A stretch of DNA of 64,000 bases, taken from Thuidium tamariscinum. Taxonomy: Eukaryota; Streptophyta; Bryopsida; Hypnales; Thuidiaceae. Positions within the stretch are counted from its first letter, which is position 1. The number at the start of each line of letters is the position of its first letter. The position numbers and the translations under genes are program-made. Below are positions 1-64,000 of the stretch, piece after piece. The DNA lies in contig OX344750.2 in the NCBI GenBank assembly GCA_947034885.2, positions 33,776,821 to 33,840,820 of the forward strand, written 5' to 3'. The notes beneath the pieces are model-generated. The model saw only the letters and a list, made by a program, of their open reading frames with translations, was not told where the DNA came from and did no database searches.

Positions 1-3000
1 AAAATGAAATGCTTCAATGCCTAACACAATACCACATTCCCTCAAAGATTTATCCAACTCCCGTTTTGTTGCTCTTGAAAATTTATCATAGTCTCAATAA
101 TTCATGACTTTTGAAAATTTGTAGTAGTTGGCCATTTGTTGAGATCCAAATGTAAATAAACAAAAGAAACAATGTGGTGCATTTAGCTACAACTTCCTTA
201 GTAATTAGTCACATTATTAGCCCTATACCATTCAAAATACTAGTGATCATGCATTAAGTCATTTGTGAAATTTAACCATTGAAAGAGCAAATCATTTGTT
301 TAGTTTAGAGGGAAATCTTAACTTTCAATGTTTCCATAAGCTTCTAAATTATAAACACATGGTGTATACTTAACCTCATTTTATTTGTGTGAACCTTGTT
401 ACATTTGACTAAAAAGCCAAAAGGAGTCTTATAATGTGGTGATATGAGCACCAATTCTAAAAGACAACATGTAAAGGGAAAGTTTTAGCCTTTCAACTAA
501 TATAAAATTAAAACCCAAGGTCTCAAGCTATCTTCTTGTTTTTTTGCTAATGCAAGTTTGCAAGTTTACACTTAGTCAAACTCCATTAGCTTAAAAAATA
601 AATGAAACCATTTATTTCATGAGTTTCATATTTTTTCTATGTACCTAATAGAATTAATTGTAAATTCATCTAAATCCCTCATTTATGTGGTTCTTTTTTC
701 AATACTTATTCTAAAAAGCAATTGAATTCTATCTAATTTGAATTTTTTTGGAATGACAATAAGACATTCCTAAATGGAGGTTTGTATGTCACTACTTTGC
801 AAAAGGGAGGGGGGAGGGATCAAATACATAAGAAGATCTCACTTGGTTCAAGTTTGAGTTTGATCCTTTCTTCATGCAAAAAGTGGAACCTTAACTTCAA
901 TTTTAAAAAAAGACAATTCAAATTGATTAGACTACATGCAACATTACCTTATTGTTGTACTTAGAGTGGTTAGTCACTCACAAGGGGTTTTCCGAATAAA
1001 TATATTAATTATTTAATATTATACATGTGTCACTTTCTGGTATGCTATCAAAGTTTTATGTATGTTGTAGATAGTAAGAGGCATCTTCCGGAGGAACCAT
1101 GTCAAAAACAATGAAAACCACACATGATTTATAGAAAGGATAAAACCCCAATTTCTTCAACAACTTTGTCTTTAATCTCATGTCTCATTCTCCTTAGTTG
1201 TCCCTTCATGCTCCTATACTGTCTACAAATGACAAAGAAAGCATCATAAATACAAAAACAAGTGAATAAAAAAGCATCAACAACAAGAATAACAAAGACA
1301 ACCAAATAATGACAATAATACAACTATCATAAAATGTCAACATTCAAAATTTCAAACATATTCTAATACTAAATTCCTTATTCAAAATTCACAAGCACTT
1401 CATTCAACCACAATTCAATTGAAAGAGTCAACATGCTTACAAATCGAGATACAAATTGCCAAACCCTAAATCTTCTAATTCACCTCCAAATACTACACGT
1501 AGTGATGCAAATTGCTTAACATGACATTGTAGTGCAAAATCTTTTTCTACATGCATCAAGTTGGTTTTCTACTTTCGAAAATGATATCAAAATTACAAGA
1601 AAATACAAAACAATAGGTAGTTGGCTCTTCCAAAAGAATATAATAGCTAACAACTTAGTGAAACACTTAAGGTCCTATGTTTCATCTTTGGCTTACCTTT
1701 TGTATTTTGGTTTGCTTTGTCTCCTTCCATAAAGAGCTTAGTATTGTTGGCTTATTGCACAATAAGAAAAAATAAAAAATCATAGGTCATAGCATGTTGC
1801 ATTAAAAATAGCTTTCAAAAATTAAAAACTTCAAATAGTACTTGCAATGAAATATTGCTTGTTTATAGGATCATTGCCATGACATTTGAACTCTCTGTAA
1901 TGATTGCAAATAAGAACATATTCATCACTCAAATGTACTCTACATTAAGTAGCAACAACAATAATAATTAAAGCAAGAGCAATGATCATGTACTAATAGG
2001 GAAGAAAGATGTTAAAAAAGATTTGAATAGTCAAGTAATGTTAAGGAAAGAATGTGCATTCATTGAACATTAAATCGTATATTTGTAAATCGTATATTTG
2101 TAAACTTTGCAAAGGGGGGGAGAAAAGACGTGGTTTGTAAACACCATAGATAGTCAATCCTGTCCAAAATATTGCATTAGATGTTTTTCTGCCTTGTAGG
2201 AGACTATTTCAGGGTTGTTCCCTAAAACTATTCCTTGTTCGATGTACTAGCAACTGCTAGTATGAATTTTTGAAAAAAAAATTAATTAGAAATATTTTTT
2301 TTCAAGAATTTTAAATTTTAAGTATTTCTTCAATTTTTCAAGAATTCAAAGTTCTTACAAAAGATTCCTACTTTTGTTATTCTTATTAGTCCCTCACCAC
2401 AATTTAGTAAGTAAATAAAGTAAAAACACAAAAAACATCAATGCAATTAGATTGTGCCTACACTTAAAATCAACAATTGGTTGACTATTGATTCCATACA
2501 TTTTACTACTAAGTCCAAGCTATGTGATAGTTTTAGTGGCCTACAGAATTCTACTTTGAAAGTTCATAGTAGTAATTACATGTCTTATCTAAAAATTCTA
2601 ATATTTTTTTGAAAAATCATCATTTCCAATTGCTAATACTATTCAAATGTTGTTTTTTGTTTTTAGAGAAAAAGATGCCTGCAACTATGTTGAATTGCTT
2701 ATTTTGATGGTTTTTGGTGTTTTCTCCCTAAAGTGAGACTACCATGTTCAAGTACCCAACAACCAAAGGATATCATTCTATATGAAGGTAGGAGTCCCAA
2801 ATTCACCTAGGACATTAAGAATTGTTCAATAGATAGCAATGAAATGGACATGACATGGTCCTTGAATTGACTTCTAAAGTCATTGAATGAAGTAAGAAAA
2901 AAATATTGTTTATTCTAACAACCAATCACTCTCTTTTCTCTCTCCATTTCTTTTTACAAGTTGCAAGTGAACACTTTATGGAAGACCTAGGGTCTTAAAT

Positions 3001-3889
3001 AGGGACTTATAATACAACTTGTTTGAAAATTCATAAGTAATTCAATATTGATTCAAAAAGTATAAGACTACTTGTAATCAATTTTTCATTTATTTTTCTT
3101 TCTCTGAAAAATGAGATAAAATTATTTCTATGTAAGAAAATATATGAAAAATGCAAACCAATCCTTAGATGAGCTATTTTTTAGCCTCCTTCAATATTTT
3201 ACCATATTGTGAACAATGATCCTATCCCATTTAAATCTATATATTTAGAAGATTGATTGCTATATAATATATGCTAGAACTTTTGTTAGGTCTCCTCTAC
3301 GTTTGGAGATAGCAAACAAGAAATTAATTATTATCTACTACATTATGGATTGCCATTCAAGATCAAAGTTCTCCTTATATTAATGGTGCAGAAACAAAAT
3401 GCACTAATTTATTATGAATCCAGCCCTAACAACAATTGTAACATGGTTAGTTGGGAGGACATCATAGTGAACCTCTAAAAATGAAGTAGTGGTTGTACTT
3501 CCATCTAAAAATTTAGTTAGGTTCCTACAAAGTCAAATTTTAATGAATCTTTTTGAAAATGTGCATATGTGTTGTTTTAGTCAAAGTTCCTAATCCCCCA
3601 CCCCCACCCCACCTCCACTTATGTAGTAGTCTACAACAATTTTTTATGGTAGATTTTCTTAAGACTTCCTTTCCATTTATTTCTCACTTCCGTTAGAAGA
3701 TGCAATATTTGACAATGTATGTACTAAATGTGCCCCAATCCTTTAGGGTTAAGTTAGACCTTGTTGTATATCCCAAAAATTCAAATTGAATTAAAAATCA
3801 AGTGCTTTTTAGAATAAACATTAAAAAAAGCACCACAAAACTAGGATGTAAGGTGACTTTATAATTAAGTTTGACTAATAGCCTACATC
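1..3889. other. AT-rich gene-free DNA
   Basis: No exon chain, RNA gene or protein family is recognisable on either strand. Open frames are short and lack coding character. The stretch is rich in A and T homopolymer runs and has one short C-rich tract near 3595–3615. It resembles decayed transposon DNA. Confidence 0.6.
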
Positions 3890-4771
3890 TTCATCCCTAA
3901 ATGTATTTGAGTATGTTTTCACCAAAAACGCTTCAAAACTATTTCTAATACAAGTATCAAATTTTAGAAAAAAACAACATTTTTTATGCATATATGTATA
4001 GGACCTAGAAGTACACTGGTATAAAAAGATGTGGAAAAAATTTCAGAATTTCCCACTGTGTAGATTGGAAGATACTAGTTTTTGAATTGTCAAAAATCAT
4101 TTTCTTGGCCCTCCAAATATCCAGGTAGCTGCTTTTCAAATGGTCACATTTGTATGACAAAAATTTCAAATTGGTGATTACTTTTTGGACTCATTCTTCA
4201 AGGCAAGATGGATAAATGATTGAAAAATTTCAAATCATTTGGAGATGTATAACTTATAGGCAAAAAGTAGTAAATAGAAAGAAATAGAAATTGCTTTAAA
4301 ATCCTAAATTATAAATAATTTATCCATAGAATTGAAAAATATAAATTCCAATGGTAAAAATGTCACAATAAACATCTACACCTACTCTTTTAATTTTTTT
4401 TAAAAAATATTAAAAATTGAATTAAATAAAGAATTTAAAACTTTTTGGACTTATTGATCAAAATAGAATGGATCAGAGCTTTCCACTTAGATATAAATCT
4501 CAAAAATCAATTTCAAATTTTCATTTCTTAAAAAAATAATTTTTTAAGAAGTTTTTTTAATACATGAGTTGTCCATTAAGCAATGAAAACTAAATATTAT
4601 ACAATAAGTTTTTAACTATGAAATGAAATTTTTTGAAATTTTTTGTCTTAGAGGTACTCCTTAGAAAAATGTTGTGTGAAAATTTTAAAGAAAAAGAATA
4701 AAAGCTTCATTTGTAGTGAGTTGCCTGAAATCCCTATTGCCCCAAAATATAGTTTGGGCATTGAGGGTTAA
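3890..4771 (-). mobile_element. TTAA-flanked non-autonomous element, copy 4 (inverted, degenerate)
   Basis: This is a reverse-complement copy of the elements at 5112, 8135 and 11447. Its interior near 3900–4110 matches the reverse complement of about 8870–9050, and 4715–4771 matches the reverse complement of the 8135 end. The plus-left end reads TTCATCCCTAAATG, a mutated form of TTAACCCCTAAAGG. The plus-right end reads GAGGGTTAA. At about 882 bp it is slightly shorter than its relatives. No transposase ORF is seen. Confidence 0.6.
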
Positions 4772-5111
4772 ATTTATCCTTAGTTTTATGTACTTAAATC
4801 ATCAAAATCAAACTTGTTTTATTTTATTAATTAAATTATATATAAAAATCATAAAAATTAAAAAATTCTTAAAATAATACAAATATTCTACCAAATAGAG
4901 ATAATAGTGATAAATATCGATGTAATTGGTATTTTTCTTGATCTCAAATAAAGAGACATTTAACAAACAAAAATTGAACAATAGTAGATTTTCTTAAGTC
5001 ATCACAATGTTAGTATAATACCTTAAGAGGTTATTTCATGTCAAGTCAAACCCATTAGTTATAGACATTTGAAGTAAAAATAGGTGTTGTAGCCAAAAAT
5101 TAAAGTGCTAA

Positions 5112-6042
5112 TTAACCCCTAAAGGATTGAAGTACCCTCGAGGGACACTTGGAATTTCGGGCAAGCTTGTGTGACTTGAATTTTTTATATTATTTTTTGA
5201 AACTTTTTTTGAAGATAGGAAATCAGATTATCTTTCCAAAAATATAATTTTTATTTCAATTGGTGCTTGGAAGCAAAAGTTATGCCATTCTATGTCCAAA
5301 AAGCAATTCACCGGGCAGAAAAAAAAAACCACAAAATTTTTTTATTTTTTATTTTTTATTTTTTTTCTTGAAGATTTTTTTTTGTTCTACATCTGAAGCT
5401 TTGTTTCATTTTATTTGGACTAATAATGAGAAAGTTACGGACAATCTTGAATTTCGGGCAATCTAAGCACCTTCTTCAGAAAATAACTTACACAATTCAT
5501 TTTTGAATGCAATTTTTCAAATTTTTCAAATTTTCTTTTTTGATAGGGTTTAGGATGTTTGCAAGAACAAGCTCACCATTGGGATCATGGTTTTTCAATT
5601 CCATCTTAAAGTTATTAACAACTTAGTGTTTTGTTCAATCTTGGACCTACTTCTACTTAACAATTTTTTAATGAATGAAAATCAAGTAGTAGTTTTTTGA
5701 AATTTTTTTCCGTAATTCCCAACTCAAATGTTCAACATAATCAATTTTAACTTCATGGTCCATAGTGCAAAAAAAATTCAACAAATGGCAATCAAAGTCA
5801 TCTGAAATTGCAAGTCAGAGTTCAAAAAAACTTTTTTTTCCAACTTTGAATGCTAATATCTTCCAATCGGTACGATCAAACTTCATGAAATTTTTACCAT
5901 ATGATCTCAGACAAGTAATTTACAAGATCCTATGGTTAGATTCTAATAAAAAAAAAAAATTGTTTTTTTGGGAGGAAGTAGCAAACATGGCAGTTTTGAG
6001 TGGTTTTCAAGCCAGAAAATGCCTCAGTCCTTTAGGGGTTAA
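5112..6042 (+). mobile_element. TTAA-flanked non-autonomous DNA element, copy 1
   Basis: The left end is TTAACCCCTAAAGGATTG and the right end is CAGTCCTTTAGGGGTTAA, so the ends are inverted repeats inside a TTAA. Length including both TTAA is 931 bp, the same as copy 2. The interior is a divergent relative of copies 2 and 3: all share a block of the type GCTAATATCTT followed by an AAGATCCTA block near the right end. A TTAA duplication is known for piggyBac and Kolobok superfamilies. No transposase is present; ORFs inside are incidental. Confidence 0.65.
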
Positions 6043-8134
6043 AGGTTCTTTAGCTAAGCTATAGAGTGAATGTTAAAAGTTTAGAAATAAATGTTTTTGA
6101 CAAAGACACTTGCAAATATATACTTAATCTTTGTGTCTTCTAAGCAATATATTAGAATTCTTGGATAGATTGATGATACAAGTTAACAACAATTACTATC
6201 ATGACTAAACAAAAATTCACTATAAAGGCTTAATAATTAGAGAAGCCTAGGCCTTCTAGAATATATATGTAATCAAATGCAAGAATATGGAATTGCAAAC
6301 TTACAAACCTCCTACAATGGATTCCAAATAAAAATACAAAATATACAAAGGGAGGATTTACACTATGGTCTAAGACTCAAAAAGGTCATGGATTTAGAAA
6401 AAAAATGTTTTTGACTCAACAAAATTTTAATCAAATCCAAGTAGGTTACTAAAAGAATTTATTGGAGATTAGATTTGGATGCAAGTGTAAATGATTTAGG
6501 TCTAATTTTATTTTTTAAAGTAGGGGAGTTCATTGTTGACTTGGAAATGGTCCTTAACCTTATTTCTAAATTCCCAAGGCTTTTATTTGTTGTCAAAAAA
6601 CAATTAAAACATTTGAGAGCACATTTTCTAAGCATTTGATTTTTTTGCATGAGGCTTGCATAAAAACTCGTGGAAGACCTTTCAAGAACTTAAAGCATTT
6701 AGATTGCAAGATATTTACATATATAGGGAAGAAAATAAGAATTCTTTCACCTTGCTACACTAGATCATAAGACTTTGAATCTTCTTAATTTATAATTTAT
6801 GCACTACAGATTTTGAATTAAAAAAACTTATATTGTAAAAATTGAGTTGAGAGTTTCTTTTAAAATTCCAAATGAAAACTTAATTACCATTCTTTAAAAA
6901 ATCATTGATGTGAGTAGGTAGTCTAGGTACCAATTTTAAGGAAAAAAACAAATCAATAATAGTTTTAAAATGAAGTTGAAGCTCATTAATAGCAATGGTG
7001 ATATTGCAGTGGACTATAGAAAATGTTAATCATCCATGTAACAAATGTTGGTTCCTTGAAACATAACAAGAAATTATAACAAACAAACTAAGCTTTGTAC
7101 AAATTATTTTTTGGAAACTTCAAAAATTAAATAAATTAAATGTTGTAGGTCTAATAGTGGATTCTATGCAAGAAAATGCAAGTAGGCAAATAGGTAAAGG
7201 GATTGACCAATAGAAATGTTCAATTTTTTTTCATTTTTTCCAATTACTTTTTGAATTTTCTAAGATTTTCAATTTCTTCAATTTTTTCCAATTATCATTT
7301 TGTTTCTTAAAATATTTTTGAAGAAATTATCATTTTTTAATATAAATCATTTTTATTCATTAAAAAAAATTCCAATAGAATGGGCCTAAGAAAATAAATT
7401 TGTTCCACAAAATTAATGATTTCTTTTGAAGCCTTTCAAACCAAGTTTGAACCTCCAAAAATTTCCTTCCAAATGTGCACTTTGTAGGCACAACATCATT
7501 TCAACAAGTTTTAGACTAGACTCTAGAACAAACACTTGAGGTCAAATTTCAGCTCTAAACTAATAAGATTGCTCGATTTAAAAGTTTCTTAAACTTGGAC
7601 CATAGCACAAATCCAACCTCATTAACAAGAATGTTTCAAGAAGAGCTCAACCACCTAATTATAGAAAGAAATCAATCTTCAAGACAATCTCTTTATCTCC
7701 AAGCTCCATCTTGTATACTACCATATTTTAATAGCACCTTTGGCATAAATGAATTATAATAGTTCTTGTTTAATTTAAGAAAAAATTATCTCCCTATTTT
7801 GCCTAATATTTAGATATTGAAATTGACTAAGGAGGAATTACAATATCCTTCTTTGGTGACATGTTTAGGTCATTTTAGCAATCATTTTCCAATATTCTAT
7901 GCTTTCTATGAATATATAACCTTTTAACTTCTTTGAATCCATTAAAAACAAAGTATCTAAACCTTGCTAGATGCCTATACCTTACTCAATTTTAAACGGT
8001 CGCCTAAATAGTATAAATTAAATTTTAGTCTTGCCTAAGTTTATTTTGGGACTTTAATACAATATTTGGCACTTTGATTGCCTAAGCTTTAGTAAAGTAT
8101 AGTAATAAAGACTATCAATAAAGACTATTAGTCC
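6043..8134. other. AT-rich gene-free DNA
   Basis: I see no coding exons, RNA genes or bounded repeats here. Open frames are short and without recognisable motifs. Confidence 0.55.
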
Positions 8135-9065
8135 TTAACCCCTAAAGGACCAAACTGTGGTTTTTGGCAACATAGCGATTTTGGGCAGCTCACTACAGGA
8201 GGAGTTTTAATTTTTTTTCTTTGAAATTTTCACATAACATGTGTCCAGGGAGTATCTTGAAGGCCCAACAATTTTCATAACTTTTGACTATATGGTCAAA
8301 AAGTTATTGCATGATATGTAGTTTTCATTGGTCGGTGGGCAGCCCAAAAATTTCTTATAAAAACATTTTCTTAAAAATTAAAAATCTGAAATTGGTTTTC
8401 TAGATGTATATATACGCAGAAAGCTTTGAATCACTCCATTTTGATTTATGAGATGAAAGTTATGAAGAGATTTAGTTTGCGGGTAGTTATGGATTCTCTA
8501 CTCTAAAATAAACTTTGGAAGCCTTTACTTTTTTCAATTTTCAATTTTTTGAAAAAAAATTAAAATTTTGGATATTGATTGTTTGTCATAACATTACAAC
8601 CATTGGGATTGGCCTTTTTTTTTATTCTATAATAAAATTTTAACAATTTAGTACTTTGTATCATTCTCTACTTCTTTCTACTCATTAATTTTTTCCTATA
8701 TGTTGTACGGTTCCAAATGATGCGAATTTTTTTGAGCATCTAGCCAACTTGCCATGAAGAATGAATCCAAAGAAGCACCACCATTTTGGGCACTTTTTCA
8801 TAGAAATGTGACCTTGTGAAGTGCAGCTGCCCAGTTTTTTGCAGGGACAAAAAAAGGGTTTTTGTCAATTCAGATGCTAATATCTTGCAATCTACACGGT
8901 GGAAATTTCTGAAATTTTTTCCACATCTTTTGACACTAGTGTACTAGAAGATCCTATGGTTACATGTGTCAAAAAATGTTTTAAAAAAAATATGGTGCTT
9001 GTAATAGAAATGGCAGTTTTAGTGTGTTTTTGATGAAGACATAGTCTCTGACCTTTAGGGGTTAA
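8135..9065 (+). mobile_element. TTAA-flanked non-autonomous DNA element, copy 2 (best preserved ends)
   Basis: The ends are TTAACCCCTAAAGGACC on the left and GACCTTTAGGGGTTAA on the right, giving a TTAA followed by a CCCCTAAAGG inverted repeat. The element is 931 bp. It aligns along most of its length with the copy at 11447 and, inverted, with that at 3890. It is AT-rich with no protein-coding sign. TTAA specificity with CCC-starting ends points to a piggyBac-type or Kolobok-type mobiliser; this assignment is inference. Confidence 0.7.
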
Positions 9066-9375
9066 GATACAAAGACCTCTTTTCTACCTTTAACTTTCTA
9101 TTCATGGTTCTATCTAGAACCATCTACTAATGTAAAAGTCCTAGTCATACTTTTCCAAATCATATCTTATCAAAATCTTGATCTTCACCTTGGAGTTATC
9201 TAATGGCCACTTTACTCCTACACCCCAAGCCAATTCTTCTCCAAGTCATTGCACAAATTCTAGTCCCAAGTCCCTTTTGGGATAAAGGCCAACTTCAACT
9301 ACACATTAGAATAAAGCTATAACAAGGACCAATTCTCCCATGTGTGAAGGCCTTAGGGTTGGGAAACTAGGTTGA

Positions 9376-9632
9376 TTCAAAAAAACTTAGAAAAAAGAAG
9401 AGAGGGGCTAAAATTTCAAGGTCACTTTACACATAGAAGGTAGACCAATCTCCCTTGAGGACAATTGTACAAAATCCAACAAATTAAATTTGTTGATTTA
9501 AAAATATTTTATGAGATAAATTTTTTTAGTTGAAGTTTGACATAAGTCCCTAGGCCAAAATTGGCCTTCCAATGTAGTGACCTTGAGCCATGTCAAATCA
9601 TGTCTTTTTGGAATCAAAAGATTTGACCACCA
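9376..9632 (-). repeat. Dispersed repeat, inverted relative to 26461–26735
   Basis: This segment matches the reverse complement of 26461–26735. Shared blocks include TATTTTATGAGATAAAT, CAAAATCCAACAAAT and ATGTCAAATCATGTC. Neither copy has coding features. The two are about 17 kb apart in opposite orientation. The family is not recognised. Confidence 0.6.
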
Positions 9633-11446
9633 AATTCATTTGGCCTCTTGGTGTAAAGGCGGTGAGGCTAAATTAGCCTTTTAAATAGTCACAAGTGAAG
9701 ATTTTAGGCCTTTGATACAACATATTGGCATGTGGCCTTCAAGTGTAAAGTATCTCTAACTCCAAGTTTCAACATTCTTATCTATATCTAGGGGTTGTTT
9801 AACTCCAGTGAACCAATCCTTTAAGTGGGGTTGTTTACACTAGTGAACCAATCCTTTAAGTGGGGTTCCTTAACTCCAATGCACAAATCCACCATGTACA
9901 AGTATCTATCTCCAATCAATCTCTACTTGTCCACTTCAGTGCATATATTGTCATGGATTAGTTCATGATCATCCATCAAAGTTCATGACATCCAACTAAC
10001 AATTACTTTTACAAAGCTATAAAAGTGTAATTTAAATGATTTTTAGAAAAATATAAATATAAATAAAATATGATAGCAAGATTTTTATAGTTTAGCTTAG
10101 TAACATTTAAATTGAAGAACTATTAGAAAATTCAATGTTTGACTTTTTAAATCCCCTAAGGCTTGCAATGTCTCTTAACTCCTAAAGTTGTTTGACTATA
10201 CCTTGGCAAAATCACTTAAAAACTACCATTTCTAGTTTTGTAGAACTAAATATGAAAACAAAGATGATTTTTGCAAATTCAATAATAAATTTGAATTACA
10301 CTATTCCATATATATGTGGTTAAATTTTAGAAACTTTGATGATATGGATTGAAGGAATTTAGTATTCAACAATTAGATTAAAAAAAAAATTGGATTTCCC
10401 TTGTAGAATGAGTAGTCTTGGATTGAGGATTGTGTGAATTTTCTACACTCATTGAATATAAAAATTTATAGAATTGTGCTCTTTATATCGTTAGGTAGTT
10501 GTATACAAGATTTGATAGAAATTAGATGACTAAGGTAGAAATACCTAAAACCTTCTCTGTACCCATAACTATCTCTTTTAAAATCTTGAAAATTCTTTGG
10601 AAGTGAATGAATGTGATTACAAGGATGCTCTACATTTGAACATTAGACCTTAGTATTGGTATTAGGTGCATTTATAGAGTTGTTTCTTTAAAAATTCACA
10701 ACTTATATTCACAATATCCAAATAATACATTAAAAAATACACATAAATTATTATTTTTTAGCTTCAATAATTTGTTGAATTCTAATAATAGAAGTCATAT
10801 TCAAAACCTTTAAATTTACAATTATGGGTGTTTTTACCTTATAGAACATACCTTATTTTTGGAAGTCATTGATGTTACATGATGGAAAAATTATCTATAA
10901 GTACTATACAATTTTTATTGGACAATATTTTGTGAGTTCAAAATCCAATTACACAATTTGGATGATGAATATATAGACACATGCAACTCTCTAAACAAGA
11001 CAAGTTTATTTCTTAGAAAAAGAATTGGATTTAGTTTGAATTTTTTAACCCTGGAATGCCACTATGTACACTAAATGTCCAATTAACGACAAAGGATTCT
11101 TGCATGTAAGACAAAAGTGCAATCCTTCATCCTTGGAATTCTATACAAAAAGAGGGAAGTTATAAATAGTCATTTTGTCTCCGATGAGTACATTTGAATC
11201 TTTTAAAATAGATGCTTTGTACTATTTCAAATACAATGATTTATATGGAGACCAACTTGTCCTTATAGAGTTAAAATTTCAAAAAAATAATAGTAAAAAT
11301 TTACTTTTGAACATGCTGTCCAATGTATTTAAAGGTCTTTGGTAGGAGGTCGATAAACCAACCATGGTCTAAAAGCTACCCCTATCTAGAAATAAGTGAC
11401 ATATTCTTTGAAATATCTATTTTCATCATTGATGCATTAGATAGGT
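9633..11446. other. AT-rich gene-free DNA
   Basis: No gene seen. A local duplication lies at about 9790–9870, where the phrase CCAATCCTTTAAGTGGGGTT occurs twice about 45 bp apart. Confidence 0.5.
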
Positions 11447-12374
11447 TTAATCCCTAAAAGACCAAATTGTGTTTTGGGTAGCTCACTACGGATGGAGGTT
11501 TTTTGTTTTGTTTTTTGAAATTTTCACACAAAATGTATCCAAGAAGTAGCTTTAAGGCCTAACAATTTTCATTACTTTTGACATCATTGTTCAAAAGTTA
11601 TTGTATGATATGTAGTTTTCATTGCTCGGCAATCAATTCAGGTAGCTAAAAAAACTTCTTCCAAAAATCACTTTAAAAAAAAATTAAATATTAATTTTTT
11701 TTAAAGATTGATATATACAAGGAAAGCTTTGAATCATTTCATTTTGATTAATGAAATGAAAGTTATGGGACTTTTAGTTTATGGATAGTTTGTTGGAAGT
11801 TATGAAATGTCTACTTTAGAATAAACTTTGAAGTCCTTCATTTAATTCAATTTTTAATATTTTTGAAAAAAATTTAAAAAATTGGGTGTAGATTGTTTAT
11901 ACAACATTACAACCATTGGGATTGGCATTTTTCAATTCAATATATAAATTGTTAACAATTTAGTATTTGAATCATTTTCTACTTTTTTCTACTTACTATA
12001 TTTTTTGTACATGTTGTAAAATTCCAAATGATTTGAAAATTTTCAAGCATGTAGACAACTTGAATTGAAGAATGAATCCAAAGAGTTACTACCATTTTGG
12101 ACATTTTTTCATACAAATGTGGCCTTTTGAAGTGCAACTGCCCGGATTTTTGCTTTGGTAAGAAAATGATTTGTGTAACTTCAAACATTAATATCTTACA
12201 ATCTAGACAACGGAAATTTCTGAAATTTTTTCTACATCTTTTGAAACTAGTGCACTAAAAGATCCTACAATTACATTTGTTCAAAAAAAATTCCAAAAAT
12301 TTGGTAGTTGTCCTAGAAATGGTACTTTTGGAGTAGTTTTGGTGAAAACATAGTAAAAAATCTTTAAGAGTTAA
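11447..12374 (+). mobile_element. TTAA-flanked non-autonomous DNA element, copy 3
   Basis: The left end TTAATCCCTAAAAGACC and right end TCTTTAAGAGTTAA are mutated forms of the copy 2 ends. The interior follows copy 2 closely, for example GTAGCTCACTACGGA near the left and AAGATCCTACAATTACA near the right. Length is 928 bp. The accumulated end mutations suggest an older insertion than copy 2. Confidence 0.65.
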
Positions 12375-14200
12375 AAGGTTAGTTCAGAGACCTACCTAAC
12401 ATGAGCTTAAAGAACCTTAGGTATTAACCCATTAAGGACCATGTACAATCTAGATTTCCAAAATTGTCAAGATATATTATATATTGCAAATTGAAAAAAT
12501 AATTTAATGATGACTTTCAAAGAAAAATTGTAAATACAATGTATAGATTATATCTATAAGGTTAGATATATTGTTGTGCTAACCAATATTTTTCAATAAA
12601 TTTTGAAATTAAAAGAAAAAATCTTTTAAAATTGACTATAGATTGAATGTTTATAATTTTTATAAGATTTTGTTCCTTAAGAGTTAAAAAATTTTGAATT
12701 CCAAAAATGGTGATATATTAATGATTTTCATTCCACCTTATTTATTGAAGTTGTTTATGAAGAGTCTTTTTTTAACTAAAAAGTTAGTTTTTGTAATACT
12801 CACAGTGACTCTCAAAATATTTTGTATAGTACAATTACCAATATTGCCATAACAAATTGAAAAATCAGATTTTTTTTTCAATAAGTTTTGATCATGTTGA
12901 AGTACAAACAAAACACTTGTATGAAATGGTTTTTCAAAATTATAAAAAATAAAATTTAGATATATTTAATATATTATTCAAAATTATTGGTGATAAAGGA
13001 CTTTTAATCCATAATAGTATAGGGTCTCCTCCAAAATTGACAATTTGAAAAAAATCATCATAAAGTACTATTTGGATGCTATAGATGTATAAATAAAAGT
13101 TGTAGATTTGAAGTTTTAGATTTTGTCCATATAGTTAGATTCACCAATGCAATAATCAATATTTTTTTATAAAATTTGAAAGAACAATTCAAAATTCCTT
13201 CAAAATTCAATTACAAGCAAAATGTCATTATTTGGGAATAAAATTTGTTAGAATGAATCTAAACTGAGGTTCTTTTGATAAGATGATTTAAGAAAAAAGT
13301 TGTGGTTCTTAAATCTATTTTTGCAAATCTAATTTTGAACTAAAGTCATTGTGATTTTGGATTGGTCAACTATTTGATATACTTCCATGTTTGTAATTCT
13401 AAAAAAATAAAAATAAAATTTTTAATAACACCAAATTCAACATTGAATAAGACAACTTGATAAAGTATCTCCACAAATTAAGATGACTTTCATCCAAACA
13501 ATAATGAGAGAGAAAAATAATTTTTAATATGTACATCATCTAAAAATTAGATGTTGAAGCCCTTCAAGGTTAAACACAACTACTAAATCTTGATTACTTA
13601 TTTAATATATAGAACAAGTATTCAATGAATTTTAATATTTTATTGATTGAAATATTACTAACTAAAATATGACCCAAATATTTACATTTATTATTACATA
13701 TTCAAAAGATCTCCAAAACTTTGTAGACATTTTGAAAACTGTATAAATTATGAAAGTGTGTAAGATTTGAAAATTGTGAATATATCAATTTTTGTAATTT
13801 TCTTATAGATTTTTGGAGTCAATTGTGAAAAACATAATTATTTCGGGTAGCATTTCATTGAATAACACATCCTTCTACACAATTCTAGGATTCATATTTT
13901 ATAATTTTTATCATAGAATTCCAAAATAAATTTTCCTTCCCCTTACGACAGAATATTGAAGATTTCGTGCTAGAGTTAATAGTTCATTTTCACCAATAAA
14001 TTTGGGATTATATATAAGAAATGTTTTCATTTAATAATAGAGATTAGATTAACCATTTCATACAAGAGTGGTACTCATACCTCAATGTCCAAAATTTATT
14101 ATCAAAAATTTAACGTTGTAATTCGTTATGGCAATATTTGTAATTCTTCCTTGGAATTCCATGTTTGAAATCAGTTTGTATTATTCATCTGACATCTGGT
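12375..14200. other. AT-rich gene-free DNA with a possible old TTAA-type relic
   Basis: No gene is seen. A segment from TTAACCCATTAAGG at about 12427 to CCTTCAAGGTTAA at about 13573 has weak inverted ends that resemble, but do not match, the ~0.93-kb family. This could be an older related element or chance. Confidence 0.35.
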
Positions 14201-14987
14201 CCTCTAAGATCAAACCTCAACAACTGAAGAGGCTCCACTAAGCTTTGTAGCTGGCCGGCCTTGTATTTTATCTCCTTAAGGAATGAAATTCCGTTTCATT
14301 TGTGTCAAACAAAACAAAACAAAACCCTGAAGAGGCTAATGTTGGAAGACAATGAACCGCTGGAAGGTCAAAAACAGGACCACAAGTACTCTACCGGTAT
14401 TGTACTGCACTCCGGAGCTCTTCAGAAGCAATTTATGATTTTGCAAAGGACGAATGAATGTCAACTAGAAATGATTACAATTTCACTGAAACAAAAGTGG
14501 ATAACCTGGACGTATCCTTGAAGAATATCAAAAGCGGATAACCTGCAAGAGTACGAAAAAAGAGCGCCTGAAATCATCTCTTATTCAGGGACAGGACATA
14601 CTTGTGTATGCTGTCCAATCGAGAGACTAACAGCATATTATAACCTTACATGCACAATATTCCATTAATAACCACCTACACTTACATTACCACGACGACA
14701 AATTCCCTGCACCATGAGTGGCAGCCTGAGCGTGACCATCTACCATAGCATGTGGCCACCATCCAACCAGTGGAACCGTATAATATCCAAGCTTTTTCTT
14801 GCTTGTATGCTCTTTTCAGCGAGATAAGATGCCAGTTGAATACAGCAGTGCCGACATTGAAAGCTGTAAACATCGCGAGAAACAATCGCATTTTCTCCGA
14901 GCAAAGATCAGACCGCCCTCATGTTCGCTTCGAATCCTCCCAAACATAAAGCCATCGAGAAGCTTCAGCTCGACTATGAAGTCAAGA

Positions 14988-17900
14988 TCATGACATTGTT
15001 AACATGCACTTCCTGGCCCACTCTACGTAATTATCCAAAAGCAATGGCCATGCCTGACTCTCATCGTAGTTGCTGAGGTCGGGCTTGATCTGCACACATA
15101 GACAGCAGGCAAATCAGAAAAGAGTAAGACCGAGACAGAGTTAAGAAACGAGCGGTTTTGAATAAAAGAATGACCTAAAAATATGCAAATTCATACCTCA
15201 TCACAGAATCGAAGGAAAGCAGACCACTGGTCTAAATTCATGGCTTTGTACTCAGATTGTTCCTGCATGATCGCGTTGCAAATATGAGTTTAAGGCATGA
15301 CGAACAGGATAAGCTTTGAACCAGTTAATCATGAAATTTTATTAGATGAGTTCCATAAGGATTATCCATATCTGGACATCAAGATACCAGTAATCATACA
15401 GGCACAACGAATCATACAAGCCTAAGTCAGATCCGAACAAGCAGAGAGCAAACCTGTAAAAACTGAAGGAAAGATCCAACATGTGACCGAGAACCCAGCA
15501 CCAAATCCAACATCTGACACGCTGTATCCAAATCCAATGTTTTCTGACGTGGCTCTGGCAAGATATCAAACACAGCAAGTAAGAAGACAACAAGATATAT
15601 ACGAAAATATGCTCATGTTTATAAAACTTTCCAAAACTGAGTAGTTCATAGCAGTCAGCACTGAAAGAAAAAATCCAAATAAATTAACAAGTATTGATCA
15701 GTGCTGGAACCTTGGCACTCACTTCAAGAACGCAAAAAGGAACTTCAAGCTTAAATTTCAAATCATCTTATTACAGCTATTCCAAAGGCCTATTAATACA
15801 ACTATTCCCAGTAACAGACTTTGCTACTAATCAATGCAAATGAGAACCCAATAAATGTGTTTAGCAATTGATCAAAGACAGTTAAGTCAAAGAAATGAAA
15901 AAAAGCTATGAACATTGCATATACATTGCATATGAAGATACCTGTTAGACAGTACTTGAATGAGAATGTATAAAAGTCTTTAAAATGATACGGACTCCCA
16001 ACCTGCAAATTCCAGAACAGGCAAGGAAGAGACAACAACTCTTAGCACGAAGAACTAAGCTTTCTTAGGCGAACGAGACATGCAGAAAGAAACCAATACA
16101 TGCATGCGTTCATTTTAAGTGGGTGCACCTCTTGTTGCAACGCAGGAAGTGCCTTCTTCAGCTTATCAAGACTATCCACTCGCATAGCCCTTAATCCTTT
16201 CCTCCATTCCTCCTGCGCAGCATACATATAAATCATACAATCGGAGGTTCGCGACCAACTTTTCACTTCAGCAACCATTTACAAAGAGAATTTTCACCAC
16301 TCGTTGCTCCTAAGACGAGCAAACACAGCGCACATAAATGCTGCTTGGAATGTTACACAACAAGTACCGACATAACCGAAGTTACTCACCAGAGAAAAAT
16401 ATCCCTGTCGAGCTGCCTGCAACTTCCTGCAACCTCAATACGACACATTAGCGAAATCACCAACTTGCTGTAACAAATAATTAACACTAAGGAGATCACC
16501 TCATTCTAATCTCCCAAGTAAAGCTCACGGAAACTGTCGGAGAGCATACCATGCAAGAAGCAGAACTTTTATGTCTGTAGGAGAAACCCCAAGGTCGTCA
16601 CACAATGCTTCAATGCCTTCGGGCCTGCAAAACCCTCACAGCAACCTAATTCATCGGTCCACTCCAATCTCGTAGACATGATCCAATCCAAAAATAGTAC
16701 CAACACCCAAACTGCAATGACACCCGAATTGGGCGAAAACCAGGTACGACGTAGATTTATATAGAGCGTGATGATTGGATTAAATTCCCACTCACCCTAT
16801 ACAATTGTCGTCCGCCTTATCAGCATATTGATTGAAAAAACCATCGATTTTCTCGAGCTCCTTTGCGGCAGCTTTGTTACCTGTTCGTGTCAACAATGCA
16901 AACATGACTCACTCTCCAAACCCATACTACCTCCTCAGATCAAACCACGTGTCACCATTCTTTCAATGGCGCTCAACAACGATGCAGAGAATATGGATTA
17001 CTAACTGTGGCGGAACTTCCTAAGCGAAATACCAATGGACAGAAACTCTCAGTGCATTTGGCAAATTATAAACCAAAGGTTAATTACAAGTCGAAAGAAA
17101 CGGAATTGCTAAATACGAACATAAACTGAATTTAACGACGGCAGGTTCTTCATGTAACCAAATAATTGGCACATAAAGACCAGATCCAGTGACCGACGGA
17201 GTGATAAACAATTAGAATGTCTGAACCTCATCGAGCCTAAAGAACACTACTACAGACCAGTGTTACACCGTTTCGAAGCGCCAAGTACACTCCTCCTGAT
17301 CATCTTTAAGGCCTAACCACACGGGAGAGACCAGATTCAACAGGGAACGAAACGACTCTCTTAGATGCAAGTTATCATGGACTGGGCAGTGGATGGAGCA
17401 GCGAACACTCAAGTGCTCTCACATCTAATTAACGGCGTGCACGAACATACAAGACAGCACTTCAATTATACACTAACCGAATGTCACAAAATTCGCTTTC
17501 TGCAGCTTCACATGAAATTGACCAGCAACCACGTAGAAACGCTAATCAGGCTACAAAATACCAAGAGCACCAGCACCATTCACTCCCGAACCTAAAATCC
17601 GGCTCCTAAATCTCTCCCAACCGCACCACCATATCCCGCATCCAATAATTAGGTCTTCCAAGACGAGCACAATCAACCGTGCGCCACTACTCCAACCACG
17701 ACAAAACATAGCATGCACAACAGAAAGCTTTACTTAAACAGCACCAGCAACATCACCGACGCCGCAGATAACGAGAAGCCTCCCTTGCACGTGAGCTCGA
17801 AAATAGTAAAATCAAAGGTTCCAGTGCTCTCACATCTAATTACCGGTGGCCAAAATCATCTTAACAAGACCGCGACGGCAGCAAGTCGACTATCCACTAA

Positions 17901-18204
17901 CCGCATGTCACAGAATTCACTCTTACACAGCTTCACAAGAGATTGACCAGCAAGAACGCAAATCAGGCTACACGACACCAAGAGCGTATCGCCATTCACT
18001 CCAAAAACTCTTAAACCGCATTATCACACACGGCCTCCCCTAATTAGGTCTTCCAAACCGATCACCGTCGCTCGCACGCAACCAATTAACCAAAAACAAG
18101 AAGCATCCTCCAAAACAAGAAAGATAATCACCAGCAGCAACAGCGGGGCCGGTGGCGGGCTGGAGGAGCACCCCGGTTCTTCTTGTCGACGACCTCCGCA
18201 TCAT
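14988..18204 (-). CDS. DCN1-like protein (cullin neddylation co-E3), nine exons
   Basis: Defective-in-cullin-neddylation family: a scaffold E3 that helps UBC12 place NEDD8 on cullins in SCF-type ligases. CDS exons (minus): 18204–18132, 16880–16796, 16624–16550, 16426–16390, 16212–16129, 16002–15942, 15554–15454, 15262–15197, 15089–14988. All junctions are GT–AG with matching phase, giving 684 nt (227 aa). The N-terminus MMRRSSTRRTG resembles the short plant MRR-type DCN1 subfamily. The PONY domain follows: ELEKIDGFFNQYAD, EGIEALCDDLGVS, QGYFSLEEWRKGLRAMRVDS, FKDFYTFSFKYCLTE, LDTACQMLDLVLGS, MNLDQWSAFLRFCDE. It ends with AWPLLLDNYVEWARKCM, which holds the Asp and aromatic residues of the cullin-binding patch. 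A second ATG directly follows the first. I see no break, so this appears intact. The large first intron (16881–18131) holds a duplicated segment. Confidence 0.93.
17413..18090. repeat. Duplicated ~270-bp segment within DCN1-like intron 1
   Basis: Two diverged direct copies lie at about 17413–17700 and 17824–18090. Both start GTGCTCTCACATCTAATTA. Both contain GCATGTCACA-type and TCACTCC-type blocks, and both end with AATTAGGTCTTCCAA. The offset drifts from about 411 to 396 bp, showing small indels. No ORF spans it. It may be regulatory or simply a local duplication. Confidence 0.6.
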
Positions 18205-18660
18205 CCCCCGCTGGAATCACGACTCAGACTAGCGTGCAAACCCTGGCGACAAAAACGAAACGCAAGCGGAGAAGACAGAACCAAGAAAGAAAACAACGAT
18301 CCTATCCCAGAGGAGATTCAACAGCAGTGAATCGGAAGCGTGTGCCGGGAATCACTGGACAGCAGGAGAAAGAGCGAGAGCGAGAGTTCTTTCTTATTGC
18401 AAAACCGGGGCAGCTGCAGCGCCGGCTGTGGCTATGGTAGAATGTTGCGCGGCTATGGCGGAACAACAACGCAAGGCTGCTTTCGACAACACTGAATGCC
18501 GGGCTCCACCACTCACTCTACAGAAGTCTGCTCCTTGTAGGCTCGCCCTAAATGCGAGATTAGTAAGTTGGGGAAAGTGGTGATTAGTGATTAGTGAGAG
18601 GATTAGTGATGATTAGTGGCTTGGGCCTTGGGGGCAGGGAATGGAGCAATGGATTTCCAG
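18205..18660 (-). promoter_or_regulatory. Upstream region of the DCN1-like gene
   Basis: This lies immediately 5' of the DCN1-like start codon and is GC-richer than the flanking DNA, as expected for a 5' leader and promoter. It carries a cluster of GATTAGTGA-type direct repeats at about 18580–18620. I cannot place a transcription start. The 85-residue open frame at 18183–18440 on the opposite strand overlaps exon 1 and looks incidental. Confidence 0.35.
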
Positions 18661-18860
18661 AGCCTGCTATGGGGGCTACTGAGTATTTCCTAAACTGAAA
18701 CTGACTCTGGACTTGGGTAAATTGACGGTTGGGTCTTGAATGAAGCCCCCCTTATTAGAGCAGCCGTCCAACGCAATTGGAACCCACCATGCCAATGGCA
18801 TAATGATGGGGCAATTTTTAAAAACATTTCCCAATGCAATTGGCATTGCCCTCTTTATAT

Positions 18861-19269
18861 CTCTAAGGTAGAACCACCCGTAATCGATCATTTAAGGTAT
18901 TTTAGGCATGATCTAGTGTAGTGTAAAGTACAACAAATATTTTCAAAGGTGTAAAGATAAAATTGATGGGGATTGCAAAAACTTTGGTAATTTTATTGCA
19001 TGAATTGAAATTACTATGAATTTTGGAAGGCATAAAGTGTGCTTGACCAAATGCCAATCTATGGAGTCTTCTAATTTTGATCACGCAAAAACTACATTTT
19101 TACTCACTCTTTTCAACTTTTTTGCACACTACTTTGGAACATGTGTCATGAACTTTTAGTCCCAACTTTAAAAATGAGAAAAAAACCCATTCTAGCCTTG
19201 GTTGGAAATATGTCCATCTTTAGGTTGGCTATGGGGGGCCGATTGGTTACAGGTGGTTCTACCTTAGAG
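18861..19269. mobile_element. MITE, 409 bp, with ~29-bp terminal inverted repeats
   Basis: The left end begins CTCTAAGGTAGAACCACC and continues GTAATCGATC after one base. The right end is its inverse at 19241–19269 (GATTGGTTAC…, then GGTGGTTCTACCTTAGAG). The outer 18 bases are a perfect inverted repeat and the next 11 match with few changes. The interior is AT-rich without a transposase. I could not find a clean target duplication, so the superfamily is open. Confidence 0.7.
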
Positions 19270-20891
19270 TCTCAACCCATCATTCTCCATCCCAAACTCA
19301 GCAATTTGGCAAAGTACGGAAAATTACAAGTTGGTTGACAATAGGGAATGTTATACCTTTTCATGCTTTATTAAGGGTTGCTTTACATTGAGAGGCCGGG
19401 CCAATTTGCTTTCATAGAGGCTAAGAATCCTTACTTGTGATTGGTTAAGAGGCTGAAATCAAACCCAATCCCTTAAAGTTGGGCCACTTTGGTAGTTGTG
19501 AACCTCCGATTTGTCACAAGGGACTCACGGTTTTTTTTTAAGATTCCTACACAATTCAAGGCATAGTTAGGCCCATAAAACCCATAAAAGAGTATAAAAC
19601 GGGTATTGACATTCTACATACCAATATGCCATTTGGTCATTAGAAGGGTTTAAGATAGTTTGTATCCAAAAAGAGTCTTGTCTTGGTTAAACAGACATCA
19701 ATCCGATAGTAATGTGTAGGTTTAAGGTAAGAAGCCTAAAAAGGCCCTTGCTAGGTTAGGAAGTCCTCATGGAGGAATCTAGAAAGGAATCCTTCACTCC
19801 CCATAGCATCAAAGAGAATATGGACAGAATATTAACTTTGAATTGCGAGTATCGGACATTTTCCTAATTCTAGGAGCACGCAATGAGGATGTGAGTTCAC
19901 ATCCTCTTGGAGGGATCCCATAGGTGGTCCCCTCTGAAGTTTGGGAATTTTCCAAGACATTTTGGATATTTTCCTAGGCGGTCAACCGTAGCAGTCTTTG
20001 GATGGGAATTTGCAAGAATATCCCAAGGTGCGGTAAAATTTCATTAAAAATCCTGCAAGGCGGTCTTACACCAACGGAGCACTCCTCCAAATTTCAAGAC
20101 AAATTAATAGGCGGAAGACCCTAAATTGGCAACATCCCTCAACAAATGGTAATTTAAATGACGGTATTGGAAGTTGACCAGCATATCGGGGGCATACGAC
20201 ATCGTATTGAGGCCTACTTTAGGTCTATTCCTACCCCCTTTTATCTACTTCAGGGCTTGGTGAAAGATTGGGGGTCCAAAAAAGTCAAACTCCAAAAGTT
20301 GGGAATTTATCTCAACTTTGACCCTAGCCTATATTAGGTTTTGTTGAGATTTAGGACATAGTTTAAAGGGTTAGGGGTTCTCTTAAGATTAATTATGGCC
20401 TTCCAGACCCAACGTCGCAATCCGTTTGCCAATCAAAGCTGAACTCCAAAAGTTAGCCTTTTGAGGACAACACATGGAAGAAAAAATGGGGTTCAAAGCC
20501 CTCAATGCCAATTTGGAGGATTTGGGCCCTAGTGGCCGTGGGGAACGTGTAGGGAGCGCGTGGGGAACTCCGAGCACATGTGGGAGTAAGTACCACCTCA
20601 AAAAGTTAGTGGAGGAAGCTCTAAGTGCTTGGTGAAAATAATTTTGAATTTTGAACTAAAAGTAGGTGGGAATACATGGGAACCACTCCCATGTGGGAAA
20701 TTGTAGATATTGGGAAGGTAAAAGTAGGTAGATTGCAAGTTCTTGTAAGGTGTAGGTGAGATTTGAATTCTCAATTCAAATTACGTAGATCTTAAGTGGA
20801 TAGTTAGATTTGGGAATGGTAAATATGTACGACCCACCTAAATTTCCTTATCTAGTTTTTCTTAGTAGATTAGAGGGGGCTCCCTTTTGAG

Positions 20892-20899
20892 TATAAAAG
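20892..20899 (+). promoter_or_regulatory. TATA box of unit A
   Basis: TATAAAAG follows TTTTGAG and precedes a CTCTC-rich tract (20910–20945). The equivalent site in A' is at 62836. Conservation of the box and of the following pyrimidine tract supports a retroelement promoter. Confidence 0.6.
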
Positions 20900-21732
20900 A
20901 GGCGGCATTCTCCTCTCATTCTCTCTCTTTTTCACTCCTCACCATTTAAAGGAGGAGTATTATTGGGCCCGGGTTATGCCGGATTTCCTTTGACTTGTTA
21001 TGCCAAAACAGCTTTTGATAGTTTTTTGGAGGTTGTTACACTCTTGGTATTTGAGGTTTGCACTTGGGGACTTGAGACCCTCAAAGTTTGGTTGACATTT
21101 ATACAAGTTGATGTTTGATTATCTTTTGTGTTGTTGCACCATTGAAGAATGTTGTGGGAGAGATTTGGGAGGAACCGAAGGGTTAACTAATGAGGTGACT
21201 TCGAACGTATGTTGCTTATTGTATCCACCCTCTTCTCTTGGTCACGGGGTTACATTAGTCCCATGAAGGACGGTGGAGCTTTGACCCCTCTAGATTCTTA
21301 GAAAAGCTAAAGTCTTAATTAAGTATCAATAGCATTACCCTCGTGGCAAAGCTTTGAACCCCCCAAGTCTTAGCGAGGTGTCAAAAGCACCCCTCCTTGG
21401 GTTAGAATCAACGTTTAGTGTTCAACACGTTTAGCACTAATTCAACGTTTAGCATCCAACAAAGTGACAATTAGGAGGCTCTTTGGGTAGAATAAATCTT
21501 GGGTACACCTTTGGTAAGCCTTGCATAGTAATTAGTTCAATTAAGGAGTGTAGTTAGTTAGGAAATTGGTGTTTATAGAAATTAGTAGTTGGATTTGGGT
21601 GAGTTAGCACCTAGCCAGCCCCAACCGGGCACCCCACCAATACCGTAGCCGGGTACTCCAGGGGCTTTAGGTCCAGGGGCTAGGTCTAGGGACTTTGGAT
21701 CCGGGGGCTTGGATCACAAAAAATTAGTTTAG

Positions 21733-21920
21733 GATTAAAAAAAAGGGATAGTTAGAAAGGAGAATAGAATAAGAGATAGTTTAGAGGTAGAAAATAGTCT
21801 AAAGGATAGTTAAAAAAGGGAATAGAATAGGGGATAGTTTAGAGGTAGAAAATAGTCTAAAAGATAGTTAGGAGTGGAAATTAATCAAGGGGATAGTTTA
21901 AAATTAGAAAACAATTAAAG
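21733..21920. repeat. Short tandem repeat tract in unit A
   Basis: Units of about 65 bp are built from GGGATAGTTTAGAGGTAGAAA-type phrases. About two and a half diverged copies are visible, the motif GAGGTAGAAAATAGTCTAAA recurring exactly. Non-coding. Confidence 0.6.
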
Positions 21921-22194
21921 AGGAATAAATTTGAAGAAGTGGGACTGTGAACCAATTGGGACTAAGAGATGGCTATGGTGGACATGGCGTGGGACAAAGC
22001 GGGACTGGGGGGCACTGCCATACGCGCATTGGAGGTGGGCTCCTAACCTTAACTCCTACCTTTCCTTCTTTGTGCAAACACTTAGATCACGTAGGTGATT
22101 AGGAGGTGGTTAGGATCAAGGGCCATAAGCTAATTATAATTAGGGACCAACGATTAGCCAATATGGAATGAACCAAAGGAACAACCACAAGTTA

Positions 22195-22610
22195 GGAGGG
22201 ACAGTGAAAAGAATGCAATACATAGGATAAAAAAGACAATACATAGAATAGATTAAAAGAATCCAATACATAGGTAGGGTAGAAAATACCATACATAGAA
22301 TAGAGTAAAAGAATCCAATATGTAGAGGTAGGGTAGGAAATACCATACGTAGAGTAGATTAAAAGAATCCAATATGTAGAGGTAGGATAGAAAATACAAT
22401 ACATAGAGTAGATTAAGGAATACAAATACATAGAGTAGATTAAAAAAATACAATACGTAGAGGTAGGGTAGAAAATACAATACGTAGAGTAGATTAAAGA
22501 ATACAAATATATAGAGTAGATGAAAAGAATATAAATATATAGAGCAGAGTAAGAAAATACAATACATAGAAGTAGGATAAACAAGTACAATACGTGGAAG
22601 TAGAGAGACA
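22195..22610. repeat. ~27/54-bp tandem repeat tract in unit A
   Basis: Alternating phrases ATACATAGAGTAGATTAAA and GTAGAGGTAGGGTAGAAA recur with a combined period of about 52–54 bp for roughly 400 bp. Two long overlapping open frames on the minus strand (148 and 149 residues, Tyr/Phe/Leu/Ile-rich) are by-products of the repeat lacking stops. Confidence 0.75.
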
Positions 22611-23775
22611 TAACATATAGGGGGGAACAAATACGCAATCGGAGAATAGAGCCCTAAACTACATAGGTAAAAGTGGAACAAGAGAATGAAACATGCAAAC
22701 ACCTAGATTAAAGTAGGAAAAATGTACTAGGTAGGAATGTGAGCCCCGTCATTGTCACTCAGGCCTCAGATTTTTCTTTTTTTCGCTTATTGCTCATATT
22801 TAGGATTATTATGGTTTAAAATCAACTAAAAAGAGTGCTCACAATAGGATTGATGCAATTCCTGCCAATGATGGAGAATTGGATCTAATTATTTCGGAGT
22901 ATCGTAAAAGACTCCTTAGAGCCAATTTCTACAACTTATCACGAGACCAGACATGATATTACGCGATTCACAGGAGATTGCACTAGCACCATGGGAGTCC
23001 GACAGTCTCCTACGGGCGTCACGGCAAAGCCAATTGGTGAAGATTCCCTTGTATGGGAATGATTCCTCCCCGGAGGAATTAATTTCGCCACATTGCAATT
23101 TCTACTTTGATTAGATAGTGTAGGGTTTTAGCGAAACTTTGCAATTGTCATTGGGGGGCTTCCTAGAAGATCCCCTAAAAGTTTCGTAATTTTCTGGATT
23201 ACGGAAATGACTCCATGGGAAGTCAACCGCTTTTACCGGCAATTGGAAATTCATAGAAAATTCCACGGTGATGGTAAAATCCCACTAAAAATTAGGATAG
23301 AATGTTTTGGCCTAAATAAGCGTCCCGCCAAATTTCAAGACATTCTGACATCAACAAGTACCAGAACCGGCAGCATAGACAAGTTTTGATGGTTTTACCA
23401 AAACTCTTGCGAGTTGACCGGTGCACAGGGAGCATACGGAGTTCGATTCGGGTCAACTTAGACTCTTTTCCAACATTCTTGGACCTTCCCGACAACCCGG
23501 GCTAGTCAAAACCTTTGGGAAAAATCAATTCCAAAAGATAGATTTTCCACCCTTTTTACCGGTTCGTGAATGTTAGCTTTGGAGCGCATTTGGGCTCCGA
23601 GAATAAGGGGTAGGGGTTTTTTTAGACTAATTTGGGTCTTTTGGAGCTAATGGCGCTGTCCGTTTGGCGATCGGGCCATTTCTCCAAAAGTTAGAATAGC
23701 TACAGTAGTAGGATAGATTTTTAGACCGTTAATTGGTTTTTTCTTAGTTAGTTTTATTCATAACTTGAGGGGGGA

Positions 23776-23805
23776 GGAGGCCTTGGAAATGTATAAAAGG
23801 CCTCC
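23776..23805 (+). promoter_or_regulatory. TATA box inside an inverted repeat, unit B
   Basis: TATAAAAG at 23792–23799 lies between arms GGAGGCC (23776–23782) and GGCCTCC (23799–23805). Outer purine/pyrimidine runs extend the symmetry imperfectly. The same arrangement occurs in B', where the arms are 10 bp perfect. Confidence 0.6.
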
Positions 23806-25657
23806 CCCTCCCCTCATTTCACACCTCTATTTCATTTTTTGAAATCTCTTTCATTATCAAACCTCTACTCTTTTATCAAAACCTCTTATCATTTTCATAC
23901 CTTTTCAAACACTCTATTTCATTTATCTAAACTCTTGTCTCTTTGATACACTCGAATCTCCATTACCTTCCTAAGTTCTTTTTGTTGTAGGCACTCACAA
24001 GAATCTTGAGGTACCCTTGGGTGCTTAATCATTTTAGTAGTACTCTTGCTTAAAGCTTTGATACTAAAATTATCCGATTTAAGTCTTTTGACAAGGGATT
24101 CACAGCCTGGATTGGCTTATCGAGGATCCCCCTAAGCTTAAATGTGTGATTACGGTCCTGGTTACATGATTTGTGGAAGTGTGGGTAGGATCCATAACTT
24201 CTTTTTAGTTCCTTAAGTGAGCGGAGCTCTGGCAAATTTATCCTAGAATTTGGGGCTAACACCCTTAATACGGCGAAGCTATCACCAAAGATCCTAGGAG
24301 CTTATAATTTAGTCCAAGTTCCACCAAATTCCTTCCAAAATTCGGGCCTAAACCCCCCGGACGGCGAAGCTTTGAACCTATTCATACTAATTTTCCAGTT
24401 TGTTTTTGTATGAAAGGGTCCCCAAGGGAGACCCAAAAGTTGGTTTACCCGTGGCTAGCAACTGCCGGGTTTTAATTAGTTTCTTGTTTTTTTTCCAAGT
24501 TCCGGCCAACCAAGCCAAGCCAGCAGCCGAACCAGCCAGTACCGGCTAGGGTAGCGGCCGGAGCCCCCCCCCCCGACTGACTAGCCGGCAGTAGGCAACG
24601 ACTAACCAGCCAACACAGGTAGAGTACTGACAGGCCATTATTCGGTGGCTTGATCACATACTGATCAGACCACATACTGGTTTCCTCACATACCATATCA
24701 TCTAATTTGGAAAACTGGAATGATACCCTGCGGGGTCTCAAAACATTTTCCAAAACTTGGAATTCTGAACTATCTAGCTTGAGATTTTTGGGAAGAAAAT
24801 TAGTTGAAGAGTGAAACACAAGGGAGTGAGTTTTCTCATTTATTTCCAAAAATCAAGTAGAAAGAGGAAACTTGGAGGAAGAAGGTTGGAGCCAGTTTCC
24901 AACAAACTTTAGAATAGTTTTCTAATAAAATTCCAAAAGTCCAGAAGTAGTGAGAGAGCTCAAAGTGAGGGCTAATCTGGTCAAACCAAGTTGACCAGCA
25001 ACCCAGACCAACAGGGCAGCCTTCAACCAGGCGAGAAATCAATTCAGTTTAGAAGGCAGCCTCACAGGCTAGGTTGAGAGGATCAATTCAGTTGATAAGT
25101 CAACCCCTTTGGAGGGGTATCAGCCCTCTTAGACTGAGCAACCAGGCCCGAGTGCTGGATCTCCAAAAACTTTGATCAAACACTCACAATCAACACTCAA
25201 GCTCCCCAAATCGCAAACACCAACACAAGTGCAAGAATTGAAGTGGAGAATTAGACACAAGCATTTGGAGAAGAAGGCTTGGGTGGCTCAGAATCCCATT
25301 AGTTAGAATAGTTGACTTTCTTAACCACGATAGTTTTAGACAAAAGACAAGTAGAAAAAACAAATAAAAGAATAGTTTGACTTTAGAGAAGTTTAGAGCC
25401 TTGCTAAATTAGAGAAAAGTTGGGAAGCCTTAGTTGTGTTAGAATTGACTTTCAAGACCATTTAGAGATAATTTCAAAAATTAGATTATATTAGGATATT
25501 TTAAAGGTTGACCTTGGGGGCCCTTCAAAAGAAAGAAAGAAGCCCAAAGGATAAAAAAAACTACAAAAAAGAGCTAAAGAAAAGGAGAAGGCTTTGAAGG
25601 ACAATACTTCACCCGAAGTATTCAAATTATAATCAAACTCAATCGCAAGGAAATTGG

Positions 25658-25741
25658 ATGGAAGTGGAGCGAGAGCAATTTGGAGAGTTTATGGAGTCGC
25701 ATGAAGACCTCGAGGTCGTGATGATGGCAATTAGTTTTTGA
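25658..25741 (+). CDS. Conserved 27-aa ORF in unit B
   Basis: An ATG-to-TGA frame of 27 codons, beginning MEVEREQFGEF and ending VVMMAISF. The copy in B' (60229–60312) is the same length. The two differ at 16 nucleotide positions: nine third, five first and two second codon positions. Conserved residues include GEF, ESH, DLEVVMMA. This bias suggests the peptide, or a longer gag-like frame it once belonged to, was under protein-level constraint. No family is recognised, and expression cannot be judged. Confidence 0.35.
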   Translation: MEVEREQFGEFMESHEDLEVVMMAISF

Positions 25742-26460
25742 CAAATTTCCTTGTTATCATTTTCTTTCATAATTTCTTTTGCATAGAATTCAATTATTTA
25801 TCCCAAAATTAGGAACCGTGTTTAAACCCAAGTAGTCAAACTTAGTGAAATGAACCATTGTTGAAGATCAAGAGATAACCTAGAAACAAATTAGGATTAG
25901 ATTCTATAAAGATATCTTAGAATAGAAAAAACCACATCTACTTTGAATTCGATCAAACATCAGATAATCTAAAATAGAATGCATGCTTAGATAAACCCCG
26001 TTCATTTGCACGAAGGTTAAAAAGGGTTGACCAAATCAAGTGAAGCTTAGACTCCTCTAGACATTAAAGAGTTAGAAAACAACCTCAAAGACCTAGCCAA
26101 ATTCAGTCAAACTTGACAGTAAAGTTATTTTACCCTAGCAATTACCAAAGGACCAATTAGGAGTAGGAAAGTAGGAAGATCCATTGATTGGAAGGCGTAA
26201 TTGAATTACACGTAGGTTAGGCACCCATTAGAGATCATTGCAAAAGTAGTAAAACCTGGTTGTATACACTTTATTCCAAGGGTGGGAATAAAGCGTCCAC
26301 AAGGAACAACCCATGCATTAGAGTAAGTTAAGATAGCAAAAGATTCATTGCTTGGAAGGCACAGTGGATTTCACGCTTAGACACCCATAGGAGTTAGTTT
26401 GCAAAAAGAGCCTAGTTGTGATTGCTTAATTCCAAGGGTGAGAATAAAGCGCCCACAGTG

Positions 26461-26735
26461 GTCAAAATTTTTTATGTTGAAAAGACATGATTTGACATAG
26501 CTCAAGTATGGCCTAAACTTGTTGAATTAGGTGCACCAAAAATGGGAGGCCAATTCTTAGCCTAGGGGCCAATGTCATATTTCAATTAAAAAAATTTATC
26601 TCATAAAATATTTATTTTTTCAACAAATCTGATTTGTTGGATTTTGTGCAATCAGCCTCAAGGGGGATTTGCTTGACTTTTAGGTGTAAAGTGGCTCTAA
26701 AATTTCAAACCTTTTCTTATTTTTTCTAAGTTTAT
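26461..26735 (+). repeat. Dispersed repeat, inverted relative to 9376–9632
   Basis: It begins immediately after the 3' end of unit B and matches the reverse complement of 9376–9632. Its abrupt junction helps place the end of B. Confidence 0.6.
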
Positions 26736-29207
26736 CTTAAATTGGCCCAATTCCATTTATAATTTTATTATAATGACTAAATGAGTTCGGCCTCCACCCA
26801 AAAAGGGGCTGAAATTTTGTACAATTGGCTTGGAGAAGAATTGGCCCAACCTCTAGATGTAAAGTGTCCCTACAAGTGTCAATAAATTGAAACTTCCTTT
26901 TAATTTTGCATGAAAGATCTTTTGTAATATAGAAATTTTTCTCTCGTTTTAAATTTTTTTTTAATTACAAAAATGCCTACCACTTGGTTTATAGTTTTTC
27001 TTTGCAACAATGCATTAGAAGCATGTAGGTTAGATTGTGGTTTGGCCTATCCCTTATCACTTGTTGCCCGCTTGTACCAACTTTCCATCTCATTCTTTAA
27101 TCCATGCATTGGAGTCACTTCTTGAATTTTGGCATACATGTGCTTATATCTTTACAAATTTATACTAATTACTTCAATTCATTAGAACTATTGTATAGAA
27201 ATTGCAAGGCCTTTTTGGCTTTATAGTCATTAGAGGAGATTTGAGGCCTCCAAAAGCTGTTTTAGGATTGTTCCCCTAGTTGCTAGCGATTGTTAGCCAA
27301 TAATCACTAAAAAATTAAAAAAAATTTGGTCCTAAGATGTGAAAAAAAGTCCCTCCAAAACTTAGATGATATGGCACTCTCTCAACCACATCAGATCAGT
27401 GTTCTTGTAGATGGGTAGGAATAAGATAACATGAGCCACTTTTATTGTAACCACTCCTTTTTGGAACTATTCTTGATTATAGAACTCACATTTTCTTAGA
27501 TTTGTCTAAAATAAACACATTTCATAGATTATAAATGTTATAGTGTCATGTTTAAACATTGCATAGTTTATTATGTCATCATGTTATCTTAATTAAGTAC
27601 AAAAAAGCACATGTAACCAATGCTTTTTACTCCTTTGTTGAATTTCAAACTAGAATATTTAGAAACTTTTCTAATGAAAATGATGATGTTTTGAATAGAA
27701 TTTGTCATTGTTGACAACTTTGGATAATTTTTAGAACTAATTTTGATGAAATTGATGATGTTTTTAATTAAAACATTTCATCAAAATTTCAAAAGGACCC
27801 TCCAAAAGGAACAAAGCATGTCTTGAGTGGCTCCTATTAGCTCATGTGCACCCAGATCAGGAATTAGCAATCTTCTGAAGGCCTCAAATCTCCTCTAATG
27901 CCTAGATTGTACCCCAAAAAATAATTTGGCAAGAAAATGGCAACAAATTGTGAAGTTTTTAGCCAAAAAGCTCTAAATTAAAAAAACTAAACTTGGATGA
28001 AATTGCTAAATGGTAGACATCTAGGCATGTTATATGTCTTAACATAATATTTTTCATCCAATATGTAGATGAATGTTGAAATTTGGAGCACCACTATAAC
28101 CTTTTAAATTGCCACTTTGGCACTTTACAAGACAGTGAAAAAAAAGCCTTGATAGAAAATGTAGTTCTTAAAAAGTCAAGCATGGTTGGAATGAATGAAA
28201 AGTTCTATGGCCATAAAGCCCTTAAACCTTTGTGTTCATTGTCTAGAATTTGAATGTCGGAGTGCTAAGGCATTAAGGTCAAGGACGCTACCATGTAAGC
28301 AGGGAGCAGCAAGCAGCAAGCATTGAGTAATGAGCAATTAGATTTGAGCGCTTATAACAAAAATATATACTAAAAATAGACATGCTAGAATAATAAATAG
28401 TTTTATCAGATCCCAAAATAGTAATGTCAAAAATCTAAAAAAGAAAGAATTTAGTAAAAACTTTGTAAATTTTATATTACAAATACACACTGAATTTTTT
28501 TCAACAAAGATTATAACACCTATAGACATGCTATATGAATGAACCTTACATATGTCATCCATTTATCATCCATCCATCATCCATACAAATAAGTCTTCAT
28601 TTTAATTTTGCTATATATCCCCCAAAATTTAATTTTTTGGTTTAGGTTTATAGTTTATGAATGACATTAATTTATTAAGATTGTTAGAATTTGTATTGTT
28701 GATTTGGAAGCTTTTTTTTATCTAATTTTGAATCACTTCAATGCTCCTCGGAATCCAATATCCATCTTTGAGGTCATTTGTAGAAATGTAATAATTTATG
28801 CAACAACAAAATTTTCCGTCATTAAGAGCTATTCAGAATCTTAAAGGCTATTAATATTCACTACAAAACTATAGAACTATGACTTCAACAATGTTTTTTG
28901 GCCACAATAATGTGTCCCTTGGAACCAAAGAGCATCTTCCCAAATCATTTGTAGAACTGTAATACTTCACCCAAATTACAACACACTATAGTCTTGCTGA
29001 ATTCATCTTTTTTTATGTAGTTTTTTTATGTTTACAATTTTACAAATGATTAAAATAAGTCCTAAGAGTCCTTGAACAAACTATTCTTGCTTTCAAGTGA
29101 TTAGCCTTTGAAGCACATTAGAGCTAGGACAATGGATCATTACTTATCCACCTTTAAACAAAATTGGTAGTAATTTCATTATCTACTACTAGATGTCTAC
29201 GCAACAT
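26736..29207. other. AT-rich gene-free DNA
   Basis: No exon chain, RNA gene or bounded element is recognised. Near 28300–28330 there is a short purine-rich AGCA-type run. Open frames are short. Confidence 0.5.
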
Positions 29208-32193
29208 CTATAGATTGCTATTTTGAAGAAGTAACTTCACTTCATTGAAGCTCAGACTTGGAGCATGGATATACTTGTCATCTTCAAAATTGGCCTTGCA
29301 TACAAATTTGAAGACATAATACAAATGCTTGTAATTCACCCATGATTTCCTGCTACCAAGTGTAGCTGAACTCATAGTAACAAAGTCTTTGCAGGTATAA
29401 ATAGAGAAGTCTGAAATTGTGACCCAATATACCTTTTGGTGGGGAAAGATACCTGACATTAAAGTTATGACTCACCCATATCTAGGGTATGGAATGACAA
29501 CTACAGATTGAATGATAGCTTTCAAATTTCGTGTTGTCTCCCACTTGTTACGGTGGTCAACTGTAGGTGCATTAGGATTATGCCTAATGGTCCTCCCCAA
29601 TCGCTTCGTGGGATGCACATTAGAATCAGATGGTTGCATATCTATATCCAGCTACGGTGGACAAAGAGAAGACACACCTTTCTCTGCATTGTCTTCATTA
29701 AAAAGGTGGAATGCTACATTGCCTACCTCTTCAGTTTGTAGTTGGAACCCTGTTTCCTCCAAAGAAAGAATCTCTAATTTGGTGAGATGTATTCCCTTTG
29801 CTACGGGCCATACAATTGGAAGAGCAAGCTAGTCGTGAATCCATTTCACCTTAGATCCTCCTACACAACGGTGAAGGGTCATCTGCATAGAACTAGAAAT
29901 CAAAGTTGATGATGGCCTTTGTTCCATATTGAGTCATGCGGCCATTGTAGGTAGGTGCTGCTGTTCCACTCTTTTTTGATATGTTTATCTTGGCGCCGCA
30001 TTTCTTCTTCATTCCAACTTGAACGGCATGACAAGTCTTTCTTTCTTTCTTACACCTAGTAATGTGCCACAGAGAAGGATTACAATCATTTTCAAAAACC
30101 TTAGTAGCATGTGGACATGCCAAGTTTGGTTCACCTTCATCTCTCATAGTTGGTGTTGATGTGCTTGCTTCTCTCCTTGCTCTAATTGAGCGAGTCTGAA
30201 CCATTGGTGCTGAGAAGTTAACTGTATCATGGTGGTGAGAATCACTATCCGACCCTGGTGGAAGATCTAATTTGCGCTTCGTGGATCCAAAAAGTTCTTT
30301 GCCTTTCAAATGTGGGATCCGCGTAGAGAATAATTGGGCACTAGGAAGTTTGGCAACAATCTCTACAAACTTAGCTAGATTTTTGCTTCGTCTTGCAGCT
30401 CGAAGGCGAAGTTCATCCAAGTTGGGGCCAGTGCTAGATGCATATCCTTGAAGGTACGCCCAGTAGTTGGTAGATTATTGAATAGCTTGCATCATGTCAT
30501 CTGTAGTAGCAATGTACAAGCAAGTACCTCTCTTTCCGGACATTTGCAACCACTTGTTGTGCACTGTTTCTGCTAGGTTGCAAGAAGGCATTTCTGCTAG
30601 TTCCTCCAAGCTCAAGTTCTGTAGCACAACAAACGTTTCACATTCATGTGGTAAGGCTTCTTAGATTCTGAAATGCCTATTATTGAATTCAAAACTAATT
30701 GACAACATGTCTAATTTGTACATTGCTAGAGTTTTGTGAAGAAGTCATTAGATTTCAAAGACATGAATTTCTAGCTCTTAAGGCATTTTTTCTTGAATAC
30801 AATTTGAGTTGTTAGTCTAAAATGTAAGAAAATTGAAGAAGCATATAACTTACCAACTCTAGAAATCCACTCCACTGTCAATAGCGAAAGTGCCAAAAAC
30901 CAAGCCAATCATCAAGAGCTCGGAGAGAATCTTTGGATGCAGCCCTTGAAGAATGCTACCATCCCTTAATTGCAAGGTATCTTTCTTCAGCTTCGGCCAT
31001 TGTTTTAGTATCTTTGTATTGTTTACAAAGCCTTTTGTGAGTTTTCTGGAATTGAGGTTGATGTGCTTTTCAGTGTATCTATTTAGAAATGTTGTCCAAT
31101 GAAGTAAACACGAGCGCTCCCGATCTTACATAGGCTCTTATTTGTTGCCACTTCTATAAACGACACAAACAACATGCTAGTTAGGCATTGCGTTGTCAGC
31201 CATAAAGCCCTTAAAATTTGGAGATGGAATACTGTGGCGTGCCATAATAAAATTTAGAGATCTCCACATCTGCTCTTGTGACAACGCATCTTCACTCATC
31301 ATGTTACAAATACAAATGGTGAGAACTCGACAAAACTCAGCATCGTAGACATGTGCAGCCATCGTTGTCCATCCCTTCACCCTTTTTATATGGTCAAACA
31401 TGTACCAAGATGATTGTAGATCTCCACCCAGTTGCATTCTCTTCACAAGATCCACTCCACTTGCTGGACATTCTTTAGACATCTTGAAAAGGTAAACCTT
31501 TTCTTTACCTTGGCTTGGAAATACACTATCTTGGATGTAGGAATATGCACTTCTCTTCTTCAATGATATGATGTTGTTTATAGGTCCTCCACTTGTAGTG
31601 TGATGAAAATTAGAGATTGTATTTCGGATACTCGGTGAATTGAGTATTTGAAACTTTTCCGTCACTGCTTCTAGTGCTTGACGTCTGAGAGGCATTGGCT
31701 TGCCCTCTAGTTCTTCATTTTGAAACGACTCAGATGCAAGGAACTCTTTGCTAGCAGTAAGACTTATGGCTGAATTAGTGGCAGACGGTGTTTTATAAAC
31801 TTCTTGATTTATCAAAGATGTTGTCCGCTCAACAGATGCACGACAAACACCCCTTCCAACGGGATGTTTGTGATAGCCAATATGGATACAAGCTCTTCCA
31901 GAACCATTAGAATTGAAGACCCTATACATGCAACAAGGGCATAATGACTTGCAAGAAGGGGACACTTTGCAAATTCGACATACAACAGTGGATTTTGTAG
32001 GCGATTCATTCCCTACAACAAAGATAACAAGTGATGACCCCTTCCACTGACTCTCGTTTTTGTCTCCACCATGCTGTACTCTAGGACAATCTAGATCCTC
32101 ACATATTAGATGTCCAATACAAAAAGAATAGCGAACAATGTTATATTTACTTTGTTGGAGTTGTTTGTTGTTTGTAATTGGAAAAGGCAGCAA
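29208..32193 (-). pseudogene. Decayed MULE-transposase-related gene, copy 1
   Basis: Fragments read 5' to 3' on the minus strand from 32193 to 29208 and parallel copy 2 (40424–44440). The 338-aa frame at 31177–32193 carries a Cys/His cluster (CRICKVSPSCKSLCPC then ACIHIGYHKHPVG, a WRKY-GCM1-like zinc finger), then FDHIKRVKGWTTMAAHVYD and NFKGFMADNA of the transposase core. Downstream fragments at 30840–31160 and 30420–30600 (PSCNLAETVHNKWLQ) and 29893–30420 (TRIPHLKGKELFGSTKRK) follow, interrupted by stops. The C-terminal frame at 29208–29459 aligns with the SWIM finger of copy 2, but two of its Cys are Tyr (YTC…NYKHLYY). Multiple breaks make it non-functional. The N-terminal region seen in copy 2 is missing. 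Confidence 0.75.
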
Positions 32194-32542
32194 AAGCAGA
32201 ATTTACAAGCATCATCAAATCTGAAAATATTATGGTTCAATGGAGTGCCAATGATGAATTGAATACAATTGGAGATTATGTGGAGACATGGTGTATTGTA
32301 TTATGAGCAACGACGCTAAATTGTGAGCCTAAAAGCGTGAGCTTGAGAGCTGTGAGCGTACATTATGCGAGCCCAGATATTTAGTTAAAGTAAATTGTAA
32401 TTTTTTTCAATATTCCAAAAAAAATTCAATGGACTTCTGATCTAAGGTGACCCGAGTAGTATACATGTACCCCCAGTTCACTGGTTTAGGGTGTGACAAA
32501 GACCCTATAACCGTGGACTTTGAACCATGGGTTTAGGGTTTA

Positions 32543-32602
32543 CACTACTAGAAAATGGTGTCCAAATCAACAAAAACTTAACACTTTTTTGTTGATTTGT
32601 AT
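32543..32602 (+). repeat. CACTA left terminal inverted repeat and subterminal repeats
   Basis: The TIR begins CACTACTAGAAAAT; GTCCAAATCAACA follows at about 32560, then AACACTTTTTTGTTGATTTG. The last phrase is inverted relative to motifs in the right subterminal region. Confidence 0.85.
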
Positions 32603-33136
32603 ACTGCAATGTCCATGTGCACATTTACTTGTGAACTCTGTCAATGTTCGTAACATATTTTTATAGGCCAGACGATTACACTCCATTCACTGGAGCTGCG
32701 GCGCCGTGCGGAACGGGGAACTTTTTTATTTATTTCACACGGAATCTTCCAGCATGCTTTGGGGATTTTGGATTAGGGCATGCTTTCGGAATGCGCCGGG
32801 GTTTTGTGTCTTCTTGCAGCTTGTTCGTTGGGACAAATAATGGGTGCAGTTCGAAATACTGCAGATCACGCAATGTTTCGTACTGAATGGGAAATTGAAC
32901 TTTAAGAATTGGTTCAACTTCATCTTTCACAGTCATCGTCGCATCATCTTACTTGTGTGGATCATGTGTTAAATGTGGCGATGTTGGAGCTATTCCACTA
33001 ACCACATACGGAAGTATTCCTTGTTCTAATGATAGTTTTCTGTTCACTTGCCAGTTTCGATTTCTGAAGTTTGAATCAATCGTATCCATAAATCTTAATT
33101 TCATGGATTAGGTTTTTTCGTTGCGGTCTCTGAGAG

Positions 33137-33829
33137 ATGGAGGGAGGGTTGGAGGTCGCTAAGAGCGAGGAAACCATTCCAGTCGACAAGACGTTCTCTT
33201 CTACTGCTTCCTCGGGTGCGCCACTTCGAATTTCATCTCCCATTTTTGAATTTTTCTGAGTTCTGGGTTTAGGGTTTAGGTGTTTGTCTTAGGTTTTTTT
33301 TGAGTTCTGTTGAATGGTTAGAGAATTTGAAGTTTCGTGATCGAGCTATGTGCTACAGAGGGAATTTTAATGTGAAGTGCGTCGTGATCTTTTGTTTCTG
33401 TTTCCTCATTCGACATAAGGATGGTACAGGTATTTCATTGCGATTGGTGCAAGAGTTAGCGGGACACGATGACAGGTAATTATCTTTATTGGTATCATTT
33501 ACTCCTAATTCTTCCTGAAATAAAGGTTTGGCTGACTATACCCAGAGTTTATGTAAAGGATTCTTTGATCTTTTCAGAAATGTTGTGATTTTCATGTAGC
33601 ATCTCTTTATATCTTTTTCTGTTTTCCTTTTGTTTTTATGGTTTTGTAGTTTTACGATTTTTATAACTTTGTATATGTGTAATTCTTTTTGATTGGCAGA
33701 GTTTGGAGTGTTGCGTGGAGACCATGCGGAGGTTCGTCTATTCTAGCGTCGTGCAGTGGGGATAAAACCATCCGCATCTGCAAAAATTCTGCTAGGAGTT
33801 CACCGTCTTCTACTACTTAGGCTTGCAAG
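33137..33829 (+). pseudogene. CIAO1: CIAO1-like WD40 gene fragment (5' exons)
   Basis: Three exons with GT–AG junctions in phase: 33137–33215 (MEGGLEVAKSEETIPVDK…), 33430–33475 (ISLRLVQELAGHDD) and 33700–33829. Joined, they give the first WD repeat of the cytosolic Fe–S assembly WD40 protein: ELAGHDDR, VWSVAWRPCGGSS, ILASCSGDKTIRI. The repeat's closing Trp is Cys here (RIC for RIW), and a TAG stop follows at about 33818. The remaining six or so blades are absent. Introns are retained, so this was copied from genomic DNA. It lies first of the captured fragments in the CACTA element. Confidence 0.8.
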
Positions 33830-34647
33830 GTCTCTTCTTTTATTTCCTCTCACCTACTTCGTTTTAGATGCATTGTTAAGTTTCAGTTGTACAAAATTTG
33901 AAATACACCCTGAACTGATGTTTTGTTGATCCACGAGGGTAGTGAGGTTGTCCTGAGTTTGCTATACTTGCTGGACGCGGTTTGAACCCTAGAAGACCAA
34001 AATTCCACAGTCATATAATGGTTGATTTGAGTGATTATTTTGTGAATAATATAATTCAGATGGGTCCAAATTTTATCTCTCCAAGATCAGTGAAGAGCAT
34101 TGTATGGGTTGGTCAAGATTTTATAGAATCGAACAAGAAAAGTCCTTACATGACCTCCTCAAAAGTGCCAGAAAAACATGAGACACCCAGTTTGGGCTTC
34201 TTGGTCCTCCTGGACTTCTGGCACTATTTGGCGGAGCAGGATCTTCGCCTCAGAGTCTTGCAGGATGTTCGGCGCAGACTCTCGTAGGATGTTCGGCTCA
34301 TAATCTCGCAAGATTCTCAGGATGGTTCTCGAGCTCAGGAAAGTTCTCTTGAGGTTCTAGTGATGATTGCTAGTAATCGCGGGGTCTATATTTGAGAGTA
34401 TTGAAATGATCCACCTCCTGAATTGTATAATTGAGCTTCGAGATGTCAAACAAAGAAAGAAATTGATGAGTAAGCTCCTCGTGTGTCGATTATCCAAGCA
34501 GGGGATTGTCTTGATTGTTTTGAATTCTGGATTATGTCTTCAATCAATTGCTAGATTGCTACATAAATTTTTGTATCCTTCTTTTTAAAGAGTCTACTGT
34601 TTCAGGTCTATGAAAGCAAATATACTTGGAAGCATTTGAATTTAGAG

Positions 34648-36736
34648 ATGGAATCAACACCATCCAGTGGAGCATTTACTGGAGCAACATTAGCCGAGAA
34701 GCTAAATAAGCTCAATGCTTCGCAACAAAGCATTGAAAGTATCCTTGGACTTATATTGACATTGGTCATTTATGTTGTTTTGATCTTGGTTTCATGTATT
34801 CATTTACTTCCTGGGTTGGCCGTTATTTTGTGTGCGCAGTTTTTTGGAAATCTTGACTGAGTTCAGCTCTTTCACACTGGTGCATATTCCACCGAAAAAA
34901 AACGAAGGAAATTATAGATACCTGGGCTTCTAAATTTCATGCCACTCCAACGGAGCAGCGTATACCTTTCTTATATTTGGCTAATGACATACTGCAGAAC
35001 AGCCGGTGGAAAGGTCCTGAATTTGTGAATGCATTTTGGACCGTTTTGTCTGCCATTCTCAGAGACGTTCTTGACTCTGGAGACGATTCAGTTCGAGATT
35101 CAGCAAACCGCTTGGTACGTAGAATAGCTATGCTTTAAATTTGTTATTTGGCAGCGAGTCTTAGGCCTGGAATGTTGATAGGGAGGTTGTGTTCAAACTT
35201 GTTGTGTGTTTGGCCTGAAGGTAAAAATTTGGGAGGAGAGGCGTGTTTTTGGTTCTTGTGGTCAGAATCTCCGTAAAGAGTTGCTTGGAAAGCGACTCTA
35301 GTCACCGAAGTAGGAGATCAAGCAGACTTCTTCACGAAGTAATTAGGTTCAACTCTCGTTTATGAACAGAACGTTATTCCAGATATTTAACTTCTTATGT
35401 TCTTGAAGTTGGTGAAAGTTCACTTGGGCTTTGAATTACATCGGCTTTGATGGGTTGAAGGTATTTGAAGGGACCTTGCTCGAACATGTGGCAAAGTCAT
35501 ATCAAGAAGCTCAAGAGAAAGCTGTCGATGAATATGGAGCCCTCTCAAAGTGCAGTGCAGCCTTGTCTTTGGTTGTGAGCTTAGAAAAAGAAGCTGAAAT
35601 TGGAGTTGCTAATGGTATTTGGACAGATCGATACTCTTTAAGATTGAATCACGTTTTTCCAGTTTCTTATCTTGGACAATGGCCAGAGTTTAATGAACTC
35701 TAGTGATTTTCTCTCCCGTTTGTTAATCAGCGGACAATAATTGTAACTTACACACCCTCTCACTAAATGATTTTCTCTCTCGTGAGATTTACCTTTGAGA
35801 TTACGTGAGATTTACCTTTGAGATTACGTGAGATTACGTATGTACTATTCAGTGCCTGGGACCTGATGGTGTCGTTTTATCCGCCAGACATGGATACCTC
35901 TTACTTACCACACAATCAAGTGCTGAAACGAATTTATTTTCATTTATATCTAACTTTACACTAGCTCCGGGTTCAACTGATTTCTACATTTTCTGATAAT
36001 TGGTGAGCAGGCGATATGCATACGTCAGTGTCTGACGAGTTGCTGGAACAAGAGCTAGTGATGCGGCAGTGTATAGAACAACTTGAATCGTGTGAGAAGA
36101 GCCACGCTATGCTCTGTTCTGACCTGGAAGATGCTCTTCTTGAACAGGTACCAGCTTGATTCTGGCAACTTCCTCCACATTTATGTTACTGTTTTCTTTT
36201 CCATTTTCTTACAAGCATTGTAACTACGTGTTCATGAGGTGTCCATGTGAAAAAAAATCTGTTTCTGACTAGCTGGTTTATAGCTTGTCATTACTAATAC
36301 ATGAAGAAAGGGACAGTTAGAGGTGCTTGTCTTGCGTCTGCATAGATGACAATTAATACTTATTTGTTTTCTGGAGTCATAACATTATCTAGCAATGGAA
36401 GTAGGGTGACGTTGGGTTTCATGCAGAGAGAAGTGGCTTGTTCACTAACATAGAGAAAGTAATAGGTGAAGAAGATCATTGAAATTTTTGGCAAATGCTC
36501 CTTCATTTTGCTACTTCTTTCACATAGTTATTGACTGCATGACGCCAGCTTATCCTCCATGTACTTGTTTGTTGAATTTGCAAACTCCGGTAATTGCAGA
36601 ATATTCTGTCTTCTATCTTTTTTTTTAACATCCAGGGAACCAAAACCCTTCTTAAATAATGCAATGTTAGTGTATTAACTATAATACGTATCTGGCACAG
36701 GAAAATAAGTTGGAGGAGTTGTGGGCACAACTTCAG
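34648..36736 (+). pseudogene. CID-domain (RPRD1-like) gene fragment, six exons
   Basis: Related to plant RPRD1-type regulators that bind the RNA polymerase II C-terminal domain. Exons: 34648–34738, 34867–35114, 35221–35301 or a little beyond, about 35431–35614, 36011–36147, 36701–36736; most phases agree. Joined sequence shows ATLAEKLNKLNASQQSIE, LSHWCIFHRKKTKEIIDTW, QRIPFLYLANDILQNSR, then VKIWEERRVFGSCGQ, which is the CID fold, followed by coiled-coil-like MRQCIEQLESCEKSHAM and ENKLEELWAQLQ. Exon 3 runs into a TAG at about 35299–35301 and no clean donor is visible. No exons follow 36736, so the proline-rich C-terminus is missing. Captured with introns in the CACTA element. Confidence 0.78.
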
Positions 36737-36780
36737 GTTTCTCTCTATTCACTACTCAATTTATGGTCCGATGTAGTGTC

Positions 36781-37377
36781 TAGGGCCCACACACCCAGAA
36801 GCTAAGCTCAGCTGTAGAGAAATCCACAGCAGCGTCATGAGCAACATGACCCGCCAGCTCTAGGCTCTGCAGAAGAGATAGAAAAAACAGAGTTAAAATT
36901 GAGCAGAACAGAGAGACCCAAAGGAGTGGGATAACATCCCCAGGAGTGATCATCACCCTTAAGGGCATAAAGTAACACCTTGATGCACATGTCGAGCGAC
37001 CTAAGTACAGTTCAATGATGGACTAGGACTGACCAGTTGAGGGAAAATATGCTTATGTACCAATAGTTACAGACAACTTACTTGAGCTTTGAATCAAGGG
37101 TTTTAGAGATAGTCTTGTAGTAATGACGATGAGGTTCGTGGTCTCTGATCTTCCGGGGTTTGTGCACATTGTAAGCAGGGGTTACTATTGTGGATTTCTC
37201 AGTTTGAGCGCACTCTTGCAGGAGCTTTAGGCTTGCGTAATTGCCAATGGCGAACTTCTGATTTGTATTACTTGAGTCCAGGGAATGAAGAGGAGCGAGA
37301 GACTTTTTGAGTGTGGATTTCAAATTTTCAACTGGTGTTGAGTTCGCTCTTGAAATTTTGGTGAGTCTAGAGCCCAC
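36781..37377 (-). pseudogene. Unrecognised divergent gene fragment within the CACTA element
   Basis: Opposite in strand to the PRP31 fragment. A 99-codon frame starts at 37377 (MGSRLTKISRANSTPVEN…) and runs to a GTAAGT donor-like site at about 37081. A second exon-like block at 36781–36870 has an AG acceptor and reads LELAGHVAHDAAVDFSTAEL to a stop. The phase between them does not match at the sites I see. The start lies about 90 bp from PRP31 exon 1 in head-to-head orientation, as though the original PRP31 promoter region and a divergent neighbour were captured together. Family unknown. Confidence 0.4.
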
Positions 37378-37469
37378 GTCTTGTTACGGGTTAAACCCAA
37401 ATTTGCTAAACTGAGGCTTGATTTATCGAAGAACAGTTGTTGCCACCATCGTTTGTTGCATTCAGAATC

Positions 37470-39335
37470 ATGGTACGCTTTGCTTTTCCCTTCAAAAATC
37501 GTTGATCACACTTATTTTGGTTCTGGGTTTTTGGGTTTTTGTAATGTTGTGTGATGGGTCGTTGTTTGAAGGATTTGTAGTTTTTTCCCTCCCATAAAAC
37601 AAAATTAATAGCACTCGGACGTTCACTGATTTTTGTTTGTTGATTACGATTTTTTTCTCTTTGTCTCACGTGAATTACGATGCGGATTGTGTATTGGTGG
37701 ATGATTAGGGTTTGGGATTTTCAGCTGCAGTTGTGCAATTTCGTCTGGGTATGGAGGAATATTAATATGTCTTGGCGTTTTTGTACGTAGGCAACATTAG
37801 CGGATTCCTTCTTGGTAGATTTAGACGACTTGTCTGACGATGAAAATCACGATGAGGTATGCTTTTCGCTTCTTACCTTTTTTTTATTGTAAGTTTTTCT
37901 ATGTTGAATCTGTATAAAAGAGTTTTATCTTTTTTTGTAGATACTGCAAATCAATAATTGTGAACATCGGTATCGGCAACGACCGCTGAATTGACAGATT
38001 GTTTCTCGATTGTGCCTTCGCTTTGTCATATGTTTCTGAGTTTTGGATATTTCAATAATTGAATAAAGGTTTTTGCGTATATTCAACTTAAAAGCTCTGC
38101 TTCCTTTCTTGTCACAAAGGTCTTGTCACAAAGGTCTAGCAGGGCTTTTCCAAGAAGCTGTGTCCAGATTAGGTTCTTTTAGCATTTTTTTGTTTCTATT
38201 TTGCCTAAGAGTGACCATTTGATCTTTCTTTAATACCTAACTGCCCAAGGTGAATATACAAATTATTTTGAAAGTCAATACTCTTTGTAACTTTCAAAAC
38301 ATATTTCTATCGATTTTTAATGTAGGCATGAATTCTTCTTTCTGCAAGTGCATTTTTTTGTCTTAAATGATCTATTTCAACTCCTATCTTAATGGAAGAA
38401 GCCGATGTAGGCAATTTTCGCAAGTATATTCTAAACTAAAGACTTACTCCGTATTGTTTTTTGCTTATAGTAGTTCACTAGCATGCTCCTTCGTTTTTTT
38501 TGTTTGGTTATTTGTCTTAATAAAGCATGCTAACGATACGATTGAATGTGTTGGGTGCGGCAGGTGGTCTTGCTGCGCTTTCCAAAATGCTAGCTTGCAA
38601 TGTACAGATCTTGGGTGCCAAAAGAAAGAACCTGGCTGGATTCTCAATTGCAATACAACTTCCACATACGGGTTTTGTATTTCAGACGGAAATTGTGCAA
38701 AGCACTCCTCCACTACAAATGAAGGCTTGCTGTTAAGTTACAGGGAAGTGCACACTGGCTGTTTGGGTTGATTTTACAAGAGGTGATCTTTCTGCAAAAA
38801 TTGGTGAAGACTTCTGGGAAGAGATTGGAAAGAACATTGAAAAGTGGCCAGAACCTCCGCCTCCTAAACATTCGTCGTTCTCTCCCTGAAATCATTGTGG
38901 GTGTCGTTCAATTGGTTTTAAAGATAACATTCTACAACTTTATTTTGTCTGTTGTTTGTAAGGATATACTTGAATCTCTTGTGTTACTTTGGTAATGTGA
39001 TTGTTGAGCAGTATTTTTATTGCACACATGAAGCTAAGGTTCAATTCTTGTTGTCTTCACAGGTATACCTCGACTTACATGCGCAAACTTGCAAATTGGA
39101 TGAAATTTGGTACACCTGAGGAGAGTTCACTTGGTAATTTTCTATACTTGTTTTTTCCTTACAATTTTACTGGTAATATCTAGTAACATATGTTTGCGAT
39201 GCTCCTTGATGACTAATGACTAAGCTGTGATCGTATTGTGCACAGGGGATGGTTTGGGAGAAGGATATGGTATACTTGGGCAGGTGGGCAGTGGTAAACT
39301 ACGAGTCTCGATTGGTCAGAGTGACAATAGTCTGT
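37470..39335 (+). pseudogene. PRP31: PRP31 (U4/U6 snRNP) gene fragments
   Basis: Exon 1 contributes only ATG (37470–37472) before a GTACGC donor. Exon 2 (37791–37856) gives ATLADSFLVDLDDLSDDE, the typical plant PRP31 N-terminus. The central region is missing. From about 38526 to 38887 the Nop domain appears ([39 protein letters not shown], then DFTRGDLSAKIGED, IEKWPEPPPPK) with a TAA stop at about 38734. Exons at about 39063–39133 (MRKLANWMKFGTPEESSL) and 39246–39335 (GDGLGEGYGILGQ, LRVSIGQS) follow. Introns are retained. The stop and the missing middle make it non-functional. It is the third captured host gene in the CACTA element. Confidence 0.82.
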
Positions 39336-39485
39336 AGAATGTGTTTGAGGTTGCTCTGAAGGTTACAGGCCAAAATGTTTTCTAGCACAAGATTGCTTTG
39401 AAGGCTCCTGATGGGATAGATGTTAAGGGGATAGTAGATAACTGGCTTGTGGATTTATTGACAACACTCAATGTTCTGTAGCTAG
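39336..39485 (+). other. Coding-like remnant, unrecognised
   Basis: After the PRP31 exons a stretch reads HKIALKAPDGIDVKGIVDNW and then LLTTLNVL before a TAG, with an upstream TAG in the same frame. It has coding character but I do not recognise the family; it may be another captured fragment. Confidence 0.3.
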
Positions 39486-39589
39486 CTTTCTTTAGGTATC
39501 ATATGATATGACACCATATTCCCATGATATGACAAACATATATAATTTGCTACACTATATTCAAATTTGTGAGTTGCATGAAGTTGTTA

Positions 39590-39814
39590 TGTGAATGGGC
39601 ATCCAAATCAACATTTTTATGTCAATCATCAACACAAACGTGTCAAATTGGACAAAAAAATGAACACTTTTATGTTCATAGAGAACAAAAAAGTGTCAAT
39701 TTGATTGTCCAAATCAACACTTTTTTGTTCATCATTGTCCAAATCAACATGTCCTAATTAACAAAATAAATCAACACTTTCTTGTAATTTTGGACGCTGA
39801 ATTTTCTACTAGTG
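39590..39814 (-). repeat. CACTA right terminal inverted repeat and subterminal repeats
   Basis: The terminus reads GAATTTTCTACTAGTG, the inverse of the left end. Inward lie repeated phrases: ATCCAAATCAACA at about 39600, GTCCAAATCAACAC at about 39707 and GTCCAAATCAACAT at about 39737, with CACTTTTTTGTTCAT. They match left-end phrases. Confidence 0.82.
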
Positions 39815-40423
39815 TTAGGGTTTATTAACATATACTACTTCATGTACACCTTTTATTTAAGACTTTTTCCTATGATTTAGAATTGAAGACGAAGAATGTG
39901 GGGCGATTGCAATGTCAAACAATACGTTGATTGAATATTGGACTGGATTTAAAAAAGCTCCCAAGCACTGTTTTTGCTCCTATGAAAGAGTGACCCTTGA
40001 TTTCAGGTTGATGGCCTCATTAACTAATCATAAATTGTTGGATTCGTATGGCATAAAATACGGAGAATAGGAGATTGACATATATTGGTTTAGGATTCTT
40101 GAGCAATTTGAAAGCAAGTACATAATTGATATAGTAATCTGTGGTTCAAAACAATTCATTATAAATTTATCATACAATTTGAGGTCAAGGATTAGGGTTA
40201 GGAGGTTACAACAAAATGACATAAGAGTTTTAGAAAAATAAGGGTAGTCACTGCAGAAAAAGATATATTCCTTGAAGATTCAGTACAAATGAAGGCCTAC
40301 AAAGACTTCATGAGGAACAAATAGTCATCCTCAATAGGTGTAGCGGGTGCTACATACAATCATGGATGGCGTAGAGTTATCTAATAATCCGGTATAGATG
40401 TGTTGAATGCTAGTACTACTAAA

Positions 40424-43400
40424 TTAGACCTTTATTTTTATCATTCCTGCTTTCTCTAGTAGTGTCATAATCTCATCCATGCTAAAGCTAGGGGCATGAA
40501 TGAACTTGTCCTTCTTTGGGTCAACCTTGCACAAATAACGAAAAATATAATATAAATGTTTGCAGTTAACATACTTCCCTCTCTTGCCAATGGATGCAGA
40601 CAACATACCAATGAAGTACAAGCAAGTGCAAGCTGGGAAATTTGAAATAGTAACACGATATACCATGTGATGAGGTTCTACACTAGATTGTAAAGTGATA
40701 ACAGCTCCAAGGCTTGGATAAGGGAGGATGTTCACTCCAAGGATATTGCCCGTGACATTTCTTGCACTCTCCCATTGATTTTGATGATCATTAGTGGGTG
40801 CCTTGTCATTCCTCCGAATGTTTTTTCCATTTCGAATACATGGAGGTTTGTCGGAGTGAGCTGCCTTTGAGTAGTTCCATTCCAAAACCTCGAAAAGTCT
40901 GGAAGATGTGAACAAGCGACGCGGAGACAGTGATGGGCGCTCTTGAAGGCGAAACCCAGCTTCGTGAAAAAGTATAATCTCATGAGAAGTCAGACTTGTA
41001 TCCAACATCACAGGCCAGATTTCAGGTAGTTGAGGGCGACTAAGGACATGAGACCTCCTAGGTCCCATAACGCAACGTTGAATGTCATCTGGGCAAAACC
41101 AGAAGTCATTTGTTTCAACATTCATACCTTTGTACTCGCGTTTCTGGCCTTTATACATTGGTGCTACTACAGCTTTAGAACCTCGAACTATGGACATCTT
41201 ACACTTCACCTCCGTCTGCACTTGAATGGCATGGCACTTCCTCTTGGACTTTACAGAAATGCGAGCAATGTACCACTGTGAAGGGTCACAATCCGTCTCC
41301 AAAACGTGCATGACATGAGGAAACACTGGATCTCCTTCATTTGTAGATGCATTCAGAGTAGTGTCAAATTTCAATTGTACTCTAGGGTGAGAGAAATTGA
41401 CCTTATCTGGGCGGTGAGAATCACCTTCAGCCCCAATAGGCTCATCATGCTTGCGCTTTGTGGAGCCAAAGACTTCCTCTCTTTCTAAATGGGGTATACG
41501 TGTACACAGTTCCTCCACACCAGGCATACTGCACAACGCATCAGTAATCTTCTTCCCGTCCATTGATGCTACTGCTCGCTCTAACTTCAGATCATGTCGG
41601 GATGGTCCAGTTCCAGAAGGTCCACCATTCAGGTACATGCGATAATTTGTCATTTGCATAAATGCTCGAATCCAGTCGTCACAAGTGGCAACATATAAGT
41701 CGGTACCACATTTCCCAGATGCTTGAAGCCACTTGTTGTGAATTGTTTCCGATAGGTTGCAGGATGGAATATCCGCTTCTTCGTCTGTTGACAAACTCTG
41801 GAAGTACAATGATAGGATATGTTAATAAAAGTGACAAATGAGAATAATATAACAAATCCTCAATAGCCATTTTAAAGAAGGAACAATCATTCACCCAATA
41901 CTATGAAAGAACTGTCCTGAGATATCCAAGATACTTTTGACTATTAATACAGAAAGAACCAAATCCAGCTAGGACATACAAGTGTTTTCATTTAGACCTG
42001 TGGTTTAAGTGGGGGCCAAGGCCGCGACATCAATCAATCACTAGGGGATCACGGGCCCTTTCCATAAGATGAGAGGTTGTATATTGGCTATGAAATGGGA
42101 AACCGCAATCCTACAGTGAAGGCCTCTCGGTGGCGAGATAGGATTCAGAGGACGATCCCAGTTGCAACTGAGGGACAAGTTCACTAAGTAGGAATAGTTC
42201 ATATGTGAAAATCTTGAAACTAAGGTTGTGATGAAGACAACATGGACTTTGTAGAAGAAGAAATAAATAAATGAAAATACTTACTGTCTCCATGAATCCA
42301 CCCCATTGGCGATAACGGAAGTGCCAAAAAGCTAACCATAGCTCTAGCTCTCTCAATGACTCTTCAGAGGCTGCACCGGACGAATACCACCATGCCTTGA
42401 TTTGAAGATACTTGCTCTCCACTTCGTCTAGAGTCTTTGCATCTTTGTAATCTCTACAAAGCCTTACGTGTTGTGCTTGCATATCTCTCTTGATGAGTCG
42501 CTCTGTGTGTTGTTTTAAAGAAGTTGCCCAGTGGAAAAGACATGTGCGTTCTCTATCAACCATTTTGATGGATGCATCACCGGACCCATAAACGATCCTA
42601 ACAGCATTTTAATTTGCTTGAGCACTATCTGCCATGAAGCCTTTGAAGTTGGGATTGTCCAAGCCATTTTTCTCCATAACTCGATTCAAGCATCTCCACA
42701 TAATGGCCTGGCCTCCGTGTCCTCGGATTGCATGTCGCAAACCGCTATAGTCATCACCTTGCAATAAATCGAATCATAAACATGACAAGCGATTGTGGTC
42801 CATCCTTTGACACACTTAACATGGTCAAACATAAGCCAACAATTTGCTAGATCCCCACCTGCTTGCATGCGCTTCACGAGATCGACTCCACTGCCAGGGC
42901 CATCCACTAGCATCTTGAAGAGGTAAACTTTCTCTTGTCCTTGTCCGGGAAATACACTGTCGTGAATGAACTCGATCTTAGCCTGCTTCTTCATTGCAAG
43001 TAAGGGGTTGATCTCACCTCCCCCGCTGCCATTGCTTCGAAAGGAGGCAATGATGTTCCGAACGTTTGGAGAACTTAAGACCTGGAACTTGTCCATCACT
43101 GCATCTAAGGCAGGCCCCTTCAACATTTCTTTCGGAGAATCACCTGAATGAACCAAAAACGTATCCAGGAATTCCTTGCTAGTAGCTAAAGCTATTGCGG
43201 AGGCTTTAGCTGTAGGAGTTTTTGCGACCTCCTTTTCTAGAAGGCCAGAAATGGTGTCTACTGAATCTCGACAAAGACCATCTAGAACCGGGTGGTTATG
43301 ATTGCCTAGGTGAATGCAAGCCCGGGTCATATGAGATGATCCTACGACATAGTAGATCCTAGCGTCACAGAAACTGACACAGGTAGGTGAAGCTTTACAA

Positions 43401-44440
43401 ACTCTACACACTAATGTAGAATCTCGTGGTGGTATTGACCCTACGAGAAACGGAGTACTAGTATTACCCAACCACTCAGTCTCGTTTTTCTTAGAACACC
43501 TAGATATGTAATTGCAAGATGTGTTCGTACAAATAAGGTGACCAACGCATGAAGACTTCCTAAATTTTAGTCCAAGGTTGTTGTGAATGTTTGAGGTCAT
43601 CGTGCGACACCACGTATGACCATCGTATCGTTTGTCCATGCCAGTCATACTCTTAGAAGAGTTGGACAAAGGTAATGAACGACAAGGTGGCAATTCTAGG
43701 ACAATATCACCGTCAAATGATGTAGGAAGAAATGGAACTGTCTTACGCTCAATCGAATCAAAATCTATCTGAGCTAGCTCATTTCTGCACCCTCGAATAC
43801 TACATAGCTTTTTTAGAGATTCTATAATATTAGAACTGCCTTGCTCTTGTGGATACAACGGCGGCCGAGAAAATACTGAACTACCAGCACTACTATCTCG
43901 CATACCAACGGATTGAGATGTGCCAAGGTGGACAAAAGTCCCAACGGTTTCTGATTCAGATGCAGGGCTGTTATACTTCTTTGGGACTTCCTCTGAATCA
44001 CTAGACAACTCAACAACAGGACAAGAGAAGCTTCCTTCATCATCCTTTGATGAAGTAAGACCGTAATGAAGAGAAGAGGGCGAGAGTCCATTAGGCTCTA
44101 TCTTGACGGCTCGCAACGTAGGAATAGAGGCTGCGTCGGGCACAGACACTGGCGTCAAAACCTCTGTTGAAGCAACCATGACATCTGATGCTAATCTATA
44201 TGCCCTGTAACGACCTGCACCTAAGTTCCAAAAAGGTCCGTCATCATTTCTAATTCTGTGGATAAGAATCGAGTGGATAAGCGTCCCAGATTTAGAAAGT
44301 ATCTCTTCTTCCACATAGATAGAAGACTCAACAAAACCATATCGCACATGAAGCAGGTGGCTTGAAACTTCCGCTAGACCAGAGCAGTCAAGACAAAGAT
44401 GAAGAGGGACCTCATGCCCATTTGCTCTGATTGAGGCCAT
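40424..44440 (-). pseudogene. MULE-transposase-related gene, copy 2 (nearly complete, two lesions)
   Basis: Two coding exons on the minus strand: 44440–42285 and 41797–40424, joined GT–AG in phase. Predicted features in order: an acidic-Ser motif VELSSDSEE near residue 145 that resembles a SUMO-interacting motif; a Cys/His cluster at about 290–390 (VCRVCKASPTC…, ACIHLGNHNHPV), a WRKY-GCM1-like finger; the transposase core (FDHVKCVKGWTTIACHVYD, NFKGFMADSAQAN, CLFHW); and a C-terminal SWIM finger CTCLYF…NCKHLYY. Lesion 1: a one-base frameshift near 42711, after QSEDTEA; the next frame continues IMWRCLNRVMEK. Lesion 2: an in-frame TAA near 42610 right after SAQAN. Otherwise the frame is well kept, so inactivation looks recent. 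Mutator-like fold assignment is by motif; no TIRs were found. Confidence 0.75.
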
Positions 44441-46420
44441 CGCATGAACACAGTACTGGAAAATGAAAAGTGAATGCTGTCTCCGTTGTGATGCATCATG
44501 ACTTTAAGCAGAGATTGTCTTGTTTAGGAGTCATGAAATTGTAGTATTTTTAAAAATAATTCAATTGTGGAACGCTAATAAGAAAATTAGGTAAAAATGA
44601 CATTAAGTGGATCAAATTCCCATGAAAATAACATTGATGAGTACTGAAGAACGGAATAATATCATGTTCTAAAATCTTGTTATATTGTGCTTGTCAGTCC
44701 AAGATGTGCTTACAGTCCACTTAATCTTTTTGAGTTTCAACTTTGAGTAGGCAACCTAACTTTTCATAATGAATACAGGTACCTGTATAGACAGTTTGAT
44801 TTACCTAGGACAAAATCACATCTTGTAAATCCATAGTAAATACAAATGCAGACAAGAATCTGATAATATTTTGCCTCCTAGAATTTCAGAAGTACAACAT
44901 ATAAGTAACTAAAATATATATAGTATGATCATAATGGATCGACTAATCCGTTGCAAAATGCTCAGGAATTAAGAATCAAAAATCCATGAACAACAGTCCT
45001 TTTTTAAAGGAAAGACCAATAAATTCAGTTGTTAAATACTATAACAATGGTGACTTTCAAATCTACACCCAAATCCACTTGTAGCGTAAATATAAGATCA
45101 AATGAAATCGGAAGTTCAAAAATTGAAACCAGAGATACTAACGGACAACGTCAACCTGTAGACATATAAATTATGATTTCACACTATGGAATAATTCATT
45201 TTCGAGATAGAAAGTAAGCGTTAGAATAGACATGTATCCATCTATAAGACACGAGTTATTCAATACTTGGGTGAATTCAGTTTTTATAGAGACGCCAAAT
45301 TATGGTTGAATCCATTCCCGAATGCAGTAGGAAGTCTGTAGGTAAAAAAAGAAAGAGGGGGATGAGTCGATGCTTTAGTAGTTTGAAGTCCTTGAGAATG
45401 TCTCGTGAAAATTGACGCAGACATCTCGAAATTGCTCAGTCATCACCGAATGAGGGACAAGATATGAGTGGGATGCCGGAAGATACTTATATTGATGGAG
45501 TCAATGAAAATGGTGGACTACCTCGCCCAAGTATTCACACCAAATTCCTTGCGCACATCCAGGAGAAGAACGTCAACAGAACTCAACCATGCAATGTAAG
45601 TTCTTGTACTCACCAAACCCAATGCATGGTATTCCATCTATGCAAGGTCCGTTTCATTCTATTGCACACCAATTCAATTCAATCTATCTTCCAAATTTCC
45701 AATTACATAGGTGTCAACGATGTTCAAATCAATTCAAATACTATGATTTTTTTATTTTATATTTGAGAATATTTTATTATTTTGAATTAAAAAAATAAAA
45801 TAAAATAAAAAAATGACCCTTGCCGGCCTAAGCCCAACAGGATCCCGATTAGGGTTTCCTCGACAGAGGCCGGCGCACTGTCAGGTAGAGAGGAGCGCGC
45901 TTAGGGAACACACAAGGTGTCTGGTTGCACGTTGATGAGTGAAGTTGGGTAAGTCTTCAAAACTCGAATCTTCTCTTGATCTTCACTCGAATTTTTGCTT
46001 GAATCTTCACTTGTTCTTTTGTTGGCCTATCCTGTGGTTGGCTCTATAGGGCCAAGGGTGAAGGTGTGTGATAAGAAACAAGGCTTCGAACAGGTAAAAC
46101 GGGACGGCCAATATGAGTGACCGTTCGGATGATGGGCCTCTAAACTTCAAACCCACGATGACCAGGAAGCGCCTTTCATCAATGGGAACAACATAAAAGA
46201 TCGACCATGTGGGCCATTAATCCCACTTCGTCACCACAAACACAAAATGGAGCGCTTACTCGATAACCACGGCTTGCAACGGTTTTACAATGCAGAAATT
46301 GAATTTTCAACTAGCCTCCAAAACTAGCTGGGAATAACAGAAATGAAAACGAGCCACAAGCCACAACACAAAGCTAGATCCTCGGCATGTACGGCCTTCG
46401 AATCTTCAAGTCTTCAAAAA
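44441..46420. other. No gene recognised
   Basis: Mixed AT-rich DNA upstream of the MULE-related copy. An open frame at 45464–45766 (100 codons) lacks recognisable motifs. Around 45835–45930 the sequence is GC-richer, without coding sign. Confidence 0.4.
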
Positions 46421-46429
46421 AATCCAAAG

Positions 46430-46556
46430 AACCCAAAGAACCCAAAGAACCCAAAGAACCCAAAGAACCCAAAGAACCCCAAAGAACTTCAAAGAACCCC
46501 AAAGAACTTCAAAGAACCCCAAAGAACCCCAAAGAACCCCAAAGAACACTAGAAAA
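46430..46556. repeat. Microsatellite of CCCAAAGAA units
   Basis: About five exact AACCCAAAG units are followed by longer CCCCAAAGAA and CTTCAAAGAA variants. It produces spurious Lys-Asn-Pro or Lys-Glu-Pro open frames. Confidence 0.85.
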
Positions 46557-46574
46557 CTTCTCCTCTTACTAGTT

Positions 46575-47440
46575 GCGACTTGCTTTCTAGTGCTACAGAT
46601 GGCTTAAGTCTCCAAATACTTAGTGTAATAGCATTTTGGAAAGATAACTTTACAAGGAAAACACCCTCCAAATCTCAACTATATCTAAACTACTGTCCAA
46701 AAGTTATTAGAGTGCAAAGTAGCGGTTCCTTAAATCCCTTGGCAACCAAATATTGCCTCTATATTTTTCTATAACTTTTGAACTACAAATCCAAATTGCA
46801 AGTGTGATAGCAATTTAGAATCCTCAAACTAATATCCACAATCTCAAAAAGTTTCATGAGAAACTAAGACTCTGTCCAAAGGTTATTAAGGAACAAAGTC
46901 TCGGTTTTCTAAACTATAAAGGCTACACTCCTTCCTATCTTCTACACTCTATAATTTCTTCAATAAGAGTTCAAATGAAGTGAATGAACTCATTATGAAT
47001 AGGAAATTCTACAAACTAACTCTACAAGAATTTTCAAAGACATATGAGAAACACACCCAAAGTTGTGGTTGTTTCAAGTCACGGCTTTTCTCCTTTCAAA
47101 CTCAAATTTTCCTCCAGACCTTCAACTCCTCATAACTTTCTCCTCATAACTTTCTCCTCCAAACTCCAAATCAGATGAGTGATGACTTTTTGGAAAGCTA
47201 CTACAATGATATACAATCCCTCTAAATCTCAAGACAAGATGAAAAATATTTCAAAAGTTATGGCTCAAAGAAGCCTCTGCTCTTCTCAATGGAAGACCTT
47301 AGGTCCTCTCAACTTCAAAACTCTATAACTTTTGATCCACAAGTCCAAATTCAACTTGCAAGCACAATTTGGAAAGGTCTAATCACAAGGAATCAGATGC
47401 CAAAGTTTCAATTCCAAAGATTCAATTCTCAATGAGCTAC
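46575..47440. repeat. Diverged ~180–190-bp tandem repeat
   Basis: A recurring phrase of the form AACTTTTGA-CACAA-TCCAAATT followed by TTTGGAAAG occurs at about 46773, 46950, 47136 and 47329, spaced 177, 186 and 193 bp. Units share an AAAGTTAT/CAAAG block in their second half. Divergence is high. Confidence 0.45.
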
Positions 47441-47796
47441 ATCAACCCAAAATTCGGCTTCAAAAACCCCCGTTAACACTCACATACAAAACTCCTTTTC
47501 CACACACCAACTAAGCATTTTTTCCCTAATTTCCTCCCCATCATAAGTGAGGGGGTGAGGCACATCAGCCTATACCCCTACCAAGACCCCACCTAAGATT
47601 CCAATCACTTCCCCATTCACACTCTCCCTTATCACCAAACCCCAAGCTAATTTTTCTATCACAAAAACTTCATTCTACATTTAATCACACATTACGATTA
47701 AAATAAAAATACTCAAAATATAAAATTAAGAACTAACATTCAATAAATGTTTATTAGAGATTAAAAACTAGAGTTCCAATCGAAGCTTCACTTCAT

Positions 47797-48165
47797 TTAC
47801 AGAAACTTGAGGATGCGTTTGATTGTTGCAGCGACATAATCAGCACGTTTCGCTTTTGTCAAAGGATTCACCGGTCCTTCTAACCATCGTTCGTGACCGC
47901 GACTCCCTTCAATAGGCCTCACCATACCAAAGTATTGTTCGTCGTTTAGACCTTCAAAACATCCTTCAAACGTCACTTCACGACTTCTGGGCTCAACACA
48001 CTCAACTTGCAATAAGATCACCAAAGCTCGAGCATCTCGTTGAAGGTTCCCGTGCCACCGTTGCTCCACACGAGGTTGTTTCGGCGGTCGAGAAGGCCCA
48101 GAAAAAACCCTCCAGTTCGACATTCTAGTTCTAATGTGAAAACTAAACTCACCAACGAAATCCAA
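47797..48165 (-). CDS. Hypothetical protein, 122 aa
   Basis: A single open frame starts MDFVGEFSFHIRTR, with an internal Met at residue 15 (MSNWRVFSGPSRPP) as an alternative start. It is Arg-rich and moderately charged, ending AATIKRILKFL. It has no signal peptide, membrane segment or motif I recognise. Its composition is more coding-like than the surrounding DNA, and it lies head-to-head with the ParB-like gene, about 460 bp from its ATG. It could be a small gene, a first exon or a chance ORF. Confidence 0.4.
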   Translation of the reverse strand: MDFVGEFSFHIRTRMSNWRVFSGPSRPPKQPRVEQRWHGNLQRDARALVILLQVECVEPRSREVTFEGCFEGLNDEQYFGMVRPIEGSRGHERWLEGPVNPLTKAKRADYVAATIKRILKFL

Positions 48166-48622
48166 TGAAACTCTAAGGCAAAATCATGTTCTTATATGAA
48201 TGTTGTACATCTCAATAGAACAGCGTCACCTTGAAGTTATTCAAAGAATTAACGTCACCTTGAAGCTACCCAATAAAACATATTATAATATGTTTGTACA
48301 ATATGTAGGAATTTACAACAGGACAGCGCACAGGCCCTCGACACGCCTCTCTCCCTCCCACCGCGGCACTTTGCGTGCATCCTCTAGAGAGGTTGTTGCT
48401 ACCCTGCTCGAGATTTCGAATCTCCTTCGCGTGATCTCATTGTCCTCTTGGTGTGAATTCTGATTGTATAAACCTTTGCAGTCCCACAATCAATTTACTT
48501 CTCAAAATACGAAATTCTCATTTGTGAATGCATTTCTCCCTTTTGGATTTCTTGTTATTGGTTTTCTTGCGAATTCTTCTAATGAAACAATCACTTTGTG
48601 TCAGATTGTTTGCGTAGCATCA

Positions 48623-51600
48623 ATGAAGACTCGAAGCGGGGCGATTGTGAGGACGGAAGCCACCGCCGTGCGCCACAAAGAGAATGATCCACCTGATCTC
48701 GAGGTATGAAAATGAGGCCTATAATCTTGCATTTTAATCTCGTTCTAAGGAATTTGTGATCTATTTCTTGCGTTTGGGGTGGGCAATCACACCCCACCCA
48801 AGTAGGTCGGGCGGCCCAGGCCCTCTCGCCACCGAGAGCTCGGTTGAGGGGGGCCGCGGCCTAAGTTCTTTTTTTAAAAATTGGATGCCTGTCTGTCCGA
48901 ATGGGGTGGGCAATCACACCCCACCCCAAGCAGGTCGCGCGGCTCGGGCCCTCTCGCCACCGAGAGCCCGGTTGAGGGGGGCCGCGACCTGAGTTCTTCT
49001 TTTAAAAATTAGATTCATGTCTGTTCGAATGGGTGGGCAATCACACCCCACCCCAAGCAGGTCGCGCGCCCCGGGCCCTCTCGCCACCGAGAGCTTGGCT
49101 GAGGGGGGCCGCGACCTGAGTTCTTTTTTAAAAAATTGGATTCCTGTCTGTTCGAATGGGGTGGGCAATCACACCCCACCCCAAATAGGTCGCACGCCCC
49201 GGGCCCTCTCGCCATCGAGAGCCCGGCTGAGGGGGGCCGCGACCTGAGTTTTTATTTTAAAAATTGGATTCCTGTCTGTTCGAATGGGGTGGGCAATCAC
49301 ACCCCACCCCAAGCAGGTCGCGCGCCCCGGGCCCTCTCGCCACTGAGAACCCGGTTGAGGGGGGCCGCGGCCTGAGTTTTTATTTTAAAAATTGGATTCC
49401 TGTCTATCCAAATGGGGTGGGCAATCACACCCCACCCCAAGCAGGTCGCGCGCCCCGGGGCCGTTATTTGTATTCTGATTGTGCTAACATCCATCTATTT
49501 TCCTATTGCATGATTAGGTGAATGATACACGTGTTACATCCTTAGATCCGTCCTCTACCGACGCGGGAGTAGAAGATACTGAGGACCATAGTGTTCCTGC
49601 TCTTTCAATACCGAATCCTGCGGCTGGAGTAGGAGATTCTCATAGACAAGGCGTTCCTTCGAGTTCACTACCGGTCCCCACCCCGGAGGATGAAGACCAA
49701 ATTCGAAGATCCCAGAACGTTGATTCAATATCAACAATTGCTAGTATGAGAATTTCTCCTCATCATCTCTCCCGAATGGCAATTCCTTTATGTTGTATGG
49801 TCCCCATGCCAATGGTTCGGCCCACCTTGGATTGTGATGTGGACGAGTTGGAGACAAAATACGTTCACGGGTACGAAGATGGAGCAAGAGTATTTTATGT
49901 TTCTGTCTCAAACGAGGAGGGTGAGGTTGGTGTATTTTCTGAAGATGACAAGCTTCAATGGGGACCAATTTGGAATTCAGTGAATGCTGAGTTCAACAAG
50001 GAGCTCCGCAGTCACATTGAGTTGCAACACTTGGTCGATGCCAAGTTCTACATTTGCGATGGCAACCACAGGTATGCTGCTTGAATGCGGCATATAAAAA
50101 GGCTTCATAGTGGAGATACTAAGTGGCACGTTCGAGTGGACTCAATCGTCTTGGACACGAAGGATAGGCTTGGGACAGCAATGCAAATCATGCACGATGT
50201 GAACAAGTGAGTTCTCTTTTCTTATTACCACTGGTTTGTATTGAGATATCTATTGACCATTTGGAATGCTTACAGTGTGTTTGTTTATGAAGGCACACGG
50301 AGAATTCATTCGTGAAGACAAACCTTGTCCACACACTCTATCGTGTTCGTAAGTATGGAACAATGTCCATTGAGAAGTTTGCGGAGCTCTTGAGCCCAGA
50401 GGAAGTTAGACTTTGCGGCAGCCACGCCCAAAGAAAGACTTGGTATACGATGCCTCTGGATGTATTCACCACATTCATTTTTTAGGTTTGACAATGTAAA
50501 CTTTGTCTTATTGGTATGTAATTCAGTTTCGAAGGACATTTTGTTTTATTTGTTGATTTCGTCATAACATTCAAATTGCTCATGAACTCTTTCTTGTTTT
50601 GGCAGCAAGAAATATCTATTGCATCAGATGCTGCAGTTCGCAAGTATCGTGAGGAGACTGCCCCAGAAGATGTATGTAGTGCTGGTATTACAAATGCTAT
50701 GAGAAGTGCTACCAAGGATGCCACAGACAAGCTTTATAAAAAGCTTTCTAAGATTGTGTCCGTTGCTAATCTAACATTGGGAGATGACTGGCTGAAAGAG
50801 GTGTGTCATTATAGCTTTAAAATTCTTGTCAATTTTTATGCTACCTTATGTTTAATTCTATTATGTGTTGTTTTATGCTTGCAGATTGAGAGGCACTGGA
50901 GTTTGTATAGTGTCTAGGAGTTGACGCTTGACAAGCTTCAACTTATTGCTACTGCCAATGCTAGCCCACAACACAAGGTGAAGTGGCTGAAGTGGATAAA
51001 TTCATCCGCTCCTACTCGTGAAGCTCGTCGGGTTCCACCCCGACTAGCTAATGACGATAAGATTGGTTCTTTCTTATCGAAGGCGGTATGGTTTGCAGGG
51101 GTAAGTAAGGATATGCATTTCATTTCTTTTACTTTTATTTAAGACGCTTAGTAAGGATGATTTGCCTAGATGTGCTGATATGATTCCTATTTGTGTGTAG
51201 TTGGAAGATGCAGCTCTTGAATTGTATGACACCATCCTCAAGTCTGACAACATCCAAGTTAACATGGACGTGCCCGCTGAGCCAATGTCTCTTTCTGACT
51301 ACATCGAGTCTTGGAGGATGAAGTTGTGGGAGCACTCATATCCCGGAGTTTTCAAAGGTGCTAAGGCATTCAAGAAATCTGAGTCCTTTAAAGACTATAA
51401 GGGCTCCCTTCTTGCCGTGAGACGGCTCTTATACAGGTAGTTCTTTCACTTCATTTTGATTTGCACCTTCAGTTATTTACCTTAGTTTTTATTAGGAATT
51501 TGGAATGTCGACAATGTCTTTGGAATGTAATGTACATATTGACATAACTCATGATCATAGAAGCATCATTTTTCATTGCTTCCATCACGAGTTCTAATTG

Positions 51601-53906
51601 ATGTCTCATTTTTTTTTACCTTCAACAAGATTTAGTATGAGCACAATATGGTTGTTGATTTCATGATTTGTATTTTTCAATGGTATTCACTTATGTTGTG
51701 TTTTACTTCTTCAGATACTTTACATTTGAATTATATGGGAAGCAAGCTATCTCCAAGTCAAATTTGCCCCCATTCTTACGCACATGGTGTGACTCGACAT
51801 CATCTGATTGTATGTTTTCACCCACTCAATTGAAGTTTTGGCCAGTTGGCCATCTTCAACTTGGTGCGTGGTACTTGGATTGTAGCAAGGGATTTATAGC
51901 ACCTGAAGAACTGGTGCTCTTCCAAAGTATCAAGGATTCTGTTGTTGTGGTGTCGGAGGTTGATGAGTTCTCTGCATTGGAAGGTGAGGCTCATGACAAG
52001 GCCATCAAGAAGTGGGAGTTGGAGAATAAGAAGAAAGAGGAGCAGTGGGAGGCGGCCAAGAAGAAGCTAGAAGACACCGAGGTACGAAAGAGAGAGAGGT
52101 TGTCTGAGAAAGCAAAGAGCGACACTAAGGAGAAGAAGAAGGGGAAGAAACACAAGGCAAAGGCTACTCCAGTGGAGCATGCGACAAGTGATGGGGCCGC
52201 TAATCCCACTTCCTCGGGTTTCTCGCTTACAAAATCTCAGATGCAACAGGGCAATCTAACTTTGGCTCCGGTTTCGATTGTGGATGCCAATGTAGACGAT
52301 TGTATTTTAAATGTGTCTCTCATCAATTTGCTTGGTTCAGATGATGGCCAATCCCCGCTTCATTCACGAAGGTTCTCTCGCTTCTGGAAAAGGTAATTCT
52401 CTATGTAGTCAATGCTTTGAACTATGATGATGTTGTTTCTTTACAGTTTAAGGTTCAATGTAAAAAAATTCTTTGTGTTTGGTTATGAACTTGTATCAAA
52501 TTATTAATAGAATTGTCCCTTGTTTTCTCTTATTTGCAGCATGCTTTAGACAAGGATCGTTTCATTAATGGTGTTGTTACTAAGCAAGCCTTAGTTGATC
52601 TGATTATAGTAGATGTTTCCGAGGGCTTACCTGTCCCTAACCTCTCCATTCCGCCATCCTCTGTTCCAATTTGGAACACCTTCTCAAAAGAGTGGCTACA
52701 GACGATATTTGATTTCGCAGAGAACTACCTCCATGATGGTGGTGGCCTTGTTCTCATGTACTCTCTAAGTCGTGAGATTCGTTCTTACATTTTGGATTTT
52801 TGTCGGAAATATGGATTTACATCGAAAATGGAGTGGACGGTGTGGAACAGACTACATCTCACCAATCCACTAGACCAATCTTCCACGGTATGTTCTTTTG
52901 GTCTTTTCAAATAGATTTATTTTTTCTTCATCTTGAAAATGTTACATTGATTCTAATGTACTGGCTTGGATTTGCAGACTGTGCGCTTCAAAATGAACTT
53001 GTATGTGAAGTCTGAGAAGTCCCGCTTTACATTTCATGATGTTCGAGCGCACCAAGCCATCGACCTTAACATTGGCAAAGATGATCTTGTTCTAAATTGT
53101 TGTGAGAAGGAGGATTTGGCAATGAATGGTACAATTCCATGGCGTGGTTCTCGTGAAAAGGCACGATCATTCATGCAAATGATCATTGAGGGAACTACCT
53201 CGCCTGGTGACATCATCATGGATTACACAGCCTCTACAGGTTTTATTCTTTACTGTATCTCACTTGATATAGTGTTTTACCACATGTCTTTGGCATTTGA
53301 ACTTTGAACTTCATATCTCATTTCTTTTAATGTGATTGGGCTTTTGCAGGAGCAAGCATCTACGCTTGTCGGGCTACTGGCCGCCACATTGTAGCGTTGG
53401 AGGCTGACAAGAGCATTTTTGATGCACTTTTAGCTCCACTCATACGCCCCATTTCAGCTCTAGAGCCAACTCCACAAAGCTCTACACCTATCCCAATTGC
53501 TGACGATGCATGAGGACGTGGTACCAATTCATCAATTGCAGAAGACTTCGCGCTTTAGTAAGTTCTTTTTTTTTCAATACTTTGACAATGTGAGTTTCCA
53601 TTGTTTGGTATCTGACATTTGGTGTCATGATTTTGTAGGCAGGCAGCCGAAATGAAGATGCAGACATCCCGACCATTTTTTGCTAAACCATCGTTTTTTC
53701 CTAGCCCCCCTAAACCATTTCAGTTACCTAGCTATGCTGAGGCAGTAGCTACGCATTCTCAGACCATAGATACTCAACCATCTTTTAGATCTCGTAGAAC
53801 GGATCCACGAGTATCATTGTTTGTAGATGACTCTGCTATAGAGTTAGATAGTGAACTATCTACGAGTGGTGAGAGCTCTACATCAGGGTCTTCTAGTCGT
53901 ACCTAG
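48623..53906 (+). pseudogene. ParB-like plus amino-methyltransferase-like fusion gene, copy 1
   Basis: Exons by GT–AG and phase: 48623–48703, 49518–50206, 50293–50461, 50606–50800, 50885–51100, 51201–51436, 51715–52392, 52540–52887, 52978–53239, 53350–53513; a likely 3' exon spans about 53640–53906. A ParB/sulfiredoxin-like region (KFYICDGNHRYAA, then KWHVRVDSIVLD) comes first, then a Lys/Glu coiled-coil linker (51990–52160), then an N4/N6-methylase-like domain: VDLIIVDVSEGLP, YLHDGGGLVLMYS, NGTIPWRGSREKA, TSPGDIIMDYTASTGASI, GRHIVALEAD. The DPPY catalytic motif is replaced by DVSE. Stops: TGA 50082–50084 straight after HRYAA, TAG 50915–50917, TGA 53511–53513. Exon 7 to 8 does not keep frame at the sites I see. 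Bacteria have ParB–methylase fusions of this order; a transferred origin is inference. Confidence 0.72.
48776..49460. repeat. GC-rich 128-bp minisatellite in intron 1 of the ParB-like gene
   Basis: Five and a half units start GGGGTGGGCAATCACACC at 48776, 48903, about 49030, 49158, 49286 and 49414. Each contains a perfect hairpin CTCTCG-CCAC-CGAGAG (with variants) and a GGGGTG/CACCCC inverted repeat, ending in an A/T tract. The array lies wholly between donor 48704 and acceptor 49517. Since 128 is not a multiple of three, open frames through it on both strands are artefacts. Confidence 0.9.
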
Positions 53907-54239
53907 ACCCCCCTAGACTCTCTGATTTTGAACCCACTATACTCGTATATGATATTTTGTGTTGGTATCTACTTGCTTCTATCAGCCATCACTGTACTGA
54001 ATGTATATCCGCTATTTTCTTACTTCTAAACCCTTTCTATGCCCTTTGTTGGACTTTGGTGTTCTAACTTCATTTGTTTCCTATTTGTAAACCGCCCTAA
54101 AACTTTTTCCACGGTCTTAGGCCCCTACTTTTAAAAATTCCAAAAAAAGTTGAGAAATTCCTAGGCTCCTAGGCTCTTGGGCTCTTGGGCTCTTGGGCTC
54201 ACGCTCCTGAGCTCGCAATATAGCAACCCCGTATTATGA

Positions 54240-56316
54240 GGTCATGGTCTTTGGTGGCTCTTCAAAAAGGATTCTTCATATTTAAGGTCCACTCCTTTCA
54301 AAGAGCAAGAGGATACAGAGGCTACAACAAAAAAGCTTCTATATAGGTAGACCTTTTACTTCAATTTCATTCATTTGTATAAATTTGAATTGCTTATTTC
54401 CTTTACAAATCTTTAAAATAGTGACACTTGCATCTTTATTATTGCAATGATTTCATTTACTCTATGAATGCAGATATTTCAAGCGAGAGTTGATTCAAAA
54501 AGGTGGGATTGAGAGGAGATCCATGCCCAAGCTTTTCAAAGGATGGCTTGACACATCTTTGAAGGGTTGTATGTTCACCTTGACTCAACAACGGGGGTAT
54601 TCTATCCAAGAACTTCAAGCTTGTCCTTGGTACTTGAAGTGTCCAAGGACTTTTGCCCTTGCTCTTGAAGGACTTGAGAAAGAAGCAGCTAAAGACCATC
54701 CCAAATCAATCACATAACAGGAGTCTTTAGATGAAGAAGAGGAACCTAAGGAGATTGTACCAGCAAAGAAGGGGCGAAAGTCAAGGAAGAAAAAGATTAC
54801 AAAGAAGACAAAGAGTGACAATGCTACCAAAGATGACACCCCTTCTTTATCTGTGTCTGCATCTATTATTGCACCTCCTCCTCCTCCTATGCCTCGTGGT
54901 ACAATCAAGGTGATTGACACAGCTCGTTCTCATTGCCCTCCAACTCTTATGTTTATTACAACAGATGTTTTTGCTTCATTTGAGTATATTGTCAAATCGG
55001 AAATTCAACTTGATAGACATGGAATTGAGCCTCAAGCTCTAATCCTACCATCATCGATTTTTGCAATGCTCAGCATCAATGAGAAGACAAGGGACAATGC
55101 ATCAACATGGAATGAAATGCTTGATTTCGCCAAAAAAGTAAGATTTATTCTCCCTAGTGTTGTTGTAATTCTTTCTACTTATTTTATAAGTTATAAACAT
55201 GACATTGCAATTCATTCATACAACTAAAATTATATATTTTTTATGTTTAGGTTGGGAGGGAGCGGGTCCAAACTCTTGGAGGCAACGAGAAGTCTAGTGC
55301 TCCATACTTTGACTTGATTGTTGCAAATATCCACAATGGATTATCAATCTCCAACACCTCAATTTCACCATCTCATATCCCTGCATGGAACATTTTAAAT
55401 GAAGAAGAGGTTATTGAACCCATCTTTGAGTTTACTTCAGAGCACATTCATGATGATGGAGCAATTTTGTTGTTCCATCTAAAGAACGGCAAGATAAAGG
55501 GATTTACACTTGAGCGTGTTGATGCATATGGTTTTTGTCTACTTGATTCATGGACAGGCGTGAACGAGCTAAAACTTTCTAGTTACAAGAAATCCAAACG
55601 TTGGATAAGTTCCATTGAAATTTCCCTAATGTTTAGTTTTAAATGTTTGAACCTATTTCTTGCAACATTGTATTTATCAAGTATTAATTGTGAAACTTGT
55701 TTATCCTTGGCAGTCGCAACTCTTTCGAATCTTTCTTTTTGTATGAAAAAAATGGGAGGAAACATTGGTGGTGTCTAAGTTCTCTATCTATGTGAACCAA
55801 CAGCTTAGCAATGTAGGCACAAACCTTGAAGAAATCGACCTTCTCCACAATTTCACCTCTTCACAGACTCAACTCATGAATGGTACAATTCCATGGAGAG
55901 GTGCTCGTGAGAAGGATCCTTTATTTGTGCAACTATTGATTGAGGCATTTTCAAAACCTGGCGATGTGGTACTAGATTGTTATGCATCTACAAGTATGTT
56001 CCATTAGCTATCATTTTCTCAACCATCTTTTTTTAAAATTGTGTGTCACATATTTGTTATAAATTATAACTAATGACATTCTATTGAATGAAAAGGGGCC
56101 TCTATTCATGCATGCCGCAACATTGGACGTCATTTGGTGGCCTTGGAGAACGATACTGAGATTTATAAAGCTCTCCTCCAACCTTTGAACATTCCTCCTT
56201 CTTCCATTGCCAATGATCAAGTCAAGCACCCTCTATGCGTAGTGGTGGATGATTCTAATGATGAAGACATTGTGAGGCCTTCTGCAAGGCCCCAAAAGAG
56301 ACGTTGCTGTAAGTAA
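54240..56316 (+). pseudogene. ParB–methyltransferase-like gene, copy 2 (5'-truncated tandem duplicate)
   Basis: Homology to copy 1 starts inside its seventh exon: about 54240–54346 (…KKLLYR), then 54474–55137, 55251 to about 55560, about 55770–55993 and 56096–56316. No ParB region is present upstream. Shared features: YFKRELIQ, a Lys/Glu-rich linker, FDLIVANIHNGLS, HIHDDGAILLFHL, NGTIPWRGAREKDP, SKPGDVVLDCYAST and GRHLVALEND. The DPPY position reads NIHN, and the glycine after YAST is Arg (spliced AGG). A TAA at about 54715 interrupts the linker. Near 55690–55760 two frames compete (NSFESFFLYEKNG versus the exon frame), indicating a frameshift. Protein divergence from copy 1 is high, so the duplication is old. 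Confidence 0.68.
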
Positions 56317-57072
56317 GTTGGTTGTTGTTTTCATGCATGTCTTTATTTTCTTCTATTGTTAGATATCTCAAAATCTTCTTGAATCTTCTAATTGTTTTTT
56401 CATTGCATTTTGTAGAGGCAATCCTCTCCGGCATCTTGTGCACTCACCTTCACCTAGTCCCAAGAGTTTGCCATGTTACATCAAGACTTTAGTGACAGCT
56501 ATGGCAGAGGCTCCATCACCCATTCGTATTGCCAAACATCCTTCATACAATGTTTCTGTCAAAAGTTTTTAAACCTTAAGGCTGAGGTTGAGACACCAAG
56601 ACTTATATGCGGTAATAGTAGTGAAGGCAATGATCATTCTTCTCCCATATGTGGTATTGGGTCAAATTGATCTTATTCTAAACACTATTGTTATTACTTG
56701 ATTTTCTAATATGATGTAGTGAGACTAAAAGGGCCACTACATTCTTGCACCTTATCATATTCTCGAGTTATTTTGCATACTTGTGATCCTAAGTGTGGTG
56801 ATAAACGTCATCTTTGTTCTAAAAGATAGTCCCCCATTTTAAAGACTTCTTCATTTTAGATGTAAATTATTAGAAATGTTTGTAGTATTAAAAGAAGATT
56901 GGCCTTTCTAAGAGTTTGTTTCAGCCCCTTTCTGATTTTATTCCCACAGTAGCAAGGCTGTCGTCTGATCCTGAATTTAAAAATTATTAAAAATTATTAA
57001 AAATAAAATAAAAAATTGCTCTGAAATATGAAAAAAAGAAGGGAAAAAAAGTTTAATGACATGATCGTTGCT
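56317..57072 (+). other. Region 3' of copy 2
   Basis: Between about 56416 and 56570 a frame reads NPLRHLVHSPSPSPKS and continues to a TAA, preceded by an acceptor-like TTTTGTAG. It may be a C-terminal exon of copy 2. Beyond it I see no gene; a T/A-rich stretch precedes unit B'. Confidence 0.35.
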
Positions 57073-58198
57073 TGTGAGTCCCATCATTGTCACTCAGGCC
57101 TCGGATTTTTTTTTTCGCTTATTGCTCATATTTAGAGCTATTATGATTAAAAATCAACTAAAAAAAGTGCTCAAAATAGGATTGATACAATTTCCACTAA
57201 TGATAGAGAATTGGTTATAATTATTCCGGAGTACCTTAAAAGACTCCTTAGAATCAATTTCTACATCTTATCAGGAGATTAGACATGATATTACGCAATT
57301 ATCAAGAGATTGCACTAGCAAATATTTAGGATGCGACTTAGCACAAAAACACTAAGGTAGACCTTATTGGAATACTTGACAAGGGTCCCAGAAGATTGGG
57401 CTCCGATTGGCAAACAAGGGAGTCCGATAGTCTCCTACGAGCGTCATAGTGAAGCTAACTCGTGGAGATTCCCTTGTACGGGAATGATTCCTCCCCAGAG
57501 GAATTAATTCCGCTATAGTGCAATTTCTACTTTATTTAGACAATGTATGTTTTTAGCAAAAATTTTCACTTGTCATAAGGGGGATTTCTAGAAGATCCCC
57601 TAAAACTTTCGTAATTTTCTGGATTACGAAAATGACTCCATGGGAAGTCAACCACTTTTACCGGCAATTGGAAATTCATAGAAAATTTCACGGTGATGGT
57701 AAAATCCCACTAAAAATTAAGATAGTATGTTTTAACATAAATAAGCATCTTGCCAAATTTCAAGACATTCTGACATCAACAAGTACTAGAACCGGCAGCA
57801 GCAACAAGTTTTAATGGTTTTACCAAAATTCTTGCGAGTTGACCGGCGTACGGGGAGCATACAGAGTCTGATTCAGGTCAACTTAGACTCTTTTCCAACA
57901 TTCTTGGACCTTCCCAACAACCCTGGCTAGTCAAAACCTTTGGGAAAAATCAATTCCAAAAGATAGATTTTCCACGCTTTTTACCGATTTGTAAATGTTA
58001 GCTTTTAAGCACAATTAGGCTCCGAGAGTAAGGGGGAGGGGTTTAGACAGACCAATTTGGGTCTTCTGAAGCTAATGGCACTGTCCGTTTGGCAATTGGA
58101 CCATTTCTCCAAAAGTTAGAGTAGCCACAACAATAGAGTAGGTTTTTAGATCGTTAATTTGGTTTTTTCTTTGGTAGTTTAGAACATAACTTGAGGGG

Positions 58199-58234
58199 GG
58201 AGGAGGCCTTGGAAATGTATAAAAGGCCTCCTCC
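58199..58234 (+). promoter_or_regulatory. TATA box inside an inverted repeat, unit B'
   Basis: TATAAAAG (58218–58225) lies between perfect 10-bp arms GGAGGAGGCC and GGCCTCCTCC. The layout matches unit B at 23776–23805. Confidence 0.6.
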
Positions 58235-60228
58235 TCCCCTCATTTCATACCTCATTTTTCATTATCTCAAACCTCTTATCATTTCATACTTCTTTCCAAC
58301 ACTCTATTTCATTTATCAAAACTCTATTCCATCTTACATTCTCTATTCCAACATCCTTTCATTTTGCAAAGTCCACACTACAAGTGACTATCTTGCTAAG
58401 TTTTTTTCCAAACTCTTGTCTCTTTGATACACTCGAATCTCCATCACATTCCTAAGTTCTCTTTGTTGTAGGCACTTACAAAGGATTTTGAGGTACCTTT
58501 AGAGCACTTAATCATCTTATTAGTACTCTTGCTTTGAAGCTTTGATACTGAAATTATTCGATTTAAGTCTTTTGACAAGGGATTCACAGCTTGGATTGGC
58601 TTATCGAGGATCCCCCTAAACTTAAACGTATGATTAAGGTCCTGGTTACATTGTGGAAGTGTGGGTAGGATCCATACTTTCTTTTTAGTTCTTAAGTGCG
58701 TAGAGCTTTGACAAAATTATCCTAAAATTTGGAGCTAACACCTCCAATACGGCAAAGCTATCACCAAAATTTTAGGAACTTTATAATTTAGCCAAAAGTT
58801 CCATCAATTTCTTTCCAAAATTCGGGCCTAAACCCCCCAGACAGTGAAGATTTGAACCTACTCATACTATTTTTTTTCCAATTTTTTTTTGTGTAAAAGG
58901 GTCCCCCAAAGAGACCCCAAAATTGGTTTACCCCTGACTAGCAACTACTAGATTTAGTTTATTTTCTTTTTTTCAAGTTCCCGGCCAGCCAACCAAGCTA
59001 GCCAACCAGCTAGCCAGTACCATCCAAGGTAGTGGCCGGAGCCCCCCACCGACCCGGCACTAGAGCCGGCAACGGCAGCAACTGACCAACCGACACGGCA
59101 GCGTACTGACAGGCCATTAACTCAAGCAATCTCGGTGGCTTGATCACATGCTGATCAGACCACATACTCGTTTTTTCACATACCATATCATTTGATTTGG
59201 AAAACTGGGATGATACCCTACGGGGTCCCAAACATTTTCTAAGATTTAGAATTCTAAACTATCTAGTTTGAGATTTTTGGGGAAAAATTTAGCTTGAAGT
59301 GTGAGACACAGGTAAGCAAGTTTTCTTTCATTTATTTGCAAAAATCAAGTAGAAAGAGGAAACTTAGAGGAAGAAAATTGGAGCCAGTTTCCAACAAACC
59401 TTGGGATAGTTTTCCAATAAAATTCCAAAAGTCCAGAAGTAGTAAGGGAGCTCCAAGTAAGGTCTAATCTAGTCAACCTAGATTGACTAGCACCCCAGAC
59501 CAGTATGGCAGCCTTCAACTAGGCTGAGAAATCAATTCAGTTTGGAAGGCAGCCTCACAACCAAGTTGAGAAATCAATTCAGTTGGATGGCAGCCTCAAC
59601 CAAGTTCAGCATCAATTCAGTTGAAGTCAACCCCTTTGAAGGGGTATCAACACCCCAAGCTAAGCAGCCAGGGGCTATAGAGTTGCTGGATCTCCAAAAA
59701 TTTTGATCAACAAGTTGTTGGATCTCCAAAACTTTGATCAAACACTCTCAACTAACACTCAAGCTCCCCAAATCACAAATACAAATACAAGTGTAAGAAT
59801 TGAAGTGGAGAATAACGCACAAGCATTTGGAGAAGAAGGCTTGGAAGGCTCGGAACCCAATTAGTTGGAATAGTTGACTTTCTTAACCACAATAGTTTTA
59901 GAATAAAGACAAATAGAAAAAACAAATAAAAGAATAGTTTGATTTTGGAGAAGTTTAGAGCCTTGCTAAATTAGAGAAAAGTTGGAAAGCCTTAGTTGTA
60001 GTAGAATTGACTTTCAAGACCATTTAGTAATAATTTTAAAAATTAGATTATATTAGAATATTTTATAGGTTGACCTTGGAGGCCATTTGAAAGAAAAGGA
60101 AGGAGCCTAAAGGGTAAAGAAAACTACAAAAAGAAGATAAAAGAAAAGAATGAGGCTTTGAAGGACAATACTTCATTCAAAGTATTCAAAGTATAAGCAA
60201 ATACCATATCCAAACGCAAGGACATCGG

Positions 60229-60312
60229 ATGGAGGTAGAGCGAGCGGAACTTGGAGAGTTTACGGAATCGCACAAGGACCTTGAAGTCGTCATGATGGCG
60301 GTTAGTCTTTGA
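60229..60312 (+). CDS. Conserved 27-aa ORF in unit B'
   Basis: Same length and position as the ORF at 25658 in unit B, from MEVERAELGEF to VVMMAVSL then TGA. Substitutions between the two copies fall mostly at third codon positions, hinting at past protein-level constraint. Function unknown. Confidence 0.35.
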   Translation: MEVERAELGEFTESHKDLEVVMMAVSL

Positions 60313-61157
60313 AAAAATCTCCTTTGTTATCATTTTTTTATAATTTCTGTAGCATAGAATTTAACTATTAGTCCCGAAATTAGGAAGTAACACGAATTTA
60401 GAACCAACCAAAGTCCACAACATCATTAGAAATTAAACGAGATAAAATCACCAAAAAACATAGATTGTTAAGTGTTAGAATTTTTGATTAGAATTAGAAG
60501 TAGAAAGTCAAAGGCCATAAGCAATTTCAAGGAAAAATAATTGGTAAGTAAATTTTGGTGAACCGGATAACAGTCAAAATTTACTTACGATAATTTATTC
60601 CAAGAAACAATTAGTGGGAATTGACGTTGATAAACTAGGAAGGGTAAAAGAACAAACCCAAAGGAATTTGACCACTTAGATAAAAAAAAGATTCAACAAG
60701 GTAAAATTTTGATTAACCGGTCAACGGTCAAAATTTACTGTAAGAATTCACTTTTACTCTAAGGTCAAGTATTGAGGTTTTCACGTTGGAAGGAATAAAA
60801 TTATTCCCTTTTTATTCTAATTACCTACTCCCGTGTTTAATCCAAGTAGTCAAAATTAGTGAAGTAAAACATTATTGAGATTAAGAGACAACCTAGAGAC
60901 AAATTAGGATTAGATTCTATAAAAGATATCTTAAAACAGAAAAAACCACATCTACTTTGAATTTGATCAAATAGCAAAGAAGCTAGAATAGAACATATAC
61001 TTAGATAAACCCCACTCACTTGCACGAAGGTCAAAGAGGGTTGACCAAATCAAGTGAAGCTTTAGACTCCCATAGACATTAAAAATTAGAAAATAACCAA
61101 AAAGACTTAGCCAACTTCAATCAAAACTTATGGTAAAGTAATTTCACCCTAGCAATT

Positions 61158-64000
61158 TGTGAGTCCCCGATTCGTCACCGGGGACTTACGGATTCTTTTT
61201 TCGAAATTTCTACATAAACTAAGGTGTAATTGGGCTTATAAAACCCACAAAAGGGCATTAAACCGGTATTGGCGTTACATATACCAATGTACCAATTGGT
61301 CATTAGATGGGATTTATGATAGTTTACATCCAAAACGCCCTTGTCTTAGCTAAATAGACGCCAAATTGATAAAGATGTGCAGGATTAGGGTAAGAAGCCT
61401 AAAAAGGCCCTGTCTAGGCTAGGAAGTCCTCATAGGGGGATCTAGGAGGAATCCCCCACTCTCCATAGCATCGAAGAGAATACGGACAAAATACTAACCT
61501 TGAAATGCAGGTACCGGGCGATTCCCTAATTCTTGGAGCACGTAGTAGGGATGCAGATTTGCATCCAAGTGAGGGGATCCCATAGGTGGTCCCCTCTAAA
61601 GTTTGAGAATTTCCCGACATTGTTTGGATATTTTCCCAGACGGTCAACCGCGGTGGATTTTGGGTGGGAATTCGAAAGAATATCCCAAAGTGCGGTAAAA
61701 TCCCACTAAAAATCCAGCGAGGCGGTCTTACACCAACGGAGCGCTTCCCCAAGTTTCAAGACAAATCGATAGTTGGAAGATCCTGAATCAGCGACATTCC
61801 TCCCCAACTGACAAATTAAATGACGGAAGCTGCAGTTGACCGGCGTACCGGGGCCATACGACATCAGAACAAAGCCTATCTTGGGTCTATTCCTACCCCC
61901 TTCCATCTACTTAGAAGATTGGTGAAGGTTTGGGATCCAAAATTGCTAAACTCCAAAAGTTGGGAATTTATCCCAACTTTGATCCCAACTTACACTAAGA
62001 TTCCTTGAGAATTTAGACATAGTTTAAGGGGTAAGGGGCTTCTCTAAGACTAATTATGGCCTTACGTACCCAATGGCGCAATCCGTTTGCCATTTGGAGC
62101 TAAACTCCAAAAGTTAGACTTTTGGGGACAGCACATGGAGAAGAAATGGGGGTTTAAGGCCCCCCAATGCTTTTTTGGGGAGTTTGGGCCCCAATGGCCG
62201 TGGGGAACTCCGGGCACATGTGGGAGCAAGTACCACCTCAAAAAGTTAGTGGAGGTGGCTCCAAGTGCTTGCTGTAAGTAATTTCAAATTAAGTAGGTGG
62301 GAACACATGGGAACTTCTCCCATGTGAGAACTTGTAGATTTTGGGGAAGGTAAATTAGACGGTTTTGTAAGTTCTTGTAAGGTTAGGTAAGATTTGAATT
62401 TCTCAATTCAAATTGTGTAGATTTTAGGTGGATAATTAGATTTGGGATGGGTAAACATGTACGCTAGGGGAGGACATTTCCCGTTTTTTAATAACCTACG
62501 TGCGGCGGAATATAGGGTACATTTAAATAATCTTAGGTAAAATTTATAAGAAATTTATATATAAAATAGGGGACATTAAAAAGGCAAAGTGTTTTAAAAA
62601 TAAAATAGGGATGATAATATGGCTGATTTTTCCGCTTTATGGTAAAATAGGGACTTTTTTAATGTTGTCAAGTAATGATTACAAGTAATTGATAGCCCCC
62701 CTAAAAATACCCCACCGCCGCACGTGGGTCCCCCAAATATACAAGAAGTGTCCTCCCCGGGCATGTACGGACCTCCTAAATTTCCTCATCTAGCTATTCT
62801 TAGTAGATTAAGGGGGGGTGTTGCTCCCTTTTGAGTATAAAAGGGGCAGCATTCTCCTCTCATTCTCTCTCTTTCTCACTCCTACCCATTTAAGGGAGGA
62901 GGACTATTGGGCTCGGGTTATGCCGGATTTCCTTTGGCTTTTGATGCCAAGGGAGCCTTTGATGGTCTTTAGGGGTTTTTACACCCTTTGGTAAGTGTGG
63001 TTTTTTACTTGGGGACTTGAGACCCTCCCAAGTGGTGAAACTTATTGCAATCTAAGCTTGGTTTACTCATTGTATTGTGCCACTATTGAGAGGTGTTGTG
63101 GGAGAGACTTGTGAGGAACCGAGGGGTAACTTGGGAGGTGACTTAGAGAGTATGTTTGTAATGTGTACCTCTCTCTTTTCCCTCTTCTCTTAGTCACGGG
63201 GTTAATTTAGTCCCATAGGGGACAACGAAGCTATGGCCCCCCACCCTTCCTAAGAAACTAAAGTCTTAGCCATGTGTTAAAATGCCTCACTCTCACGGCG
63301 AAGCTTTGAACCCCCTAAGTCTTAGCGGGGTGTCAAATAACCTTTCCCTTGAGTTAGAATCAACGTTTAGTGTCCAACACGGTTGGCACTAAGTCAACGT
63401 TTAGCATCCAACATCCATTGGGTTAAACCCCTTGGGCCACATCAATTGTTCTTTTGTTAGGAGGTTCCTAGTTTCCACTCAAAAAGCCAAAAATTGCAAG
63501 TTCAGTCCCAGCTCCAGCGTTGGACCAGCCCCAGCCAGCCAGCCAAAGCCCGCAGCCAAGCCAGCCGGGTACCGCAGCCAGCCAGGCCGCCAACTGGGTC
63601 CACAGTCGGGTCCGTAGCCAGCCAAGGGGTTCGGGGGGCCAGGGTTCGAGGGGTCCAAGGGCCTTCGGGGGTCCAAGGTTCTTGCAAAAAATCAGTAGAA
63701 TTAGTTGGGTTAGGGGGTGGTATAGAAATTAGTTGGTTTAGGGGGTAGTATAGAGATTAGTTGGGTTAGAGGGTAGTTGCAAAAAAGACCTACTTGTAAG
63801 AAACACCCGAAAGGGGATAATTAAAAGAGCCGGGGCCAAGACATGACAATGCCGGACGTGGCATGGAGTGAAGAGGACCGGATGCACGGAACGAAGGTGG
63901 GCCTCTACACCTTCCCTTGATTTGAATTAATTGATGCAATAGGAAATTAGTTAGTGAAAGGGTCTACATCCCAAGTAGGATTAAGGTCCGCTGATTAGCA
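61158..64000 (+). mobile_element. LTR-like unit A' nested in B', running off the window
   Basis: It starts TGTGAGTCCCCGATTCG directly after CAATT of B'. It is collinear with unit A, including the TATA box at 62836–62843, the CT-rich tract and the leader, and contains a 298-bp MITE absent from A. The region 63500–63680 is GC-rich low-complexity DNA that yields several overlapping spurious frames. The 3' end lies beyond the window. Confidence 0.65.
62464..62761. mobile_element. hAT-like MITE (298 bp) with 8-bp target duplication
   Basis: Flanked by the direct repeat CATGTACG (62456–62463 and 62762–62769). The ends are inverted: GGGGAGGACATTTC on the left and GAAGTGTCCTCCCC on the right, and both arms reach an inner ACGTGCGGCGG. 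The homologous place in unit A (about 20825–20835, ATATGTACGACC) lacks the element, giving a paralogous empty site. An 8-bp duplication with short TIRs fits hAT. Confidence 0.85.

Follow-up and report, generated by a model that had tools for sequence, protein, structure and literature searches.

The ParB-methyltransferase-like feature studied here, in a window of 64,000 nucleotides of Thuidium tamariscinum DNA, is shown to be the cargo of a multi-copy DNA transposon. The transposon family gives at least 150 scored matches in the genome. Its members carry two divergent genes on opposite strands, one SWIM-type transposase-like and the other ParB-methyltransferase-like, and end in imperfect terminal inverted repeats, with target-site duplications of 9 or 10 bp in 7 of 8 copies. 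The sequence-only reading had taken the feature for a plant nuclear gene pair; such a description has to give way to cargo of a repetitive element with target-site duplications.

Nested transposon copies at the locus

The two ParB-methyltransferase-like copies in the window correspond to two transposon copies, one nested within the other. Element 1 was compared with full copies on C10, C9 and C8, that on C10 being about 12.4 kb long. The features are as follows.

29211..32133, minus: element 2 (older), remnant of SWIM-type gene, 40-51% amino acid identity
32178..32307, plus: element 2, copy 2 exon 6, 5′ part, interrupted by element 1
32299..32307, unstranded: left target-site duplication of element 1, TATTATGAG
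32308..54231, unstranded: element 1, a transposon with left terminal motif CAACGACGCTAAATTGTGAGCC and right terminal motif GCTCGCAATATAGCAACCCCG
32543..39814, unstranded: 7.3 kb insertion inside element 1, missing from all three full copies compared
40424..44503, minus: element 1 SWIM-type transposase-like gene (frames 42686-44503, 42111-42608, 40424-41821)
45877..48325, unstranded: 2.45 kb insertion inside element 1, missing from the compared copies
48623..48703, plus: copy 1 exon 1, probable start ATG, putative splice
48775..49459, plus: tandem array in intron 1 of copy 1, 5.4 units of 128 bp
49518..50206, plus: copy 1 exon 2, ParB/Srx-fold domain with CDGNHR; TGA at 50082-50084
50293..50485, plus: copy 1 exon 3; terminal TAG at 50483-50485, a sense codon in relatives
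50606..51436, plus: copy 1 exons 4-6 (50606-50800, 50885-51100, 51201-51436); TAG at 50915-50917
51715..52392, plus: copy 1 exon 7, charged linker; frame lost near 3′ end
52540..53510, plus: copy 1 exons 8-10, methyltransferase-like domain, as in the next three lines
52540-52887, plus: exon 8, DVSE (52612-52623) at the motif IV position
52978-53239, plus: exon 9, TASTG
53350-53510, plus: exon 10, GRHIVALE
54232..54240, unstranded: right target-site duplication of element 1, TATTATGAG
54241..54347, plus: element 2, copy 2 exon 6, 3′ part; reading continues from 32307 once the flanks are joined
54478..56316, plus: copy 2 linker and methyltransferase-like exons (54478-55140, 55251-55560, 55747-55995, 56095-56316)
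55326-55337, plus: NIHN at the motif IV position of copy 2

Two neighbouring copies with similar exons might suggest plain tandem duplication of a host gene. This was nevertheless rejected at this locus because of the target-site duplication, the split exon and the scored matches across the genome, which leave such a pair highly improbable. Contrary to what had been claimed, the copies are not in tandem: one transposon copy inserted in the other. Terminal repeats were also sought for element 2 and none was convincing.

Copy 1 is a broken gene: compared with the family, it has three in-frame stops as well as frameshifts near 52320-52380 and near 53510, the end of its exon 3 having been set by comparison with intact relatives. 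The motifs reported from the sequence (DGNHR, the charged linker, the GGGLVLMYS strand, the PWRG..EKA..SPGD block, TASTGAS and GRHIVALE) were all found at their places, and DVSE of copy 1 and NIHN of copy 2 do occupy equivalent positions. Overall, the motifs and positions of the earlier observation hold, unlike the tandem arrangement and the integrity of copy 1.

The SWIM-type gene of element 1 loses its reading frame near 42690. No transposase domain was found by Pfam scan, and the zinc finger PF04434 scored below cut-off in the window (E=0.16) and in L066 (E=5.3), with no match in L065. A profile of the transposase-like gene against the PDB gave a single match that is not meaningful (E=0.95). 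Target-site duplications of about 9-11 bp are a criterion for Mutator-like elements (MULEs), and those of the transposon agree with it. Since Pfam gives no transposase domain, we only infer the superfamily.

ParB-like and methyltransferase-like domains

Proteins of the family are 1073-1110 aa long, exon 1 excluded. A predicted ParB-CTPase/Srx-fold domain at the N-terminus is followed by a charged linker and, at the C-terminus, by an adenine-methyltransferase-like domain of the beta class. Used as a protein-search query, the ParB exon gave 502 matches at E≤0.01 among 4152 candidates. The P-motif with its conserved arginine, CDGNHR, is present in 115 of the best 120 of these 502 matches, and in 55/55 sequences of the modelled alignment, which contains none of the five exceptions. 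In the relative P0043, structure prediction models the ParB region as a ParB/Srx fold, with weak Foldseek E-values (best 0.019, none at 0.001). The predicted fold and the arginine of the nucleotide P-motif (DGNHR) are shared with ParB, Noc and PadC, of the ParB-CTPase fold (surveyed in PMC12704722); the moss family differs from these in sitting in a eukaryotic transposon and in lacking a match to PF02195, either in member scans or in a six-frame genome search. Pfam scans of single exons did not match ParB either. With the full-length profile, no protein was found at E≤0.01 among 7992 scored, and the spliced C-terminus gave one match at E≤1, P0001.

For the C-terminal domain, PF01555 was matched in 4/4 members (best 2.9e-5; member 1 only at 0.011, below the curated cut-off). 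The family profile aligned to residues 31-261 of the adenine methyltransferase CcrM with E=2.3e-5, DPPY facing DVPE. The domain order first proposed, ParB-like then amino-methyltransferase-like, is therefore borne out by the predicted fold and by the CcrM and PF01555 matches. Of the two profiles named beforehand as a check, PF01555 was recovered and PF02195 was not.

Motifs follow the order IV-X-I, as in beta-class amino-methyltransferases. Aligning the family confirmed that DPPY is missing: the canonical (D/N/S)PP(Y/F/W) occurs in 0/33 sequences. In this genome, motif IV of the family commonly reads DxP[ED], the first residue being D in 30/33 and the fourth acidic in 29/33. The AdoMet motif FxGxG is absent as well, and an invariant TASTG is found instead (alignment A1, 4 sequences). 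As compared to the beta-class N6-adenine methyltransferases CcrM and DpnA (PDB 6pbd, 5hfj, 5hek), the moss family shows domain-wide homology, the same motif order and counterparts of the AdoMet-contacting acids, whereas DPPY and FxGxG are lost. Catalytic loss had been placed before the duplication; loss predating both copies stands, and DVSE and NIHN look, from the alignment, like later drift from DxP[ED].

The ParB-methyltransferase-like family is under purifying selection. This selection, the strong retention of motif IV and the acidic counterparts of the AdoMet contacts D29 and E216, as given for M1.HpyAVI (PMC5173035), would suit a domain that keeps its activity with an unusual motif IV, DxP[ED], perhaps on another target or with another chemistry. 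Neither the DPPY aromatic residue nor the glycine pattern FxGxG is present, however, which makes an active domain rather improbable. Conservation is also known from dead methyltransferase folds. As the domain is non-canonical in all sequences examined and yet under purifying selection, catalysis is not the whole point.

The palindrome array

Each unit of the array contains two inverted-repeat cores, GGGGTGGGCAATCACACCCC and CTCTCGCCACCGAGAG, and the 16-bp palindrome is CTCTCG-N4-CGAGAG. In the subfamilies where this stretch was read, the array lies between the two genes and upstream of each. As in VANC systems, motif arrays occur within an intron of the cargo gene and ahead of the transposase-like gene. 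The array is missing from 1/30 loci (L015), and the C11 subfamily gave no match to core 1 (GGGGTGGGCAATCACACCCC). In subfamily B, repeats lie 3′ of the ParB-methyltransferase-like gene. No site at ≤2 mismatches was found in the available parts of L043/L044, which miss most of intron 1. Single palindrome sites also occur elsewhere in the elements, outside the array. Rfam gave nothing on the window at gathering score.

Because it is intronic, the array could form RNA hairpins; it could also serve the transposase instead. Binding by the SWIM-type transposase, or an RNA or chromatin feature, with the ParB-methyltransferase-like protein acting elsewhere, for instance as a DNA clamp in transposition, agrees with the position of the array upstream of both genes and with three sites that fall between the SWIM gene's two coding frames in subfamily D (L066:2219-2452). 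However, the sites expected for a transposase are the terminal repeats, and these carry a different, GAGCC-type motif, while in bacteria a ParB gene usually has repeats of a 16-bp palindrome next to it. We consider this explanation unlikely, if worth keeping in mind.

Proposed role and known systems

We lean towards the cargo protein being a self-recognition factor, with a ParB-like dimer on the array and a non-catalytic methyltransferase-like domain. The dimer would load on CTCTCG-N4-CGAGAG sites, perhaps through a nucleotide-driven clamp step like that of ParB; once loaded, the protein would mark or protect the chromatin of its own element. Amino-nitrogen methyl transfer would have been lost from the methyltransferase-like domain, which would still hold DNA or AdoMet, so that the protein would act in self-recognition, either as anti-silencing or in transposition-complex assembly, much like VANC for Arabidopsis VANDAL elements. 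The DNA-binding or epigenetic reader role suggested earlier is a fair guess, strengthened by the putative palindrome target. A bolder version, which we hold tentatively and with some doubt, is a eukaryotic ParB-parS-like system: a nucleotide-switched ParB-fold protein would load on its own 16-bp palindromes and spread, the dead adenine-methyltransferase domain being reused as an effector or an AdoMet/DNA sensor against silencing.

Fusions of ParB with N6_N4 methyltransferase are described for phages in PMC12704722, and an endogenous viral or phage-derived gene could be imagined. Yet transposon ends flank the gene and no relative was found in IMG/VR viral contigs (two peptide patterns, 36 stretches tested) or in phage records (N-terminal 594 aa of one subfamily as query), making such an origin very unlikely.

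The moss protein fits among transposon-encoded ParB-methyltransferase accessory proteins by its domain order and its place inside a transposon, opposite a transposase-like gene. In the portion of PMC12477816 available, the Ectocarpus transposon Sola1-1_Ec32 has a ParB-DNA methyltransferase accessory gene of 1104 aa, whose product is predicted to make N4-methylcytosine or N6-methyladenine. Likened by description, both proteins have ParB-like and N4/N6 amino-methyltransferase domains and are encoded in a DNA transposon on the strand opposite the transposase. The algal element, as described there, has a Sola1 transposase, a predicted active methyltransferase and no palindrome array, whereas the moss elements have a SWIM-type gene with 9-10 bp duplications, a replaced motif IV and an array.

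VANC21 of Arabidopsis VANDAL21 (PMC5735166) is likewise a second transposon-encoded protein, with motif repeats arranged in tandem inside an intron of its gene and ahead of the transposase gene, and repeats were gained and lost between copies in both VANDAL21 and moss elements. Its motif is the 9-base YAGTATTAY, in contrast with the 16-bp palindrome in moss. Among open-licence PMC papers, nothing was found on the moss family or on palindrome arrays accompanying a ParB-like protein of a transposon, save the algal precedent (PMC12477816).

The function of the algal transposon proteins has so far been merely guessed. The moss family offers handles on it: a single genome with at least 150 matching loci, a conserved non-canonical methyltransferase domain and a candidate binding site. 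The strategy of VANC may have been reached by convergence in this protein type; if true, the proposal would connect a fold of bacterial DNA partition with the way a eukaryotic transposon recognises itself.

Copy number and nesting of the ParB-methyltransferase-like gene

Reading and splicing of 48623-53906 gave a gene of about 11 exons (copy 1), the motifs of which match those described in the sequence-only reading. A six-frame search of the genome (363 Mb, 19 contigs) with its ParB exon returned 150 scored matches from 566 candidates, window copy included, at 87-99% identity for 20 and 43-87% for the others; family copy counts are lower bounds. Because scored matches are so many genome-wide, the gene is a dispersed repeat family and no unique gene. 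Contig C11 (17.5 Mb, the smallest of eleven large contigs) carries 33 of the 150 scored ParB exons, that is 1.89 scored matches per Mb as compared to 0.12-0.62 on each of the remaining ten. C11 may thus be a sex chromosome or one rich in repeats. Three stops of copy 1 (50082-50084, 50483-50485, 50915-50917) resemble C-to-T or G-to-A transitions with respect to relatives, and look like the pattern that deamination of methylated DNA would give.

Copy 1 lies in a transposon, element 1. In an alignment of the copies on contigs C10, C9 and C8, homology started and stopped sharply, which located the ends.

Boundaries, target-site duplications and SWIM-type gene
Left end, from the C10/C9/C8 alignment: CAACGACGCTAAATTGTGAGCC
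Right end, from the C10/C9/C8 alignment: GCTCGCAATATAGCAACCCCG
32308 (left) and 54231 (right): ends of element 1 in the window, both flanks TATTATGAG
40424-44503, minus strand: SWIM-type gene of element 1
Duplication, C10 copy: TATAGGAAAT
Duplication, C8 copy: TTTCTTACC
Duplication, C6 copy at 24.68 Mb: TTGTAAGAA
Duplication, C11 copy: GCTTTTTGAT
Duplication, C7 copy, read by eye: GTGCAAGAT
Duplication, C8b copy, read by eye: ATCTTTGGG

A 9- or 10-bp target-site duplication was found in seven of the eight copies with both ends read, a count that leaves out the C6 copy at 5.39 Mb, whose left end is outside the stretch read; the C9 copy, with both ends read, had none. The left-end motif (at most one mismatch) occurs 53 times, its reversed control never.

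In the methyltransferase part, copies 1 and 2 share 34-36% identity. Another piece of the copy 2 gene was located at 32145-32303, immediately to the left of element 1. Once joined, the flanks of element 1 gave a single alignment over all 79 exon 6 positions (33% identity, E=4e-11, one stop left in). Therefore, element 1 landed in an older relative, within its exon 6, and the arrangement previously described as tandem is an accident of nesting. Two more insertions, 32543-39814 and 45877-48325, lie within element 1.

Methyltransferase-like domain and selection

The family profile matched residues 31-261 of CcrM (6pbd, E=2.3e-5) and also DpnA (5hfj, 5hek; 2e-4). It placed CcrM ADPPYNL opposite VDVPEGL, and CcrM GDVILDPFFGVGTT opposite GDVVVDCTASTGAS. 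Motif IV, the DPPY position, was found in 33/33 sequences examined, both window copies among them, and was canonical in none. The first position is D in 30 of the 33, the third P in 25 and the fourth acidic in 29; the protein-search match P0001, outside this count, has DVPE. In M1.HpyAVI, AdoMet is described as bound by D29 (of DPPY) and E216 (PMC5173035); their family counterparts are the D of DxPE and the E of A.E, the latter invariant in four aligned sequences.

Pairwise dN/dS values (Nei-Gojobori) for five pairs with one copy from each of subfamilies 1 and 2 show purifying selection on the ParB exons (0.10-0.15), exons 4-6 (0.07-0.11), the linker (0.13-0.15) and the methyltransferase exons (0.19-0.25); against more distant subfamilies, synonymous sites were saturated in most comparisons. 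Inside subfamily 2 (one pair) the values were 0.08-0.17. Inside subfamily 1, three pairs that differ by few substitutions gave 0.35-2.3, the outcome expected once copies have inserted. Synonymous divergence of locus L040 from the C6, C7, C8 and C10 copies was about 0.76-0.85 in the ParB exons as compared to 0.11-0.13 in the methyltransferase exons, which suggests that subfamilies have exchanged sequence by recombination or gene conversion.

Palindromic sites around the gene

Intron 1 carries a tandem array with a 128-bp unit, repeated 5.4 times in the window and 6 to 14 times in other copies (six fully read arrays). Consensuses of subfamilies 1 and 2 agree at 43/44 columns of the two inverted-repeat cores, the limits of which were drawn by eye once the alignment had been seen, versus 39/87 in the remainder. 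One conserved element is the palindrome CTCTCG-N4-CGAGAG; GGGGTGGGCAATCACACCCC is another inverted repeat conserved in the array units of both subfamilies (window 48776-49433), but the C11 subfamily showed no match to it.

This far relative (ParB exon 44% identical) has no 128-bp-type tandem unit in the matching interval, where 11 dispersed sites (at most two mismatches) were observed as compared to 0.07 expected from shuffles; nine of the 11 share TCGGCGCCGA. Three further sites lie between its SWIM-gene coding frames and one close to the 3′ end of the gene. Subfamily B carries a 235-bp array with CTCTCGGTGCCGAGAC 3′ of its gene. At L042:4859-8706, 3′ of the gene, about 16 units form a 235-bp tandem array that contains both the CTCTCG palindrome and an inverted repeat GGGGTGGG...CCACCCC.

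Among loci L001-L030, window included, 29 of 30 have at least two sites (at most one mismatch) in the 1.5 kb upstream of the ParB exon and none in the same length downstream (224 versus 0); L015 has no such site on either side. L043 and L044 had none at up to two mismatches in the stretches read, which omit most of intron 1. Kept amid changing surroundings, the palindrome looks as a binding site would, and this candidate site could be bound by the product of either gene.

Two-gene layout and proposed role

On our reading, the SWIM-type gene has a transposase look: it has a Cys/His cluster, and Asp residues are conserved. In its relative L065 an open frame of 770 aa precedes a frame of 465 aa; in L066 the lengths are 737 and 490 aa. 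Since Pfam gave a sub-threshold SWIM match alone, the Mutator-like label is one we infer from the duplications and layout. Among the matches listed, 63 of 72 scored SWIM loci (from 915 candidates) lie within 30 kb of a ParB exon in divergent orientation, versus 0.67 by random placement; eight of the nine others listed belong to the 57-59% identity class.

The nearest working model for the moss protein and its array is VANC of Arabidopsis VANDAL21, which binds a short motif and brings about methylation loss; tandem repeats of this motif have accumulated in the intron of VANC as well as upstream of the transposase (PMC5735166). In design, the moss protein is closest to the ParB-methyltransferase accessory proteins described from algal transposons (PMC12477816). 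From these two systems, we propose that the moss protein could be a self-recognition factor of the transposon with parS-like sites. It would bind DNA, may switch with nucleotide, has probably lost catalysis and would act against silencing.
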